A DNA stretch of 64,000 nt, taken from positions 4,774,001-4,838,000 of the forward strand of contig NZ_CP046172.1 in the NCBI RefSeq assembly GCF_011801145.1, read 5' to 3'. A program made the position numbers and the translations under genes. The stretch is from Nocardia arthritidis (GTDB taxonomy: Bacteria; Actinomycetota; Actinomycetes; Mycobacteriales; Mycobacteriaceae). The notes beneath the pieces are model-generated. The model had not been told where the DNA came from. It did no database searches and was given only the letters and a program-made list of their open reading frames with translations. The first letter of the stretch is position 1. Every line of letters starts with the position of its first letter. Below are positions 1-64,000 of this stretch, piece by piece.

Positions 1-225
1 GGTCGGGAACGGGAATTCCTCCGGTACGCCAACCTCGCAGACCCGGAGGAGAACGCCATGGACAATCTGGTGTGCATCGACTGCTGGCGCCGGGACAATC
101 TCACCTTCGCGCAACGCCTCGACCCCGCCTACATCACCCCCGGCCCCGTCTACCGGTGCCCGACGCATCGCGCGCTGCACGACGATCCGCGCGGCGATAT
201 CGGACCCGAACCCCAGGCCGCCTGA
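1..225 (+). CDS. Unknown protein, C-terminal fragment (gene enters from the left edge)
   Basis: The first reading frame is open from base 1 to a TGA at 223-225 and gives the last 74 residues of a protein. It carries a CIDC pair about residue 25 and a later CPTHRALH segment, so a small Cys2-Cys/His metal site is possible. I do not recognise the family. An internal ATG at 58 could start a short product, but the open frame upstream of it favours a partial gene. The next gene is convergent. Confidence 0.5.
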   Translation, partial: GREREFLRYANLADPEENAMDNLVCIDCWRRDNLTFAQRLDPAYITPGPVYRCPTHRALHDDPRGDIGPEPQAA

Positions 226-277
226 ATTCCGGAACCGGCTTGCCGCGACGCCGATCCACCACCGCGGCAAGCCGTTT

Positions 278-1708
278 CTAGACCAGGGCCAATGTGTCGA
301 ACCGGTGCGCGTCCCAGAGGCGGCGCGAACGCTCCTCGGGATACGGGCCGGTCGTCGGTTCGGTGTCGTAGACGCGGGTGATCCGGGTTTCCGGATCGTA
401 GGGCGCCCAGCCGGGATCGCCGGTGGCCGCGAAAGTCAGCCAGTCCGTGCGCATTCGGTGGGCGACGCCGGTGATCTCGGCGGCCGCGTTCGGCAGTGCC
501 GATGGATGGGCGCGCACCTCGTCGGCGCCGAGTGTGCCGAAGACGAGCAGGACGTCGAGGCTGTGCGAGGCGCCCTGCTCGCGATGGAAAGCCCAGCACA
601 GTTCGTAGAGCCGCGCGCGCCCGCCCGCGGCCCGCGCGAGATGCAGGGTCGGCATCCGGAACAGCCAGTCGGCGTTCACCAGTTCGTACAGTTGCCGGGG
701 CGTGGCCTCGGGATACGCGGCACGGTAATCGCCGGTGGCCGGTGTCAGGCGTTCGAGTGCGGCGGTGATCTGCTCGTCGGTCGGTTCGCCGACGAAGAGA
801 CGGTATTCGTCACGGGTGTGCCCGATGAGCAGGTCGACGTCGTGGGCGGCGCCTTCGGTGAGTGCGTGCCACGGCGCCCGCGGCAGCACTTCCCCGTCGA
901 CGACGGGGGAGAACGGTGTCGGGGTCAACGCCATCGGACCCCAGGAGTCGACGAATTCCGGCATCCTGTCGAGGATCGCGTCCGTCGCGGCGATCAGCGG
1001 GCCCGGCGGGATCCGCGCGAGCTCGGCCACCGTCGCGCGCACACCGAGCCGCGCGGCGATCGCCGCCGAAATGGTCGCGGCCAACCGCGGGGAGAAATAG
1101 GTGCCGGGCAGGCTCTGCACGATCGCGCGCCGGAACAGCCCGGCCGCCATCGGCATGGCGAGCAGTGCGGCGAGGCATCCCGCGCCCGCGGACTGGCCGA
1201 ATACGGTGACATTGCCCGGATCGCCGCCGAAGGCCGCGATATTGTCGCGCACCCAGCGCAAAGCGGCGGCCTGGTCGAGTATGCCTCGGTTGTCCGGGGC
1301 TCCGGCGATATGGGCGAACCCTTCGGCGCCGGTGCGATAGTTCATGCTCACCAGCACCGCACCGGATGCGGCGAGCGTCGCACCGTCGAAGTGCGGATTA
1401 CCCGAGATGCCTTCGAGATACCTGCCGCCGTGTATCCACACCAGCACCGGCAGCCCGGCCGCGCCCGGCTCCGGTGACCAGATGTTGACCGTCAAACAGT
1501 CGCCGCCCGATACCGAACCCGCTTGGGGGACAGGCGGACCGAACTCGAGCGCGTCGCGGACACCGTCCCACGGCAGCACCGGGGCGGGCGCCGCGAACCG
1601 TAGCGCGCCGAACGGCGGCCGGGCATAAGGGATTCCACGGAAGACCGCGACGGTGTTCTCCCACCGGCCGCGCACGATCCCGGCGGCCGTGCGGATTTCG
1701 ATACTCAT
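278..1708 (-). CDS. Type B carboxylesterase / lipase family protein
   Basis: A 476-residue serine hydrolase that would cleave carboxylic esters. The nucleophile elbow GQSAG is visible with Ser173, preceded by the oxyanion-hole block WIHGG near residue 91 and the family signature DNRGILDQ near 139. The acid is probably in GHTRDEYR and the base in GASHSLD near the C-terminus. Length fits bacterial type B esterases. No signal peptide is seen, so it is probably cytoplasmic. Its start faces the MFS gene across about 200 bases; no functional link is evident. The substrate cannot be read from sequence. Confidence 0.85.
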   Translation of the reverse strand: MSIEIRTAAGIVRGRWENTVAVFRGIPYARPPFGALRFAAPAPVLPWDGVRDALEFGPPVPQAGSVSGGDCLTVNIWSPEPGAAGLPVLVWIHGGRYLEGISGNPHFDGATLAASGAVLVSMNYRTGAEGFAHIAGAPDNRGILDQAAALRWVRDNIAAFGGDPGNVTVFGQSAGAGCLAALLAMPMAAGLFRRAIVQSLPGTYFSPRLAATISAAIAARLGVRATVAELARIPPGPLIAATDAILDRMPEFVDSWGPMALTPTPFSPVVDGEVLPRAPWHALTEGAAHDVDLLIGHTRDEYRLFVGEPTDEQITAALERLTPATGDYRAAYPEATPRQLYELVNADWLFRMPTLHLARAAGGRARLYELCWAFHREQGASHSLDVLLVFGTLGADEVRAHPSALPNAAAEITGVAHRMRTDWLTFAATGDPGWAPYDPETRITRVYDTEPTTGPYPEERSRRLWDAHRFDTLALV

Positions 1709-1890
1709 CCGGCCTGCTTATCAGAGGAACCCCGGGTACTCACAGCCTGAATCCGGACCCGAGTGGCACCGCCGAGTCCGGTACTCGAGCCGTTCGGGTC
1801 GGTGACCGGGCGGGAGATACGCTGCCGTAGCGGCTTTCCCGCACCGATGCGCATATGTGGTTCGCCTCACAGGCCGAAAGCCATTGACCG

Positions 1891-1904
1891 TCACATTAAT
1901 GTGA
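1891..1904. promoter_or_regulatory. Perfect 14-bp palindrome, candidate operator of the MFS gene
   Basis: TCACATTAATGTGA is a perfect inverted repeat ending 18 bases before the ATG of the MFS exporter. Its symmetry and position suit a dimeric repressor site. No regulator gene is adjacent, so the cognate protein is unknown. Confidence 0.5.
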
Positions 1905-1922
1905 GGGTTCCAGCATACGAGC

Positions 1923-3137
1923 ATGGTGAATCGAACATCTGGCAAGAGTGCCGCCGCGGTCGTGAAAGATGAACCGCGCCTACCGCTTTCGGCATTGCTC
2001 GCGTTGACGACAGCCGCCTTCCTCACGGTGCTCACCGAGGCCCTGCCCGCCGGTGTGCTGCCGGATATGAGCGCGGGCCTGCACGTCAGCGAGTCGGCGA
2101 CGGGACAGCTGGTCACCGTCTACGCGATCGGGACGGCGCTGACGACGATTCCGCTGTCCATCGCGACGGCGGCGTGGCGGCGCAAGCGCCTGCTGCTGAC
2201 CGGCGTGATCGGGTTCCTGGTGGCGAATACCGTTACGGCGGTGTCGCTGAACTACGGGCTGACGCTCGCCGGGCGCTTCGTCGCCGGTATCGCGGCGGGC
2301 GTCGTGTGGGGGCTGCTGGCCGGGTATGCCATCCGGTTGACTCCGGAGGCCTTGCGGGGCAAGGGAATCGCGATCGTCATGGCCGGAATTCCGCTGGCCC
2401 TTTCCCTGGGCATCCCGGCGGGCACCTTCCTGGGTGACGCGGTGGGCTGGCAGATCACCTTCGGTGTGATGTCGGTGCTCGCGGTGCTGCTGGTCGGCTG
2501 GATCATCGTATCCGTCCCGGATTTTCCGGGTCAGCGGGCGGGCAGGATTTCGCTGCTCGCGACCGCGAAGACGCCCGGTGTCGGGCCGGTGCTGTTCGTC
2601 ACCCTGACCTTCGTGCTGGCGCACAACATCCTCTACACCTACGTGGCGACCTTCCTGACGGAAGTCGACCTGGGCGACCGGGTGGACGCGGTGCTGCTGG
2701 TCTTCGGTATCGCCTCGATGGTCAGCATCTGGTTCACCGGCGCGCACATCGATCGGCGGCTGCGCGGATTGACCATCGCCGCAACGATTCTCGTCGCCGT
2801 CGCGGTGGCGGCGCTGGCCGTGCTGTCCGGGAGCGCGGCGCTCGTATTCGTCGCGGCGACGCTGTGGGGACTCGGCTGGGGCGGCGCGCCGACCCTGCTG
2901 CAAACCGCCGTCGCCATCGCCGGCGGCGAGGCCGCCGACACCGCGCAGGCCATGCTGGTCACGCTGTGGAATGTGGCGATGGCGGGCGGCGGCATCGTCG
3001 GCGGTGTGCTGCTGGATCTGTTCGGGCCCCGGGTCTTCCCGTGGAGCGTGCTGATACTGCTCGTCCCGACGCTGGCGGTGGTCGTCGCGGCCCGCGCGCA
3101 CGGGTTCTTGGGACATTCGACCGCGAGCGCCGAATAG
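1923..3137 (+). CDS. MFS exporter (DHA1 / AraJ-Cmx-like)
   Basis: A 404-residue membrane transporter with about 12 predicted helices. The N-terminal stretch LTEALPAGVLPDMSAGL followed by a VTVYAIGTAL helix is typical of the drug:proton antiporter group that includes AraJ and chloramphenicol exporters. The charged loop RRKRLLL after helix 2 matches the MFS signature region. It probably exports a small hydrophobic compound or sugar. No clear Shine-Dalgarno site precedes ATG 1923; an in-frame GTG at 1962 is an alternative start. The perfect palindrome just upstream suggests repressor control. The next gene is convergent. Confidence 0.85.
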   Translation: MVNRTSGKSAAAVVKDEPRLPLSALLALTTAAFLTVLTEALPAGVLPDMSAGLHVSESATGQLVTVYAIGTALTTIPLSIATAAWRRKRLLLTGVIGFLVANTVTAVSLNYGLTLAGRFVAGIAAGVVWGLLAGYAIRLTPEALRGKGIAIVMAGIPLALSLGIPAGTFLGDAVGWQITFGVMSVLAVLLVGWIIVSVPDFPGQRAGRISLLATAKTPGVGPVLFVTLTFVLAHNILYTYVATFLTEVDLGDRVDAVLLVFGIASMVSIWFTGAHIDRRLRGLTIAATILVAVAVAALAVLSGSAALVFVAATLWGLGWGGAPTLLQTAVAIAGGEAADTAQAMLVTLWNVAMAGGGIVGGVLLDLFGPRVFPWSVLILLVPTLAVVVAARAHGFLGHSTASAE

Positions 3138-3265
3138 GGTTGGCGATTAAGCAGATTCAGCTCGCCGCGCGGTTGCCGGGTGATGCACCACACCACGATG
3201 CGGTCGCCGAGATCTCTTTCGACGATGCCGAGAATGCGGTGCCGCCGCATGGCGATTCGGTCCGG

Positions 3266-4126
3266 TCAGTAACCGCTGGCCGCGTTGATCCGCGACGGCC
3301 AGTAACGCTCGCCCGGGGCCGGTTCGTATGCGGCCCAGCGCGCCGGATTTCCCTTCGGATGATCGCCGAGCACGGTGACGCGCCTGCCGACGCGACGTTC
3401 GGCGTAATCGTTGACCGCGTAATGCTGGGTCACCCGGTTGTCCCAGATCGCCACCGCGCCGGGCCGCCAGCGAAAACGGCAGCAGAATTGCGGACTCTCC
3501 GAGAATTCGATCAACTGCTGCAGCAGCGCATCGCTTTCGTTACGGCTCAATTGCGGAATATGCGATGTGAACAATCGATTGGCGTACAGCGAGCGCCGCC
3601 CGGTTTCCGGATGCTCCCGGACCAGTGGATGTTCGGCCGAGGAGGAGTATCCGGTGGCCGGTACGGTGACCTGATGGACCGCCGTCAAACCGTCCACCAA
3701 TTCCCGAATGGGTGTGGAAAGTTGCTCGTAGACGAGATATTGATTGGTCCACATGGTGTCGCCGCCGCGGGGCGGGCAGGTGATCAACTGCAGAATCGAG
3801 ACGATCGGCGGGCTCGGTTGGAAGGTCATATCGGTATGCCAGCAGTCGACTTTCCCGCCCTTATCCGATTCGATGAGGACCACCTCCGGGTGATCGTCGA
3901 GTTTCGGCAGGTAGGGATGTATTTCGACCTCGCCGAAGCGGCGCCCGAACGCGACGTGCGCCGCCGGCGGCAAATCACCCTGATCCGGAAAGAACAGCAC
4001 CAGATGTTCCAGTAGCAACGCGTGCACGGTGGCGAATTCCGAATCGGTGATGGTGGCCAGATCGATCCCTCTGACCTCGGCGCCCAGCGCGCCGGATACG
4101 GGCGTTACATCGATATCCGCGGTCAC
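3266..4126 (-). CDS. TauD/TfdA-family 2-oxoglutarate Fe(II) dioxygenase
   Basis: A 286-residue non-haem iron dioxygenase that would couple 2-oxoglutarate decarboxylation to substrate oxidation. The iron ligands are visible as WHTD (His97, Asp99) and the distal His in VTQHYAVND (His235), followed by basic residues for 2-oxoglutarate (RRVGRR, about 244-249). I chose GTG 4126 because AGAGGAGG lies 4-5 bases upstream and the product then begins at [11 protein letters not shown], the usual family start; the longer frame to 4198 adds 24 atypical residues. It diverges from the terpenoid operon across an AT-rich 234-base gap, so it may be a tailoring oxygenase of that pathway, but it could equally be an independent sulfonate or lipid oxygenase. 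Confidence 0.85.
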
Positions 4127-4197
4127 GTTGCCTCCTCTGCCGCATTGTTCTCGATATGGTACGGCCGCCACCGCGGGCCATCGGCTCGAATCGGACA

Positions 4198-4262
4198 TAA
4201 TTTTCCCATCATTTTCCTGCCGTCATATAATTGATCGATAATTTTCGTGTCAATTGTGACGG
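4198..4262. promoter_or_regulatory. AT-rich divergent promoter region of the terpenoid cluster
   Basis: The gap between the divergent dioxygenase and aminotransferase genes holds a conspicuously AT-rich stretch in an otherwise very GC-rich window. It includes a small inverted repeat, GTCA-ATTG-TGAC, at 4249-4260. Both transcription units probably start here. No convincing -35/-10 pair could be assigned. Confidence 0.4.
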
Positions 4263-4360
4263 TTTCGATCGTGTGGGTCATCGGCCGGTCATAAACTTCG
4301 ATCCGGAAGCTTTGCGGCGGGAAACGGGAATGCCGCGGGCGGGACGGAGGGCAGCCGATT

Positions 4361-5386
4361 ATGCCGATCTCGCGAAATTCGGATGATTACCACGACTTAT
4401 CGATGAATACCGTGGCTTTTCGCCCGGCCGGCTCGGTGGTCGCCGCGGTGGCGCGGACGGCCGCATATGCGAACGAATATCCGGATATGGCGGCCGCCGA
4501 ACTCACCGCGGCGGTGGCGCGGTGGCTCGGCGTGCCCAGCGGATACCTGACGTTCGGGCCCGGTTCGGCGGCGCTGTGCCAGATCGCGCTGCTCGCCTGG
4601 TGCGGACCCGGCGCCGAGGTCGTTCACCAGTGGCCGTCGTTCGAGGCGTATCCGATGATGATCGAGCAGGTGCACGCGACATCGGTGGCCGTCGCACTGC
4701 GGGACACCGAGACCGATATCGGCGATATCGCCGCCGCGGTGACCGACCGGACCCGAATGGTGTTGCTGTGCAATCCGAACAACCCGACCGGCGCGGTGCT
4801 GCGGCAGGACCGCATCCGGCGGCTGCTGAGCCTGCTGCCCGAACACGTCACGGTGCTCGTCGACGAGGCATACCGCGATTTCGTCCTGTCGCCCGGGTAT
4901 CGCGACGCCGTCGAGATCGTCGCCGACGATCCGAGAGTCGCTGTGCTACGGACGTTTTCGAAATCCTTCGGGCTGGCCGGACTGCGCGTCGGCTACCTGA
5001 TCGCGCAGCCGGTGCTGACGGCGAAGCTGGCGGCGGCGCGGATGTTCTTCGCGGTGAGCGCGCCCGCCCAGGCCGCGGCGGTGGCCGCGGTCGAGCGGGT
5101 GGCGGAGATGCGGGAGCGCTGCGCCGCCGTCGGCGCCGAACGGGCCAGGCTGCGTGGGCTGCTGCGTGAGCAGGGGTGGGCGGTTCCGTTGAGCCACGCC
5201 AACTTCCTGTGGCTGCCCACCCCGCAGGCCACCGAATTCGCCGGTCACTGCGCGGAATACGGTGTCGCGGTGCGGGCCTGGCCGGGACGCGGGGTGCGGG
5301 TCACCGTCGGCGCTCCCGCATCGAATGACGTATTCGCCGGGCTCGCAGCTGAATTCATCGCACTACCGCGGGCGGTGGCGCGATGA
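4361..5386 (+). CDS. HisC-like PLP-dependent aminotransferase (class I/II), first gene of terpenoid operon
   Basis: A 341-residue fold-type I aminotransferase of the histidinol-phosphate aminotransferase group. NPNNPTG is at 138-144, DEAYRDF begins at Asp169, the PLP lysine is Lys201 in FSKSFGLAG, and LRVGYL supplies the carboxylate-binding Arg209. It would move an amino group between an amino acid and an oxo acid or aldehyde. A GGAGGG site precedes ATG 4361. Its stop overlaps the next start (ATGA), so it is translated with the prenyl synthase. This suggests an amino-acid-derived or amino-bearing building block in the product rather than histidine synthesis. Codon 13 is a rare TTA. Confidence 0.85.
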   Translation: MPISRNSDDYHDLSMNTVAFRPAGSVVAAVARTAAYANEYPDMAAAELTAAVARWLGVPSGYLTFGPGSAALCQIALLAWCGPGAEVVHQWPSFEAYPMMIEQVHATSVAVALRDTETDIGDIAAAVTDRTRMVLLCNPNNPTGAVLRQDRIRRLLSLLPEHVTVLVDEAYRDFVLSPGYRDAVEIVADDPRVAVLRTFSKSFGLAGLRVGYLIAQPVLTAKLAAARMFFAVSAPAQAAAVAAVERVAEMRERCAAVGAERARLRGLLREQGWAVPLSHANFLWLPTPQATEFAGHCAEYGVAVRAWPGRGVRVTVGAPASNDVFAGLAAEFIALPRAVAR

Positions 5387-6372
5387 CATCGGGACAGATC
5401 ACCCCGCCCGCCGTCGACACCGTCGCCACGCTGCTGCGTGAACTCGTCGCGGCCTGGCCCGCCGGGCGCGGCCGGCTTTCGGATATGGCCCGCTACGCCG
5501 TGCTGCCCGCGGGCAAACTGCTGCGCCCCATCCTGGTGCTGGAGTCGGCGCGGGCGGTGGGCGCCGATCCCGTCGCGCTCGCGCCGGTCGCCGTCGCACT
5601 CGAATTCCTGCACGTGGCAACGCTTGTGCACGACGACATCATCGACGGCGACCAGCTGCGCCGCGGCAGGCCGACCGTACATGCCAGATACGGAAAGGGC
5701 GAGGCGATCGTGGCCGGCGACGCCCTGCTGCTGGGCACCTTCCTGGCCATCGCGGAGGGCGCTGAGAGCTTCCCGCCCGCCGCGGTGCTGAAGGCGGTGC
5801 GCATCGTCGCCGCCGCGGGCCTGCGACTGTGCGACGGCCAGGTCACCGAGGCCGAACTGACCGGCGATCTCGATTGCGGCATAACGCGATACCGCGCCAT
5901 GGCGGCGGCCAAGACCGGCGCGCTGTTCGAGGCGGCCTGCGGCGCTGGCGCGATACTCGGTGGCGGCAGCGAGGCACAGCAGGCCGCGCTGCGCGCCTAC
6001 GCCGCACATCTCGGCTGCGCCTTCCAGATGCGCGACGACCTGCTGCCGTACCTGGCCGACGACGCGCGGGTCGGGAAGAGCCGGATGAGCGATATCGCCA
6101 ACCGCAGACCCACCTTCCCGGTACTCGTCGCCGTCGAACTCGCCGACACCGAACAGCGTGCACGGCTGGAACTGATACTGAGCGGGCGGCTTTCGCCGGA
6201 TATCGCGCACATGCTGCTCGGCGAGGTGTTCACCGAAACCGGTGCGCTCACCGTCGCGGCCGAGCGGGTCGCCGCCGAGGCCGCCGCCGCGCGTGACTGC
6301 CTGCACGGCTTCGGCGCCCGCGGCGACCGGCTGGCCGCCCTCGCCGACGACACCATCGAGCGCACATGGTGA
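5383..6372 (+). CDS. Polyprenyl diphosphate synthase (IspB-like, long-chain type)
   Basis: A 329-residue trans-isoprenyl diphosphate synthase that condenses isopentenyl diphosphate onto an allylic primer. The first Asp-rich motif is DDIID at 84-88 within FLHVATLVHDDIIDGDQLRR, very like IspB-type enzymes. Ala and Thr at the -5 and -4 positions, in place of the aromatic residue of short-chain synthases, suggest C20 or longer. The second Asp-rich motif reads DDLLP (218-222), so its third Asp is Pro. The start overlaps the aminotransferase stop and the stop overlaps the UbiA start. It probably supplies the prenyl chain for the following UbiA protein. Confidence 0.88.
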   Translation: MTSGQITPPAVDTVATLLRELVAAWPAGRGRLSDMARYAVLPAGKLLRPILVLESARAVGADPVALAPVAVALEFLHVATLVHDDIIDGDQLRRGRPTVHARYGKGEAIVAGDALLLGTFLAIAEGAESFPPAAVLKAVRIVAAAGLRLCDGQVTEAELTGDLDCGITRYRAMAAAKTGALFEAACGAGAILGGGSEAQQAALRAYAAHLGCAFQMRDDLLPYLADDARVGKSRMSDIANRRPTFPVLVAVELADTEQRARLELILSGRLSPDIAHMLLGEVFTETGALTVAAERVAAEAAAARDCLHGFGARGDRLAALADDTIERTW

Positions 6373-7331
6373 GCATCGGCTCGCCCCGGAACTGGCTGGC
6401 GCACCTGGAAACCTGCCGGCCGTACACGCTGGCCTACCCGGGCCTGACCGGACTGGCGGGCGCCGCGCTGGCCGGTGCGCCGACGCCGGCGCAGTGGGTG
6501 ACGGCCTGGCTGGCGCCGACCCTGGTGTGGACCGGCGGCCTGTACCTGGGCGACTACTTCGATCGAGAGTTGGACGGTGTCGGTAAGCCGCATCGGCCGA
6601 TACCGTCCGGGCGGCTGGCGCCGCGCACCGCGGTGCTCACCGGAATATGTTGCGTGGCAGCGGCATTCGCCGCATCCGCACTGGTCGAGCCGCGGGCCGT
6701 CGCGATCGCGCTGGCCGGGGCGGCCGGGACCGTCGGCTACAGCAGAGTCCTGAAACGGCATGGGATTCTGGGGAATCTGGCCCGCGGAGCGCTCACCGGA
6801 CTGGTGCTCGTCTTCGCGGCGACCCTGGTACACGGGTGGCCCGCACCGCTCGTCCTGGGTTGGGCCGCCGTGTTCTGCCTGCAGGACACCGGATCCAATC
6901 TCGTCGGCACCGTTCGCGATATCGCTGGCGATCGAGCCTGCGGCTACCGCACCGTCTCGGTGGTATACGGCGGGGCGTTCGCGAACCGCTGCGCGGCAGC
7001 CTGTTTCGCGGCGGCGATGCTGGGGGCGCTCGCGCTGCACGGGATCTCGGCCGACCTCGGATCCGGGCTGCTGCTGGCCGCGATCTGCCTCGGGGTGCGC
7101 GCGTACGGGCCCGTACTCGGCTCCGGCCCGATCGATCCGCGAAAGGCGTTGCGGACCCACGAGATTCTTGTCGCCGAACGACTGGTGCTGGCCGCCGCGG
7201 TGGCCGCGAACGGCCTCGGCGGCCCGGCCACGCTGGGAATACTGGCCGCGGCGCTGGCGATCTCGCTGTCGACACAGCTGCTGCTGCGCGGACGTCACGA
7301 ATTCGGCAACGGCACAGTGGAGCTCGCATGA
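6366..7331 (+). CDS. UbiA-family membrane prenyltransferase
   Basis: A 321-residue integral membrane protein with about eight or nine hydrophobic helices. The first prenyl-diphosphate site reads GDYFDRELD (62-70), the family NDxxDxxxD with Asn replaced by Gly; the second is DIAGD (185-189). It would transfer the chain made by the preceding gene to an aromatic or other acceptor, although some UbiA proteins act as terpene cyclases. The start overlaps the synthase by seven bases and the stop overlaps the cyclase start (ATGA). No gene for an aromatic acceptor was found in the cluster. Confidence 0.88.
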   Translation: MVSIGSPRNWLAHLETCRPYTLAYPGLTGLAGAALAGAPTPAQWVTAWLAPTLVWTGGLYLGDYFDRELDGVGKPHRPIPSGRLAPRTAVLTGICCVAAAFAASALVEPRAVAIALAGAAGTVGYSRVLKRHGILGNLARGALTGLVLVFAATLVHGWPAPLVLGWAAVFCLQDTGSNLVGTVRDIAGDRACGYRTVSVVYGGAFANRCAAACFAAAMLGALALHGISADLGSGLLLAAICLGVRAYGPVLGSGPIDPRKALRTHEILVAERLVLAAAVAANGLGGPATLGILAAALAISLSTQLLLRGRHEFGNGTVELA

Positions 7332-8989
7332 CCGACGCCATCACCGATATCGATTCCGTCGTCGACGCGGGCGCGGCGGCGCTGTTCGCACAGCTGCGGC
7401 CCGACGGATACTTCACATTCGGCTCCGGCGCCGGTGCGACACTGGCCACCGCCGGCGCCACGCTGACACTGCACCTGCACGATCCGGTCGGCGCACGCGA
7501 ATACGTCGGCCGGGGATGCGCGCACCTGGCCGGTGCGCAAAACCCCGACGGCGGTTGGGGTTCGGTGCCCGGTCAGCCCAGCGAGGCGGTCACCACCGCG
7601 ATCGCCGCCGCCGTGCTGCACCTGGTGTCGACCGTCCACTACCGCGACGAAATAGCCTCGGGCCGTGCGGCATTGGCCCGGATGGGTGGCCTGGCGGGAA
7701 TCGCCGACCCGGCACTCGCCGCGGTCTGCGGGCGATTCCACGCGATGGCCGGATGGGTGCCCGAACAGTCGATCCGGGTGCCGCTGTGGGTATTCCTGCT
7801 GCCCGGACTGCGCCGCACCAGGATGTCGTTCCGTTCGGCGATCCTGGCGGCGACGGCGATCGCCCAAGCGCGCGGCAACCCGGCCGGCGGGTTGCGCAGG
7901 ATGGTGGACCGCGCCGCCGAACCGGCCGCACTGCGCCTGCTGTACCAGGTGCACGAGGACGAAGGGCGTACCGGCGAATTCGGCGCCGACGCATGGGCTG
8001 TCGCGATGACCGCCATCCCGCTGATCCGCTCGGGCACGGCGACGGACCTGGTCGCGGCCATGGCCGGATATCTGCGCCGCGCCGTCGCCGCCGACGGTTC
8101 CTGGCCGATCGTCGACATTCGGCTCACCTACACCGGATTCGCCGCCACCGGACTGTGCGACGCCGGGTACGGCGCCGATCCCCGGCTCACCCGCGTCGGG
8201 ACGGCGATCCGGGAAGCGCAACTGACACGGCCGTTCTCGATGCTGGACTGCCCGCCGGGCGGGTGGAGCTATTCGGGTCCGCGCGGCTGGCCGGTAACCC
8301 TGGAATCCGCCGAACTGCTCGCCGCGCTCGCGACACTGCCCGGCGCCGAACGGGATCCGGCACTGGCCGAGGGTCTGCGCTGGCTGGCGGGCCGACAGGA
8401 TCGGCGCGGATCGTGGAGCCTGTGGGTGCGCGATACCGCGCTACCCAACGACGGCCCATGCCCCTACCTCACCGCCCAAGCCGTCGACGCGCTGCTCGAC
8501 GGCGGTGTGCCCGTGGCGCATCGGCGGATCCGGCGCGCGGTGCGCTGGCTCACCGGGCAGCAGCGAGCCGACGGATCGTTCGACGCGCTCTGGTATCGCG
8601 GCGCGACGCCCGGCACCGCCGAGGTGCTCGGCGTGCTGGCGCGAGCCGGGCTGCCCGCAGCCGAACCCGCGGTCCGGCGTGCGACGGATTGGCTGCTGCG
8701 GCACCAACTTCCGGACGGCTCATGGGGTGACGGCGCGGCGGGCAGCGTCGAGGAGACCGCGTGGGCGCTGCGGGGCCTGCTGCGGGCGGGGGTCGCGTCG
8801 GCGGCGGTCGACCGCGCCGCCGACTGGCTCGCCGCGGCGCAACTACCCGATGGGCGATGGCCGGAGGCGCCGGTGAGCGCCTACATCCGGCACTGCGTGC
8901 ACTACCCGAACGGCGCGATCACCGCGGGCCTCGCGCTGCGGGCGCTGGCCGCCTACCGACGCGTAACTCACCAGGGAGCAGCGAAATGA
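7328..8989 (+). CDS. Oxidosqualene/squalene-hopene cyclase-like protein with altered catalytic block
   Basis: A 553-residue protein of the squalene cyclase alpha-barrel family, shorter than usual (about 630-730). QW-type repeats are seen as NPDGGWG near residue 71 and LPDGSWGDG in the last quarter. The segment GGWSYSGPRGWPVTLESAE matches the region that in oxidosqualene cyclases reads GGFSFS...GW.VSDCTAE, but DCTAE is LESAE here (residues 325-329): the catalytic Asp is Leu and the next position is Glu. I start it at ATG 7328, which overlaps the UbiA stop; the frame upstream is only an open shadow. It probably cyclises a prenylated, possibly epoxidised intermediate by an unusual acid, or is catalytically dead. 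Confidence 0.8.
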   Translation: MTDAITDIDSVVDAGAAALFAQLRPDGYFTFGSGAGATLATAGATLTLHLHDPVGAREYVGRGCAHLAGAQNPDGGWGSVPGQPSEAVTTAIAAAVLHLVSTVHYRDEIASGRAALARMGGLAGIADPALAAVCGRFHAMAGWVPEQSIRVPLWVFLLPGLRRTRMSFRSAILAATAIAQARGNPAGGLRRMVDRAAEPAALRLLYQVHEDEGRTGEFGADAWAVAMTAIPLIRSGTATDLVAAMAGYLRRAVAADGSWPIVDIRLTYTGFAATGLCDAGYGADPRLTRVGTAIREAQLTRPFSMLDCPPGGWSYSGPRGWPVTLESAELLAALATLPGAERDPALAEGLRWLAGRQDRRGSWSLWVRDTALPNDGPCPYLTAQAVDALLDGGVPVAHRRIRRAVRWLTGQQRADGSFDALWYRGATPGTAEVLGVLARAGLPAAEPAVRRATDWLLRHQLPDGSWGDGAAGSVEETAWALRGLLRAGVASAAVDRAADWLAAAQLPDGRWPEAPVSAYIRHCVHYPNGAITAGLALRALAAYRRVTHQGAAK

Positions 8990-10260
8990 CAACCTCCGAC
9001 ACCGATGTCGTGGTGTGCGGGGCCGGGGCGGGCGGCCTCGCCGCGGCCTGCGCGCTCGGTGCGCTCGGCCTGCGCGTGCTGGTTATCGAACGACGGCGCG
9101 AACCCGCACGCATCGCCAAAGGTGAACTGTTGCAGCCGAGTTCGATGGCAAGCCTGACGCAGTGGGGTGCCGGGCCACGGCTGTCGCACGGTGGCGGTGT
9201 CTGGATCGACCGGCTCTGCGCGCGCGACCCGGACGGGCGCGCGCTGCTCGAACTCGACTACGGCCGCACGCTCGGCGCGGATCGGCGCATCCTGTCGGCC
9301 GACTACCCGGCCATCCTGACCGCCCTCGCCGACAGCCTGCCCGCGAATGTCGAACTGCGCCGCGGCATCCGAGTCGAGGAATTGGTGCGGAACCCGGCCG
9401 GGCGGGTCCGGGGCGTCGTCGTGACCGACGGTGGGCGGTCGACGGAAACGGTTTCGGCCGAATTGGTGGTCGCCGCGGACGGTTCCGCGTCCGCGCTGCG
9501 CGCCGCCGCGGGCATCGCCCTGCCGCGCGCGCAATACCCGCACCGTCTGGTGTCGTTCGAGATACCGGGCAGACACGGCGCCGAATTGACCGCCTATGTG
9601 ACGGATCGCGGTCTGCGGCTGGCCTATCCGCTGCCGCACGCCCGGACCCGCCTATACCTGCAGGCGGGCGCCGACGAGCTACGCGGCCTGGACGACAACG
9701 GGATTCGCCGCTGGGCCGCGAACACGGTCGCGGAGGTGGGACCGCTGTCCGGGCTCGGCGAGCTGCTGCTCGCGCGCGATACCCGGCGCCAGATCTTCGG
9801 CGTCCCACGCTATCTGGTCGATCGGCTGTCGACACCGGGTATGGCGCTGCTCGGCGAGTCGGCGCACGCCGTGCATCCGATGGCCGCGCAGGGGATGAAC
9901 TCGGCCATCGCCGACGCGGTCGAATTGACCGCACAACTGCGGGACGCCGGCGAATGGTCCAGCGCGGCGGTCGATTCCGCGTTGCGCGGCTACCACCGGG
10001 TGCGGTTGCCGCAGCTGCGGCACGTCGCGACCGTCAGCCACAACGCCGCCAGGATGCTCACCGCCGTCTCACCGATGGGCCGAATGCTCGGCAGACGGCT
10101 GATGCGCGGCACCGCGGGCAACCCGCGGCTGCTCGCGGCCACCTGCCGCAATATCGCCGGAATCGAGCCGCGGCCGCTGCGTCCGCTGGACCGGCTCTAC
10201 CAACTCGGTCTGCTTCGCGACCCGAATTCGACTGCGCGGCAGGAGGAGTCATGCAAGTAA
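8986..10260 (+). CDS. FAD-dependent monooxygenase / epoxidase
   Basis: A 424-residue group A flavin monooxygenase. The dinucleotide fold begins VVVCGAGAGGLAAA (GAGAGG 12-17) and ends with the ribose-binding acid in VIERR. The second FAD block reads LLGESAHAVHPMAAQGMNSA (Glu in place of the usual Asp). In meroterpenoid pathways this enzyme class epoxidises the terminal alkene of the prenyl chain before cyclisation, and the position right after the cyclase fits that role. The start overlaps the cyclase stop (ATGA). Hydroxylation of an aromatic ring is the alternative. Confidence 0.85.
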   Translation: MTTSDTDVVVCGAGAGGLAAACALGALGLRVLVIERRREPARIAKGELLQPSSMASLTQWGAGPRLSHGGGVWIDRLCARDPDGRALLELDYGRTLGADRRILSADYPAILTALADSLPANVELRRGIRVEELVRNPAGRVRGVVVTDGGRSTETVSAELVVAADGSASALRAAAGIALPRAQYPHRLVSFEIPGRHGAELTAYVTDRGLRLAYPLPHARTRLYLQAGADELRGLDDNGIRRWAANTVAEVGPLSGLGELLLARDTRRQIFGVPRYLVDRLSTPGMALLGESAHAVHPMAAQGMNSAIADAVELTAQLRDAGEWSSAAVDSALRGYHRVRLPQLRHVATVSHNAARMLTAVSPMGRMLGRRLMRGTAGNPRLLAATCRNIAGIEPRPLRPLDRLYQLGLLRDPNSTARQEESCK

Positions 10261-11459
10261 GGGAGCCGTGGACGTTACCGATCATCCGTACCGATCTATT
10301 CGACCTGCCCGTCGCGTACCGGGAGATGTTCGCGGCGGGCCCGATCCAGGCGGCCCGGTTACCGAACGGCCGGACCGTGTGGGTCCTGACGGGGCACAGC
10401 GAGATTCGCGGCCTGCTCACCGATCCGCGCACCACCGCCGACCGCGCACATCCGAACTTTCCCTCGTTCGACGCGTCCGGCGGCACCGCGACGGCGCTGA
10501 TCGCGGGCTCGGATCCCTTTCTGGTGTCGATGGATCCGCCCGCGCACACCCACGCCCGCAACCAGCTCAAACGGGAGTTCGAGCAGCGACGCATCCGGGA
10601 ACTGGCGCCGGTGGTCCAGGAGATCATCGATACCACGCTGACCCGATTGCTCTCGGGACCGAAACCGGCGGATCTGGTGTCGGAGTTCGCGCTCCGGGTG
10701 CCGTCGCTGGTGATCTGCCGGCTGCTCGGCGTTCCGTACACCGATCACGATTTCTTCGAATCCCGGACGCCCGCGCTGATCGACAGCACCGCATCGCCGC
10801 AGCGATGCCGCGCGGCCTTCACGGAAATCCATGGCTACCTCACCGACCTGATCGCCCGGCGCGAGGCGCGGCCGACGGACGACATCATCGGCAACTATGT
10901 GCGCGCGACCCGCGCCGGCGGCGCCTACCGGCGGGAAACCCTTGTCTCGCATGCCTTCCTGCTGTTGATCGCCGGGCACGAGACCACCGCCAATCAGATC
11001 GCGCTCAGCGTGCTCGCCTTGCTGCGACGGCCGGAACTGTCGGCGCGACTGCGCGCGGAACCCGCTCTGGTGCCCCGGGCCGTCGAGGAAATGCTGCGGT
11101 ATTTCACCATCGTCGATTCGGTCTCGCGGGTGGCGACGGCGGATATCACGATCGGCGCGAACACCATCCGGGCCGGAGACGGAATCGTCATGGTGTGCAG
11201 CCTCGCCAACCGCGACCCCGACGTCTTCGACGAACCCGACGACCTCGAGTTCGCCCGCGGCGACCGGCGGCACCTGTCCTTCGGATTCGGTCCGCACCAA
11301 TGCCTCGGACAGGGTTTGGCCCGGCTGGAACTGGAATTGGCGCTGCGATCGGTGATTACGCGCCTACCCGGTCTCGCGCTGGCGGTACCGGCCGGGCACC
11401 TGGAGTACAAGGGCACCACCTCGGCCTTCGGCGTGAAACGCCTGCCGGTCGTCTGGTGA
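10251..11459 (+). CDS. Cytochrome P450
   Basis: A 402-residue soluble bacterial P450. Visible landmarks are the I-helix oxygen-activating AGHETT, the K-helix EEMLRY (ExxR) and the haem loop FGFGPHQCLG with Cys351. It would oxidise the terpenoid scaffold, using external ferredoxin and reductase; none is encoded nearby. ATG 10251 lies inside the preceding gene's end and has AGGAGG just upstream. Codons 9 and 37 are TTA, rare in this GC-rich operon. Confidence 0.92.
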   Translation: MQVREPWTLPIIRTDLFDLPVAYREMFAAGPIQAARLPNGRTVWVLTGHSEIRGLLTDPRTTADRAHPNFPSFDASGGTATALIAGSDPFLVSMDPPAHTHARNQLKREFEQRRIRELAPVVQEIIDTTLTRLLSGPKPADLVSEFALRVPSLVICRLLGVPYTDHDFFESRTPALIDSTASPQRCRAAFTEIHGYLTDLIARREARPTDDIIGNYVRATRAGGAYRRETLVSHAFLLLIAGHETTANQIALSVLALLRRPELSARLRAEPALVPRAVEEMLRYFTIVDSVSRVATADITIGANTIRAGDGIVMVCSLANRDPDVFDEPDDLEFARGDRRHLSFGFGPHQCLGQGLARLELELALRSVITRLPGLALAVPAGHLEYKGTTSAFGVKRLPVVW

Positions 11460-11493
11460 CAGCCGCAATTCGTTGCGCGAAAGGAGATTCGGC

Positions 11494-12756
11494 GTGCCCG
11501 ACGAGCTGATCAGGGAACTGGACCCCAGCGAGGCGCGGTTCGTGCCGCACGGCGCCTACAGCGGCCATACCGTGCTGGTGACGGGCGAACTCGACGCGAC
11601 GGCGCTCGGTGCGGCATTCGCGGCGCTCCAGCGGAGCTACCCGGTGCTGACCTGCCGCATCGTCGAGGAATCCGACGGCAGGTGCCTGCTGGTCCGGTCG
11701 AACGCAAGCCCGCCGGTCGGCCCCTGGTTCGGCGACGGCGACCCCGGGCGATTGCGGGACCCGGCCCAACCGCTCGATCCCGCAACGCAACTCGCCTACC
11801 TGGATGTGGTCGCGGCGCCGGGGTGCGCCCGCGTCACCTGGTACATCCACCACGCCGTCGCCGACGGCAGCCACGCGATCGAACTGTTCGCCCGATTCTG
11901 GGACTTCTACACCGACTGCCTGACGGCCACCGTGCCGGAACCCGTGCCGCACGACTATCCGCGATCGCTCGAATGGTATTCCGCCACATACGGATTCCGT
12001 CGCGGGCCGCTGTCCGGGCTCGAGGATGTCACCGTACCGCTGTCGGCAGAGCCGAAACCGGACCCGGCGGCCGCCACCGCAATCCTGGGCGGTGGCCTCC
12101 TCCGGCCCGCGCGCAGCACGTTGGACGCCGAGACGACAGGCCGGCTCATCGCCCTGGCCCGGCGCACGGGCCTGACGGTCAACAGCGTGGTCACCGGGGT
12201 GCTGCTGCGGGCGTTCGGCGCACGGACGAGCGCAGACCCGAGACCGGTGCGCGCGCTGTACGCGGTGGATCTGCGCCGCCACCTGGACCCGCAGGTGCCC
12301 GCCACCGCGGGCACGAATCTCGCCGCTTCGGCGTGCTTCGCCGCCGATATGGAAACATGCGGCGGGACAATGGAACTCGCCCGGCGGATCGCCGGCCGCT
12401 TGCGCCGCGACCTGGCGCAGGGCGTGTTGCAGCAATCGGTGTGGCACTATCCGGACTTCTACGGCGACCGCCGGACCCGGTCGGTGGCTGGTCATCTCGG
12501 GCTCACCAATTGCGGTGTCATCCCGAGGTTCCGGACGCCGCCCGGGGCGGCGATCACCGATTACGAGATCGTGCACCTGCTGGCCCATCCCCGGCCGTCG
12601 ACCGAGGTGACCTCGCAGACCGGGCTTTTCATGCTCTACACCTTCGCGGGGCGCCTCACCATCGGATACGTCGGTGCGGTCGATGCGGACGTCTTGTTGG
12701 CGGTCATCCGAGACGAGCTGACGGCAATATCCGCCGAAGAGCCGGTGATCCGATGA
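11494..12756 (+). CDS. PapA5-like acyltransferase (condensation-domain superfamily)
   Basis: A 420-residue CoA- or carrier-dependent acyltransferase. The active-site motif HHxxxDG is seen as HHAVADG (His119, His120, Asp124, Gly125). The order and length match phthiocerol/PapA5-type and stand-alone condensation proteins. I chose GTG 11494, seven bases after AAAGGAG, rather than the upstream TTG. It would esterify or amidate a hydroxyl or amine on the terpenoid. The gap to the P450 is 34 bases and its stop overlaps the glycosyltransferase start. Confidence 0.8.
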   Translation: MPDELIRELDPSEARFVPHGAYSGHTVLVTGELDATALGAAFAALQRSYPVLTCRIVEESDGRCLLVRSNASPPVGPWFGDGDPGRLRDPAQPLDPATQLAYLDVVAAPGCARVTWYIHHAVADGSHAIELFARFWDFYTDCLTATVPEPVPHDYPRSLEWYSATYGFRRGPLSGLEDVTVPLSAEPKPDPAAATAILGGGLLRPARSTLDAETTGRLIALARRTGLTVNSVVTGVLLRAFGARTSADPRPVRALYAVDLRRHLDPQVPATAGTNLAASACFAADMETCGGTMELARRIAGRLRRDLAQGVLQQSVWHYPDFYGDRRTRSVAGHLGLTNCGVIPRFRTPPGAAITDYEIVHLLAHPRPSTEVTSQTGLFMLYTFAGRLTIGYVGAVDADVLLAVIRDELTAISAEEPVIR

Positions 12757-13688
12757 GCTGGTCGGCGCAATCCTCGTACGGCGTGGTGATCGTCGCCTGG
12801 TGTCCCTCGGAAGACAATATCGCGCACGCGATTTCGCTCACCGAGACCGGCGGGCAGGTCTGTCTCGTCGACAACTCCCCGCAACCCGAACCCTGGTACG
12901 CACGCGTGCGCGACGCCGGAATCTTGTTGGTGGTCAACCGAAACCGCGGCGGGCTCGGCGGCGGTTTCAATCGCGGGATCGATGCGCTGTTCGGCCGCGG
13001 TGCCGACGTCGTCTTCATCCTCGACCAAGATTCCGAGGTGGACGGCGGCTACTTCGCCGATATGCTCGCCACTCCGGTACCGGCGGAATCCGGCCGCCCA
13101 TATCTGGTGGGGCCGGTACCGTACGACGTCGAGACCGGCGTCCTGCTGCTGGGACATCGGGTGGCCGGCGCGGAACAGATTGCGGCACTGGCGAACAACG
13201 GAACCATCGAGGTCGATTTCCTGGTGTCGTCCGGGACCATGATCACCCGGCGGGCGTGGCAGGCGATCGGGCCGTTCGACGAACGGTACGTCATCGATTA
13301 TCTCGATTGGGAATTCTGTCACCGAGCGGCGCGGCGCGGGGTCGGCCTCATCGTCAACGCGGACGTGCTGATGCGGCACCGGATCGGCGATATCCGGTTG
13401 CGGACCGTGCTGGGCATGCGGATGCTGGTCTTCGGCTACGCCCCGATCAGGCGCTACTACCAGACCCGCAACTGCGTCCACTTCACGACGCGGCATGCAC
13501 GCGAACGGCGAAGCCTGCTGGCGCTCAACGCATTTCTGGTGCGCAACATACTGTCGGTGCTGCTGTTCGAGCCGGACAAGGCGCACAAGCTGCGCGCCAT
13601 GGCCGCCGGGCTCGCCGACGGCGTCGTCGGCCGCCTCGGCCATCTCGCCGAAACCCGAACCCAACTCGCCGAAACGTCGCGTCGGTGA
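12753..13688 (+). CDS. GT2-family glycosyltransferase (rhamnosyltransferase-like)
   Basis: A 311-residue GT-A fold enzyme. The N-terminal VVIVAW strand, the NRNRGGLGGGFNRG block and the metal-binding DQDS (Asp91, Asp93) match bacterial rhamnosyltransferases of the WbbL group. The C-terminal half has the usual ERYVIDYLDWEFC acceptor-site segment (WEFC corresponding to the common DxEW/DWEF pattern). It would add a deoxy-sugar or other sugar to the product. ATG 12753 overlaps the acyltransferase stop. No sugar-nucleotide synthesis genes accompany it, so the donor must come from primary metabolism. Confidence 0.85.
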   Translation: MSWSAQSSYGVVIVAWCPSEDNIAHAISLTETGGQVCLVDNSPQPEPWYARVRDAGILLVVNRNRGGLGGGFNRGIDALFGRGADVVFILDQDSEVDGGYFADMLATPVPAESGRPYLVGPVPYDVETGVLLLGHRVAGAEQIAALANNGTIEVDFLVSSGTMITRRAWQAIGPFDERYVIDYLDWEFCHRAARRGVGLIVNADVLMRHRIGDIRLRTVLGMRMLVFGYAPIRRYYQTRNCVHFTTRHARERRSLLALNAFLVRNILSVLLFEPDKAHKLRAMAAGLADGVVGRLGHLAETRTQLAETSRR

Positions 13689-13714
13689 CCCGAGTCGACC
13701 CAGGAGTGTGCACA

Positions 13715-14728
13715 ATGCCCGACACCACAAGCGATCCCGCCGCCGAACTCGCCCGGCTCACCGACCTGGCCACCCCGTACGCGGTGCGCGCCGCGGTCAC
13801 CCTCGGCCTGCCGGAACTGCTCGAAGCGGGTCCGGCGAGCGCGGCGCAGCTGGCGAAAGCGACCGGCGCGGACCAGGATTCGCTGGACCGCCTGCTGCGG
13901 TACCTCGTCGCGCACGACGTCTTCGCGGCCGCCGCGCCGGATCGATATGCGTTGAACGACATCTCGCGTCAACTGGTCGGCCCGGACGGCGCGCCCCAGC
14001 GCGCGTGGCTGAACCTGTCCGGGGCGGGCGCCCGCATGGATGCCGGATACGCCGGCCTTGCCGACGCCGTCCGCAAAGGCTCCGAGGGCTACAGCTCCGT
14101 TCACGGCCTGCCGCTCTGGGCGGATCTGGCCGAAAGACCGGACCTGCGAAGCGGATTCGATGACCTGATGGGCGCCGACACCGCCCGCATCGCCCACCTG
14201 CTCGCCACCGAATACGACTGGACCGGGCTCGGGCACCTCATCGACGTCGGCGGCGGCATCGGCATCCTGCTCGGCGAAATACTCACTACCCGAGCGCATC
14301 TCACCGGCGCGGTATTCGACCTGCCACCCGCCACCGCGGCGGCCAGGCGCCGCTTCGCCGCCGCCGGACTCGGCGGCCGCGCCGCCGCCATCGACGGCAG
14401 CTTCTTCGACCTGATCCCGCCCGGCGCCGACGCCTACCTCGTCTCCCGGGTGCTCACCGACTGGAACGACGAAGCGGCACAGCGGATCCTCGCCAACTGC
14501 GTGACCGCCGCCCGCCCCGGCGGCCGCGTCCTCATCGTCGAAATGCTGCCCGACGACGTCATCGCGGACCCCCGCTCCGCGTACGATCTGCAGATGCTCG
14601 TCGTGGTCGGCGGCAAACTGCGCTCCACCGCGGAATTCACCCGCCTCGCCGAACGCGCCGGGGCCGTCGTGGCCGGGGTCCGCCGCTGGGCGTGCGGGCT
14701 CACCGTGCTCGACTGCCGCCCCAGCTGA
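13715..14728 (+). CDS. SAM-dependent O-methyltransferase
   Basis: A 337-residue methyltransferase of the two-domain group that includes hydroxyneurosporene and anthracycline methyltransferases. An N-terminal dimerisation/winged-helix domain precedes the SAM site IDVGGGIG (DVGGGIG 177-183) with the acidic end of strand 2 in VFDLP. CAGGAG lies just upstream of ATG 13715, and the gap after the glycosyltransferase is 26 bases, so it is the last gene of the operon. It probably methylates a hydroxyl of the terpenoid or its sugar or aromatic part. Confidence 0.87.
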   Translation: MPDTTSDPAAELARLTDLATPYAVRAAVTLGLPELLEAGPASAAQLAKATGADQDSLDRLLRYLVAHDVFAAAAPDRYALNDISRQLVGPDGAPQRAWLNLSGAGARMDAGYAGLADAVRKGSEGYSSVHGLPLWADLAERPDLRSGFDDLMGADTARIAHLLATEYDWTGLGHLIDVGGGIGILLGEILTTRAHLTGAVFDLPPATAAARRRFAAAGLGGRAAAIDGSFFDLIPPGADAYLVSRVLTDWNDEAAQRILANCVTAARPGGRVLIVEMLPDDVIADPRSAYDLQMLVVVGGKLRSTAEFTRLAERAGAVVAGVRRWACGLTVLDCRPS

Positions 14729-14736
14729 TGTTCAGT

Positions 14737-15015
14737 TCACGCCTTCGGATCCCGGAACCCGGGGATGCCGAGGTGGGCCCCGATGGCGGCCACCGCATCC
14801 ACGAGCGTGCGCCCACCCAGCTGTTCCCAGCCGGGATACGGCTGATCCTCACTGGTCAGATCGCGGGTCCCGGGCCCACCGAGCTGATCCATCGTGAGTC
14901 CGGCATGCTCATCGATCCACGCCACCATATCGCCGGCGACGATGTCCTGACCGCGCCTGCTGCGGATCACCTCGTTGGCGAACACCCCGTTCGTCTGCGC
15001 ATCCTCGTTCGACAT
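14737..15015 (-). CDS. Small hypothetical protein
   Basis: A 92-residue acidic protein I do not recognise. A strong GAGGAGG site lies upstream of ATG 15015. No membrane segment, signal peptide or cysteine motif is visible; the composition (LGGPGTRDLTSED...LGGRTLVDAVAAIG) suggests a small globular fold. It is convergent with the methyltransferase, only eight bases away, and so is probably outside the terpenoid operon. Confidence 0.6.
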   Translation of the reverse strand: MSNEDAQTNGVFANEVIRSRRGQDIVAGDMVAWIDEHAGLTMDQLGGPGTRDLTSEDQPYPGWEQLGGRTLVDAVAAIGAHLGIPGFRDPKA

Positions 15016-15171
15016 CGCGATCCTCCTCTCGAGAGCTGTTGTGCTGCAATCGATTCAATCCGGGTATACCACGGCGGAAGATGCGGGTGCGCGGACCGGA
15101 AGCCGCCCGGCCCGGTCTGGTGCTGGTCGGCGGTTGTTTCGAAGATCAACGCGCCGAACCGATTTCGATCT

Positions 15172-15969
15172 CTAGCCCGCGGCCGGGAGATGACGGCGGA
15201 ACCACACGGTCAAACCGGAATCGACGGCGCGGGCGCCCGGCAGCTGGGGCGCGGGTTCGATACCGGGCTCGTCGGCGAGCGGATGCGCCAGCCCGGGGAT
15301 CGACAGCAGCTCGGACCGTTCGCCCAACGCGTCGGCGAACCGCAGCGCGTCGGCGCGCAGCGCCGGATGATCGAGTTCGCCGCTGACCACCAGCAGCGGC
15401 GCTCGATCGGCGATCACCGCCGCCTCGGGGATGAAATCCAGGCTGTCGACCACCTTTTCGGATTCGGCGTCGTATGGGTAGTCGCCGGGAAACAGGTCGA
15501 CGACCGACCGCATCCGGATGGCGGCGTTCACCACCGCCCCCGCGAACACCGGAATGTCGCTGCCGGCGAGGATCCGCAGCGCGACCGCCCCGCCCAGCGA
15601 GCCGCCGAGCACGCCGATCGGGCCGTCGTGCACCGGCAGCTGCGCACGGATCGAGTCCAGCGCGGCCGGGAACTCCTCGGCCGCCTGCCGGACGAACGGA
15701 TGCAGAAACGACATCAGCGGATCCTCGGTGAACAGCCGCACGATGGCGTCGGTGCTGCCGTCCACCATGCGCGCCCCGCACATCGGCATGCCGAGATGCA
15801 CCCGCCACGCGGGCAGTTCGTTCATCGGCAGCGCCGCGGCGAACGCGGCATCCGACCTCGGCGCGTCGAGCATATGCCAGGTGACGATCAGCGGGGCGGC
15901 GCCGCCGTCCGGCGGCGGCAACGCGGTGAACGGCACACCGGCCGCTGTTCCGGTAATCGGTGACTGCAT
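15172..15969 (-). CDS. Alpha/beta hydrolase
   Basis: A 265-residue alpha/beta-hydrolase. The nucleophile elbow is GVLGGSLGGAVAL, the acid probably sits in VSGELDHP and the base in PGLAHPLADEP. I start at ATG 15969; the frame is open further upstream but without hydrolase-like sequence. It resembles short cytoplasmic esterase/peptidase-like hydrolases. The substrate is unknown. It is followed at about 160 bases by the small hypothetical gene on the same strand. Confidence 0.75.
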   Translation of the reverse strand: MQSPITGTAAGVPFTALPPPDGGAAPLIVTWHMLDAPRSDAAFAAALPMNELPAWRVHLGMPMCGARMVDGSTDAIVRLFTEDPLMSFLHPFVRQAAEEFPAALDSIRAQLPVHDGPIGVLGGSLGGAVALRILAGSDIPVFAGAVVNAAIRMRSVVDLFPGDYPYDAESEKVVDSLDFIPEAAVIADRAPLLVVSGELDHPALRADALRFADALGERSELLSIPGLAHPLADEPGIEPAPQLPGARAVDSGLTVWFRRHLPAAG

Positions 15970-16061
15970 GCGGACACGGTAGGGCCTGCCGCCGCCCACC
16001 GGAAATCGATTACGCCACAAGCGAAATCGGGGGCGCGCAGCAGCGCGGCTTCGGGAGCCGT

Positions 16062-17171
16062 TCAGCCGGGTTGGAAGAATGCGAGCATTCGCCGGCTGGC
16101 GTCCGGCGACATCAGGACTTCCTGCATGCGTGCCGACATCCGGGCGGCGGTGCCGGTGCGGTCGAACATCTCGCGTTCGTATTCTTCGATGGCGGTGGGG
16201 AAGTCGTGCGGGTGCGCGGCCAGGGCGAGGCCGAGCACGGCACCGTCGAGCAGCGCCATATTGGCGCCCTCGCCCACCGGCGGCATCAGGTGCGCGGCAT
16301 CGCCGACCAGCGTGACGCCCGGATTCGACGGCCAGGTGAGGCCGACCGGGAGCGTGGTGATCGACCGCGGCACGACCGCGTCGTCGCAGGCCGCGATGAG
16401 CGCGGTGAACCGCGGGTGCCAACCGGGGAGCAGTTCGATCAGCCGCGCCCGGGCGGCGGCCGGGTCGTCGAACGGGATACCGCTGGTGGCGAACCAGTCC
16501 TCGGCGGTGTTGTAGAAGCTGAGGCCGATGCGGACGCGGCCGTCGCCGTTGCGCTGCGCCGCCAGGGACAATCCGTTGCCGAGCACCCAGTAGTTGCCGC
16601 GCCCGACCATCGCCGCGAGGTCCGGATGTGTGCGGTCGATATCGGGAATGCCGAGTTCGACGACATTCTGGCCGATATGGGCCGGGCGGGCGTCGGTGAG
16701 CAGCGCGCGGACCCTGGACTGTGCGCCGTCGGCGCCGATCAGCAGGTCATATGTCGCGGTGCCGCCGTCGGCGAAGCGCAGCAGGCCGTCGTCGGCGGAT
16801 TCGAACGCGCGCCCCCAGCGCACCATGTCCGCGGGCAGCGAATCCAGCAGCAGGTTCCGCAGGTCGGCGCGGTCGACCTCGGGTCGCAGGAGTGGGGCCT
16901 CATCGGGCGTGTCCTCCTGGTGCAGCAGCGTGCCGTCCGGCTCCAGCAGGCGCATATCCTGCCCTTCACCGCGGGCGATCGCGTGGAACCCGTCGATCAG
17001 GCCGGCCTCGCGCAGGGCCCGCTGCCCGGAATGGATGTCGAGCATGCCGCCCTGACCGCGCGCGCCGCGCGAGGACTCACGCTCGTACACGACGGCATCG
17101 ATGCCGTGCACGTGCAACACCCTGGCGAGGGCCAAGCCGCCCAATCCGGCTCCGACAATGACGATGGTCAT
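16062..17171 (-). CDS. Tet(X)-like FAD-dependent monooxygenase
   Basis: A 369-residue group A flavin monooxygenase. The FAD fold starts MTIVIVGAGLGGLALA at the N-terminus, and the second FAD block reads GDAAHLMPPVGEGANMA. The segments GGMLDIHSGQRALREAGL and PEVDRADLRNLLLDSLP closely follow the order of Tet(X)-type enzymes. ATG 17171 is preferred over ATG 17177 because AAGGG lies six bases before it. The gene diverges from a TetR regulator with a clear palindromic operator between them, a layout seen with inducible xenobiotic-inactivating enzymes. The substrate could be a tetracycline, a rifamycin or another aromatic; sequence alone does not say. Confidence 0.85.
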   Translation of the reverse strand: MTIVIVGAGLGGLALARVLHVHGIDAVVYERESSRGARGQGGMLDIHSGQRALREAGLIDGFHAIARGEGQDMRLLEPDGTLLHQEDTPDEAPLLRPEVDRADLRNLLLDSLPADMVRWGRAFESADDGLLRFADGGTATYDLLIGADGAQSRVRALLTDARPAHIGQNVVELGIPDIDRTHPDLAAMVGRGNYWVLGNGLSLAAQRNGDGRVRIGLSFYNTAEDWFATSGIPFDDPAAARARLIELLPGWHPRFTALIAACDDAVVPRSITTLPVGLTWPSNPGVTLVGDAAHLMPPVGEGANMALLDGAVLGLALAAHPHDFPTAIEEYEREMFDRTGTAARMSARMQEVLMSPDASRRMLAFFQPG

Positions 17172-17181
17172 GCTCATCCCT

Positions 17182-17230
17182 TCGATACACTGAACTACTC
17201 GATACACTGTATCGAAGCATTCGGTGTATC
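17182..17230. promoter_or_regulatory. TetR operators between the flavin monooxygenase and its regulator
   Basis: The divergent gap holds a perfect inverted repeat, TCGATACA-C-TGTATCGA (17199-17215), flanked by one half-site in each orientation: TCGATACACTG at 17182-17192 and CGGTGTATCG at 17221-17230. This spacing between two divergent starts is typical of a TetR protein controlling both genes. Confidence 0.75.
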
Positions 17231-17238
17231 GTCGGGGC

Positions 17239-17919
17239 ATGTTGGTGTGGGAGCGGCCGGAGCCGCCGGATCGGCCGGCGCCGGCGCCATTAAGTCGAGA
17301 ACGGATCGTGGGAGCGGCGATCCGGCTGGCGGATGCGGACGGGCTGGCGGCGGTATCGCTACGCAAGGTCGCCGCCGCCCTGGACGTCGGGCCGATGCGG
17401 CTGTACGGCTACATCGCCACCAAAGAGGAATTGCTCGACCTGATGGTCGACGCGGTCTACGCCGAGACCCGGCCGAGCGGAGACGGTTGGCGAGAAGTGC
17501 TGCGATCCATGGCCGAAACCACCCGGCAGGCCGCTCACCGGCACGAATGGCTTGCCGACCTGATCGGCGGGCGGCCGCAGCTCGGCCCGAACGCGCTGGC
17601 CAGAGGAGAGGCCGTGGTGGCGGCGATGAGCGATATCGACGTGGACAGCGTCATGCCGGTGATCGACGCGGTCAACGCGTACGTGATCGGCGCGGTGCGC
17701 CGGGAGATCACCGAACGGCGCGCCGAGCGCACCACCGGTATGGACAAGACCCAGTGGCAGGCCGCCTTCGGCCCCTATCTGGTGCGGACCTTCGCGACCG
17801 GCCGATACCCCACGCTGGCCACGGTCATCCGCGACGCCGCCCACCTCGACGCCGACCAAACCTTCCACACCGGCCTCGACTTCCTCCTCGACGGCATCCA
17901 AGCCCGCATTCACGGCTGA
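17239..17919 (+). CDS. TetR-family transcriptional regulator (TetR_C-type)
   Basis: A 226-residue repressor. The N-terminal helix-turn-helix is seen in GLAAVSLRKVAAALDVG followed by LYGYIATKEELL, typical of TetR itself and related drug-sensing members. The C-terminal ligand domain is of usual length. ATG 17239 is the likely start; a GTG at 17224 would add five residues but lies inside the operator half-site. It should repress itself and the divergent Tet(X)-like monooxygenase through the adjacent palindrome. Confidence 0.85.
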   Translation: MLVWERPEPPDRPAPAPLSRERIVGAAIRLADADGLAAVSLRKVAAALDVGPMRLYGYIATKEELLDLMVDAVYAETRPSGDGWREVLRSMAETTRQAAHRHEWLADLIGGRPQLGPNALARGEAVVAAMSDIDVDSVMPVIDAVNAYVIGAVRREITERRAERTTGMDKTQWQAAFGPYLVRTFATGRYPTLATVIRDAAHLDADQTFHTGLDFLLDGIQARIHG

Positions 17920-17983
17920 CCCGCCGCGAACCCATCGGGTGCCGGATTACCAAGGCGTTCAACAGCATTCAGCTCATGCGGAG

Positions 17984-18430
17984 TTACGGGCCAACAATGA
18001 TCGGCTTCCCCGGGTCGGTGGCGTCGTTCACATAGAAAGTGGCCGAGAATCTTTCGATCGTATCGGTCGGGCAGGTCGCATCACCGGTCGTCCGGATCGG
18101 CACGTAATCGTTGACCGTGAACGACGAGAACGTCGTGATCGGTCCTGCCACGCCGTTGGTGTAAGTGCCTGGCACCGAGGCGGATTCATCCGGCGCGAAT
18201 ACGGTGGTGCAGTTGGCCGATCCACTGGTTGTGACGATCACGCCGCCCTTGGGGATGACCAGGTCGGCGGTGATCGGCGACCCGTTTCGCAGCACGAGCG
18301 CCCAGTCGGCGGTGGACGTTATGGTGGCGGTGCCGCCGGACGGGTCGGTCAGGCATTTGGTGAAGTTCGGCGTCCCGAGCGACACCGTCACCGGGCCGTC
18401 CGGATTCTGATTGTCCGGCGCCGCGGACAC
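17984..18430 (-). CDS. Hypothetical Ig-like protein, possibly N-terminally truncated
   Basis: A 148-residue beta-rich protein with two cysteine pairs (KCLTDP, NCTTVF, TCPTDT) of the kind found in small secreted actinobacterial proteins. The only start is GTG 18430; upstream the frame stays open to a TGA at 18503-18505 without a start or a recognisable signal peptide. A secreted family member would be expected to have one, so this may be a decayed copy or the start is missed. I do not recognise the family. Confidence 0.45.
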   Translation of the reverse strand: MSAAPDNQNPDGPVTVSLGTPNFTKCLTDPSGGTATITSTADWALVLRNGSPITADLVIPKGGVIVTTSGSANCTTVFAPDESASVPGTYTNGVAGPITTFSSFTVNDYVPIRTTGDATCPTDTIERFSATFYVNDATDPGKPIIVGP

Positions 18431-18692
18431 CGAACCATTCGTCGATCGCCACGCGATCAGACATCGTCCCGGCGATCGATCGGGGTGCCGAACCCCCGCG
18501 ACTCAATTGTCGACGGACCGGTTTGTCGGATAAAGACAAGTCCCACTGGGGATTTCACGCATTGCGGCAGAACCGTCATCGCTGCTCGATAGCGATGCAT
18601 GCGCGGATTTCGCACCGAGCGACGCTGCCCTTGCCGTCATCGACCAAGGATGCGGCCCGAATGGCCAACCGGCGTAAAGTCGTCCTGAGATT

Positions 18693-20198
18693 GTGAGTGG
18701 GACCCGGCGGTGCTGCGAGGTGGTGCGCGTGGGTAAGCGCGTCGACGCGTTGGTTTTGGACAACGACGACGAGGTGCGGCACAGGCTCCAGCGCTGCGTC
18801 GCGGCATTGCGGCACATGGTCGACGAGAATTGGTTCGTCGGCCATGAAGACACCGTGGGTATGGAGGTCGAGCTCGATCTCGTGGACCCGCTGGGCCGCC
18901 CGCGGCTGATCAACGACCTGGTCCTCGCGCATCTGGACCGGACGGACATGCAGGAAGAACTCGGTCAGTTCAACGTGGAGCTGAACCTGGCCCCACGTCT
19001 GCTGCGGGGGAGTGTGCTGCGCGACTGTGAACGCGAACTCGCCGACGTACTGGACACCTCTAGGGCGCGGATCGAGCGGCTGGGCGCTCGGTTGGTGGCC
19101 GTCGGCATGCTACCCACCGCCAGCGCCGAACAGCTGACCCTCGAACGGATCTCCGCCAACCCGCGCTACGCGCTGCTGTGCCACCGCCTGCGTGCCGCGC
19201 GCCACAGACCGTTCGTCGTGCGCATCCCCGACGGGTACGAGCCGGTGGAGTTCACCACCGACGCGCCCGCTCCCGATGCCGCCGCGACCAGCCTGCAGCT
19301 GCACCTGCGGGTGCCGCCCGACCGGTTCGCCGACTATTACAACGCCGCCCAGCTGATCGCCGGGGCCCAGGTCGCGGTGGCCGCGAATTCGCCGTACCTG
19401 CTGGCCCGCCAGGTTTGGCAGGAAACTCGCATCACTCTGTTGGAGCAGCTGCTCGACAGCCGCCCACCCAGGGACGTCCGGGTCGGCGCACCGGCACGCG
19501 TCCGGCTGGGCGACGGATGGATCAACGGCCCGGTGGAACTCTTCGACGACCTGGTTCGGCTCTTCCCACCATTGTTTCCGACACTGGACGACGAGGATCC
19601 CGATGCCGCCCTGCGCGCCGGGCGTGCCCCGAACCTGAGCGAACTCCGGCTGCACAACGGCACGGTCTGGCGCTGGAACCGTCCGGTCTACGACGTCCAA
19701 GCGGGACATCCGCAGTTCCGCATCGAGAACCGGGTGCTGCCCAGCGGACCGACCGCCGTCGATATGGCCGCCAATGCCGCCTTCTACTACGGCCTGGTCC
19801 GCGCGATAGTCGACAGCGACGATATGCCTTCCAGCCGGATCCCCTTCGCGGTGGCGGAGCGGGACCTGCATCGCGCGGCACGCGACGGGCTGGCGGCGCG
19901 GCTGTCCTGGCGGGGCGTCGACCACCCGGTCGACCGGCTCACCTGTGAGGTGCTGCTGCCGATCGCCGCCGCCGGGCTCGACGCCTGGGGCGTGGACGCG
20001 GACGACCGCGACCACTACCTCGGCGTCATCGAAGCGCGCGTCCGATGCGGCCGTACCGGTGCCGCCTGGCAGACGCGGATGGTGCACCACCTCGAGGAAC
20101 GCGGTATGGGGCGCATCTCGGCCCTGGGCGAGATGACCCGGCGGTATGTCGAGTGCTCGCACACCGGCGCTCCGGTACACACCTGGCCCGTGCCATGA
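18693..20198 (+). CDS. Glutamate-cysteine ligase-like (GCS2 family) enzyme
   Basis: A 501-residue protein with the glutamate-cysteine ligase fold: GMEVELDLVDP supplies the metal-binding Glu pair near residue 50, ELGQFNVELNLAPR follows, and FRIENRVLPSGPTAVDM matches the distal nucleotide/metal segment. Members join an amino acid to a gamma-glutamyl or other carboxylate using ATP. It may be a gamma-glutamyl ligase of unknown partner rather than the ergothioneine or glutathione enzyme. The start is uncertain: GTG codons at 18693, 18720, 18723 and 18729 are all in frame. It is convergent with the alanyl-tRNA-synthetase-like gene. Confidence 0.75.
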   Translation: MSGTRRCCEVVRVGKRVDALVLDNDDEVRHRLQRCVAALRHMVDENWFVGHEDTVGMEVELDLVDPLGRPRLINDLVLAHLDRTDMQEELGQFNVELNLAPRLLRGSVLRDCERELADVLDTSRARIERLGARLVAVGMLPTASAEQLTLERISANPRYALLCHRLRAARHRPFVVRIPDGYEPVEFTTDAPAPDAAATSLQLHLRVPPDRFADYYNAAQLIAGAQVAVAANSPYLLARQVWQETRITLLEQLLDSRPPRDVRVGAPARVRLGDGWINGPVELFDDLVRLFPPLFPTLDDEDPDAALRAGRAPNLSELRLHNGTVWRWNRPVYDVQAGHPQFRIENRVLPSGPTAVDMAANAAFYYGLVRAIVDSDDMPSSRIPFAVAERDLHRAARDGLAARLSWRGVDHPVDRLTCEVLLPIAAAGLDAWGVDADDRDHYLGVIEARVRCGRTGAAWQTRMVHHLEERGMGRISALGEMTRRYVECSHTGAPVHTWPVP

Positions 20199-20252
20199 CC
20201 GGGACCTGTCACGACGCGTCCCATTCGACCCACGGGTTCGGCTTGCATTCAC

Positions 20253-20525
20253 TCAGGAAGAGTCGGCGGTCCCGTTGGTTGGAAGCCAGGAGACAAGCGC
20301 GGACGACAATCCCTGATATCGGTTCGCCACTCGGCGAATAGCCGAGTGGGGAACCGAACCATTTCGGTGGACGCGGATTCGAAATGACGTAACTATGTCA
20401 GTCGCCGCTGTGGTCCCGGTCGGCATGCACGCGCCAGTATGGACGACAGCCCGCTCGGCGGTACCCGGCTGCGAACCCAACCCGATGACCCGCGACCCGG
20501 ACGGCGTCGTCACCTTGATGTGCAT
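20253..20525 (-). CDS. Possible small ORF downstream of the AlaRS-like gene
   Basis: A 90-codon frame starts nine bases after the AlaRS-like stop on the same strand. Its first half has the GC-rich third positions of a real gene; the second half does not and runs through the strong hairpin at 20321-20355. No good ribosome site is seen. It may be a small coupled protein or an accident of composition. Confidence 0.25.
   Translation of the reverse strand: MHIKVTTPSGSRVIGLGSQPGTAERAVVHTGACMPTGTTAATDIVTSFRIRVHRNGSVPHSAIRRVANRYQGLSSALVSWLPTNGTADSS
20321..20355. terminator. Strong hairpin between convergent genes, probable bidirectional terminator
   Basis: GGTTC and GAACC flank a perfect nine-base stem, CCACTCGGC-GAATA-GCCGAGTGG, with one mismatch between inner and outer stems. 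It lies in the 336-base gap (20199-20534) between the convergent GCS2-like and AlaRS-like genes. There is no U-run, as is common in actinobacteria. I see nothing else certain in this gap. Confidence 0.6.
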
Positions 20526-20534
20526 ACCCGACTA

Positions 20535-21719
20535 TCAAGACCTGCCAGCGTTTTCCGTGCTGAGGTACACCACGAGGTCGCGGGGCAGGCCGTGGGTGTC
20601 GTGCAGGTACCGGTAGTCGTCATCGCTCAGGGGGCCGGTGAAACGCTTGTGGGACAAGACTTGTCGTCCGCGTCGGAGCAGCAGGGCGAATTTGTGTTCC
20701 TCGTCGAGCAGGTCCGAGCGCACCTCCTGCGGGTGACGCGACTGCCGGAAGTGTCCGAGGGTGTCTTCGATCAGGTCGATCGGGAGGTCGGACAGTGTGC
20801 GGGTGGGGTCGTCGCGCCACAGGGTGGTGAGCGCGCGACGGAGCAGTCGACGCGGCACGTACCCGCGGCCGGTGTTGGACGGTGTGATCCGGTCGCCGAG
20901 AACGACGATGGTGGATCGCAGATGATCCGACAGCAGGCGCAGCGACGGTTCGTTCAAGGATCCCCAGAGCCGGGGCAGGGTGGTTCGCCACGGCTCGAAA
21001 AGGTCGATCTCGTAGACGGATTGGACATTCCGCAGGATGCGCACCAGTCGTTCCAGTCCCATACCGGTGTCGACACTCGGCCGGTCCAACGGCTCGAGGG
21101 TGCCGTCCGAGTGCCGGACGTATCGCATCATGACGTGGTTCCACACCTCGACCCAGCGGTCGTCGGTTGTCGGTGTGCCCTGCGGTATCCCGGGGCCCGT
21201 CCAGACGAAGATTTCCGAATCGGGGCCGCACAGGCCGGTGGGGCCGTTCCACCAGTTCTCGTCCGTGGTCGGTTCGACCGGTAACCCCAGCTCATCCCAC
21301 GTCTGCCAGGATTCGTGGTCGGGTCCGACATAGTCGTCCCCGGCGAAGACCGTGACGTGCATTCGTCCGGGATCGATGCCGAAACCGTCGCGCAGCAGCT
21401 GGTAACCCCACCGCAGGCTCTGCGGACCGTCGTAGTCGCCGAGCGACCACGAGCCGAGCATCTCGAAGACGGTCAAATGCGTATCGTCGCCGACCTCGTC
21501 CAGATCGGTGGTGCGCAGACACCGCTGCCTATTGGTGAGCCGTCGACCCAGCGGATGTGGGCGGCCCCGCAGATACGGGGTCAACGGGTGCATGCCGGAG
21601 GTGGTGAACAGCACCGGATCCCCCGGCGGGGAAACCAGCGATTCGCTGGGCACGAGTTCATGGCCGCGTTCGCGGAAGAATTCGACGAAGGTGTGAATGG
21701 TCTGGTCTGTTGTGATCAT
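20535..21719 (-). CDS. Stand-alone alanyl-tRNA synthetase-like protein (no editing or C-Ala domain)
   Basis: A 394-residue protein that aligns only with the aminoacylation and tRNA-recognition parts of AlaRS (about 870 residues). Class II motif 2 is seen as CLRTTDLDEVGDD...FEMLGSWSLGDY, and the motif 3 region as VDTGMGLERL. In the usual GDTGPCGPCSEIF block, Asp and the second Cys are changed (GPTGLCGPDSEIF). It stops after the recognition helices, so the editing and oligomerisation domains are absent. It is probably not the housekeeping enzyme; it may charge a tRNA or carrier with Ala or an analogue for a special pathway. A possible alanine-rich leader ORF and hairpin precede it. Confidence 0.85.
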   Translation of the reverse strand: MITTDQTIHTFVEFFRERGHELVPSESLVSPPGDPVLFTTSGMHPLTPYLRGRPHPLGRRLTNRQRCLRTTDLDEVGDDTHLTVFEMLGSWSLGDYDGPQSLRWGYQLLRDGFGIDPGRMHVTVFAGDDYVGPDHESWQTWDELGLPVEPTTDENWWNGPTGLCGPDSEIFVWTGPGIPQGTPTTDDRWVEVWNHVMMRYVRHSDGTLEPLDRPSVDTGMGLERLVRILRNVQSVYEIDLFEPWRTTLPRLWGSLNEPSLRLLSDHLRSTIVVLGDRITPSNTGRGYVPRRLLRRALTTLWRDDPTRTLSDLPIDLIEDTLGHFRQSRHPQEVRSDLLDEEHKFALLLRRGRQVLSHKRFTGPLSDDDYRYLHDTHGLPRDLVVYLSTENAGRS

Positions 21720-21790
21720 GGTGGCGGCTCCATCGAGGTGAAATCGACCGGAAGCGACCGCACATGGCAGGTCCCGCAAGAAGACCGACA

Positions 21791-21815
21791 CCGGCGGACC
21801 GTTTCCGGTCGCCGG
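21791..21815 (-). promoter_or_regulatory. GNRA-capped hairpin in the leader of the AlaRS-like gene
   Basis: On the minus strand CCGGCGACCG pairs with CGGTCCGCCGG across a GAAA loop (ten pairs, one bulged base). It lies between the 22-codon leader ORF and the AlaRS-like start. The last codons of the leader ORF contain CCGGTCGC, which is complementary to GCGACCGG in the left arm, so two exclusive structures can form, as in attenuators. Confidence 0.45.
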
Positions 21816-21828
21816 CAAGAGATGAAGG

Positions 21829-21897
21829 TCAGACGGCAGCGACCGGCAAGCTGTGAGCTCGCGCGGCCGCGATGGCGATTCGTCGACAGACCTTCAT
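21829..21897 (-). CDS. Possible alanine-rich leader peptide of the AlaRS-like gene
   Basis: A 22-codon ORF on the minus strand reads MKVCRRIAIAAARAHSLPVA then AV and stop. Seven of 22 residues are Ala, five of them at codons 8-14. It ends about 110 bases before the AlaRS-like start and just before the hairpin at 21791-21815. The ribosome site is weak (GTGGGG about five bases upstream). A ribosome paused on the Ala codons would leave the competing segment at codons 17-20 free. No strand of this 475-base gap (21720-22194) holds another convincing gene. Confidence 0.35.
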   Translation of the reverse strand: MKVCRRIAIAAARAHSLPVAAV

Positions 21898-22194
21898 AGA
21901 CCCCACGGTAGCAACGACACCGATCGTGGCGCGACCGAATTATTGCGTCACCGAATCCGGTTGTGTCGCAGGCTTTCTCGTGCGGCCCGGTGTCGCCCCG
22001 ACCGTCGAGCGCTTCGAGGACCGACCGCGATCGCGCCCACTGCCACCGCGGGATCTCGGCTGAGCACCATACGCCGCCATCGGCGCTCACAGGCCGAATA
22101 CCGGATATCCGCGAGAAGTAATCCATTGCCGCACAAGGGTATTCGACCTGCGATACCCTGTTGATCGTCGTTCGATCTACGCGGGAGGCATGTG

Positions 22195-22515
22195 ATGACC
22201 GAGCAGGAACCGGCGCCGGAGAACCGCGACATGCAGATAGTCGACGTATCCTCGCCCGAACCGGAATCGGAGACCTCGGCCACGCTGTCGGTGCACTACC
22301 GCGACGGCAAAGCGGTCCTCGTCGCCACCGGCGGGTCCGTTATCCCGAGCGTCATCGAGGTAGAGAACGCCAACGGCAGCGTGGTCGCCCACTATGCGGT
22401 AGACACCACACCGACCGCGCGGGGAGTGCGTGTGACATTTTGGCAAGGCGTCAGCATCACTGATGAAGATGGGCAGATCTACGACGCTGCCTCCGAGGAA
22501 CAAAGCTCCGAATAG
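22195..22515 (+). CDS. Small hypothetical acidic protein
   Basis: A 106-residue protein with GGGAGG six bases before ATG 22195. It has an acidic, proline-rich first 35 residues and then a beta-strand-rich core (LSVHYRDGKAVLVATGG). It has no membrane segment. I do not recognise it. It diverges from the AlaRS-like unit and is convergent with aminopeptidase N. Confidence 0.6.
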   Translation: MTEQEPAPENRDMQIVDVSSPEPESETSATLSVHYRDGKAVLVATGGSVIPSVIEVENANGSVVAHYAVDTTPTARGVRVTFWQGVSITDEDGQIYDAASEEQSSE

Positions 22516-22580
22516 ACTCAACCCTTCGAGCGGGCAGCCCGACGGCTCGTTCCTGGTCGAACAGGCAGTGGGCAGGCGAA

Positions 22581-25193
22581 CTACCTATCGGTGGCGTCGA
22601 ATGTCCTTGCGCGCAAAGCCCGTTCGACACCGTCCTTACCTTCCAGCACCAAGCGGCGCAAAGGCCCCGGGTGCTCTTCGGCGAGGAAACGCTCCGCCGC
22701 GTGGACGGCGGCGGTGGTGATCTGATGCGGGTAGAGGGCTCGGGACAGGGTCTGGGCGACCGCTGCCGACTGCCGCTCCCACGCTGCCGGGAGCTCGGCG
22801 AAATACCGGTCGATATAGTCGGTGAGCAGGTGCTCCTGACCGGACGGGGCGAAGTTGAACGCGATGGCGCGCACCGTGGTGTTGGCCAGGGTGGTGTCGA
22901 CAAGCAGGCGGTCCCAGGCGGCCTTCTTCACCGCCGCCTGTGGGCGGGCGACAGCTGCGGCGGCCGCGTGGCGGCGGCCGTGATCGGTGGCGTCGCGGGC
23001 GAGCTCGGCATCGATGACCGGGGTCGCGGGGCCGTCGGCATCGATGCGACCCGCCGAGGCGAGGGTCCGGATGATCTTCCAACGCAGGTCGGTATCCACC
23101 GCCAGCCCCGGCAGGCCGACCTCGGCCGGGTCGCCGTCGAGCAGCGCGGCCAGCAGATCGAGCTGGCGTTGCGGCAGGCGCGCGCCCAGTGAAGCGTCGA
23201 ACGGCCCGGCGATGCCGGTGAGCGCGTTGACCAACGCCAACTGATGATCGGAGCCCGGCGCGGCCGCGCGGGCCAGCGCCACCACACCGTCGGTGTAGAT
23301 CGCCCACCCGGTCTCGGCCGCCCAGTCCGGGTCGGCGTAGCGGCTCAGCGCCGTCTGGGTTTGCAGCAGAACTCGTTGCACCACAGCGATTTCCGACTCG
23401 GCGCCGATACCGCGCAACACCAGGCCGAGATAGTCGCGGGTGCGCAACTCCGCGTTGCGGACCATTTCCCAGGCCGCGGACCAGCACAACGTGCGCGGCA
23501 GCGGGTCCTCGATATCGGCGATCCGCGCCAGCACGGTGCGCAACGAATCCGGGTCCAGCCGCAGCGAACAGTAGGTGAGATCGTCGTCGTTGAGCAGCAC
23601 CAGCGCACCGCGCTGCACGCCGACCAATTCCGGCACCTCGGTGCGTCCGGCCGCGGCGATATCGAGCTCGATTCGCTTGGTACGCACCAGCTTTCCATCA
23701 TGATCGGAATAGATTCCGATGGCCATCCGATGCGTGCGGAACTCACCGGCCCCCGGAGCCGCACCCTCCTGCACCACCGCGAAGGAGGTGAATGTGCCGT
23801 CGGTGACCGTGAATTCGGCACGCAGCGTGTTGATACCGGTGCTCTCGAGCCACTGCGCACTCCACCCGGACAGGTCGCGGCCGGACGAATCGGCCACTGC
23901 CCGAACCAGATCCGCGAGCGTCGCATTGCCATAGGCGTGTTCGGTGAAATAGTTCCGCAGACCGGCCAGGAACGGTTCCCGCCCCACATAGGCGGCCAGC
24001 TGCTTGAGCACCGAAGCGCCCTTCTGATAGGTGATCGCGTCGAAATTCACCTGCACCGAATCGATATCGGGGATGTCGGCGACGATCGGGTGCGTGGACG
24101 CCAGCTGATCCTGCGCGTAGGCCAGCGCCTTCTCGTTGTTGGCGAAGCTGGTCCAGCATGTGGTGTATTCGGTGGCGTCGGCCTGGGCCAGGTTGGCGGC
24201 GAAGGTGGCGAACGACTCGTTCAACCACAGGTCGTCCCACCACCGCATGGTGACCAAGTTGCCGAACCACATGTGCGCCATCTCGTGCAGCACGACATTG
24301 CAGCGGCGTTCGTAGGAGGCGCGAGTCACCTTGGAACGGAATACATACGCCTCGGTGAAGGTGACCGCGCCAGGATGTTCCATGGCGCCCATGTTGTATT
24401 CGGGACAGAAGATCTGGTCGTACTTGCCGAACGGGTACGGCACACCGAAATTGGCGTGGTAGAAGGCGAAACCCTGTTTGGTTTCGGCGAAAAGCCGTTC
24501 CGTATCGAGGTATTCGGCCAGGGACGCGCGGGCCAGGATGCCCAGCGGGATGGTGCCGTGCTCGTCGGTGTAGACATCATCCCAGCGCACATAGTGCCCG
24601 GCGCAGATGACCATCAGATAGGTGGACAGGCGTGCGGTGGTGGCGAAGGTGTGGGTGGCCTTGTCACCGTCTTTTTCGACGCCGACGGTGGCGCCCAGCG
24701 AGACGACCTCCCAGTCGGCGGGCGCGGTGACCGCGACATCGAAGGTGGCCTTCAAATCCGGCTGGTCGAAGCAGGCGAATACCCGTTTGGCTTGGGTGGG
24801 CTCGAACTGGTTCGACAGGTAGGTTTTTCCGTCGGCCGGGTCGACGAAACGGTGCAGGCCCTCACCGGTGCGCGAGTAACAGCAGTCCGCGTCGACGACC
24901 AGTTCGTTGCGTTCGGCCAAGCCGCGCAACAGGATTCCCGGTGAGCTGACGGAATCGGAGATCTCGACCGGGGCGCCGTTGAGCGTCACCGAGCGGACCG
25001 TCTCCGCCGTGAGGTCGATGAAGGTCTGCGAACCGGGGGTCGCGGTGAAGGTGACCGTGGTGAGCGATCGGAACGTGCCGCCGGCCGGTTCGGCGGGCTG
25101 CTCGCTGAGATCCAGATGGATCCGATAGTTGTCGACCTCGACTGTGGCAGCCCGGGCGATCGCTTGGTCGCGGGTGAGGCTCGGTGCGGACAA
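22581..25193 (-). CDS. pepN: Aminopeptidase N (M1 metallopeptidase)
   Basis: An 870-residue zinc aminopeptidase that removes N-terminal residues from peptides in the cytoplasm. The zinc site is HEMAH (303-307) with the third ligand Glu326 in WLNESF. The exopeptidase motif, normally GAMEN, reads GAMEH (269-273). The C-terminal helical domain continues to the end, and the length is normal for actinobacterial PepN. I chose TTG 25193, five bases after GAGGAG; the frame upstream is open but not PepN-like, and the true protein begins SAPSLTRDQAIARA. Its neighbours are unrelated small genes. Confidence 0.92.
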   Translation of the reverse strand: MSAPSLTRDQAIARAATVEVDNYRIHLDLSEQPAEPAGGTFRSLTTVTFTATPGSQTFIDLTAETVRSVTLNGAPVEISDSVSSPGILLRGLAERNELVVDADCCYSRTGEGLHRFVDPADGKTYLSNQFEPTQAKRVFACFDQPDLKATFDVAVTAPADWEVVSLGATVGVEKDGDKATHTFATTARLSTYLMVICAGHYVRWDDVYTDEHGTIPLGILARASLAEYLDTERLFAETKQGFAFYHANFGVPYPFGKYDQIFCPEYNMGAMEHPGAVTFTEAYVFRSKVTRASYERRCNVVLHEMAHMWFGNLVTMRWWDDLWLNESFATFAANLAQADATEYTTCWTSFANNEKALAYAQDQLASTHPIVADIPDIDSVQVNFDAITYQKGASVLKQLAAYVGREPFLAGLRNYFTEHAYGNATLADLVRAVADSSGRDLSGWSAQWLESTGINTLRAEFTVTDGTFTSFAVVQEGAAPGAGEFRTHRMAIGIYSDHDGKLVRTKRIELDIAAAGRTEVPELVGVQRGALVLLNDDDLTYCSLRLDPDSLRTVLARIADIEDPLPRTLCWSAAWEMVRNAELRTRDYLGLVLRGIGAESEIAVVQRVLLQTQTALSRYADPDWAAETGWAIYTDGVVALARAAAPGSDHQLALVNALTGIAGPFDASLGARLPQRQLDLLAALLDGDPAEVGLPGLAVDTDLRWKIIRTLASAGRIDADGPATPVIDAELARDATDHGRRHAAAAAVARPQAAVKKAAWDRLLVDTTLANTTVRAIAFNFAPSGQEHLLTDYIDRYFAELPAAWERQSAAVAQTLSRALYPHQITTAAVHAAERFLAEEHPGPLRRLVLEGKDGVERALRARTFDATDR

Positions 25194-25202
25194 ATCAACT
25201 CC

Positions 25203-25505
25203 TCGGTATCGCAGGCTCGCCCCGCCCCATACGTTCCGAAGTCCGCTGCGGCCTCGCCTCGCGCAATTTCCCTGCGTCACCGTGCACAGGCGGTGGCGCA
25301 CAACGATTTCCAGCATGCCAGGTTCAGGCCGATGTGCGGTAGCCGATTCCGGCGACTCTCCCGGCGGCGCCGAATTGATCTCGGCGCACCTGAGCACGGC
25401 ACTGCGCGTACCGGCCGTTACGATGTCGGCGTCGCATGCCGGGCATTTGCTCTGACCTGGCAGATGTCGGCAGAGCTTGCTGATCGTGGTTGGAAGGGTT
25501 GGGGA
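25203..25505. other. Intergenic stretch upstream of pepN
   Basis: About 300 bases between the divergent pepN and the membrane protein gene at 25506. Both promoters must lie here, but I see no clear promoter, repeat or RNA. Confidence 0.4.
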
Positions 25506-25937
25506 ATGAGGGTTACCGCGGGGATATTCGGCCTGCTGATCGCTATTGCGGGGGCGGTGATGATGTGTCTCGGCTATATGGCTCAGCATGATTTGCGTGA
25601 CGATTCCGCGCGCAGAACATCCGGTCTGGGTATGAGTTGCCAAGCGAATCAGGCCAACCCCCGGCGGCAGGATTGTAGCTGGGGTTGGTGGGATGGGCAC
25701 AGCAGCACACCCGGCGAGGACATCATGCCGGTGAGGGAGCGTACAGGTGAACTCATCAGCGACGTTGTTCTGATCGGCGCTTCACTCTTCGTCGGTGGTT
25801 TGGTGTTGACGGGTGGAGCGCTCGCAGGTGGGGGAAGGACGCGCCCTGTATCGTCCGCAATGCCACCGCAGCAGTGGCAACAACCGGCGGCGCAGTGGTC
25901 CGGAGCTCCTTCGACCGTTCACCCGGGTGGCGTCTAG
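25506..25937 (+). CDS. Hypothetical two-helix membrane protein
   Basis: A 143-residue protein with a hydrophobic helix at about residues 4-26 and another near 87-107, and a Gln/Pro-rich tail. The loop between them holds two cysteines (MSCQANQ, QDCSWGWW), so it probably lies outside the membrane. The frame is open upstream, but ATG 25506, after a GGTTGGGGA stretch, gives a sensible membrane-protein start. The family is not recognised. Confidence 0.6.
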   Translation: MRVTAGIFGLLIAIAGAVMMCLGYMAQHDLRDDSARRTSGLGMSCQANQANPRRQDCSWGWWDGHSSTPGEDIMPVRERTGELISDVVLIGASLFVGGLVLTGGALAGGGRTRPVSSAMPPQQWQQPAAQWSGAPSTVHPGGV

Positions 25938-26011
25938 TCGCCCACTGGTTCGAGCCTTTCGAGCGCCAGAGCAAATCCGGTCCGCCTGGCTGATCTGGGC
26001 GAAAAGTCCTG

Positions 26012-26302
26012 TCACTCGGCTGATTTGCGGTGCCGCCGTCGGCGATACAGGTAAACCCCCGTCATCGCGATCGCGATCAGCACAGCCCATACGGGTGCGA
26101 TGAGCGCGACCGCCGTGATCACATCCAGGCCGATGGCGATCTCGGCGACCGGGATCGCCATCAGCAACAACGCGCCAGCCCACCGGCTCCCCGCCGAAAC
26201 CGCTTGCGCGGCAGAGAAGTAGGCGAGAGAACAGTATCCGGTGACGCGCGAAATCGCAGTGCGCAGACATTGCGCGGGTCGCGCAAGAACAGACAGAACC
26301 AT
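26012..26302 (-). CDS. Possible small membrane protein
   Basis: A 96-residue frame with two hydrophobic segments (LLLMAIPVAEIAIGLDV and the following APVWAVLIAIAMTGVYLY) and a basic tail, RRRRHRK. Start ATG 26302 gives an amphipathic first part; a longer start at 26368 is possible. Reading frames also exist on the other strand, so this is a moderate call. Function unknown. Confidence 0.45.
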   Translation of the reverse strand: MVLSVLARPAQCLRTAISRVTGYCSLAYFSAAQAVSAGSRWAGALLLMAIPVAEIAIGLDVITAVALIAPVWAVLIAIAMTGVYLYRRRRHRKSAE

Positions 26303-26413
26303 TGAGACACCCCAGGGACGTGCACCACGGCAGGCATGCCGACACTCACGAGAGCAGGTGCGGGACAACAGGTACGGAAACGAATCCGGCCGCCGATCCC
26401 TCCCCGAGAAGGT

Positions 26414-26728
26414 CTAGGCTGCCGCGATTCGCCGTCCTGGGGCGCGCGCTCGAACATGCCCGGCGGCATCGGGGTCACTATGCCTGCACGAGACGGCCCC
26501 AAAAGCGTCGTCACAGGCATTGACCAGCGAGTAGCCCGTCGACCGTGCCGAACCACCGATCAACGCGGCCGCGATCGCCACCACAAGCACCACGACGGCC
26601 GCGGCCATCGCCTGCGCCGCGCCCCCGACGGTAACCGGCAGCATGAACAGCAGAATCGAGGCGGCGACGAACTTCAGCACCAACACCTGGTCGCTGAATT
26701 CCATTGGCACACAACCGATGCTACACAT
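26414..26728 (-). CDS. Possible small membrane protein
   Basis: A 104-codon frame with two strongly hydrophobic helices (LVLKFVAASILLFMLPVTVGG and AMAAAVVVLVVAIAAALIGG, with a short break between) and a polar, Arg-rich end that looks less natural. ATG 26704 (MEFSDQVLVL) is an alternative start. No family is recognised. Confidence 0.4.
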   Translation of the reverse strand: MCSIGCVPMEFSDQVLVLKFVAASILLFMLPVTVGGAAQAMAAAVVVLVVAIAAALIGGSARSTGYSLVNACDDAFGAVSCRHSDPDAAGHVRARAPGRRIAAA

Positions 26729-26928
26729 CCGTTGTCACCTCCGGCCCGAACGAGACCCAGGGCACACCGACATCGCTTGCCACAGAACAGGACTCGGCAG
26801 ACGCCGATTCCGGCTCGATACCCCGTCTCGGTGGTCGACATCAGATCCCGTTCGAGCAACCCAAGATGATCATCGAGGCCGTCGACGAGGTAACTCGGGC
26901 ACCGACGCGAACGCTCGACCCCAGGCCA

Positions 26929-28026
26929 TCAGATGGTGAACAAGCTGTCCGGCCCGCTGATCCGGCGAATCGCCTCCAGGGGATACGGGGTGTGCCTGCT
27001 CTCGAAACGGAATTCGCGGTAGTAGTCGGTCATTGTCGCGGCAAGCGGGGCGTGGCGGGTGAGGATCGCCGCGATCTGCGGCGGGATCCCTGTCGGCGTT
27101 TTCCCTCGGGCGCAGGCGTGTACGAACGCGATGCGCTCGTCCTGCTTGTACCCGTACAGGGCGACGACGAGCCACTGCACGAGATGGGTGAGGGTGTAGC
27201 TGCGGTCATAGGTCTGGTGTTCAGCGAAGAAGTCGACCTCCTCCTTCGACAGATCGAACCGGGAGGAGATCGCGAGGCCGTAGTCGGTGAAGAACAGCCG
27301 CTCGCCGTCGGTGAGGATGTTCTGGAAGTGGCCGTCGAAATGCAGGAGCCCGCGGGCGTTCATGAAAGAGATCCCGGCGTCGAGTTCCTTCACCACCATG
27401 GAGCATGCCCGCACGGCCGTCTCGGCGTCGGCTTTGACCTGAACGTCCAGCCAGTCGTGCAGATTCTGCGGGATGTACTCCAGAAACAGTGCGACGCAAG
27501 CCGTGGAGTCCCGCAGCGCCTCGACCCGGTGGCGCACCTGTGGTCCGCCTCCCCAGTAGGCGACGACGTTCTCCACATCGGCCAGCTCCTCGGGCAGCGC
27601 CTGCCCGGTGTGCGGCAGCACCCGCCAGTGGTACATCAGGGGAAAGCCCTCATGGTCATGTGCGAGCACCCAGTTCGTCGTCATGATGTGCACGGCCAAC
27701 TCCCGCCAGGCGCCCCATCCCGGGCTCCCGGGGACCCCGAGGCCGGAATGGCAGAAGACAGGTAGCCCAAAGAGGTTCGCGGTGGACCGGATGTTGTCCG
27801 GCCGCCTTTCCAGATCGGTCAGCGCCAGCCGCTTGACGAAGACCGGGGTCCCGTCGACCTCCAGCAACGCCGAAGTCCCGCCGACGCCGGAGCCCAGCGG
27901 TGCGGCCGTATCCACCAGGTGGCACAGTTCGCGATCACTGCACAGCGCCAATGATGTCGAGACGGCACTGTAGGCAGCCAAACGCGCACCATGCGAACCA
28001 TCGAACTTCTCGACGTCCACCTCCAC
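26929..28026 (-). CDS. Protein-kinase-fold phosphotransferase-like protein
   Basis: A 365-residue protein with kinase-like landmarks: VFVKRLAL (candidate ATP-binding Lys) near residue 73, the catalytic-loop-like LHFDGHFQNIL (His, Asp, Asn) and FFTDYGLA, equivalent to DFG. It is likely a small-molecule or protein phosphotransferase of a group common in streptomycetes and nocardiae. GTG 28026 is chosen because upstream residues are Arg-rich and unlike the family; AGAGAGG lies 12 bases before it, so the start is not certain. No obvious partner gene adjoins. Confidence 0.7.
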   Translation of the reverse strand: MEVDVEKFDGSHGARLAAYSAVSTSLALCSDRELCHLVDTAAPLGSGVGGTSALLEVDGTPVFVKRLALTDLERRPDNIRSTANLFGLPVFCHSGLGVPGSPGWGAWRELAVHIMTTNWVLAHDHEGFPLMYHWRVLPHTGQALPEELADVENVVAYWGGGPQVRHRVEALRDSTACVALFLEYIPQNLHDWLDVQVKADAETAVRACSMVVKELDAGISFMNARGLLHFDGHFQNILTDGERLFFTDYGLAISSRFDLSKEEVDFFAEHQTYDRSYTLTHLVQWLVVALYGYKQDERIAFVHACARGKTPTGIPPQIAAILTRHAPLAATMTDYYREFRFESRHTPYPLEAIRRISGPDSLFTI

Positions 28027-28220
28027 CGAGGCACCAACCTCTCTGCGATACCAAAGGGCACGCGCACGGGACGGATAGCCGACGGTTCGCCCCCTGGCAC
28101 GCGCGGACGGCATAGCGGACCGTGGCTGTGAGGACCGATCCGAATACCCTGTGGCCACAATGTACGTGCCGATCAACAGCAAGGTCGGGCAAGCATGATG
28201 CCGCGGCAGCTCGCCGCTCC

Positions 28221-28541
28221 TCAGCGGCTCGGGTAGATCGGGCGGCTACCAGGTGATTCCGCGCGACCCCGGGCTCGAACCCGGTCCGCCGCCCCACGGT
28301 CGCTGACCAGTACCAACCCGGATGGTTCCGCTGCCTCGGGAGACCGCGTCGACGCACCGAGCTCATCGACAAACTCTGGCAATGACTTCCACGGCACCAA
28401 GCCACCGGCGGTCACAAATTCCGCGTCCGCCTCGGTCGGCCCATTTATCGGGGTAGGGCACAGGAACATCGTCGCCACTTCAGATGAGAACTCGCCGTGC
28501 CGGATTGGTTGAGAATCCACCACTCCCGTGAGAACTGACAT
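28221..28541 (-). CDS. Small hypothetical protein
   Basis: A 106-codon frame with moderately GC-rich third positions and a natural-looking middle (AEFVTAGGLVPWKSLPEF). No Shine-Dalgarno site is seen before ATG 28541; ATG 28469 is an alternative. The family is not recognised. It sits between the kinase-like gene and the repeat region before the coiled-coil gene. Confidence 0.35.
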   Translation of the reverse strand: MSVLTGVVDSQPIRHGEFSSEVATMFLCPTPINGPTEADAEFVTAGGLVPWKSLPEFVDELGASTRSPEAAEPSGLVLVSDRGAADRVRARGRAESPGSRPIYPSR

Positions 28542-28571
28542 AGATGACAAGGGGTGCACAGTTTTCGGAGG

Positions 28572-28729
28572 CGTTTCGTGGCATTACGTTTCGTGTGCGC
28601 CAACCAAACGAAACGAAACGATTTACCGGAGGGGAGCGGGAGACAACGGATCCTGACCTCCGATAAGGTTCACTTATCGGAGGTCAGAAGTCGACGGATT
28701 CGACACGCACAACACACATTTCGTTTCGT
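28572..28729. repeat. Cluster of CGTTTCGT octamers upstream of the coiled-coil gene
   Basis: Five copies of CGTTTCGT occur within 160 bases: forward at 28572, 28587 and 28722, and reverse at 28608 and 28613 (the last two overlapping). Two forward copies extend to TTTCGTGTG. The stretch is AT-richer than its surroundings and ends 44 bases before the gene at 28773. Such arrays are typical of binding sites for plasmid-type regulators or partition proteins. Confidence 0.65.
28653..28687. repeat. Perfect 15-bp inverted repeat with 5-base loop
   Basis: CTGACCTCCGATAAG (28653-28667) is followed after GTTCA by its exact complement at 28673-28687. It lies inside the CGTTTCGT cluster. It could be an operator, a terminator for the upstream region or a recombination or partition site; it has no U-run. 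Confidence 0.7.
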
Positions 28730-28772
28730 GTGAATACGTTGGACGCGACGTAAACAACGCTACGATTCTCGA

Positions 28773-29873
28773 ATGTCTAACGTGTGCAACTTTCCAGGGT
28801 GTTCGCGACCGTCCGCGCGCGGAGCAGGGCCGGGGCGGCCGTCGGAATACTGCGACCATCCGGAGCACACTCGCTGGCGCGCATGGCGGGAAAGGCAACG
28901 GCAGCAACAGGACTCAGAGACACCGGAGACTTCCGTCACTGTGACGGCATCGGGTCCGGTGACGGTGGCGCGGTTGCGGGCCGACGAGTTGCTCGCCCAA
29001 TTCCGTGGGCTGGCCGATCAATTGGGAAATACGCTCAGCGCGGCGGTGGCGGAACTGTCCACCCTGGCCGATCCGGCGGTGGCCGAGGCGCAGGTGCAGG
29101 CCGTGCAGGCGGATGCGGCGCGGCGGATCGCGGAGGCCGAGGTCGCCACTGTCGCCGCCGAGCAGGCCAGGCGGGCCGCCGAGGAGGCGCGGGCACTGGC
29201 CGAATCCGCCGCCGACGATGCCGCGGCCGCCGCTGAACGTGCGGAAGCCCTTGTCACCGAGGCGAATGCAGCCCGCGAGGACGCGCTGCGCGAGGTGCAG
29301 CGGGTCACCAAACAGTCCGCCGACGAGGTGTTCGCGGCCCGCAGCGCGGCCGAGGCCGAGGTGCGTACCGTGCGCCGGGAAACCGCCGAGCAGATCGCCC
29401 GCGCGGAAAAAGAAGCCGCGCAGCGGATCGAACAGGCCGAACGCCGCGCCGCGGCCGATATCGCGCACGCCCAGCGCGAGGCCGCCGCCCAGGTGTCGGC
29501 TGCCGCCGCCGAACGCGACCTCGCCGCCCAGCGCGCCGCCGACGCCGAACGCGCCACCGAACGCGCCGAGCAGGCCGTACTGGAACGCATCGAGGCCGCC
29601 AACGAGGCTCGCGACGAATGGCGCAGGGCCCGAACGGAATTGGAGACCACCCGCGCCGAACTCGCCGAAACCCGCCGCACCGCGACGGCCGACCTGACCG
29701 CGGCCCGCGCCGCCGCGGCAGCCGCCGCCGAACAGGCCGAAGCCGCGGCCGCGCAACGCATCCGAGCGCTCGACGAGGCCCGCGCGCAAACCCTCGCCCG
29801 CGCCGAACGCGCCGAACGCCAACTCGACGAACTCCTCGCCAGCACCCGCGCCGCGGCCATCGAGAACGTATGA
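28773..29873 (+). CDS. Zinc-finger / long coiled-coil protein, KfrA-like
   Basis: A 366-residue protein. Residues 1-35 hold a compact metal-site pattern, C5-x4-C10 and C27-x-H29-x2-H32. The rest is an almost unbroken Ala/Glu/Arg-rich coiled coil from about residue 95 to 360. This resembles plasmid KfrA-type DNA-binding proteins, in which a small DNA-binding head is followed by a long coiled coil, although the head here is a Cys/His site rather than the usual helix-turn-helix. The five octamers and the long inverted repeat just upstream are candidate self-binding sites. It may be a relic of an integrated plasmid or a nucleoid-associated protein. Confidence 0.7.
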   Translation: MSNVCNFPGCSRPSARGAGPGRPSEYCDHPEHTRWRAWRERQRQQQDSETPETSVTVTASGPVTVARLRADELLAQFRGLADQLGNTLSAAVAELSTLADPAVAEAQVQAVQADAARRIAEAEVATVAAEQARRAAEEARALAESAADDAAAAAERAEALVTEANAAREDALREVQRVTKQSADEVFAARSAAEAEVRTVRRETAEQIARAEKEAAQRIEQAERRAAADIAHAQREAAAQVSAAAAERDLAAQRAADAERATERAEQAVLERIEAANEARDEWRRARTELETTRAELAETRRTATADLTAARAAAAAAAEQAEAAAAQRIRALDEARAQTLARAERAERQLDELLASTRAAAIENV

Positions 29874-30259
29874 CGTTGTCGCCACCAGATTTCCGCAGGA
29901 TTTCGCCGGATCGCGCCGAGGACCGGTCGACCCGACAGCAACTATGACCCGATTTGCGCCTCGCGCGGGACTGACAACGAAATCCACTGCGGCGGTTCGT
30001 GTTTCCTCTGCACTGGGGACGAGCTCCCCAATCATGGGGTCTATTGGCCCGCACCCGGTGATGGGACGATTTCAGCTGTCCGAGGCAACTCCTCGGGCCG
30101 GGGTGGATTTCGGGCTCAGGTGACGCGTTTGTCCTGATGAGCGGCACGAACGCCGATATTCGGGAGGGACCTCGCCGCGATTCGCCGGTCACATGAGATC
30201 GCTTATGTGGCGGCGGTTGCGCTCGCCGCCGGTCGTACGGTGAGGAATGGGAGTATTCG
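29874..30259. other. Intergenic stretch without a recognisable gene
   Basis: About 390 bases between the coiled-coil gene and the secreted protein gene. The frames crossing it are Arg- and Pro-rich shadows. GGAATGGGAG near 30246 is the ribosome site of the next gene. I see nothing else. Confidence 0.4.
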
Positions 30260-30790
30260 ATGAATACACGTATCCGTTGGTCGGGTATTGGTATCGCTGG
30301 GTTTGTTGCGGCCGCTGCTGTTGCCACGGTGTTCCCGGCACCGCAGGCCGGTGCCTGCGAGTTCAGTGGAAGCGTTGGACTGAACCTGACGGTATGCGGG
30401 GGAGTGCCGACAACGGGACCCGATGCCTACTATGTGAACGGGGTGTATACGTTCACGGTCAACTTCCCGGATCCTGCACATCGCCGGTTCGACAAGCCTG
30501 TCAATTTGTTCGCCACGTATGATCCAGACGTTGATATCGATCCGGTTCTTCATAGGGACCAAGCCACCCTTGTCGGCTCCGTAACAGCGCCTGCGGGAAG
30601 CACTTCGGCCAGTATCCAGTGGACCCCCCTCAAACCGGGCCACTATGATTTCCTTGCCGAAGATGGTGACGGCGTCAAATACGGGCCGATGTGGTTGACG
30701 GCGAATGCCGCTCCGCCCACCTCCACCCCGACGCCGACCCCTACTGATACCGATAGTGCGAATTCGGTACCTGGCTTGTGGTTCAAGTAG
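30260..30790 (+). CDS. Secreted hypothetical protein
   Basis: A 176-residue protein with a classic Sec signal peptide (MNTRIRW, a hydrophobic run, then APQAGA before Cys33). The mature part is beta-rich with one likely disulfide (ACEFSG, TVCGG) and ends in a Thr/Pro linker (TSTPTPTPTDTD) and a short tail. It looks like a small exported actinobacterial protein with an Ig-like fold. GGAATGGGAG precedes the start. The role is unknown. Confidence 0.75.
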   Translation: MNTRIRWSGIGIAGFVAAAAVATVFPAPQAGACEFSGSVGLNLTVCGGVPTTGPDAYYVNGVYTFTVNFPDPAHRRFDKPVNLFATYDPDVDIDPVLHRDQATLVGSVTAPAGSTSASIQWTPLKPGHYDFLAEDGDGVKYGPMWLTANAAPPTSTPTPTPTDTDSANSVPGLWFK

Positions 30791-31100
30791 TCGCCACCAA
30801 CCCCAGTTCGCCACCCGGATGCTGGTCCGCGCCCCGGATGCCGGAGTGCCATGCGGGCGGATGACCGGTGACGATCCGTCGCTCGGGCACCGGCAGGCCC
30901 GCGTTTCATCCACTCAGCGGTAGCCAAGTCATCGACTGAGGACCGTACCGCGTTCCCGCCGCCACGGCGATCGGCTCGACTTCACCTTCGCAGTCCAGAT
31001 TGCCGAGCACGGGCTGGTTTTCGCCGATCCAGGTCTCGAACCCATTGCCGTGAGCGACCACTGGAGCCGGGCCACTCGATGGGGTTCCCGGGCTTTCGGA
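30791..31100. other. Intergenic stretch without a recognisable gene
   Basis: About 310 bases between the end of the secreted protein gene and the end of the convergent marR-like gene. Short frames here lack ribosome sites and natural composition. No clear terminator was seen. Confidence 0.4.
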
Positions 31101-31541
31101 TCAGCACGAAGCATCGCCGAGTTTTTCGGCGCAGGTGCGCAACCAACCCATGATCCGGACGTGATCGGGTTCGGCCTGGGCGAGCAGCAGACTCTCCAGC
31201 TCCTGCACCGACGCCGCGGCGGCGGCCAGTCGTCGTTTGCCGAGCCCGGTCAGTACATTGCCGCGGGCGCGCTGTTCCGGGGATGGTTCGGCGCGGTCGA
31301 TGAAACCCGCATGACTGAGTGCGTGCAGAATCCGCAGCATCGTCGGCGCGGCGACGAAGTTTCGGCGGGCGAGTTCGGCATTCGACATCCCGGGGTACTC
31401 GGCCAGCATGGCGAGTACCGCGTATTGCGGAGCGGTGAGACCGTACTCGGCCAGCGCCGTGTCCATGCGGGAGCGCAGCGTCTGCTGAAGTCGCTTGAGC
31501 GCGAACCCTATCGACTGATCCGGATCGACGTGGGAGGTCAC
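31101..31541 (-). CDS. MarR-family transcriptional regulator
   Basis: A 146-residue winged-helix repressor. The family pattern LTAPQYAVLAMLAEYPGMSN is followed by the recognition segment AELARRNFVAAPTMLRILHAL and the wing around RARGNVLTGLGKRRL. It diverges from a small monooxygenase gene, with two palindromes in the gap, so it very probably represses both until a small phenolic or similar ligand binds. Confidence 0.9.
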   Translation of the reverse strand: MTSHVDPDQSIGFALKRLQQTLRSRMDTALAEYGLTAPQYAVLAMLAEYPGMSNAELARRNFVAAPTMLRILHALSHAGFIDRAEPSPEQRARGNVLTGLGKRRLAAAAASVQELESLLLAQAEPDHVRIMGWLRTCAEKLGDASC

Positions 31542-31561
31542 GGCATCATGGTACCCCTTGC

Positions 31562-31592
31562 CTTAGCGAGCTAAGCTGGATTAGCATGCTAA
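31562..31592. promoter_or_regulatory. Two MarR-type palindromes in the divergent gap
   Basis: CTTAGC-GA-GCTAAG (31562-31575) and the perfect palindrome TTAGCATGCTAA (31581-31592) share the half-site TTAGC. Their centres are 18 bases apart. They lie between the marR start and the monooxygenase start. Confidence 0.75.
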
Positions 31593-31654
31593 GTATTCGG
31601 CTGATTCCGAATTCCACTGATTCCCAACAGTTCCCGTCGAGGAGGAATCCACTT

Positions 31655-32002
31655 ATGAGTACATCGACGACCATCAGCCCCGATGCCGACCTGGTCACCC
31701 TGATCAATGTGTTCAACGTCGATCCGGCACGCCAGCAGGAGCTTGTCGAAGCGCTCGCGCGGGCGACCCGGGAGGTCTTCATGACGGTGCCGGGCTTCAT
31801 TTCGGCGAACCTGCATGTCGGTCTGGACGGCAAGCGGGTGATCAACTACGCCCAATGGGCCAGTGAGGAGCTGTTTCGGCAGGCGCTGCAGCGGCCGGAC
31901 GTGAGTATGCATATCGCGGAGACCACTCGGATCGCCGAATCGTACGACCCGACGCTGGTGCGAGTGCATTCGGTGCACCACGCGGCGGAACGACAGGCAT
32001 GA
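31655..32002 (+). CDS. Antibiotic-biosynthesis monooxygenase (ABM)-domain protein
   Basis: A 115-residue ferredoxin-like-fold protein with the ABM pattern: VTLINVFNVDPARQQELVEAL, then VPGFISANLHV and VINYAQWASEELF. Such small cofactor-free monooxygenases or haem-degrading-like proteins act on quinones and similar substrates. GGAGGAA lies eight bases before ATG 31655. Divergence from the MarR regulator and the shared operator suggest induction by the substrate. Confidence 0.82.
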   Translation: MSTSTTISPDADLVTLINVFNVDPARQQELVEALARATREVFMTVPGFISANLHVGLDGKRVINYAQWASEELFRQALQRPDVSMHIAETTRIAESYDPTLVRVHSVHHAAERQA

Positions 32003-32162
32003 AACGTGTTCCGAATGCGCCGGGATGACGCGAATCAATGGACGACCGGCAGCCGTTCTACCACGGAAACCCTTGCCGCCGTGCGCGAAATGCGAGACCG
32101 CGACAAACCCAGGTGGATGACCGTCGTCAACCCTGGCGGGATAGCCCGGCGACCAAAAGGTT

Positions 32163-32183
32163 TTGACGTTGTCGCTACGTCAA
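32163..32183. promoter_or_regulatory. Inverted repeat at a probable MerR-controlled promoter
   Basis: TTGACGT-TGTCGCT-ACGTCAA is a perfect seven-base inverted repeat 18 bases before the DUF2268 gene. Its left arm coincides with a -35-like TTGACG. TipA-type MerR proteins bind inverted repeats near the -35 element, and such a regulator is encoded downstream at 33286. Confidence 0.55.
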
Positions 32184-32201
32184 TGTTTAGTGTCCGCCGA
32201 C

Positions 32202-33083
32202 ATGACAATCACCGTTCTCGACACCTACACCGAGATGACGCGGATCCTGCGGGCCGCGCCCGCGGCGCGCGCCGACCTGCTGCGGGCGATGCTCGAACCC
32301 ATCAGGGGGATGTACCGTTATCAGCCCGGTGATGTCGACCTGACCGATATGCACCGGCGGACGGCCGGATTCCCGCTGGACCGCGCCGAGGACCAGTGCC
32401 TTGCCGCGCTGGAGACGCTGGCAGCCGGCGATGCCTGGAAGCGAATGCAACACGCCCTGGACAACGCGCAGACCACTCTGCTGGCGGCCAATCCCGGATT
32501 CACCGCGCCGGATATCACCGTGCTTCTCGTGCTCGGCGACCCGGGTGACACCAACCTGATGGGTCCGAGCCTCGGCATGAGCGCATTCGGCGGCATCTCC
32601 GGCCAGATCACCATCACGCTGTGGCCGTATCCGGAGAACGTGGCGCGGATCGAGGCGACCGCCGTGCACGAACTGCACCACAACCTGCGCTTCAGTCCCG
32701 GTGGCGTGGTGTGGAACCCGATGACCGTCACGCTGGGTGAGCACGTGGTTTCGGAAGGGCTGGCCGACGCGTTCGCGCGCCAACTCTTCGGCGACGAACT
32801 CGGCTACACCCGGATCGGCGTGCCACACCTGACCGACGACGCGGTATTCGACAAGGTGGTGCCCCAACTCGGGCTGACCGGCATGCACAACTTCACGGCC
32901 TGGGTACACGGCGACGCCATCGCAGAACACTTCGGCATCACCCCGGTAGGTCTGCCGACCGGCGCCGGATACGCCGTCGGCAACAGGCTGGTCGACACCT
33001 ACCTGGCGGCCACGGGGCAGACCGCGGCGCAGGCGTTGCACGCCGACAGCGCGGAGATCATCGCCACCGCACTGGGGCGCTGA
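32202..33083 (+). CDS. DUF2268-type putative zinc protease
   Basis: A 293-residue protein with the zinc-protease motif HELHH (in ATAVHELHHNLRF) and a downstream Glu in GLADAFARQLFG, the pattern of the YjaZ/DUF2268 family. It has no signal peptide, so it probably acts in the cytoplasm. ATG 32202 follows the inverted repeat closely and has little room for a ribosome site, so the message may be leaderless or nearly so. The TipA-type regulator is 200 bases downstream in the same direction, so they may form a drug- or thiol-responsive unit. Confidence 0.8.
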   Translation: MTITVLDTYTEMTRILRAAPAARADLLRAMLEPIRGMYRYQPGDVDLTDMHRRTAGFPLDRAEDQCLAALETLAAGDAWKRMQHALDNAQTTLLAANPGFTAPDITVLLVLGDPGDTNLMGPSLGMSAFGGISGQITITLWPYPENVARIEATAVHELHHNLRFSPGGVVWNPMTVTLGEHVVSEGLADAFARQLFGDELGYTRIGVPHLTDDAVFDKVVPQLGLTGMHNFTAWVHGDAIAEHFGITPVGLPTGAGYAVGNRLVDTYLAATGQTAAQALHADSAEIIATALGR

Positions 33084-33285
33084 TCACCCGAGATCTGTTC
33101 GCGCGCAATGGAATTCAGTGTGGTCGGCCCGGCAGGTGATCCGGGCGGTGACGATCGGCTTCTCGGTCGAATTCCTCTGGTCGAACTCGGCTCAGTAAGG
33201 TAGCTGTGTGATGGCTACGGCAAGCGGACTCGTCAGCGGCGGGACCGGAACGCTTGCGCTGGGTGGCATGACGCAGGAGACGACG

Positions 33286-34038
33286 ATGGAGTGGCTGGTC
33301 AACGAGCTCGCGGCGCGGGCCGGTATCACCGGCCGGACGCTGCGGCACTACGACCGGATCGGGTTGCTGTCACCGTCGAGGATCGGGACGAACGGTTACC
33401 GGTATTACGGACCGGACGCCGTCGCCCGCCTGCAGCGCATCCTGCTCATGCGGCGGCTCGGGCTCGGCCTGCCCACCATCGCTCGGGTCCTGGACGAGGA
33501 GGCGGACGAACTCGGTGCGCTCCGGGCGCACATCGATGACCTCGAAGCCGAACGAGACCTGCTGGACCAGCGGATCCACGCCGTCCGGCACACGCTGGAA
33601 TCCCGGCAGGCCGGGATCGACCCGTGCATGGACGTGATGCTGGAAGGCTTCAACGACCGATACCGGGACGAGGTTGTCGCGCGGTGGGGCGAGGCGGCGT
33701 TCCAGGCCGCCAACGACTGGTGGCACGACAAAACCCTGGAACAGCAGCGGGCGTGGAAACGTGCGACCGACGAGCTGGTCGCCGCATGGATCGACCTGTG
33801 GCGCGACGGTGTCGCGGCGACAGCGGAACGCGCGCAGTCGCAGGCCGCCCGGCATGTCGCGTGGCTGACCGAGATCCCCGGCACGCCGACCGCCGAGGGC
33901 GACCGGGAACGGTCCATTCAGATGGTGTGCGGCCTGGCCGATATGTACGTCGACGATCCGCGGTTCGCCGCCACCTATGACGGTGCGGCGGCCTTCGTCC
34001 GCGACGTATTGCACGAATACGCGAAAACCCGGATGTAG
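33286..34038 (+). CDS. MerR-family regulator, TipA-type with TipAS ligand domain
   Basis: A 250-residue regulator. The MerR head reads VNELAARAGITGRTLRHYDR with GYRYYGPDAV following; a coiled helix (DDLEAERDLLDQRIHAVRHT) connects to a TipAS-like drug-binding domain with the typical MYVDDPRFAATYD ending. ATG 33286 has AGGAG six bases upstream; earlier in-frame starts exist. TipAS proteins bind thiopeptides and related cyclic compounds, so this may sense such a ligand and activate the upstream DUF2268 gene. Confidence 0.87.
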   Translation: MEWLVNELAARAGITGRTLRHYDRIGLLSPSRIGTNGYRYYGPDAVARLQRILLMRRLGLGLPTIARVLDEEADELGALRAHIDDLEAERDLLDQRIHAVRHTLESRQAGIDPCMDVMLEGFNDRYRDEVVARWGEAAFQAANDWWHDKTLEQQRAWKRATDELVAAWIDLWRDGVAATAERAQSQAARHVAWLTEIPGTPTAEGDRERSIQMVCGLADMYVDDPRFAATYDGAAAFVRDVLHEYAKTRM

Positions 34039-34047
34039 CGGGGTATT

Positions 34048-34614
34048 TCAGCTCCAGACACCGCTGTCCACTTCCCAGATGCCATGGTCGCCGTGCGTGG
34101 CCGGCTGGATCAGGTGCAATGCGACCTTGCTGCCGTCGCGGTTGGTGACGAAGACGACCACCGGTGCGCCGGTACTGGTCTGGACTTCGGACCAGCCGAA
34201 TCGGCCCTGTGCGAAGGCCTTTGCGACGGCGACTCGGTCCAGCCGCCACGGCTGATGCCCGCTGTCGACGGATTTCTGCAGGTCCGCGGCCTGCTGGGCG
34301 GTGAGGCCCTCGCCGGGGAACGACGTTCCCGACGAGGGATGGGGGTTCGGGGCGGGTTGCGGCGGGGTTTCCGGAGCCGGTGGCTGTGGGGCGACCGTCG
34401 GCGATTGCGGTACTACCGTCGGCGGCTGCGCCGACTCCTGTGTGGTGACGGTGTTCGACGGAACGGGTGCGGCGACGACCGTCGTCGATGTCGGCTGGGT
34501 GGTGGTTTTGGTGGACGAACAGCCGCCGATCGCGGCCGCACACGCGAGGACGCCGAGAGCTGTCACCGCGCTCCGCCACGACAGCGGGGCAGTGGTGCGG
34601 GTGGAGATGCGCAT
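34048..34614 (-). CDS. Secreted lipoprotein with Pro-rich linker
   Basis: A 188-residue lipoprotein. The signal peptide ends in the lipobox AIGGCSS (Cys32), a Thr/Pro/Val-rich linker runs to about residue 98, and a small C-terminal domain follows (GLTAQQAADLQKSVDSGH through a final DSGVWS). It would be anchored to the outer face of the cell membrane. The C-terminal fold is unknown to me. It is convergent with the MerR gene. Confidence 0.8.
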   Translation of the reverse strand: MRISTRTTAPLSWRSAVTALGVLACAAAIGGCSSTKTTTQPTSTTVVAAPVPSNTVTTQESAQPPTVVPQSPTVAPQPPAPETPPQPAPNPHPSSGTSFPGEGLTAQQAADLQKSVDSGHQPWRLDRVAVAKAFAQGRFGWSEVQTSTGAPVVVFVTNRDGSKVALHLIQPATHGDHGIWEVDSGVWS

Positions 34615-34707
34615 GGGTCGTCCTCGGCTCGAAACCCGGCTGCTTATCCGGTTGATCGCGTTGCCCTGATGTCGTGTCGCGGACGCGGATCGTTAACCGT
34701 GGGATCG

Positions 34708-36831
34708 TCAGGCGACGGCCTGCGCGTCGCCGCCGGACGGTACCGGGGTGAGCCCGCGCTTCTCGGATTCGCTTGCCGCGCACAGCTTCTCCAAGGCGTA
34801 GACGCGGACGGCCGTGCGCAGGTGGTAGCGGGGTCCGTCCGAATGTTCGGTCATCGTGACCAGCGAGCGATCGACCAGACGGGTGAGCGCACCGACATCG
34901 CCGACGTCGTCGAGAGCAACCGCGCCGTCGTGAACAGCCAAGCGAGACAACAGGATTCGCTCGGAAGACGACAGCCGCTCCCAGTCGGAGTCGAGCAATG
35001 CCCGCAGCGAGCGATGCCGGGCCGGACCGCCGCGGCCACCGGTCAGCACGGCGAGCGGGTCGTCGAGGCGGGCGGCCAGCGCGGTGACGCCGAGACTGCG
35101 CACCCGAATCGCGGCCAGCTCCAACGCGACCGGGATCCCGTCGAGGCGGCGGACGATCGTGGCGACAGCGGCAGCATTGTCCGGAACCAGCCGGAACCCG
35201 GGCGCCGCCGCAGTCGCGCGCTCGACGAAAAGCGCTATCGCGGTGGACGATTCCAGGCCACCCGTCCCCTCGGACGGCACGGTCAGCGGCGCCACCCAGA
35301 GCACCCGCTCACCCGCAACCGCGAGCGGTTCCCGACCGGTCATCAGCACCCGCAGCCCCGGCGCCACCCGCAGCAGCGACTCGACGACCTCCGCGGCCGC
35401 GTCGACGACATGATCGCAGTTATCGAGCACCAGCAGCCACTCGCCGGTCTTGTTCGAACCCGAATCACCTGTGGCCGACAATGTTCCACCGAGCCGAGTC
35501 AGGGTGCGGGCCGCCGCCGGACCTGTCGCACTCGTGGGCTCCGAATCGACCGCAGTTGCGCCGACGCAATCGACTGGTGAGCGCGCCGGATCAACTGTGC
35601 TGACGGGCTCCGAATTGAGTGGAGCCGAGGAGGTTTCACCGGGCAAGGTGTGGGCCGAAGCCGGATCCGTGGCGCGCGTGGGCACGGGATCGCCATCGGC
35701 AGGAAGTGTTCCAGCGAAGGCGGCCGAAGGGTCGACCGGCGCACGCGATGGGTCCGAATCGGCTGCGGCTGGGCGTATTTCACCGCGAGTGACCAGCGCG
35801 CGAATCTCCTCCGGACCGGCGTCGCCGGTGAGGTTCAAGAGATCGGCGTACCAAATGCCTTCGGGGAAGCGGGTTTCGAGGCCGCGTGCCGTCTCGATCG
35901 CGAGCACCGACTTGCCGACTCCACCGGGGCCGGTCAGCGTCACCAGGCGGGAATCGCCCAGCGCCGCACGCGCCTCCGTCACCGCGTCGGCCCGCCCGAT
36001 CAACGAGGTGACCGTTGCGGGCAGATTCGCGGCGCCGATCGCCGAAGAAGGGGAGCCGACCGCGGGCGCGGTGGCTTTCGCATGCAACGCCGGATCCTGT
36101 TTGAGGATCGCCTCGTGCAGCGCCGCCAGCTCCGGACCCGGATCGATGCCGAGTTCATCGGCCAGCCGCGTGCGCAGCGCGGCGTACGCCGAGAGCGCCT
36201 CGCTCTGCCTACCGGCCCGGTAGAGGGCGCGCAGATGTGCGGCGTGCAGGCGCTCACACAGCGGGTGCCTGGCCACCAGGTCGGCGAGTTCGCTTGCCAG
36301 CGCCGGGTTTTCGCCGACGTCCAGGAGTGCCTGTGCGTGCTGTTCCACGGCGGTGATCTGTTCCTCGTCCAGCCGGGTCGCCGCCGCGCGGGCGAAATCG
36401 GCGTCGGCATGCTCGGCGTATGCCGGGCCGCGCCACAGGCCGAGCGCGTCCGAGAGCAGCCGCACCCGCAGCGCCGCATCGCCGGTATCCAGCGCCTCCG
36501 CGACCATCGCGCGAAAACGGTTGGCGTCCACGGCATCCGGAGAGACAACCAATCGGTATCCGGCGGGCTCCCATCGCACGAGTTCGCGGCCGCCCGGTTC
36601 GGCGGCGGCCAGCGTGCGCCGCAGCTGTGACACCCGGGACTGCAAGGTGGCCAACGGGTTCCGGGGCAGCCGAGTCGACCACAGATCCTCGATCAGCCGA
36701 TCCGGCGGAACCGGCCGCCCCGCCGCGATCAACAGTCCGGCGAGCAGCGCCCGCACCTTCGCGTCCGGAATCGGCACCGGCCTGCCGTCATCGGTCCATA
36801 CGGCCAACGAGCCGAGCACTCCGAAACGCAT
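34708..36831 (-). CDS. SARP/AfsR-type regulator with ATPase domain carrying an insertion
   Basis: A 707-residue regulator. Residues 1-95 form an OmpR-like winged helix, and 100-245 a bacterial transcriptional activation domain. An NB-ARC-type ATPase follows with Walker A GPGGVGKS (301-308) and Walker B WLLVLDN (465-471). Between them lies about 110 residues of Ala/Pro/Ser/Thr/Asp-rich low-complexity sequence (about 350-463), which is not normal for the domain. The protein ends soon after the ATPase, so the usual TPR region is missing. Such proteins activate antibiotic or stress genes; the target here is unknown, and the divergent oxidoreductase is a candidate. Confidence 0.87.
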   Translation of the reverse strand: MRFGVLGSLAVWTDDGRPVPIPDAKVRALLAGLLIAAGRPVPPDRLIEDLWSTRLPRNPLATLQSRVSQLRRTLAAAEPGGRELVRWEPAGYRLVVSPDAVDANRFRAMVAEALDTGDAALRVRLLSDALGLWRGPAYAEHADADFARAAATRLDEEQITAVEQHAQALLDVGENPALASELADLVARHPLCERLHAAHLRALYRAGRQSEALSAYAALRTRLADELGIDPGPELAALHEAILKQDPALHAKATAPAVGSPSSAIGAANLPATVTSLIGRADAVTEARAALGDSRLVTLTGPGGVGKSVLAIETARGLETRFPEGIWYADLLNLTGDAGPEEIRALVTRGEIRPAAADSDPSRAPVDPSAAFAGTLPADGDPVPTRATDPASAHTLPGETSSAPLNSEPVSTVDPARSPVDCVGATAVDSEPTSATGPAAARTLTRLGGTLSATGDSGSNKTGEWLLVLDNCDHVVDAAAEVVESLLRVAPGLRVLMTGREPLAVAGERVLWVAPLTVPSEGTGGLESSTAIALFVERATAAAPGFRLVPDNAAAVATIVRRLDGIPVALELAAIRVRSLGVTALAARLDDPLAVLTGGRGGPARHRSLRALLDSDWERLSSSERILLSRLAVHDGAVALDDVGDVGALTRLVDRSLVTMTEHSDGPRYHLRTAVRVYALEKLCAASESEKRGLTPVPSGGDAQAVA

Positions 36832-36903
36832 CGCACCAGCTTACTTCCAGCGACGACGGCGAACCCGAAGGGAACCCGAAGCGGGCCCCGGCACGGTATC
36901 AGC

Positions 36904-37905
36904 ATGACGAAAACCTATGAGAGCCGCGAGATCAGGCTGGCCGAGCGGCCGCAGGGCATGCCGGGACCGGCCACCTTCGAGTTGGCGAAGACCGAGGTGC
37001 CCGAGCCGGGCCCCCGACAGGTGCTGGTCCGCAACACCTGGATGTCGGTGGACCCGTACATGCGGGGCCGGATGGACGACGGCGATTCCTATATCGCCCC
37101 GTTCGCGATCGGCGCACCGCTGGACGGGCACGCGATCGGCGAGGTGGTCGCCTCCCGCGCCGATATCCCGGTCGGCGCGACCGTCGCGCATTTCGCGGGC
37201 TGGCGGGAGTACGCCCTGCTGGACGCGGAAACGGTGACCGCCCTTGATATTTCGCTCGATCGCCCGCAGGACCACCTGGGTGTGCTCGGGCAAACCGGAT
37301 TCACCGCCTACCTCGCCGTCACCGAATTCGCCCGGGTGCGCGCCGGTGACGTGGTGTTCGTATCCGGTGCGGCGGGCGCGGTCGGCAGCGTCGCCGGGCA
37401 ACTGGCGCGCAAGTTCGGCGCGGCGACGGTGATCGGTTCGGCGGGCGGACCGGACAAGGCGCGCGCCCTGACCGACACCTTCGGCTTCGATATCGGCCTC
37501 GACTACCGGGCGGGCGCGATCGGTGACCAACTGCGCGCCGCCGCGCCCGGTGGCATCGATGTGTACATCGACAACGTCGGCGGCGACCACCTGGAGGCCG
37601 CCCTCGACGCGCTGACGATGCGTGGCCGCGCGGCGCTCGTCGGCATGATCAGCGGCTACAACACCCCGGTGCCCGGTCCGCGCAACCTGTACAACGTGGT
37701 CACCAAACACCTGAGCCTCCAAGGCGTTCTGGTCACCGAATACCTCGACCGCCAGCCCGCCTACACCGCACGGGCCGCGCGCTGGGTCGCCGACGGCAGC
37801 CTGCGCGGCGCGGAGACGATCGTCGACGGGATCGAGAACGCGCCGGACGCATTCCTCGGCATGCTGCGCGGCGCGAATATCGGAAAGATGCTGGTTCGCC
37901 TGTGA
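36904..37905 (+). CDS. Zinc-independent medium-chain NADP-dependent oxidoreductase
   Basis: A 333-residue MDR-family reductase resembling leukotriene B4/prostaglandin reductases and CurA. The N-terminal catalytic domain has WMSVDPYMRGRM, and the nucleotide site is VFVSGAAGAVGSVAGQLA near residue 155. The structural zinc cysteines of alcohol dehydrogenases are absent. It probably reduces activated double bonds of small electrophiles with NADPH. It diverges from the SARP-type regulator 72 bases away. Confidence 0.88.
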   Translation: MTKTYESREIRLAERPQGMPGPATFELAKTEVPEPGPRQVLVRNTWMSVDPYMRGRMDDGDSYIAPFAIGAPLDGHAIGEVVASRADIPVGATVAHFAGWREYALLDAETVTALDISLDRPQDHLGVLGQTGFTAYLAVTEFARVRAGDVVFVSGAAGAVGSVAGQLARKFGAATVIGSAGGPDKARALTDTFGFDIGLDYRAGAIGDQLRAAAPGGIDVYIDNVGGDHLEAALDALTMRGRAALVGMISGYNTPVPGPRNLYNVVTKHLSLQGVLVTEYLDRQPAYTARAARWVADGSLRGAETIVDGIENAPDAFLGMLRGANIGKMLVRL

Positions 37906-37982
37906 ATCGATCGGCGTCGGACACCGGCAGGGTCGACGCATCCGGCTAAGGTCGGCAATAACTGGCAACCTCCCAGCGATCG

Positions 37983-39296
37983 GTGGTGGCGCATATGCTC
38001 AACCCATTCAGCCGGGTGCGCTGGACCTACCGGCAGCGCCGGGTGTGGCGACTGCCCGCGGCAATCGTCGCCGCGGCATTGCTGCTGGCATGGGCGGTGC
38101 CGGCGGTGGATCGCGCACTGGCCGAAGAGCTGCGGCGGGTGCCGGTCGCGGGCACCTTCGATGCCGGGGTGATGGCGACGGTGTTGTCGTCGGTGGCCTC
38201 GGGCACCATCACCTTCTCCGGTTTCGTCTTCAGTGTGGTGTTGCTGGTGATCCAGTTCGGCACCGGATCGATGTCGGCGCGGCTGTCGCCGCGGCTGACC
38301 CAGGACTGGGTGGTCGGCGCCGCGCTCGGCACCTTCATGGCGACCTTCACCTACACGCTGCTGATCTCGGTGCGGCTCGGCACCAGGGTGGAGGATTACG
38401 AACCGGTGCTGTCCTCGATCGTCGCGATCGGGCTAGCACTGGCCAGCGTCGGACTGTTCTTCGCGCTGCTGACCCGGGTGGTGAACTTCCTGCGGTTGGT
38501 GAAATCGCTGGAGTACATGGCGCGCACCGGTGCCCGTACCGCCGCCGAGGTGCATCCGGAACCCTTTGGCGCACAACATGTTCCGAATCCAGATCCGAAC
38601 TCCCCGGACCGGGTGATCCGCTATGCGGGCACCGGCGGGGTGCTGCTCGGCATCGACACCGGACCGGTCACCGCGCTGGCCGCCGCCGCGGCGTGCCGCA
38701 TCACCCTGGTGCCCGCGATCGGCGATTTCGTGCTGCCCGGCGCGGCGCTGTTCGCCATCCACGGCGGCGACGGTGTCGACGAGCGAAAGCTGCGCGGGCA
38801 CGTGGTCTTCGGCATCGAGCGGGTGGTGGACGCCGATCCGGCGTTCGCGCTGCGAGTGATGGTGGATATCGCGCTCAAGGCGCTCTCGCCCGCGGTCAAC
38901 GATCCGACAACGGCGGTGCAGGCCCTCGATCACATCGGCGCGCTGCTGGTCGAACTGTCCGGGCGTGACCTCGGCGTGCGCCGCTACCGAGACCGCGCCG
39001 GGGTCGAGCGGCTGCGGCTGCGCAACTCCGACTGGATCGACTACCTGTCGCTCGCGGTCGACGAAATCCGTTACTACGGCGCGGATTCGCTGCAGGTCAC
39101 CCGTCGGCTGCGCGCGCTGTACACGGACCTGCTGCGACTGTGCCCGCCGCAGCGCAGGCCGCCGATCGAACAGCGGCTGGCCGCGCTCGACGCCGATGTC
39201 CCCGCCGCGTTCCGCACCGCGCTGGATCGCGCCATCGCCGCCGAACCGGACTGGCAGGGCCTCGGCGGCCCGACCACCGCCGAGGCCGCGAGCTGA
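37983..39296 (+). CDS. DUF2254 membrane protein
   Basis: A 437-residue protein with four hydrophobic helices in the first 180 residues and a large soluble C-terminal part containing ALSPAVNDPTTAVQALD, the hallmark of the DUF2254 family. Its function is unknown. The start is uncertain: GTG 37983, GTG 37986 and ATG 37995 are in frame and none has a clear ribosome site. The next gene is also a membrane protein, in the same direction, 103 bases away. Confidence 0.83.
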   Translation: MVAHMLNPFSRVRWTYRQRRVWRLPAAIVAAALLLAWAVPAVDRALAEELRRVPVAGTFDAGVMATVLSSVASGTITFSGFVFSVVLLVIQFGTGSMSARLSPRLTQDWVVGAALGTFMATFTYTLLISVRLGTRVEDYEPVLSSIVAIGLALASVGLFFALLTRVVNFLRLVKSLEYMARTGARTAAEVHPEPFGAQHVPNPDPNSPDRVIRYAGTGGVLLGIDTGPVTALAAAAACRITLVPAIGDFVLPGAALFAIHGGDGVDERKLRGHVVFGIERVVDADPAFALRVMVDIALKALSPAVNDPTTAVQALDHIGALLVELSGRDLGVRRYRDRAGVERLRLRNSDWIDYLSLAVDEIRYYGADSLQVTRRLRALYTDLLRLCPPQRRPPIEQRLAALDADVPAAFRTALDRAIAAEPDWQGLGGPTTAEAAS

Positions 39297-39367
39297 CCGC
39301 CGACGCGCGGCCGATGATGCGATGCGGCACGCCGTGTGAGTTGGCATACTGCGCAGCAAATCACAGG

Positions 39368-39376
39368 TTATCCACA
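39368..39376 (+). promoter_or_regulatory. DnaA-box-like 9-mer
   Basis: TTATCCACA, identical to the classical DnaA box, lies 24 bases before the HdeD-like gene. It is a single copy; a chance match is possible. Confidence 0.25.
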
Positions 39377-39399
39377 GTGGCGGGCCATACCATATAGCT

Positions 39400-40002
39400 A
39401 TGCCCGCGGACGAGGAGCTACAGCGCGCGCCGGTGTTGGGCGAGGGCGTGCGGCAGACGATTCTGGTGACGGGGATCTGCTCGGTGGTCCTCGGTGTGAT
39501 GCTCGGGGTGTGGCCGCAGAAGACGGTCGGCATCGCCGAACTGCTGTGCGGTCTTTATCTGCTGCTGAGCGGGATGACCCAGCTCACCGTCGCATTCGCG
39601 GCCCGGTTCGCCTGGCCGCTGCGGCTGGAGCTGTTCCTGAGCGGCGCGCTGGCGGTGGCCATGGCGGTGCTGACGCTGCTCGATGTGAATTCGGTGCTGC
39701 TGCTGGACGTCTGGCTCGGGCTGGCCTGGATCACCCGCGGTATCGCGCACGCGACCGCCGCCGCCTGGACCGATGACCTGCCGCACGCCGGGAAACAGGA
39801 ACTGTTCGGCCTGTTCACCATCGCGCTCGGCATCGTGGTGATCCTGCTCGAGGTGAATTCGCTGGTCGCGCTCGGTGTGGTGGCCGGGCTCGGGATGATC
39901 GCGATCGGCGCGCTGGAATTGCTGGCGGTCACCGCGGTGCGCGCCGACGGCATCCACCTACCGGGGCCCGCGCTGCTGCGCTGGCGCGCCGCGCAACGAT
40001 GA
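39400..40002 (+). CDS. HdeD-family (DUF308) membrane protein
   Basis: A 200-residue protein with six hydrophobic helices in three repeated pairs, each with the pattern of the HdeD/DUF308 acid-resistance family (ILVTGICSVVLGVMLGVWP, LFLSGALAVAMAVLTLL, LFTIALGIVVILLE). It resides in the cell membrane; its molecular role is not established. The start at ATG 39400 is unopposed. It follows the DUF2254 gene but has its own upstream region. Confidence 0.83.
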   Translation: MPADEELQRAPVLGEGVRQTILVTGICSVVLGVMLGVWPQKTVGIAELLCGLYLLLSGMTQLTVAFAARFAWPLRLELFLSGALAVAMAVLTLLDVNSVLLLDVWLGLAWITRGIAHATAAAWTDDLPHAGKQELFGLFTIALGIVVILLEVNSLVALGVVAGLGMIAIGALELLAVTAVRADGIHLPGPALLRWRAAQR

Positions 40003-40065
40003 CCGCCCCGGCACTCGATGCCGGTGAATCCGCCGACGCGCGGGTCGCTTTCGGCATCGCGTGCC

Positions 40066-40101
40066 GAGTAGCGGGACACGCCGAATCGAGTAGCGCGACA
40101 C
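40066..40101. repeat. Direct repeat GAGTAGCG(G/C)GACAC, 22-bp period
   Basis: Two 14-base copies with one mismatch start at 40066 and 40088, two helical turns apart, 38-73 bases before the gene at 40139. They may be an activator or repressor site for that gene. Confidence 0.4.
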
Positions 40102-40138
40102 TCGTGGAAGATCGGTGCATTCGGCGCATTCTGGGCAG

Positions 40139-40897
40139 ATGAACAGCCTGGACACCCACCCACGCGGCGGCATCCGGGCCGCGGAGCCGCCCCGGTGCGG
40201 CGCGCGCGGCATGACGGTGTTCGGAACCGGCGTGGACTGCTATCTCGCAAACCGGCCGACCTTCGAGTCGCCCCACAACTATCAGACGCTGCTCGATATC
40301 GAACTGGACGAGCGCGGCCGCCGCGCCCTCGGCACCGACCGGCGCATCGGTTACGACGGCACACACACCTTCGAACCCGAGTTTTTCCCGATCGCCGAAC
40401 TCGATCCGCGCGCCGCCCGGCCGCGCACCCGCTTCCGCGGCACGCTGGTGCGCGGGCGCGCCGAACGCGGCGGCATCCCGATCGCCCGGGAGGTCACCGC
40501 GACCGTGCGGACCGTGATGTACTTCGCCGAACTCGATCCGTGCGGGGCCGGGCGCGTGCCGACCCACCTGTGTTTCGGCCGGGGCGGGCGGCTGTATCTC
40601 GCGCACCGGATCGCGCGCAGGCCGAGCTTCGATCAGATCGTCTCCGTGCGGTTCGTGCCCGGCACCCGCACCGATCTCGTCGGATCACCGCTGTCCGAGC
40701 ATGCGGCGGAGCCGACATTCGAGCGGGCGCAGCCGATCATTCTCGGACGGCGCGGGTTCGGCGGTAATCGGTTGCGGGTGAGGGAGGTCGCGGTGGCGGC
40801 GTTCTATGCCGTCGAATCGTCCGCGGATACCTCCGGATTCCTAGTGGAGTTGGAGGTCGGGCGGCAGATCCACCTCGAGGTCGCGGACCTGAGCTGA
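40139..40897 (+). CDS. Hypothetical protein
   Basis: A 252-residue soluble, beta-rich protein that I do not recognise. It is rich in Arg and aromatic residues, with an EFFPIAELDPRAARPRTRF stretch followed by a second, similar FAELDPCGAGRVPTHLCFG, hinting at an internal repeat. ATG 40139 lies just after TGGGCAG. It is convergent with the acetyltransferase gene, and direct repeats lie upstream. Confidence 0.65.
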   Translation: MNSLDTHPRGGIRAAEPPRCGARGMTVFGTGVDCYLANRPTFESPHNYQTLLDIELDERGRRALGTDRRIGYDGTHTFEPEFFPIAELDPRAARPRTRFRGTLVRGRAERGGIPIAREVTATVRTVMYFAELDPCGAGRVPTHLCFGRGGRLYLAHRIARRPSFDQIVSVRFVPGTRTDLVGSPLSEHAAEPTFERAQPIILGRRGFGGNRLRVREVAVAAFYAVESSADTSGFLVELEVGRQIHLEVADLS

Positions 40898-40902
40898 TCG
40901 CG

Positions 40903-41397
40903 TCACTCGGTCAGGCGCATCTCCCAGAACTCGTCGCCATCCGGTTGCGCATAATCGCCGACGCGCCGGAATCCGGCCCGCTCGTACACCCGGATGGCGC
41001 GCTCGTTCCAGCCGTAGACGAAGAGCCGGAAATAGCTGGGCCGGAACGCTTCCCGGGCGAATTCCAGTCCGGATCGCAGGAATGCGAGCCCGGCGCCGCG
41101 GCCGGTGGCATCCGGCCGCATACCCAGCCCGATCGAGACCTCCCCCTCGGCTCCGTACAGATCCGGCGCGGTGCTCCACGGCAGCGCCGCCGTACCGAAT
41201 GCGAAGAACCCCACGGGATCCGCGTCCCCGTCGCGGACCGCGTAGTGCGGACTGCGCGTATTCAGCAGCTCCGCCTCGCTGGAATCGTCATCCATGCCGT
41301 AGATCTCGTAAGGCGGTTCATAACTCCACAACCGGATGATTCGAGCGTCCTCGGGAGTCATCGCGGTCAACGTGAACGATTGCACGCCGACAACCAT
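40903..41397 (-). CDS. GNAT-family N-acetyltransferase
   Basis: A 164-residue acetyltransferase. The acetyl-CoA-binding strand and P-loop are in VSIGLGMRPDATGRGAGLAFL, and motif B is in LFVYGWNERAIRVYERAGF. The substrate cannot be told. The start is ATG/GTG at 41397. It is the only gene between the convergent hypothetical gene and the MFS exporter. Confidence 0.85.
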   Translation of the reverse strand: MVVGVQSFTLTAMTPEDARIIRLWSYEPPYEIYGMDDDSSEAELLNTRSPHYAVRDGDADPVGFFAFGTAALPWSTAPDLYGAEGEVSIGLGMRPDATGRGAGLAFLRSGLEFAREAFRPSYFRLFVYGWNERAIRVYERAGFRRVGDYAQPDGDEFWEMRLTE

Positions 41398-41757
41398 CGC
41401 ATACTCGCGCTGCGTGGACGGTCGTCAGCTTTCGTCCCGGCTCGGGGCCGCGCATCTGCTCGCGCCGGCCGAAGGTTCGCGCGGAGGTGAGTCGCTGTTC
41501 GATAAGTGGTTGCCGGGCCCGGGCATGTGACGAACGCAGCCGAGTGCCGTCCCGGCAGTCCGCGATCGGCTGAAGCGGGTAGGTGTGTCGGTTTGGGCAT
41601 AGTCGGGACGGCCACGCGACATCCGTTGCGCGGCAGGACGAATCCGGCGATACCGGGCAGCAGCAGCGTGATCGTGACGGCCCATTCGGTGACGATCACC
41701 GCGGTCGCCACCGACTCGGCCCGGGAATTCGGTGCCGCGCAACGGATTCGATGACGA

Positions 41758-42933
41758 TCAGGCGTTGACGGGGGTGCGGCGGTTGGCGCGGACCAGTGCC
41801 AGTAGAAGCGTGAGGCAGGCCAGCGCCACGACGCCTGCGCCGTATTGGACGGCGGTGGAGAGGGGGATGGCGGTGGCGAGCAGGCCCATGCCGATGACGG
41901 GGCCGCCGGTGCCGCAGTAGCAGGCGACGAAGAAGCTGGACAGCACCTCGGCGCGGCGTTCGGCGGGGGCGGCATGATTCACGGCGGTGAGCCCGCCGAG
42001 GAAGGCGAGGCCCTGTCCGACGCCCGCGATGACGGTGGCCGCCAGCAGTACCGGCAGCGACCGGACGCTACCCGAAATCGCAAGCAGCGCAAGGCCGGTG
42101 GCCAACATCGGCAGTCCGAGCAGTTCGAGGGTGCGGGCGGGTCTGCCGTAGCCGATCAGTTGGGCGGTGGTGGAACTGGCGCCCATCAGTGCGGCGGCGG
42201 CGCTGCCGAGTAGCAGGTTGGCGCTGCCGGACAGATTCGCCACGTAGGTCGGCACCAGGGTGAGGAACAGCCCGACCACCGCGAAGGCGAGGAAGCTGGC
42301 CACGCCGCTGGTCGCGAAGACGGGACGGAGTTCGGCGGGCAGTTCGGGGCGGCGCGGACGCCACGGGGTGGTGTGGCCGGCCGCCGGGAGAGCCAGCACG
42401 GCGACGGCGGCGGGCAGCAGCAGCCCGACCTCGACGATGAACGGCAGAACGTATGGGGCCGGGGCATATTGGGCCAGCGCTCCGCCCAACACCGGACCTA
42501 CGCTGATGCCGCTGATGGAGACGGCGGTGGAGACGAGCGCGGCCTTGCGATGATCGCCCGCGGGCTCGAATTCGACCAGTGCCGCGCTGAGCGGCCCCGA
42601 GGCCGCACCCACCGCGATGCCTTGCAGGATGCGCGCCGCGAACAGCCAGCCGGTGCTGGTGGCCAGTGCGAAAAGTATGGATCCGAGCGCGGCCAGCGCC
42701 AGCGCGGGCAGCAGCACCCGGCGGCGGCCGATCGCGTCGGAGAGCGGACCGCACAGCAGCAGCGAGGGGATGAGCGCGCCGACATAGGCGGCGAAGATCA
42801 GCGTGAGCACCAGCGGTGAGAAGCCGAATTCCCTTGCGTATCCGCGATATAGCGGGGTCGGGATATTCGTGCCCGCGAGCAGGATCAGCAGGGTGTATGC
42901 GATGGACCAGAACCGCCATCCGGCGTGTGACAT
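41758..42933 (-). CDS. MFS exporter controlled by the divergent ArsR protein
   Basis: A 391-residue transporter with 12 predicted helices, the pattern GTNIPTPLYRGYAREFGFSP at the first helix and GPLSDAIGRRRVLLP at the loop after helix 2, typical of drug-efflux MFS proteins. ATG 42933 has GGGAG six bases upstream; ATG 42954 is an alternative. It diverges from an ArsR-type regulator with two long palindromes between them, so it is probably induced by the exported compound. Confidence 0.85.
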   Translation of the reverse strand: MSHAGWRFWSIAYTLLILLAGTNIPTPLYRGYAREFGFSPLVLTLIFAAYVGALIPSLLLCGPLSDAIGRRRVLLPALALAALGSILFALATSTGWLFAARILQGIAVGAASGPLSAALVEFEPAGDHRKAALVSTAVSISGISVGPVLGGALAQYAPAPYVLPFIVEVGLLLPAAVAVLALPAAGHTTPWRPRRPELPAELRPVFATSGVASFLAFAVVGLFLTLVPTYVANLSGSANLLLGSAAAALMGASSTTAQLIGYGRPARTLELLGLPMLATGLALLAISGSVRSLPVLLAATVIAGVGQGLAFLGGLTAVNHAAPAERRAEVLSSFFVACYCGTGGPVIGMGLLATAIPLSTAVQYGAGVVALACLTLLLALVRANRRTPVNA

Positions 42934-42952
42934 GTGGGCTCCCCAAGATTTC

Positions 42953-42999
42953 ATGTTCGGATTTCCTGAACATAGCACATGTTCGGAAAATCGGAACAT
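42953..42999. promoter_or_regulatory. Twin 21-bp ArsR-type operators
   Basis: Two inverted repeats of the form ATGTTC-N9-GAACAT occupy 42953-42973 and 42979-42999, centres 26 bases apart. They cover the divergent promoter region of the MFS and ArsR genes and differ mainly in the central bases. Confidence 0.8.
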
Positions 43000-43015
43000 G
43001 AGTTATTCTGGGGGT

Positions 43016-43375
43016 ATGGCCAGCCGCACCGCCACCGAACTCGTCCACCCCGCCCGCGCGGACCTACGGTTCACCGAGGTACTCGCCGCATTGAGCGATC
43101 CGGTCCGACTGGCGATCGTCGCGCGACTGGCCGAACTCGACGACGATGCCGAATTGGCCTGCCGTGTCTTCGAACTCCCGGTCAGCAAGTCGACCCAGAG
43201 CAATCACTTCCGGGTGCTGCGCGAGGCCGGCGTCATCGCGCAACGCGACGAGGGCACCCGCCGGATGAACCGGCTGCGCCGCGCCGACCTCGACGCCGAA
43301 TTCCCGGGACTATTGGATCTGGCGATACCCCAGGGCCGCGCCGTCGTGGCGGAATGGGCCGCGCAGCGGGCGTAG
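43016..43375 (+). CDS. ArsR-family transcriptional regulator
   Basis: A 119-residue winged-helix repressor: VLAALSDPVRLAIVARLAEL is the ArsR start and SKSTQSNHFRVLREAGVI the recognition region. It has no cysteine pair for metal binding, so it probably senses an organic compound. ATG 43016 is placed right after GGGGGT. It diverges from the MFS exporter with twin operators between. Confidence 0.87.
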   Translation: MASRTATELVHPARADLRFTEVLAALSDPVRLAIVARLAELDDDAELACRVFELPVSKSTQSNHFRVLREAGVIAQRDEGTRRMNRLRRADLDAEFPGLLDLAIPQGRAVVAEWAAQRA

Positions 43376-43483
43376 CAGGCGGAACCCGCGGCCGAATTCG
43401 GCGCGAACTTGCCGCGAACGATGACTATCGGGCGCTCGCACCGTCCAGACTGGTGACACCGCCGTCACTAGGAGAGCTCCCCG

Positions 43484-44305
43484 ATGACCGAATCCATCCC
43501 CGTCGGCACCGGAACCCTCGCGGTTCCCGGCGCAAACCTGTACTACGAACTGCGCGGCACCGGACCACTGATCGTGCTGGCCGGATCGCCCATGACGGCG
43601 GCGCCGTTCGCTCCGCTGGCCGATACGCTCGCCACCGACCACTCCGTGCTCACCACCGATCCGCGCGGTCACGGCGGCACCGTGCTCGACGATCCGGCCC
43701 AGGACTCGACCCCCGAACTGCGCGGCGACGATCTGGCCCGGCTCATCGTCCACATCGACCGCGGCCCCGCCATCGCCTTCGGCTCCAGCGGCGGCGCGAG
43801 CAGCGTGCTCGCCCTCGTGCAGGACAATCCGGACCTGGTGACCACCGCCGTCGCGCACGAGCCGCCCCTGGTGGAACTGCTCGACGACCGCGCGCGACGC
43901 ATTGCCGCCATCGAGGACATCATGGCCACCTACGACGCGGGCGACAGGCTCGCCGCCGGACGAAAGTTCATGGCGTTCACCGAGGTTCCGGTCTCCGAGG
44001 AGATGATCGACCAGATGTACGGTCCGGGCCGCGATCCGGCGCAGCTGGCCGAGGAGGCCTACTTCTTCCGCCACGAGATGCTGGGGACCACCCAGTTCCT
44101 GCCGAATATCGAAGCGCTGCGCAATGTCCCGACCCGCCTGGTGATCGGCATCGGCGAGACCTCGGCGGGCCAGCTGTGCGACCGCGCATCGCGGGCGCTG
44201 GCCGCCGGACTCGGGATCGAACCGGCCCTGTTCCCCGGCGGGCACGGCGGCTTCATGGAGGACGCGGAGGCCTTCGCCAAGCGGTTGCGTGCGGTGCTGA
44301 GCTGA
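43484..44305 (+). CDS. Alpha/beta hydrolase, copy 1 of a tandem pair
   Basis: A 273-residue hydrolase. TTDPRGHGGT marks the strand-4 region, the nucleophile is in FGSSGGASS and the base His in FPGGHGGFMED. GGAGAG precedes ATG 43484. It is about 100 bases downstream of arsR and 78 bases upstream of a close paralogue, so the three may be one unit. Substrate unknown. Confidence 0.82.
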   Translation: MTESIPVGTGTLAVPGANLYYELRGTGPLIVLAGSPMTAAPFAPLADTLATDHSVLTTDPRGHGGTVLDDPAQDSTPELRGDDLARLIVHIDRGPAIAFGSSGGASSVLALVQDNPDLVTTAVAHEPPLVELLDDRARRIAAIEDIMATYDAGDRLAAGRKFMAFTEVPVSEEMIDQMYGPGRDPAQLAEEAYFFRHEMLGTTQFLPNIEALRNVPTRLVIGIGETSAGQLCDRASRALAAGLGIEPALFPGGHGGFMEDAEAFAKRLRAVLS

Positions 44306-44382
44306 AATACGCACCGGGGACCGATGAATTCGCGCGGCGGCGGCGGTCTGTTCCTGAGGACACCCGTTCCGAAGGAGGACCC

Positions 44383-45204
44383 ATGGATTCAGTCGTCACC
44401 GCCCGCACCCTGACGGTGCCCGGCGCCAGCCTGCACTACGAGGTGCGCGGCGCCGGAACCCCGATCGCGCTGGTCGGCGCGCCGATGGCGGCAGCGGCGT
44501 TCGCGCCGCTCGCCGATTTGCTCGCCGGGGATCACACCGTGCTCACCACCGATCCGCGCGGCCACGCGGGCAGCGTCCTCGACGATCCGGACCAGGACTC
44601 GACCCCCGAACTGCGCGCCGACGACCTGGCCCGACTGCTCACCGAACTCGGCGCGGGCCCCGCGGTGGTGTTCGGCAGCAGCGGCGGCGCCGTCACCGCA
44701 CTGGCACTGGCGCAGGCACGCCCCGATCTGGTGCACACCGTCATCGCGCACGAACCGCCGATCGTCGAGTTGCTCGACGATCGCGCCGAATTACGTTCTC
44801 GGACAGAGGAAATGATCGCCACCCACCGGTCCGGCGACGCACTCGGGGCCTGGCGGCAGTTCATGGCCAACGCGAATATTCCCATACCGGAACCGGTGCT
44901 GCGGGAGCAATTCGGCGGCGACCGCGACCTGACGCAACTCGCCTCCGAGGCATACTGGTTCGCGCACGAAATGCGCGAGACCACCGCGTGGGCACCGGAT
45001 CTCGACGCGTTGCGCGCCGGATCGGTGCGGATCATCGCCGCGATCGGCGAGCAGTCGGCGGGGCAGCTCTGCGACCGCAGCACCCGTGCCCTCGCGGCCG
45101 CTCTCGGCATCGAGCCGACCATATTTCCTGGGGACCACATCGGATTCGTATCCGATCCGGCCGGGTTCGGCGACCGGTTGCGGGAGGTGCTCGCCGCTCG
45201 GTGA
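44383..45204 (+). CDS. Alpha/beta hydrolase, copy 2 of a tandem pair
   Basis: A 273-residue paralogue of the preceding gene, same length and with shared blocks such as LTTDPRGHAGSVLDDP, QDSTPELR, FGSSGGAVTAL and EQSAGQLCDRSTRALAA. The catalytic His is in FPGDHIGFVSD. GAAGGAGG precedes ATG 44383. The copies have diverged across the substrate lid, suggesting different substrates. Confidence 0.82.
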   Translation: MDSVVTARTLTVPGASLHYEVRGAGTPIALVGAPMAAAAFAPLADLLAGDHTVLTTDPRGHAGSVLDDPDQDSTPELRADDLARLLTELGAGPAVVFGSSGGAVTALALAQARPDLVHTVIAHEPPIVELLDDRAELRSRTEEMIATHRSGDALGAWRQFMANANIPIPEPVLREQFGGDRDLTQLASEAYWFAHEMRETTAWAPDLDALRAGSVRIIAAIGEQSAGQLCDRSTRALAAALGIEPTIFPGDHIGFVSDPAGFGDRLREVLAAR

Positions 45205-45272
45205 CGAATCTTCGGGCGGCCGGGTGAAATTCGGTTGAGCGGCGGCGGATTCTGTGGCGTCATGGAACACCT

Positions 45273-46340
45273 ATGAGAGTGAAGCCGCAGCGGCCGGGGA
45301 CGCGACATGCGGTGGGGGACGGGCTCAAGGTGCATCGCCGAACGATGCGACTCGACCGCCGGGACCACACCGTCATCTCGCTGCGCCCCGGCACCGCAAT
45401 CCGATTCAGTACCAACCGTTTTCACAACACCTGGCATGTGCTCTCCGACGACCGGGGCGCACAGCTGCTGGCCCGGCTGCTCTGGGGGCTGTCGTATCAG
45501 GCGCGGCCGGGCACCCTGGTGGTGATCGATCAGCCGTTCCTCGCGCCGACCCCGTTCGACGCGGACCCGGCCGACCCGATCGTGTTGCTGCCCAACTGGT
45601 TCGGCAATCTCACCGCGACGGCGGCACGGGAGCTGCGACACCGGCTGCCGCTGCGCGGGCCGTCCGAGGGGACGGTGCGGTGGCGCAGTTTCGGTCTGTC
45701 CCAAGACTATTGGGCAGGTCGCCCGGACTGGCGGTGGCGGGCCGAGCGCGGCACCACCAGCCGCCGCAGCGGGATGATCGTGCTCGCCCCGATCGACCCG
45801 GACGAGTGCCGCGACTGGGCGGTCGACGTCGCCCGCATGAACACCGCGGAGCGCACCTCCGACCACCGCTACCTCGGCCCATGGCGACACGGCTACGACG
45901 GTGAGGTGCAGATCTTCCGGCACTTCCATCAGATGGTCGGCGTCGCCGCACGGGCGCGCCGCCAGGTGCTGGACCGGCCGGACGGCCCGCCGGCCGACCC
46001 GGAAGGCCTGCGCTACGCGATCTGGGCGGAATCCGCCCGAATCCGTGGACAGCACTTGCGGATTCGCGGCCGCGCCCGCTACTGGACCGACCTGAACGAG
46101 GCCGCAGGCCTGATGCTCGGACCCGCCGGTATCAACTTCGTGTCCGAACTCCAGGAAGTCGGCGCCGTCGAAGCCTACCGCCGCATGCGCGCCGCTCAGG
46201 TCCGCGGCCTCGACCTGCGCATGCTGTGGGCGATGGACGCCGTCATCACCGGAATAGACCGCGCCGCAGTATCACCCATGCGCCGTCGCCAATTGCTGAC
46301 CCAACTGCGAGCACTCGATCGCCGCGAGTCCGCAGGATGA
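45273..46340 (+). CDS. Hypothetical protein
   Basis: A 355-residue Arg/Trp-rich soluble protein that I do not recognise. No signal peptide, helix-turn-helix or catalytic motif stands out. Its middle part has a conserved-looking SFGLSQDYWAGRPDWRWR stretch. It follows the second hydrolase by 68 bases in the same direction. The composition is normal for the genome. Confidence 0.65.
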   Translation: MRVKPQRPGTRHAVGDGLKVHRRTMRLDRRDHTVISLRPGTAIRFSTNRFHNTWHVLSDDRGAQLLARLLWGLSYQARPGTLVVIDQPFLAPTPFDADPADPIVLLPNWFGNLTATAARELRHRLPLRGPSEGTVRWRSFGLSQDYWAGRPDWRWRAERGTTSRRSGMIVLAPIDPDECRDWAVDVARMNTAERTSDHRYLGPWRHGYDGEVQIFRHFHQMVGVAARARRQVLDRPDGPPADPEGLRYAIWAESARIRGQHLRIRGRARYWTDLNEAAGLMLGPAGINFVSELQEVGAVEAYRRMRAAQVRGLDLRMLWAMDAVITGIDRAAVSPMRRRQLLTQLRALDRRESAG

Positions 46341-46567
46341 TCTCGCGCGCTGACGCGCCTCGTCAGCAGCTGTCGGTGCCGCGCCCGGATCGGTTGCTGC
46401 GGTAGCCCGGTGCCGCATATCGTGACCGCCGCTTCAACGACCCTGCATCCGCCGCGGGATGTTGCGTGCGCCCGTATGTCGTTGACCGCCTGTTGAATCC
46501 GGAGCACCTGATACCGCGATTTCCGCCCGTGTTCGCTGTCCCCACGTGGACTGATCAGTCGTCTTCG

Positions 46568-47407
46568 CTACTCGATTGCCCAGGGCACGGGTTCAGACCG
46601 CTTCCGGTGGGCGTGATATTCGACCTGACTGTCATCGATGTGCACACCCTTCTCACGTAGGTGCTCGACGACCTGGTGCGTGAACTTACGCGCGGGCCGA
46701 TAGTGGGTGCTGTGATCGGAGATGAGAGCCAAATGGCCGTTGCTGACCCGGATTTCGCCTGCTCCTGCTACTGGTGCGCCCGCGAGAAAACTCGAGTGAT
46801 GGAATACCCCCGCGATGTGTTGCGGTGAGGAATACAGGTCGCCGTTCTCGTCCATCACGAAGATCGCCCGTCCGCCTTGTGGGGTCCACAGTGTGCTGGC
46901 AGTCGAGGTGTCGAGGAGGCGGCCGGTGCTGTCGTATAGCAGGCCATCGCGGATGGTGAGTTTGTACGCCTGTCGTTCGGTTGCATTCAAGTATTTGACG
47001 TGAGTGTCACGCCATACCCGATTGCCCGGCACTTCCTCACCCACGAACTCGGGGTGTATCGGTGTCGTCCGGTACCGGGCTATCGAGCCCCTGGGCACGG
47101 TACTCGTGGGCTCGATCTCCGGCCACGACACTTCCGGCCATGGTCGCATGTCGTCGAGTTCGGCAACGATCCGGTTGAGGAAATCTCGAATCTCGGCTTC
47201 GCTGTGCCTCGTGCCTATCGTCGCATTGAGCTCTGCGCCCGACTCGAGCGCTTCGAGGAGCGCGCGGTACTCCTGATCGGCTGTGAGATCAAAGAAGGGT
47301 TTTGTGAGCAAGTCGCGTGATACGCGGCTCACCTCCGCCGGGCCGAGTTCATTGAACTGAACCACATAGAGAATGGCGTTCACGACACCGCGCCATTCTT
47401 CGGTCAT
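46568..47407 (-). CDS. HSSF/GHYRP-motif protein, effector-like or unknown
   Basis: A 279-residue protein. The C-terminal third contains FHHSSFLAGAPVAGAGE and later SDHSTHYRPARKFTHQVVEH. The combination HSSFLaG...AaGE/R...GHYRP is shared, as I recall it, by plant IQM calmodulin-binding proteins and some bacterial effector or toxin-like proteins; its function is not settled. The first 100 residues are an unrelated helical region. GGAGG lies five bases before ATG 47407. Its third-position GC is visibly lower than the surroundings, suggesting transfer. Confidence 0.65.
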   Translation of the reverse strand: MTEEWRGVVNAILYVVQFNELGPAEVSRVSRDLLTKPFFDLTADQEYRALLEALESGAELNATIGTRHSEAEIRDFLNRIVAELDDMRPWPEVSWPEIEPTSTVPRGSIARYRTTPIHPEFVGEEVPGNRVWRDTHVKYLNATERQAYKLTIRDGLLYDSTGRLLDTSTASTLWTPQGGRAIFVMDENGDLYSSPQHIAGVFHHSSFLAGAPVAGAGEIRVSNGHLALISDHSTHYRPARKFTHQVVEHLREKGVHIDDSQVEYHAHRKRSEPVPWAIE

Positions 47408-47615
47408 CTTGTCCTCCACATCATTTGGTTGCCATGAACTGAATCGTCGACGGATCCGGTTCTACGCCGCGTATATGTTGCTGCCTGGACCGGCAGGGTG
47501 GCGTCTGGTTGCCGCCCGCCGCACTGTAGTCGGCCGCGGAATTCGGCGCAGTTCTTCAGCCTTCGTGTGTGCCGGTGCCGAGTGGATCGGTAGGTGAATT
47601 GTTCGTGGCCGCTGC

Positions 47616-48233
47616 TCAATTCGCGACGTTGACATGGTGGTGGACCGCCGACGGATCGGCGGCGAGGGTGAGCACGCAGCGGGCCAGGTCGGGGCGGGTG
47701 ATCCGGACGCCGAAGGTCACATTGCGATCGATGGCCGTGCGATAGGAACCCTTGCCCGGCTTGTCGGTCAGCTGTGGTGCGCGCACGATCGTCCAGTCGA
47801 GGCCGGACCCGCGGACCACCTCCTCGGCGCGGGACATATCGGTGAGGCTGTGGCGCAATAGATTTCGTAGGATCAGCGGTTTGACCACGTAGCGGGTGAA
47901 CGGGTCGTCGCCCGGCCCGGCGATTCTGGCGCTGTTGCTCATCACCAACAGTCGTCGTGTTCCGGTGGCCGCCATGGCTTTTGCGATCATCTGGATGGTA
48001 TCCGCCTGTACCGAGGTCGGTCCCTTCTCCCGGGAGCCGATGGCGCTGAGTACCGCGTCCGCGCCGGCGACGGCCCCTGCCAGTTCGGCCGGGTCGAAAG
48101 CGACCATTCGGGCTCGCTGCGGCAGTTGATGCCGACCGCGTACCACCGCCGTCACCTCATGGCCGTCGTCCAGTGCCTGCTGGACCAAATGAGCGCCGGT
48201 CCGGCCGGTCGCGCCGAAGATCGTGAGCCGCAT
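47616..48233 (-). CDS. NmrA-like / atypical SDR NAD(P)-binding protein
   Basis: A 205-residue protein with the dinucleotide-binding start LTIFGATGRTGAHLVQQAL and the atypical-SDR segment VMSNSARIAG and SGLDWTIVRAP. Such proteins reduce quinones or flavins or act as redox sensors. ATG 48233 is preferred over ATG 48245. It diverges from a TetR gene with two matching operators in the gap, so it is probably a regulated stress gene. Confidence 0.82.
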   Translation of the reverse strand: MRLTIFGATGRTGAHLVQQALDDGHEVTAVVRGRHQLPQRARMVAFDPAELAGAVAGADAVLSAIGSREKGPTSVQADTIQMIAKAMAATGTRRLLVMSNSARIAGPGDDPFTRYVVKPLILRNLLRHSLTDMSRAEEVVRGSGLDWTIVRAPQLTDKPGKGSYRTAIDRNVTFGVRITRPDLARCVLTLAADPSAVHHHVNVAN

Positions 48234-48251
48234 ATCGCACCCCATCAGGTT

Positions 48252-48294
48252 GGTGAGTATTTACTAACCTATAGTGGGTGAGTAATTACTAACC
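48252..48294. promoter_or_regulatory. Two TetR-type operators GGTGAGTA(T/A)TTACTAACC
   Basis: Two 18-base copies at 48252-48269 and 48277-48294, 25 bases apart, differ at one base. Each is an imperfect palindrome (GGTgAGTA / TtACTaACC). They fill the gap between the divergent oxidoreductase and TetR genes. Confidence 0.8.
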
Positions 48295-48313
48295 TGTCAA
48301 CCGGAGCTCACCG

Positions 48314-48886
48314 TTGGGAACCCGCGATCGCATCCTCGACGCCGCCGCCGACATCATGCGCGAGCGCGGCGTCGCCCATGCCACTACCAAGGAAATCGCA
48401 AGGGCCGCAGGCTATTCCGAGGCCGCGCTGTATAAACACTTCGGCGACAAGGAGGAGCTGATCCTAGAGGTGCTGCGCGAGCGAATGCCCGATCTCTCCG
48501 CGCTGACCCCGCGCGCGGGCACATCGACCGTCGAGGCGAACCTGGCCGCCATCGCCCGCGCCGCCACCGCCTTCTATCAGCGGGCGCTACCGCTGTTCGG
48601 CGGGCTGCTCGCCGAACACGCCCGCATGGCGGCGCACCGCGACGCCATGCGCAAACACGGCGGCGGGCCGGGACACGCCATCGCCCGGATCGCCGAATAC
48701 CTGCGCGCTGAACAGGAACTCGGCCGGATCGCCGCCGATGCCGACGTGGAAACCGTGGCGGCGCTACTCGACGGCGGCTGCTTCCACCAGGCATTTCTGC
48801 GCTACTACAGCGCCGGGCCCGATGCGGGACCGATCCCGGCATCGGTGGCGAAGCGGATGGCCCACAGTCTTTTCCGCGCGCTGTGA
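48314..48886 (+). CDS. TetR-family transcriptional regulator
   Basis: A 190-residue repressor: TRDRILDAAADIMRERGVAH and ATTKEIARAAGYSEAALYKHF form the DNA-binding head. The start is probably TTG 48314, with GGAG eight bases upstream. The twin operators immediately before it suggest autoregulation and control of the divergent NmrA-like gene. Confidence 0.87.
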   Translation: MGTRDRILDAAADIMRERGVAHATTKEIARAAGYSEAALYKHFGDKEELILEVLRERMPDLSALTPRAGTSTVEANLAAIARAATAFYQRALPLFGGLLAEHARMAAHRDAMRKHGGGPGHAIARIAEYLRAEQELGRIAADADVETVAALLDGGCFHQAFLRYYSAGPDAGPIPASVAKRMAHSLFRAL

Positions 48887-48954
48887 CAAGGTCGCCGACG
48901 GGCCGTCATGACGTCAACCGGTCGGTAGGGCAATGCTGTGCCAGTATCGGTGGC

Positions 48955-49368
48955 ATGTCGATTTCCGTGGAATCCATTGCCCATGTCCGGCTCACCGTAT
49001 GCGATATCGGGCGGTCGCGGGCCTTCTACGAGAAGGTGTTCGGATGGCCTGTGGCGCTGGAGGTTCCGGACGGCGCCGATGAGGAGACGAAGCAGCGGCT
49101 CGGGTTCCTCTACGGTGGGGTGATCTATCGGATGGAACACGGTTTGATCGCGCTGCGGCCGGTGGGGACCGACCGCTTCGACGAAAACCGGGTCGGGCTC
49201 GACCATCTCGCGTTCCCGCTGGGTTCACTGGCCGAGTTGGAAGCGGCCGCAGCACATCTCGATGAGTGCGGTGTCGCGCACGAGGAGATCAAAGATATCG
49301 GCGTCAGCTACATTCTGGAGTTCCGGGACCCGGATAACATCGCCCTGGAGTTGATTGTCAAGAAGTAG
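48955..49368 (+). CDS. VOC-superfamily (glyoxalase-like) protein
   Basis: A 137-residue vicinal-oxygen-chelate protein. Two beta-alpha-beta modules are seen: SIAHVRLTVCDIGRSRAFYEK and VGLDHLAFPLGSLAELEAA, ending FRDPDNIALELIV. It is probably a metal-dependent lyase, dioxygenase or resistance protein; the metal ligands His10, His75 and Glu near the end are plausible. The ribosome site is weak. Confidence 0.83.
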   Translation: MSISVESIAHVRLTVCDIGRSRAFYEKVFGWPVALEVPDGADEETKQRLGFLYGGVIYRMEHGLIALRPVGTDRFDENRVGLDHLAFPLGSLAELEAAAAHLDECGVAHEEIKDIGVSYILEFRDPDNIALELIVKK

Positions 49369-49398
49369 TCGGCGGGTCGCCTCGGCACAGAGGCTCGG

Positions 49399-50211
49399 AT
49401 GTGGGCTGCCCCGCCAGCGAAAAATGCGGCGACGTCGGCGATCATCCTCGCGATAATGGCCGGCGTGGCGGGAATCGAAGTCGTTGTGGCCCATCAGGAG
49501 CGCGCGACGTTGCGCGTGGGTGAGATGTTCCTGAAGATCGACGTCGATCAGGCACACACCGATATCGAGGTCGATGCGATGGCTTTGGCGCCGATTCCGA
49601 CGCCGGAGGTCCTGTGGCGCAAGCCGCCCGTGCTCGCGCTCGCCGCCCTGCGCGGAGCGCCGCTCGGCCGCCTGGGCCGGCCGTCGACCGCATCGTCGGC
49701 GGCGTGGGTCGCGGCGGGCGCCGCCGTTCGGAGGCTGCACGATGCGCCGCTGCCGCCGTGGCCCGGTCGCAACCTCGACGGGGCCGCATCGGAACTCGAC
49801 GCCGAATGCGCGTGGCTCATCGCGAACGATGTTCTGCCCGCCGACGTGGTCACCCGTAACCGCCGGGCCGCCGAGGCCGCGCTGCGGCCGTGGACACCGG
49901 TGTTCGCGCACGGCGACCTGCAGGTCGCCCACGTATTCGTCGACGGTGACGAGGTCACCGGCGTGCTCGACTGGTCCGAGGCGGGCCCCGGCGATGCCCT
50001 GTACGATCTCGCCACCTTGACGCTGGGACATCCGGAGCGCCTCGACGACGTCATCGCCGGGTACGGCGCGGATGTCGACCGGGATATCGTCCGCGCGTGG
50101 TGGTCTTTGCGGAGCCTGCGGGGTGTCCGCTGGCTGGTCGAGCACGGCTTCGACCCGACCTTGCCGGGCTGCGAAGTGGACGTGCTGAGAGCGCAGGCGA
50201 TGCGAGGCTGA
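49399..50211 (+). CDS. Aminoglycoside-phosphotransferase-family protein (APH fold)
   Basis: A 270-residue protein with the catalytic segment VFAHGDLQVAHVFVDG and the metal-binding VTGVLDWSEAGPGDALYDL typical of the APH family. The N-terminal lobe is short, so the real start may lie later than GTG/ATG 49399. It phosphorylates an unknown small molecule. It follows the VOC gene by 30 bases and may be coupled to it. Confidence 0.78.
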   Translation: MWAAPPAKNAATSAIILAIMAGVAGIEVVVAHQERATLRVGEMFLKIDVDQAHTDIEVDAMALAPIPTPEVLWRKPPVLALAALRGAPLGRLGRPSTASSAAWVAAGAAVRRLHDAPLPPWPGRNLDGAASELDAECAWLIANDVLPADVVTRNRRAAEAALRPWTPVFAHGDLQVAHVFVDGDEVTGVLDWSEAGPGDALYDLATLTLGHPERLDDVIAGYGADVDRDIVRAWWSLRSLRGVRWLVEHGFDPTLPGCEVDVLRAQAMRG

Positions 50212-50313
50212 CGCTCGCACGCTCGTCCAGGTCCGCGCACCGGACCATTGGAACGAATCCGGGCACCGGCATTGTTGCATCGGTTGTCGTCGCGGCGATT
50301 CCGGAGGAGACCC

Positions 50314-50406
50314 ATGTTCGCGATCAACAAAGATCCGGCGGCACTTGCCATCTCGATGATCGGCGGAATCCGGCCCGGCGAGAGCAGGGGAGTACCCGCC
50401 GAATGA
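50314..50406 (+). CDS. Small ORF (30 residues) translationally coupled to the SDR gene
   Basis: ATG 50314 has a strong GGAGGAG site six bases upstream and encodes MFAINKDPAALAISMIGGIR followed by PGESRGVPAE. Its stop overlaps the SDR start as ATGA (50403-50406). The SDR has no good ribosome site of its own, so this small ORF probably couples translation. No known family is recognised; it could be a functional peptide or a regulatory leader. Confidence 0.55.
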   Translation: MFAINKDPAALAISMIGGIRPGESRGVPAE

Positions 50407-51167
50407 GCGGACAGCCTGATGGCTCGCGGCGGGTCGCTTTGGTGACCGGCAGCTCGCGCGGGCTGGGCAGCGCGATCGCCCGGCGTCTCGCCACCGACGG
50501 ATTCGCCTTGGTGGTCAACGGATTACCCGGCGATGCGCGGGTGCGCGAGGTGGTACGGGAGATCGGTGATGCGGGTGGTGTCGCCGCGGCGATCTGCGCC
50601 GACATCACCGACGAGCGGGCTGTCGACGAACTCGTGGCCGCCACCGCGGAAACGCTCGGGCCGCCGGATGTGTTGGTGCTCAACGCGACCGGCCCGCAGC
50701 CCGAGGCGCCGCTACTCGACGTGACCTGGGCCGACCACGTCCAGCAGTTGGACTTCTTCGTCAAGAGCCCAATCCTGTTGGGCCGGGCCGTAATTCCCGG
50801 CATGCGCGCCCGCGGCTTCGGCCGGATCATCCAGATCGACTCCGAGGTGGCCCACCGCCCACCTCCGGGCCGGTCGGCATACGCCACGGCCAAGAACGCG
50901 CAGATCGGCCTGACGCTCAGCTGGGCAAGGGAACTCGCACCCCACGGCATAACGGTCAACACCGTCGCACCCGGCTTCATCCCCGTCGAACGCCACGCCA
51001 CCGTCCCCGCCCCGGTCCGCGCCGCCTACCTCGCGCAGGTCCCCGCGAACCGAATGGGCGTCCCCGCCGATGTCGCCCACGCCGTCAGCTTCTTCGCCTC
51101 CGAAGGCGCGGGTTTCATCACCGGCCAACGCGTAGTCGTCGACGGCGGCCGCTTCCTCGGCACCTGA
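50403..51167 (+). CDS. Short-chain dehydrogenase/reductase (SDR)
   Basis: A 254-residue classical SDR. The cofactor site is VALVTGSSRGLGSAIA, the catalytic Ser lies in IIQIDSEVAH, and the Tyr/Lys pair is YATAK. The C-terminal GQRVVVDGG is typical. FabG-like, but the substrate is unknown. The start is ATG 50403, overlapping the stop of the small ORF. Codon 40 is TTA. Confidence 0.88.
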   Translation: MSGQPDGSRRVALVTGSSRGLGSAIARRLATDGFALVVNGLPGDARVREVVREIGDAGGVAAAICADITDERAVDELVAATAETLGPPDVLVLNATGPQPEAPLLDVTWADHVQQLDFFVKSPILLGRAVIPGMRARGFGRIIQIDSEVAHRPPPGRSAYATAKNAQIGLTLSWARELAPHGITVNTVAPGFIPVERHATVPAPVRAAYLAQVPANRMGVPADVAHAVSFFASEGAGFITGQRVVVDGGRFLGT

Positions 51168-51207
51168 CCGCGCCGAAATACCGTGTCTATCAAGGAGATG
51201 CGATCAA

Positions 51208-51381
51208 ATGCACTTGTTCGGGAGTTGGCTGTCCGGAACCTGGCGTGCTTGGTTCGCCGAAGCGGTCCACATCACCACGCCCCAGCTCACCGCGCTCGCA
51301 CCCGCGGCGGCCGGTCTCGTCTGGGGCATCTGGTTCCCGCCGTTGACGGTCGCCGCCCGCCGCCCGGCTCACGCGCGATGA
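51208..51381 (+). CDS. Small hydrophobic protein (57 residues)
   Basis: AAGGAG ten bases before ATG 51208 introduces MHLFGSWLSGTWRAWFAEAV followed by one hydrophobic helix (LTALAPAAAGLVWGIWFPP) and a basic end. It is probably a small membrane protein. The stop overlaps another ATG (ATGA) whose frame soon loses gene-like composition, so a truncated partner may follow in the 243-base gap. I do not know the family. Confidence 0.55.
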   Translation: MHLFGSWLSGTWRAWFAEAVHITTPQLTALAPAAAGLVWGIWFPPLTVAARRPAHAR

Positions 51382-51624
51382 CCGCGCTCGACACCACCGC
51401 CACCAATGCCGCGAATCGCCGAACTTCGCAGGGCCACAAACGATCTGGAAACAACCAGTCATCGATCGTGTCAGCAGCGGCACCGGATAACGATGGCGGT
51501 TTTCCAGCGGCAGGCCGCCTATTTCGGAAATATCGTCGGGGTTGTTGTGGCGGCCGTTCGGCTCCTATCGTCGGCTGCGGCGATACGGTCGCGGTCGGGA
51601 GATGGTGCCGGGAAGGAATTCTGA

Positions 51625-52077
51625 ATGATCACGGATCCGATACTCATCCGGATCGGCGAGGTCGCGCGGCTCGGCCACGGTGGCGAGCGGGAGGCCGCTC
51701 GCCACCAGTTCGCGGAGATTTGGGACGAGATCGGCGGCGAGCAAGGCGATCCCCTGCAGCGCTGCACGCTCGCGCACGCGATGGCCGATATGCAAGACGA
51801 CGTGCGAGAGGAGCTGATCTGGGATCAGCGAGCACTGGCGGCCGTCGGCCTGATCACCGATGCGCGAGTCGCGCAGGCCGGGGTATCGGTTCCGGTGGCC
51901 GGACTGTATCCCTCGCTGTATCTGAACCTGAGTGAGTGCTATCGCAAGTTGGGCGATCTCACTCGTGCTCGTGAGTATCTACAGCGTGCGCGGGAAACGA
52001 TCGGCGCGCTCGGCGATGACGAATATGGGCGGCTGATCAGAGACGGCTTGAAGCAGGTCGCTGAACGACTGAGCTGA
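51625..52077 (+). CDS. TPR-like hypothetical protein
   Basis: A 150-residue helical protein whose C-terminal part, YLNLSECYRKLGDLTRAREYLQRA without its last residues, fits a tetratricopeptide repeat. GGAAGGAA precedes ATG 51625. It probably mediates protein contacts. Homologous short TPR proteins are common in actinomycetes; no partner can be named. Confidence 0.7.
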   Translation: MITDPILIRIGEVARLGHGGEREAARHQFAEIWDEIGGEQGDPLQRCTLAHAMADMQDDVREELIWDQRALAAVGLITDARVAQAGVSVPVAGLYPSLYLNLSECYRKLGDLTRAREYLQRARETIGALGDDEYGRLIRDGLKQVAERLS

Positions 52078-52097
52078 CGAGATCCTCGGTGCGACAA

Positions 52098-52126
52098 GTG
52101 ACCTGGTCGGTCACCTCCGCTATCCT
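52098..52126 (+). promoter_or_regulatory. Probable promoter of the S1-domain gene
   Basis: GTGACC (52098-52103) and TATCCT (52121-52126) are separated by exactly 17 bases, a reasonable actinobacterial sigma-A promoter. Transcription would begin near 52132-52134, giving a leader of about 138 bases. Confidence 0.5.
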
Positions 52127-52131
52127 GGCAC

Positions 52132-52214
52132 CTGTGACTGCCGGGTCGGCTGTAAGCCGCACACAGACAGGTTTCCCGGCCGCGCGGTGAGCGCGGCGCG
52201 GGCCAGAGGCCCGC
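52132..52214 (+). ncRNA. Structured 5' leader RNA of the S1-domain gene
   Basis: Three consecutive stems can form: CCGGG (52141) with CCCGG (52175) enclosing the small hairpin CGGC-TGTAA-GCCG; then CCGCGC-GGTGA-GCGCGG (52180-52196); then GCGGGCC-AGA-GGCCCGC (52198-52214). About 45 bases later comes AAAGGAGGTG, the ribosome site. The element could be a cis-regulator, perhaps autoregulated by the RNA-binding product. I do not recognise it as a named riboswitch. Confidence 0.5.
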
Positions 52215-52270
52215 CCTCCCAACGCATCCCGATCTATCAGCTCAGGGACTTGCGAAAGGAGGTGAAAACA

Positions 52271-52516
52271 ATGTCCTCTCATGAGGTTTCGCTTGCCGCG
52301 TGGCAGGCGTTCCAGGATAAGTACGGTGTGGGTGCCCTCGTCGACGCGACGGTGGTATCCGTGGTCCCGTTCGGCGCGTTCGTCGAGGTCGCGCCCGGAA
52401 TCCATGGTTTGTTGCACAAGGATTCCTGGGACCGGGCCCCGGAAGTCGGTGATTCGATGTCGGTTCGCATCGCTGAATGGGGACCGCCGCGACTGAGCGT
52501 CGCTCCGGCTCGATAA
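52271..52516 (+). CDS. Small S1 RNA-binding-domain protein
   Basis: An 81-residue protein that is almost entirely one S1 domain: GALVDATVVSVVPFGAFVEV then GIHGLLHKDSW and a final VRIAEW strand. It probably binds single-stranded RNA or ribosomes. AAAGGAGG stands eight bases before ATG 52271. It has its own promoter and structured leader, suggesting post-transcriptional control. Confidence 0.85.
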   Translation: MSSHEVSLAAWQAFQDKYGVGALVDATVVSVVPFGAFVEVAPGIHGLLHKDSWDRAPEVGDSMSVRIAEWGPPRLSVAPAR

Positions 52517-52654
52517 CACCCAGCGTGGGGCCAGGTTCAGGCTGGCCCCACGTCAGTGATCGTAGTCGGTCGCATCCGCGACCCCACCGTGTACAACTAC
52601 CCCCTTGGAATGATTGTCGTGAATGATGTTCTTCCCCAAAACTCCGCCACGCAA

Positions 52655-53398
52655 ATGCCGACGGTGACGGTCTCGACTTGCAGCCTGCCTTACCGCGACG
52701 ATGACACCTCGCTCGCGGGCGTGCTGTATTGGAGCAGCACTCCCGCTCCGGGAGTCCTACTCGTTCACGGAGGAGCCGGACTGGACCAGCATGCGCGCGA
52801 TCAGGCGCACCGCTACGCAGAACTCGGCTATACCGTTCTGGCCTGCGATATGTACGGCGACGGCGTCAGGGGCGACCGAGAAAAGATCCTCGAATGCCTG
52901 ACAACTCTGCGTGATGATCCGGCGCTGCTGGTCCGTCGAGCGACCGCCGGGCTCACCGCCTTGTCCGAATGTCCGGAAGCGACCGGTGACGCTGTGGCCA
53001 TCGGATTCTGTTTCGGCGGAATGGTTTGCCTCGCGTTGGCGCGATCGGGTGCGAACCTTGCCGCCGCGGTCAGCATCCACGGCAGCCTCGCGACGTCCGC
53101 CCCCGCGCGGCCGGGTGGTGTGAAAGCCAGGATCCTCGTCTGTCACGGCGCTCGCGACCCCCACGTCCCACTCACCGACGTCACCGCATTCGCCGAGGAG
53201 ATGAACCGGGCCGACGCCGATTGGCAGCTGATCATGTACGGCCGAGCCGTGCACGGCTTCACACATGCCCAAGCTGTATCTGGCGCGACACCAGGGGTAG
53301 CCTACGACCGATCCGCCGACCTTCACTCCTTTGCCGCAACCAAAGCGCTTCTCGCCGAAACCCTTCCAATCGGTGGCGGCCGTTCGCTACCTCGGTAA
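52655..53398 (+). CDS. Dienelactone-hydrolase-family protein
   Basis: A 247-residue alpha/beta hydrolase with a cysteine nucleophile: GFCFGGM (Cys119), the acid in HGARDPHVP (Asp168) and the base in VHGFTH (His200). It hydrolyses dienelactones or related esters. ATG 52655 gives the usual family start (PTVTVSTCSLPYRDDDT); ATG 52610 is an alternative, and neither has a good ribosome site. Confidence 0.83.
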   Translation: MPTVTVSTCSLPYRDDDTSLAGVLYWSSTPAPGVLLVHGGAGLDQHARDQAHRYAELGYTVLACDMYGDGVRGDREKILECLTTLRDDPALLVRRATAGLTALSECPEATGDAVAIGFCFGGMVCLALARSGANLAAAVSIHGSLATSAPARPGGVKARILVCHGARDPHVPLTDVTAFAEEMNRADADWQLIMYGRAVHGFTHAQAVSGATPGVAYDRSADLHSFAATKALLAETLPIGGGRSLPR

Positions 53399-53833
53399 CT
53401 GCTGGGAGCCTTGGTCTTCCTCACGCTCTCGATCGCGACATCGGTCGTGCTCGTCCTCGATTTCCCCGCCGCCCGAGCTCGGGTTCCACCTCGGCCGCCA
53501 GTTCCGCGATGCCGAAACCTGATGCGGCCGCAGGTGTCTCGTGAACGATCGGCACCGGACGCCCACCCTGAATTCAGAATCCGCGCATGACCGACCATGG
53601 TGCCTTCGGACCCGAACATCCCCAGATGGTGATGCCAGGAATCCCCGGCGGGCAGCCCATTCGGCCCACTGGGACAACGGCACATTGCTGGGGGCGATTG
53701 GGACACAAGACAATTCGGCCCATCCCTGCGTTGTAAGCTACTCGAGCGCGTGTCCTCATCGGCGATTTCGAACTCCCCTCACCGGGAAACCGGACAATTG
53801 CCTCCCCAGTTGTCGGCGCGTGAAGATACCGGA
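53399..53833. other. Intergenic stretch without a recognisable gene
   Basis: About 430 bases between the hydrolase and the secreted beta-helix gene. The short frames have unnatural composition (His/Arg/Pro-rich). No clear promoter or repeat was found; the lower GC near 53540-53760 may mark the border of an acquired segment. Confidence 0.4.
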
Positions 53834-55384
53834 ATGAAGATCGTGAAGCTCGGATGTCGGGCCCGCAGGCTCCTCTCCTCGATGAGTGTCGTCGCCCTCA
53901 TCTGCGCGGGCTTATCCGCCACCGCCGTGGGCTCCTCGACCGCTGTCGGCGGACCACCATCCGCGCCACCCCAGATCTGCGGCAATAGCGGCGTCCTCGA
54001 CGGTGGCCCCACCACGGCGCCCCCGGGCGCGATCGAGGTGCCGAAAGGCAACAACAAGGACGTGGACTTCCGGCAGGAGAACAAGACGTTTTGGTTCGCG
54101 CCGGGGGTGCACACACTTGACAGTGGCGAGTACGACAAGATCGAACCAGGGGCCAAAAGTACCTACATAGGGGCCCCGGGGGCCGTCCTCGATGGCCAGC
54201 ACTTGAACAGCTATGCCTTCGGCGGGTCGTCCGCCGGCGTCCGCATCGCCGATCTGGAGATCCGGAACTTCGGCAAGGCCGGCGAGAACAAGAACGCGGG
54301 TGTCGTCAACCATGACTCCGGTGACGGCTGGGTGATGGAGTCGCTCTACATCCACGACAACGCCGGAGCCGGCGTCTTCCTCGGCAGCGACAACGTGGTC
54401 CGCAACAGCTGCTTGAAGGATAACGGGCAGTACGGATTCAGCATGTACAAGGACCCGGTCCCCGGCAAGTCGTCCATCACCAACATCACCCTGGACCACA
54501 ATGAGATCGCCGGGAACAACACGGATGACTGGGAGGCGCGCGACACCACCTGCGGCTGCACCGGCGGCGGCAAGTTCTGGGATGTCCAAGGCGCGCGAGT
54601 CACCAACAACTACGTCCACCACAACCGCAGCGTCGGACTGTGGGCGGACACCAATGACATCGACTTCCTCTTCGACGGCAACTGGATCGAGGGCAATGAC
54701 GCCCAGGCGATCTTCTACGAGATCAGCTACAACGCGGCGATCCGGAACAATGTGATCAAGGGCAACAACATAAAGGGCGGGAAGGCCCGGATGGCCCAAG
54801 CGGACTCGTTCCCCGAGACCGCGGTCTACATTTCGGAATCGGGCGGTGACAGCCGAGTCTCGTCCACCAGCACCGGCACGCCCACAGTGGACATCAGCAA
54901 CAACCTGTTCATCGATAACTGGGGCGGCGTGGCCCTGTGGGAGAACGCCGACCGATTCTGCAACTCGCCGGCCAACACCAGCACGGGTTACTGCACTGCC
55001 GTGAACCCGGCGGTCACATTGGCCAAGTGTGCGGCCGGGACAATCGACAACGAGCCGTACCGCTCCGACTGCCGGTGGAAGACCCAGAACGTCAGCATCA
55101 GCAATAACGAGTTCCGCTTCGACCCGGCGCAGGTCGGTGGTTGCGATATCGCCTACTGCGGCCACATGGCCGTGCTCAGCAACTACGGCAGCGACCCGAA
55201 GTGGTCCCCCTACCAGGGCAATGTGATCGAGAAAGCCATCACGTTCAACCAGAACAACAAGTGGCGGGGCAACAAGTACATCGGCCCCTGGCAGTTCATC
55301 ACCGAGGACCAGGGCTCGCTGAAGGACTGGGCCACCTGGCAGGCGGCCCCGTACAACCAGGACGCCGGCAGCACCAAGCAGTAG
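53834..55384 (+). CDS. Secreted right-handed beta-helix protein
   Basis: A 516-residue exported protein. A Sec signal peptide (MKIVKLGCRARR, hydrophobic run to about residue 37) is followed by a parallel beta-helix domain: repeated turns such as IADLEIRNFG, ITLDHNEIAGN, VTNNYVHHN, IRNNVIKGN and ISNNEFRFD, as in pectate-lyase-like and polysaccharide-binding proteins. Pairs of Cys (CGCTGG, CDIAYCG) suggest disulfides. It is richer in Asn and slightly lower in GC than its neighbours. A catalytic centre cannot be assigned; a role in polysaccharide binding or cleavage is inferred from the fold. Confidence 0.82.
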   Translation: MKIVKLGCRARRLLSSMSVVALICAGLSATAVGSSTAVGGPPSAPPQICGNSGVLDGGPTTAPPGAIEVPKGNNKDVDFRQENKTFWFAPGVHTLDSGEYDKIEPGAKSTYIGAPGAVLDGQHLNSYAFGGSSAGVRIADLEIRNFGKAGENKNAGVVNHDSGDGWVMESLYIHDNAGAGVFLGSDNVVRNSCLKDNGQYGFSMYKDPVPGKSSITNITLDHNEIAGNNTDDWEARDTTCGCTGGGKFWDVQGARVTNNYVHHNRSVGLWADTNDIDFLFDGNWIEGNDAQAIFYEISYNAAIRNNVIKGNNIKGGKARMAQADSFPETAVYISESGGDSRVSSTSTGTPTVDISNNLFIDNWGGVALWENADRFCNSPANTSTGYCTAVNPAVTLAKCAAGTIDNEPYRSDCRWKTQNVSISNNEFRFDPAQVGGCDIAYCGHMAVLSNYGSDPKWSPYQGNVIEKAITFNQNNKWRGNKYIGPWQFITEDQGSLKDWATWQAAPYNQDAGSTKQ

Positions 55385-55485
55385 ATCCACGCCGGACCCG
55401 ACAACGGGCGAGTTGGGGGGCAGTTGCGTGGCTCAGCTGATCGAACTTCCCTTGCCGCAGGTGAATCTGGGTTACGGCGAAAACA

Positions 55486-55518
55486 CCGTCGCCGCAGCGT
55501 AATTCGATGCGGCGACGG
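55486..55518. repeat. Intergenic hairpin repeat, copy A
   Basis: CCGTCGCCGCA and TGCGGCGACGG form a perfect 11-base stem around an 11-base loop. It lies between the convergent beta-helix and DUF4345 genes, so it may act as a bidirectional terminator. Copies B and C are at 56693 and 57413. Confidence 0.7.
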
Positions 55519-55559
55519 CTAGTGCGGGGGCGTGAAGCCCTTGGGGGCGAGGCGGATTG

Positions 55560-55970
55560 TTATCGGGCCAGTTCGAGTAGGTCCGAACGGATCGGACGTT
55601 TCGTGATCTGTTGCAGCAGTGGCGAATAGATCAGTGGGGTGACGAGTTCCACGACGAGCATGGCGATGTAGAACCAGTGTGGCCATCCCACGTAGGCCAC
55701 GGTCAGTAGGCGGACCAGGCCGCCGATGAAGAACAGCAGCATGAGCAGGTGGATCAGGCCGGCGTGGCGGTTCAGGTCTCGTGCCGCCCATACGCAGGCC
55801 GCGCCGTAGGCGGCGAACAGCACCATGCTGAAACGGAGGTCGCCGTCGAGTGTGGCGTTCGGTGTATTCGCCCCGATGATCGTGTTCGGCCCGACGAATA
55901 TGTGCGCCAGCGCGATCAAGACGCAGGCGACGCCGAAAATGATTAGGTACCAACGCAATACGGTTTGCAC
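55560..55970 (-). CDS. DUF4345 small membrane protein
   Basis: A 136-residue protein with four hydrophobic helices and the start LRWYLIIFGVACVLIALAH typical of the DUF4345 family. GTG 55970 is preferred because AAGGGGG lies about five bases upstream; an ATG at 56009 would add 13 residues. It is in the cell membrane; function unknown. An imperfect palindrome at 56036-56055 precedes it. Confidence 0.75.
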   Translation of the reverse strand: MQTVLRWYLIIFGVACVLIALAHIFVGPNTIIGANTPNATLDGDLRFSMVLFAAYGAACVWAARDLNRHAGLIHLLMLLFFIGGLVRLLTVAYVGWPHWFYIAMLVVELVTPLIYSPLLQQITKRPIRSDLLELAR

Positions 55971-56035
55971 AACCGCCCCCTTCGCCGGAGCATCGTGTAC
56001 GCGTGTCAACTAGCTGGGTCGCAGCGTAACCGCAT

Positions 56036-56055
56036 TAGTAGACACGCGTCAACTA
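56036..56055. promoter_or_regulatory. Imperfect 20-bp palindrome upstream of the DUF4345 gene
   Basis: TAGTAGAC-ACGC-GTCAACTA has seven of eight arm positions matching. A related half, GCGTGTCAACTA, occurs 33 bases away at 56001-56012. It may be a TetR-type operator; no regulator gene adjoins. Confidence 0.45.
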
Positions 56056-56672
56056 TCGTGATTCTCGATGTCGATCTCCGCGAGCACCGTTCGGAATGTC
56101 ACCGACACTCGCCGTCCGCGTGGAACTCGCCCGGACGGTGCGGGATCGGTCTTGCGCGCCGGGATGGTATGCCGCCACCGGTAACGTGCTGCACGGGTCA
56201 TCTCGCACAGACTGCCGGGTGCCAATCTGATCGGCACCCGGCTCGCGCCGTCGGGGTCCAGAAAGTCCATCGTGCACGCTGAGCCGAGGCTCAGGGTTGC
56301 AACGACCGGCCCGAAACAGGGCACACAGTCGATATGTGGGCTGATGCCTTGCCCGGGGAGGTATTCGTTGACGATGACCTGATCGGGCGCGACATCCCAC
56401 TCCAGCCGCTCCGCCAATTCCCGCGCCCATCCGGGCAGCGGCGGTGCGGGCTCGCGCGCGGACACCGAGCGGCGGCCGTAATCGTAGCGGTGGCCGAAAT
56501 GCTGGACCCGGCGGCGCAATTCGCTCGACCACACACCTGCATCGATCGCGGCCAACACCGTTACCTGCTCCGATACCTCGAGCCAGTCCGCCCCATAACG
56601 AAGACCCTCCACACCCGCGATGTCATCGAATACCACCGTCACACGATCAACTGTGCCACCCCGGAACGACAC
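56049..56672 (-). CDS. AlkB-family 2-oxoglutarate Fe(II) oxygenase
   Basis: A 207-residue AlkB-like protein. The iron site HxD is in GQGISPHIDCVP, the distal His in RYRWRHTIPAR, and the 2-oxoglutarate Arg pair in RRVSVTFR. These enzymes remove alkyl groups from damaged DNA or RNA bases. The exact start is uncertain (GTG near 56645 would give TVVFDDIAGVEG). It is directly upstream of the DUF4345 gene but has its own end there. Confidence 0.82.
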   Translation of the reverse strand: MSFRGGTVDRVTVVFDDIAGVEGLRYGADWLEVSEQVTVLAAIDAGVWSSELRRRVQHFGHRYDYGRRSVSAREPAPPLPGWARELAERLEWDVAPDQVIVNEYLPGQGISPHIDCVPCFGPVVATLSLGSACTMDFLDPDGASRVPIRLAPGSLCEMTRAARYRWRHTIPARKTDPAPSGRVPRGRRVSVTFRTVLAEIDIENHDS

Positions 56673-56692
56673 CTAACGGGTGCGGCCGATGC

Positions 56693-56725
56693 CCGTCGCC
56701 GCAACGGATTTCGGTGCGGCGACGG
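56693..56725. repeat. Intergenic hairpin repeat, copy B
   Basis: CCGTCGCCGCA and TGCGGCGACGG again pair perfectly around 11 bases. Here it lies between two divergent starts (AlkB-like and VOC), so it cannot be explained as a terminator for either. Confidence 0.7.
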
Positions 56726-56904
56726 CGGATGGCGGCCCACCCTGGTCATCAGAGCCCGACTTGTCGACATCCTCGACCGGAAACAGGATGGGGCTCAGCG
56801 GATATCGGCGGCGGCAGTGGTGATAACGGCGTGTGATGAGTTTCGGTCACGCTACTGTCCGCACCGAGGCCCATCGAGGGGTCCGTGGCGAAGGAGGCAG
56901 GGCT

Positions 56905-57345
56905 GTGGCGATTCAGCGGATGGACAATGTCCTCATTGTTGTGGAAGACATCGATAGGATGATCGAGTTCTTCGTCGAACTCGGTATGGAGTTGGAGGGT
57001 AAGGGGCCGGTCGAGGGGCGTTGGGTGGAACGCATCATCGGAATCGACGATGTCCGGGAGGACGTCGCGATGCTGCGGACACCGGACGGCCACGGCAAGA
57101 TCGAGTTGGCGAGTTTCCATGCTCCGAAGGCGATACGCCCCGAGCCCGAGAACGCGCCGACGAATACGCTGGGGATCCGTCGGATCATGTTCGCCGTCGA
57201 CGATATCGACGACACCATTGCCCGGTTGCGCACCCACGGCGCCGAACTCGTCGGCACGGTGGAACAGTACGAGCAGATGTTCCGGCTCTGCTACATCCGT
57301 GGCCCCGAGGGCATCATCGTCGGACTGTCCGAGGAAATCGGCTGA
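56905..57345 (+). CDS. VOC-superfamily (glyoxalase-like) protein
   Basis: A 146-residue vicinal-oxygen-chelate protein: MDNVLIVVEDIDRMIEFFVE starts the first module and IRRIMFAVDDIDDTIARLRT the second. GTG 56905 has AGGAGGCAGGG upstream; the ATG at 56833 gives an unnatural leader. It is probably a metal enzyme of unknown substrate. It is convergent with nuoN. Confidence 0.83.
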   Translation: MAIQRMDNVLIVVEDIDRMIEFFVELGMELEGKGPVEGRWVERIIGIDDVREDVAMLRTPDGHGKIELASFHAPKAIRPEPENAPTNTLGIRRIMFAVDDIDDTIARLRTHGAELVGTVEQYEQMFRLCYIRGPEGIIVGLSEEIG

Positions 57346-57412
57346 AAGATATTGTGCCGAGCACGCATCGCTATTGCGGGGCGGCGCGGTGGGATAACCG
57401 GGTACGAAAACG

Positions 57413-57445
57413 CCGTCGCCGCACCGGATTACGGTACGGCGACGG
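57413..57445. repeat. Intergenic hairpin repeat, copy C
   Basis: CCGTCGCCGCA and TACGGCGACGG pair with one mismatch around 11 bases, in the convergent gap between the VOC gene and nuoN. Copies A and C also share the preceding GAAAAC. Confidence 0.7.
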
Positions 57446-57458
57446 CGGATGACAGTGC

Positions 57459-59075
57459 TCAGTGCACGAAGGTCGCGGCTTTGTTGGCGAGGTCGAGCAG
57501 CGGTTGCGGGAAGATGCCGAGGACCAGTGTGGCCGCGGCTGTCAGCGCTACCAAAGTGGTGGTCAGGAAGGGAGACACCACGATCGGCGCGTCGGACGGC
57601 GGATCGGTGAAGAACATCAGCACGATGACGCGGATGTAGAAGAACGCGGCGACGGCGCTGGCGATCACGCCGATGATCACCAGATATGCGGCCCCACCGG
57701 CCGATGCCGCCGCGAACACCGCGAACTTGCTGACGAACCCGCTGGTCAGCGGCAGACCCGCGAAGGAGAGCAGGAACAGCGCGAAAACCGTTGCCAGCCA
57801 GGGGGAACGGCGGCCGAGCCCGGCCCACTGGGACAGCGCCGTCGCCTCGTCGCCGGAGCCGTCGCGCACCAGGCTCACCACGCCGAATGCGCCGAGGGTG
57901 CCGAGACCGTAGGCGAGCAGGTAGAACAGGATGGCTCCGACGCCCTTGGTGTTGGCCGCGACCAATCCGGTGAACAGGAATCCGGCGTGTGCGATGGAGG
58001 AGTAGGCGAGCATCCGCTTCACATCGGTCTGGGTGATCGCCATGACCGCGCCGACCACCATGGTGGCGATGGCGACCGCGGCGAGCACCGGCCGCCAGTC
58101 GCCGCGCAGTCCGGGCGTCGCCACCTGGATGACCCGCAGCATCGCCCCGACCGCGGCGATCTTGGTGGCCGCGGCCATGAATCCGGTGACCGCCGTCGGC
58201 GCACCCTGATACACGTCGGGCACCCAGGACTGGAATGGCACGGCGCCGATTTTGAACAGCAGTCCGACGGCCAGCATGCCGAGGCCGAGCAGCGCCAAAG
58301 TGGTGTTCTCCGGATGCCTTTCGATGGCCTCGGCGATTCCGCTGAGACGCACCGTGGCCGCCTGCCCGTACAGCAGCGCTACCCCGTAGAGGAAGAACGC
58401 CGACGAAAACGCCCCGAGCAGAAAGTATTTCAGCGCCGCCTCCTGGGAGAGCAGCCGCTTGCGCCGCGCCAGCCCGCACAGCAGATACAGCGGCAGCGAC
58501 AGCACCTCGAGCGCGACGAACATGGTGAGCAGATCGTTCGACGCCGGGAACAGCAGCAGGCCGCCGACCGCGAGCAGCAGCAGCGGAAATACCTCGGTGG
58601 TCGCGATACCCGCACGGACAGCGGCCATTTCGTCCGCGCTGCCCGGCACCGACGCCGCCTGCGGGGTGAACGCGTCCACCCCGCGACCCCGCGCCGCCGC
58701 CAGACTCCAGGTGCCGGGACCGGATTTGACCGGCAGCACCGGTTCGGCGCCGCGTTCGGCGAAGAAGAACACGCCGAGCACGGCCACCACCAGGATGACG
58801 CCCTGCAGGAACAGCGTGACCCCGTCGACGGCCACCGAGCCTGCCATCGCGGTCGCCGATGTCCCCGACAACAGGATCACCGCGACCAGCGCCGCCACCA
58901 AACCCACGATGCTCAACGTCACTTGGATCCCGTACCGCAGCCGCCGCGGCGCGAACGCCTCGACCAACACCGCGACAACGCCTGCCCCGAAGACGATCAG
59001 CATCGGCGAGAGCAGCCGGTATTCGACGTCGGGCGCGGGCACAGCCGCCGCGAGAAGCACTGTGCTACCGCTCAT
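57459..59075 (-). CDS. nuoN: NADH-quinone oxidoreductase subunit N
   Basis: A 538-residue antiporter-like membrane subunit of complex I with 14 or so helices; it helps move protons as NADH electrons reach quinone. GAVPFQSWVPDVYQGAPTAV and the MLAYSSIAHAGF helix are the usual NuoN landmarks. Its ATG overlaps the nuoM stop by four bases. Last gene of the nuo operon, ending near hairpin copy C. Confidence 0.95.
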   Translation of the reverse strand: MSGSTVLLAAAVPAPDVEYRLLSPMLIVFGAGVVAVLVEAFAPRRLRYGIQVTLSIVGLVAALVAVILLSGTSATAMAGSVAVDGVTLFLQGVILVVAVLGVFFFAERGAEPVLPVKSGPGTWSLAAARGRGVDAFTPQAASVPGSADEMAAVRAGIATTEVFPLLLLAVGGLLLFPASNDLLTMFVALEVLSLPLYLLCGLARRKRLLSQEAALKYFLLGAFSSAFFLYGVALLYGQAATVRLSGIAEAIERHPENTTLALLGLGMLAVGLLFKIGAVPFQSWVPDVYQGAPTAVTGFMAAATKIAAVGAMLRVIQVATPGLRGDWRPVLAAVAIATMVVGAVMAITQTDVKRMLAYSSIAHAGFLFTGLVAANTKGVGAILFYLLAYGLGTLGAFGVVSLVRDGSGDEATALSQWAGLGRRSPWLATVFALFLLSFAGLPLTSGFVSKFAVFAAASAGGAAYLVIIGVIASAVAAFFYIRVIVLMFFTDPPSDAPIVVSPFLTTTLVALTAAATLVLGIFPQPLLDLANKAATFVH

Positions 59076-60664
59076 TTGCTGGTACCTCCTGCGTCGGCCG
59101 TGGCCGGGGTGTTCGGCGCCGGGTCGTGCACTCCGATGGTGGTGAGGGTGTTCGCGACGGCCGGATTGATGAAGTCCAGCACCGGTTTCGGGTAGACGCC
59201 GAGGAACAGCAGCGCGACGATGAGCGGCACCACCACGGCCAGTTCCCGTGGAACCAGGTCGTAGAGGCGCTCATTACCCTTTTTGACCGGTCCGGTCATC
59301 ATCCGCTGGTACATCCACAGCACGTACAGCGCGGCGAGCACCAGCGCGCCGGTCGCGATGACCGCCGCCGCCTGGTATCGGGTGAATGTGCCGAGCAGCA
59401 CCAGGAATTCGCTGATGAACGGCGCGAGCCCGGGCAGCGAGAGGGTGGCCAGGCCCGCGATCATGAAGGTTCCGGCCAGCACCGGGGCCACCTTCTGCAC
59501 GCCGCCGAATTCGGCGATGAGCCGGGTTCCCCTGCGCGACACCAGGAATCCGGCCACCAGGAACAGTGCCGCGGTGGAGATGCCGTGGTTGACCATGTAC
59601 AGCGTCGCACCGGCCTGGCCCTGGCTGGTCATGGCGAAGATGCCGAGGATGATGAAGCCGAAGTGGGAGATCGAGGTGTACGCGATGAGCCGCATCACGT
59701 CGGTCTGCCCGATGGCCAGCAGCGCACCGTAGATGATGCCGATCACCGAGAGCGTGATCACCAGCGGCGCATAGGTTTTCGAGGCGTCCGGGAACAGCTG
59801 CAGGCAGTAGCGCAGCATGCCGAAGGTGCCGACCTTGTCGACCACCGCCATCATCAGCACCGCGCTGGACGGGGTGGCCGCGACCGCCGCGTCGGGCAGC
59901 CAGGTGTGCAGCGGCCACAGCGGCGCCTTCACCGCGAACGCGAACATGAAGCCGAGGAACAGCGCGTTCAGCACGCCGGGTGTGGCGCCGAGGTGCCCGG
60001 AATTGGCCGCCGCCACCACATCCCGGAAATCGAAGGTGCCGCTGCCGTCGCGCGCGGTGACCACGTACAGCCCGATCACCGCGGCCAGCATGATCAACCC
60101 GCCGAACAGGTTGTACAGCAGGAACTTCACCGCGGCGCGCGAACGCTGTTGGCGCAGTTGCTGATCCACGGTCCGCGGCCCGAAACCGCCGATGAGGAAG
60201 TACATCGGCACCAGCATGGCCTCGAAGAACACGTAGAACAGCAGGATGTCCAGCGAGACGAAGGAGATCAGCACCATCGCCTCGACCATGAGGGTCAGGG
60301 CGACATAGGTGTGCGCGACGCGGGTGCCGCTGCCCACGGCGCGCTCGTCGTGCCAGCCCGCCAGCATCAGCAGCGGGACGAGCGCGGTGGTGAGCAGCAC
60401 CAGCACCAGCGCGATACCGTCCAGCCCGAGCGTGTAACCCGCACCGAAAGCCGGTATCCAGGAATGGGATTCGACGAATTGATACTGCGAGCCGCCGGGT
60501 TCGAAGCGCACCGCGAGCACCACAGCGAACACGAGCATGGCGAGCGCGATGGTGAAGCCGAGGCCGCGGGCGAAGGTGCGCTGCTTGGCCGGTACCGCGA
60601 GCACCAGGGCCGCGCCGATGGCCGGCGCCAGCCACAGCGTGGTCAACCAGGGATAGTTCGTCAC
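59072..60664 (-). CDS. nuoM: NADH-quinone oxidoreductase subunit M
   Basis: A 530-residue antiporter-like complex I subunit. [20 protein letters not shown] and [14 protein letters not shown] are diagnostic. GTG 60664, six bases after GAGG, is the likely start ([13 protein letters not shown]) and overlaps the nuoL stop. The much longer open frame upstream is a shadow of nuoL. Confidence 0.95.
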
Positions 60665-62547
60665 CAGATCCTCACCGCCAGCAGGGCAGCGGCCAGCAGG
60701 GCCGCGCCGGTGAACATGGACAGGGCATAGGTACGCACGAAGCCGGACTGCACCCGCCGGACCCGCGCGGACAGGCCGCCGATGAATGCGGCGGTGCCGT
60801 TGACGATTCCGTCGATGCCGCGGTTGTCGAGGAATACCAGCGACCGGGTGAGGTGCTGCCCGGGCCGCATGAACGCGGCCTCGTTGAGCGCGTCGCCGTA
60901 GAGGTCCTGGCGGGCCGCGACGGTGAGCGCGGAGACGGCTTCCGGTGCGGTCTGCGGGATTTCGCGCTGCGCGTACTGGAAGTAGGCGGCCGCGACACCG
61001 ACCGCGACCACCATCAGCGCCAGCGCGGTGACGACGCCCGCGGGCACGCCGCCCTCGCCGTGATGCGCGCCGACGACCGGCTCGAGCCAGTTCTGCAGCG
61101 ACGACCCCCACACGAAAACCCCGCCCGCCGCAACGGATCCCACTGCCAGCAGGATCATCGGACCGGTCATCACCGCGGGCGCCTCGTGCGGATGGGTACC
61201 TTCCTTCCAGCGGCGTTCGCCGAAGAAGGTCAGCAACATCACCCGTGTCATGTAGAACGCGGTGAGCCCCGCGCCGGTGAGCGCGGCGACGCCGAGCATG
61301 ATCCCGTTGAATCCGCCCTCGTCGAAGGCGGCCTCGATGATCTTGTCCTTGGAGAAGAACCCGGCGAACGGCGGCACCCCGATGATCGCCAGATAGCCGA
61401 GTCCGAAGGTGATGTAGGTGATGGGCAGCAGTTTCCGCAGGCCACCGTAGCGGCGCATATCGGTTTCGTCGTCCATCGCGTGCATCACCGAACCCGCGCC
61501 GAGGAACAGCCCGGCCTTGAAGAAGCCGTGGGTGAGCAGATGCATGATGGCCACCGCGTATCCGGCCGGGCCGAGTCCGGCGGCGAGCACCATGTAGCCG
61601 ATCTGGCTCATGGTGGATGCGGCGAGCGCCTTCTTGATGTCGTCCTTGGCGCAGCCGATGATCGCGCCGAACAGCAGCGTCACCGCGCCCACCAGCAGCA
61701 CCCCGAGCCGCGCGCCGGGCGCGAGGTCGAAGATCGGCCCGGAGCGCGCGATCAGGTAGACGCCCGCGGTGACCATGGTGGCGGCGTGGATGAGGGCCGA
61801 CACCGGGGTCGGGCCCTCCATCGCGTCACCGAGCCAGGATTGCAGCGGCACCTGCGCCGACTTACCGCATGCGGCCAGCAGGAGCAGCAAACCGATTGCG
61901 GTGAGCGCACTTTCGCTGGCCCGCGGCGCGGCCCCGAATACGCCGTGGAAATCGATCGAGCCGAAGGTGGCGAACATGACGAACATGGCGATGGCCAGCC
62001 CCATATCGCCGACCCGGTTGACCACGAACGCCTTCTTGGCCGCGGTGGCCGCGCTCGGCTTGTGGAACCAGAACCCGATCAGCAGGTAGGACGCCAAACC
62101 GACGCCCTCCCAACCCAGATAGAGCACCAGGTAGTTGTTCGCCAGCACCAGCAGCAGCATGGCCGCCAGGAACAGGTTGAGGTAGGCGAAGAATCGCCGC
62201 CGCGCCGGATCGTGGCTCATGTAGCCGATCGAATAGATGTGGATCAGCGAACCGACGCCGGTGATCAGCAGCGCGAAACACATTGACAGCTGGTCCAATT
62301 GGAGGCTGAAGTCCACGTGCAGCCCGGCCACCGGCACCCAGCTGAACAGATTCTTGCCGATCGCGCGGGCGCTGCCCGTGCGGTCGAGCATGTCGAAGAA
62401 CGCGACGGCGGCGATCGCGAACGAGCCGAGCGCGGCGAGGGTGCCGAGAAAATGGCCCCACTTATCGCCGAAACGCCCGATCAGCAGCAGGATTACGGCG
62501 CCGGCCAGCGGCACGGCGGGCAGCAGCCACAGCGATGCGGTAACCAC
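60661..62547 (-). CDS. nuoL: NADH-quinone oxidoreductase subunit L
   Basis: A 628-residue subunit, the largest antiporter-like protein of complex I, with the lateral helix at its C-terminus. [20 protein letters not shown] and [12 protein letters not shown] are visible. The start is GTG 62547, one base after the nuoK stop. Confidence 0.95.
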
Positions 62548-62548
62548 G

Positions 62549-62848
62549 TCAGAACTTCAGCAGGTTGGCGTCGTCGACCGAGGTCGAGCGGCGGGCGCGG
62601 AAGATGGTCATGATGATGGCCAGTCCGACGACGACCTCGGCCGCCGCGACCACCATGGTGAAGAACGCGTACACCTGCCCGTCCAGGTTGGCGTGCAGGC
62701 GGGCGAAGGTGACGAATGCCAGGTTCACCGCGTTGAGCATCAGCTCGATGCACATGAATACGACGATGGCGTTGCGGCGCAACAGGACTCCGGCCGCGCC
62801 TATGGTGAACAGCAGGGCGGACAGGAACAGATAGTTCTGGGGATTCAC
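62549..62848 (-). CDS. nuoK: NADH-quinone oxidoreductase subunit K
   Basis: A 99-residue three-helix membrane subunit. [20 protein letters not shown] and [17 protein letters not shown], including the conserved Glu of the proton path, are present. It overlaps the nuoJ stop by four bases. Confidence 0.95.
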
Positions 62849-63687
62849 CGGGTGCCTTCCTCGTCGCTGTCAGGGCTGTGTTGGATTCCTGGTTGTTCGA
62901 TGCCCCGCTGTTCGGATCCCACCGAGATCACCGCGGCCTCGGTGAGCGCCCTGGTGCGGCGGTGCCGCAGGATGGTGCTGACGGACAGTTCCTCGAACGA
63001 ACCGTCCGGCAGCCTGGCCGGAACGTCGACGGCGTTGTGCCTGGCGTAGACGCCGGGGGTGGGCAGCGGGGTGGCGCGGTGCGTGCCGTCGCGGAACCGC
63101 CGCCGCGACATCTCCCGCTGACCCAGCCGCCTGCCGAAGTTCTCCCGGTGCGCGAGCACCATCGCGCCGATGGTCGCGGTGATGAGCAGTGCGCCGGTGA
63201 GCTCGAATGCCCACACGTACCGCACGAAGATCAGCTCGGCGAGTCCGGCGATGACGTCGCGGTACGGGAAACCCGTTGCCGGATAGGTGATTCCGGAATG
63301 CCGGATGCCGTTGGCGATACCGCTGATGAGCAGCAGCCCGAAGCCGAGCCCGACCGCGCCGGCGGCGATTCGCTGGCCGCGCAGCGTCTCTCGCAGCGAT
63401 TCGGCCGAATCGACGCCGACGAGCATCAGCACGAACAGGAACAGCATCATCACCGCGCCGGTGTAGACCACGATCTGCACGACGCCGAGGAACAGCGCGT
63501 CCTGTGCCATGTAGAACAGGGCGAGGGTGATCATGCTCGCCGCCAGGCACAGCGCCGAATGCACTGCCTTGCTGGTGAAGATCATGCCGAGCGCGCCGAG
63601 CACGGCCACCGGGGCGAGTATCCAGAATTGGACGGTCTCCCCGGTGGACGTGCTGGTGAGCGGTTCGGCGGCCAGTAGAGCGTTCAT
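62845..63687 (-). CDS. nuoJ: NADH-quinone oxidoreductase subunit J
   Basis: A 280-residue membrane subunit. The five-helix core (with [20 protein letters not shown]) occupies about the first 180 residues; the polar C-terminal extension is typical of actinobacterial NuoJ. GGGAGG precedes ATG 63687, which overlaps the nuoI stop. Confidence 0.93.
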
Positions 63688-64000
63688 CGTGCGCCTCCCT
63701 GTGCGGCGGCGATCGCGGGTTGTTCGGCCGCGCCGTCGCCATTGCCGTTGCCGCGCAACACCTTCTGATCGGAGGTGACCCGCTCGAGGTAGTAGTCGGC
63801 CTCGGTGCTGCCCGGCGCCATCGCGTGCGGCGGCGCTTGCACGCCCGGCTCGAGCGGTGCGAGCAGCCGGTCCTTCTCGTAGATCAGGTCGGCGCGGTTG
63901 TCGTCGGTGAGTTCGTAGTCGTTGGTCATGGTGAGCGCGCGGGTGGGGCAGGCCTCGATGCACAGGCCGCAGCCGATGCAGCGCAGATAGTTGATCTGGT
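63684..64000 (-). CDS. nuoI: NADH-quinone oxidoreductase subunit I, C-terminal part (gene runs off the right edge)
   Basis: The last 105 or so codons of NuoI. Upstream of the internal ATG 63929 the frame stays open to the window edge and reads [13 protein letters not shown], the second 4Fe-4S cluster site. It passes electrons from the peripheral arm toward quinone. The stop overlaps nuoJ. Confidence 0.93.

Follow-up and report, generated by a model that had tools for sequence, protein, structure and literature searches.

What does an operon of nine genes in Nocardia arthritidis make, and does it belong to a kind of pathway that has already been described? The operon lies in a stretch of 64,000 nucleotides (the window), to which all coordinates below refer. 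The initial annotation regarded it as probably undescribed and as a combination of genes not known from any characterised cluster. Judged by sequence and gene order, it is a close relative of the brasilicardin A cluster and not a cluster of unknown kind. We suggest that it probably encodes a brasilicardin-type diterpenoid pathway, in which an acyl group attached by a PapA-like enzyme would replace the 3-hydroxybenzoyl group; the chemistry and the order of the steps are inferred.

Organization of the operon

Nine co-directional genes occupy positions 4361-14728 of the forward strand, and a dioxygenase gene (3266-4198, reverse strand) diverges from them in the reading-frame list of the window. 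The operon has eight gene-to-gene junctions, of which four are 4-base ATGA overlaps and a fifth is GTGA, if the O-methyltransferase starts at 13685. The others are overlaps of 7 and 10 bases and a single gap of 34 bases, with starts at 10251 for the P450 and 11494 for PapA. These coordinates bear out the initial annotation, which described nine mostly overlapping genes in one direction and a divergent dioxygenase. Its ten reading frames and their families were also recovered, with Pfam matches above the curated cut-off for the stated family in nine of ten genes; the exception is the GT2 glycosyltransferase, for which the call is weaker.

The brasilicardin A cluster (Bra-BGC, BGC0000632) of Nocardia terpenica IFM 0406 consists of the divergent bra0, the core bra1-6, bra7-9 for the synthesis and attachment of 3-hydroxybenzoate (3-HBA), bra10 for rhamnose, and bra11, which acts with bra0 in methoxylation. 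The bra0 product is a dioxygenase involved in forming the C16 methoxy group, C16 being oxidized before O-methylation. Like Bra-BGC as printed, the window has a divergent dioxygenase beside a one-way operon; its order fits bra0 | bra1-6, bra10, bra11, and families for the core, methoxylation and putative rhamnosylation are present. For bra1-6 the families and their order fit, the cyclase being the protein compared by sequence. Sequence comparison with N. terpenica proteins covered the cyclase and the GT2, and the other bra assignments follow family, order and the published summary.

Unlike Bra-BGC, the window operon has a PapA5-like acyltransferase in the bra7-9 slot, and it lacks a cluster-situated SARP regulator (bra12). 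No SARP-type (BTAD) domain occurs within 20 kb of the operon and the nearest one is at 36103-36531, so a cluster-situated SARP was rejected. The intergenic region at 4199-4360 is a presumed divergent promoter, by its coordinates a putative counterpart of the bra0-1 region, which is a regulatory hot-spot in N. terpenica.

Core enzymes and the atypical cyclase

The first gene (4361-5386, forward strand, as for all nine) encodes a HisC-like class I/II PLP aminotransferase (PF00155, 3e-52), which is predicted to form the alpha-amino acid head group; its presence is explained by the amino-acid side chain that brasilicardin bears. It carries FSKSFGLAG, which we take to be the PLP lysine motif. The next gene (5383-6372) encodes a trans-polyprenyl diphosphate synthase (PF00348, 2.3e-59), predicted to make C20 chains (GGPP). 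Its first aspartate-rich motif is DDIID, and a pattern search found DDLLP in place of the second DDxxD. The UbiA-family prenyltransferase (6366-7331; PF01040, 4.4e-30) has both aspartate-rich motifs, GDYFDRELD, where presumably the usual Asn is replaced by Gly, and DIAGD. It would join the C20 prenyl group to an acceptor at the level of a C3 keto acid.

The cyclase gene (7328-8989) comes next. Homology, motif and predicted structure mark it as an atypical type II terpene cyclase of the squalene-hopene cyclase (SHC) fold and as the counterpart of the brasilicardin diterpene cyclase. Both the N and C domains of squalene-hopene cyclases are matched above the curated Pfam cut-offs. The AlphaFold model (pLDDT 92.6) has a squalene-hopene cyclase as its top PDB match (TM 0.82) and reaches 0.75 with human oxidosqualene cyclase (OSC). 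In a protein search it is 71% identical over 95% to the deposited B1Q2P4 (P0003), 'Diterpene cyclase, Nocardia brasiliensis', and the reverse search recovered the cyclase of the window genome at 72%, with no closer copy among 150 same-genus genomes. From its name and organism we infer that B1Q2P4 is the brasilicardin cyclase; N. terpenica, which produces brasilicardin, formerly went under the name N. brasiliensis.

The catalytic region departs from that of SHC. A pattern search of the protein found no DxDD; LESAE is present instead, and the positions aligned to the SHC DxDD read VTLE. LESAE also differs from DCTAE, the catalytic acid motif of OSC. LESAE is invariant in the window cyclase and 17 homologues hand-chosen among 120 listed. 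The 18 cyclase-anchored loci described below were gathered with patterns containing GWPVTLES, so that the conservation of the motif among them is partly due to selection; L043, from the protein search, reads TLETGE at the motif, and the more distant L044 reads TGNTGD.

The gene beside the cyclase (8986-10260) encodes an FAD monooxygenase similar to UbiH and squalene epoxidase (PF01494, FAD_binding_3, 1.2e-27; PF08491, squalene epoxidase, 8.4e-7), a predicted epoxidase of the terminal olefin; GESAH stands where a pattern search for GD(A/S)AH found nothing. At 16 of the 18 loci such an epoxidase-like gene is found with the cyclase; one of the two misses is cut by a contig end. Since DxDD is absent and the FAD gene travels with the cyclase, ordinary olefin protonation is less likely. 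The DxDD-less clade is a tractable case for studying how an SHC fold would open an epoxide when the canonical aspartate is missing.

Tailoring enzymes and the acyl slot

Three further genes have predicted roles in oxidation and methylation. The cytochrome P450 (10251-11459; PF00067, 5.9e-27; haem motif FGFGPHQCLG) is a predicted ring hydroxylase. The divergent dioxygenase is of the Fe(II)/2-oxoglutarate TauD/TfdA type (PF02668, 2.4e-62) and is the putative counterpart of bra0, as the O-methyltransferase (13685-14728, alternative start 13715; PF00891, 3.4e-41) is of bra11.

The GT2 (12753-13688) is a probable rhamnosyltransferase and putative counterpart of bra10. It stays below the curated cut-offs of Pfam Glycos_transf_2 (21.5 bits vs 23.3) and of the NCBIfam rhamnosyltransferase model TIGR01556 (162.2 vs 200.55; 1.5e-47). 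Four of its 20 listed matches exceed 50% identity. Among the four is an N. terpenica GT2 (P0206, 62%), a candidate for Bra10. The rmlD gene, for dTDP-L-rhamnose, is present in the genome.

Between the P450 and the GT2 stands PapA alone, with neither a 3-hydroxybenzoate synthase nor an adenylating ligase. This PapA5-like acyl-CoA O-acyltransferase (11494-12756, possible upstream start 11473; PF16911, PapA C-terminal domain, 6.8e-50) has a database copy of 420 aa, the length given by the 11494 start. The active-site motif HHxxxDG is kept as HHAVADG, at residue 126 when counted from 11473; DFGWG was not found by pattern search. Its closest near-full-length relative other than itself is 52% identical. 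The search scored the candidates with the most shared words, and none of its 84 matches bears the name N. terpenica, so close orthology to a bra protein was rejected; PapA may be a distant relative of bra9. Nocardia sp. NPDC052566 has these genes on two contigs, one of 1,028,182 bases with the cyclase (P0002) and one of 1,809,490 bases with its GT2 (P0207, 60%) and a PapA (P0126, 52%); thus cyclase and GT2 are not necessarily adjacent in that strain.

The NCBIfam FkbO/Hyg5 chorismatase model, the one informative model here, has no match in the whole window genome, and it matches in 9 of 148 same-genus genomes, in five above the curated cut-off. We therefore rejected the idea that a 3-HBA cassette lies at another place in this genome. 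The Pfam chorismatase N-domain matched nowhere, the 14 control genomes included, and is uninformative. Because the chorismatase model is silent, the product is best predicted, on sequence grounds, as probably a brasilicardin-like glycoside with a different acyl or ester group, or with none.

The latter variant is a sub-case of the same pathway, in which the product would be a known brasilicardin congener without the acyl group (a rhamnoside or an aglycone) and PapA would act elsewhere or be inactive. Heterologous expression of the bra cluster does yield BraC, BraD and their aglycones, and neither an acyl-supply gene among the ten genes nor a chorismatase in the genome was recognised. However, PapA sits inside the operon, overlaps the GT2 gene by ATGA and keeps HHxxxDG, and we regard the variant as possible but doubtful. 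A different acyl group is predicted, from one gene, PapA.

Related loci and other possible products

The 18 cyclase-anchored loci (L021-L038) come from Micromonospora, Saccharothrix, Labedaea, Pseudonocardia and Allokutzneria, and none is labelled N. terpenica. Their cyclases are 49-59% identical to that of the window. The core of aminotransferase, prenyl diphosphate synthase, UbiA and cyclase recurs in all of them (one aminotransferase is cut by a contig end), so the grouping in the operon is not due to chance. Dioxygenase counterparts, 59-69% identical, occur in 16 loci and O-methyltransferase counterparts in 17. Neither PapA nor GT2 has a counterpart within the locus stretch examined in any of the 18, and most loci differ from the window operon in gene order. 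No characterised product was found for these clusters in the literature searched. Across actinobacteria, the cyclase is thus usually found together with the aminotransferase, dioxygenase and methyltransferase, which should aid head-group prediction for unassigned clusters.

This recurrence bears on a new aromatic meroterpenoid, implied by the initial annotation, in which UbiA would prenylate an aromatic acceptor from primary metabolism. UbiA, FAD epoxidase and cyclase together are common meroterpenoid logic, and several models of aromatic and of lipid prenyltransferases match the UbiA of the operon, each with a score under its cut-off. The aminotransferase in 18 of 18 loci, however, points to a head group that is an amino acid, none of the operon genes was recognised as an aromatic-acid gene, and both the closeness of the cyclase to the deposited diterpene cyclase and the match in layout to Bra-BGC make this product improbable. 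A role in making primary lipids or quinones (menaquinone, carotenoid or membrane lipid), which GGPP synthases, UbiA and FAD-enzyme families also serve, was rejected as most improbable: of 150 same-genus genomes just 3 have a cyclase match at E<=1e-40, which argues against core metabolism, and the cyclase is close to the deposited one.

Proposed pathway

In the brasilicardin-type pathway that we favour, GGPP would be made by the prenyl synthase and joined by UbiA to the keto-acid-level acceptor. The FAD enzyme would epoxidise the terminal olefin, and the cyclase would open the epoxide and close three rings, with a hydroxyl left on ring A. The aminotransferase would convert the keto acid to the alpha-amino acid and the P450 would add a ring hydroxyl. 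Next to the amino acid, the TauD enzyme is predicted to hydroxylate and the O-methyltransferase then to methylate. GT2 would add L-rhamnose, and the PapA5-like enzyme would attach an acyl group, probably one taken from the common acyl-CoA supply of the cell, instead of the 3-hydroxybenzoyl of brasilicardin. Prenylation, epoxidation and cyclisation, with a small acceptor supplied by primary metabolism, is how the initial annotation read the genes; this fits both the families encoded and the example of brasilicardin.

A more specific picture is speculative. The product might be a lipidated brasilicardin, in which PapA would load the rhamnose with a fatty acyl group, branched or not, at the site that carries 3-hydroxybenzoate in N. 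terpenica. It might belong to a broad class of actinobacterial terpenoids with an amino-acid head, most of them uncharacterised. In such a class the head end (aminotransferase, dioxygenase, methyltransferase) would be constant and the ring-A decoration would change, and the epoxide-opening cyclases would have the catalytic acid moved by one residue, from DxDD to LESAE.

Brasilicardin A is a potent immunosuppressant in short supply, and the few structure-activity data are said to indicate that its sugar end and its amino-acid end are both important. A natural variant that differs mainly in the acyl-decoration genes is a source of an enzyme for altering the sugar end, and it also offers a test of what stays constant in the pathway.

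Comparison with known systems

A cluster of this kind has been reported in a Nocardia other than N. terpenica. A survey in mBio (2025) describes one such strain, N. arthritidis AUSMDU0001271 (so written), which keeps the order of the 9 bra genes it has out of 13 and lacks the regulator (PMC12153302). As in the window, there is no rearrangement and no regulator, and in its available text the description neither names an acyltransferase nor lists the nine genes (PMC12153302). This cluster may be the same as the window operon or a sister locus, and the rarity of such clusters in the genus agrees with that.

The initial annotation is supported in part. 'Probably undescribed' is not borne out, since the brasilicardin layout matches in print and the cyclase is a near relative of a deposited diterpene cyclase. 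Neither is a combination foreign to characterised clusters, given BGC0000632 and the strain of the 2025 survey. The match to a characterised cluster is close over most of the operon, with two proteins compared by sequence, and fails in the acyl-decoration genes.

Compared by description, phenalinolactone and tiancilactone biosynthesis in Streptomyces follows the same logic of prenylation, epoxidation and cyclisation and likewise uses a type II diterpene synthase that is atypical. However, those compounds carry a gamma-butyrolactone, whereas an amino acid is predicted here.

Operon content and flanking genes

The window occupies positions 4,774,001-4,838,000 of a single-contig genome of 10.01 Mb. 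All ten genes listed in the initial annotation, nine forward ones at 4361-14728 and the divergent TauD dioxygenase at 3266-4198 (reverse strand), are present and match their stated families, with the glycosyltransferase (GT2) below the curated cut-offs. The forward genes are closely packed, with four ATGA overlaps, one GTGA overlap, two further overlaps (7 and 10 bases) and a single 34-base gap. Pattern search detected FSKSFGLAG, DDIID, the two UbiA aspartate motifs, the P450 cysteine motif, GAGAGG together with GESAH, HHAVADG, DVGGGIG and HTD. The same search found no DxDD in the cyclase, no DFGWG in the PapA5-like acyltransferase (PapA), no GD(A/S)AH in the FAD enzyme and no second DDxxD in the prenyl synthase. 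The second aspartate-rich motif of the latter (5383-6372) reads DDLLP, not DDxxD.

An MFS transporter gene (1923-3137) is convergent with the dioxygenase gene and is possibly the exporter of the product. An FAD-dependent monooxygenase frame (16062-17366), the longest form of which overlaps the divergent gene of a TetR-type regulator (17224-17919), is apparently unrelated to the operon, as is this regulator.

Kinship of the cyclase and GT2

Searched against 5.8 billion proteins, the cyclase matches a 95% sibling in an unclassified Nocardia and then a 71% protein in Nocardia sp. NPDC052566, with B1Q2P4, the ‘Diterpene cyclase’ of Nocardia brasiliensis (71%), listed below them. B1Q2P4 is very probably, judging from its sequence record, the brasilicardin cyclase, because the organism that makes brasilicardin, N. 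terpenica IFM 0406, used to be called N. brasiliensis IFM 0406 according to PMC7837296. The brasilicardin cyclase is a type II cyclase according to a passage of the review PMC6902898.

In the protein searches the closest named relatives of both the window cyclase and GT2 are from Nocardia, and the window is accordingly assigned to this genus. GT2 has relatives above 50% in four of 20 matches: the sibling (97%), N. terpenica (62%), NPDC052566 (60%) and one further protein (55%). In the sibling strain the contigs carrying the cyclase and GT2 are equal in size (235,723 bases). In NPDC052566 the two are separate, since a contig of 1,028,182 bases carries the cyclase and one of 1,809,490 bases carries GT2, with a 52% PapA on a contig of this latter size too; this separation counts against a simple reading. 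In this strain PapA and GT2 may thus move together, separately from the terpene core.

Cyclase fold and proposed route

The predicted fold of the cyclase is that of squalene-hopene cyclase (AlphaFold mean pLDDT 92.6; TM-score 0.82 to 3sqc). The DVDD motif of the latter, which we take to be Asp374-Asp377, aligns with Val-Thr-Leu325-Glu326 of the window cyclase. PVTLESAE is invariant in the window cyclase and 17 chosen homologues, among them the deposited diterpene cyclase, which presumably corresponds to Bra4. Either Glu326 or Glu329 suggests itself as the catalytic acid.

By the molecular formula of brasilicardin A, the carbon count of its aglycone skeleton comes to C23, which corresponds to a C20 prenyl and a C3 unit together. 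This count suits a route in which UbiA would couple GGPP to a C3 acceptor of keto-acid level, with transamination following the joining.

Acyl slot, sugar supply and regulator

The best near-full-length non-self relative of PapA is at 52%, another match reaches 53% over half the length, and the name N. terpenica is absent from all 84 PapA matches. An earlier Pfam-model search for chorismatase was uninformative. In the single-contig window genome the FkbO/Hyg5 chorismatase model has no match; among 148 searched genomes of the genus it gives hits in 9, of which 5 exceed its cut-off. Hence, 3-hydroxybenzoate made by the chorismatase route is not expected in this strain, and any acyl group present would be expected to be a different one. 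The dTDP-L-rhamnose gene rmlD is present; the nearest SARP-type (BTAD) domain lies more than 20 kb from the operon.

A wider actinobacterial family

The operon belongs to a family spread widely across actinobacteria. A cyclase-alignment scan of named genomes gave 18 loci, all of which have GGPP synthase, UbiA and aminotransferase (the last cut by the contig end in L022). Counterparts of the methyltransferase occur in 17, of the dioxygenase, the FAD enzyme and the P450 in 16 each (the P450 at just 32-36%), and of PapA and GT2 in none of the 18. Across these loci, conservation is higher in the dioxygenase (59-69%) than in the cyclase (49-59%) and aminotransferase (43-51%). We infer that the family would combine a constant amino-acid head end with a variable ring-A end.

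In loci of Micromonospora, Saccharothrix and Labedaea (L023, L025-L036, L038) a divergent TauD followed by O-methyltransferase (OMT), GGPP synthase, UbiA, LESAE cyclase, FAD enzyme and aminotransferase recurs, with two P450s close by. By eye, an extra frame resembles a family-1 glycosyltransferase in L023 and L026, the two examined frame by frame; in L024 TauD and OMT are about 6 kb further away.

Within the genus, locus L043 matches the window in dioxygenase, aminotransferase, synthase, UbiA, cyclase, FAD enzyme and methyltransferase (46-64%), and its P450 counterpart reaches 36%. Locus L044 (5491-14882) has a 33% cyclase and also synthase, UbiA and FAD enzyme; aminotransferase, dioxygenase and methyltransferase are unmatched within 20 kb. 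Its cyclase carries TGNTGD in place of TLESAE, and a nearby frame at 3301-4272 resembles mevalonate kinase by eye. Family relatives that the literature calls brasilicardin-like include a cluster of Pseudonocardia (weak similarity; PMC5183585) and one of Micromonospora (23%; PMC8146288).

Comparison with the brasilicardin cluster

According to the introduction of PMC7837296, bra0 diverges from bra1-bra11; bra1-6 form the core, bra0 and bra11 serve methoxylation, bra7-9 presumably the synthesis and attachment of 3-hydroxybenzoate and bra10 presumably the attachment of L-rhamnose, and the SARP-like regulator bra12 is essential. The window order is dioxygenase, diverging from aminotransferase, GGPP synthase, UbiA, cyclase, FAD enzyme, P450, PapA, GT2 and OMT. 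It fits bra0, bra1-6, PapA for bra7-9, bra10 and bra11, with the bra1-6 enzymes not named singly in the source passages.

The survey of 263 genomes in PMC12153302 places the cluster, in the part used here, in eight genomes of N. terpenica. The only other carrier it gives is an N. arthritidis strain, AUSMDU0001271 (so written), which keeps 9 of 13 bra genes without rearrangement and without the regulator. That part does not itemise the nine genes; bra0-6, bra10 and bra11 would make up this number exactly. Among 150 same-genus genomes, the window genome included, the deposited cyclase matches at E<=1e-40 only the window genome (72%) and those of L043 (46%) and L044 (34%); therefore, the window may be from AUSMDU0001271. 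The cluster had been proposed to be of an undescribed type, which does not hold: the operon is a brasilicardin cluster variant with an altered acyl-decoration slot.
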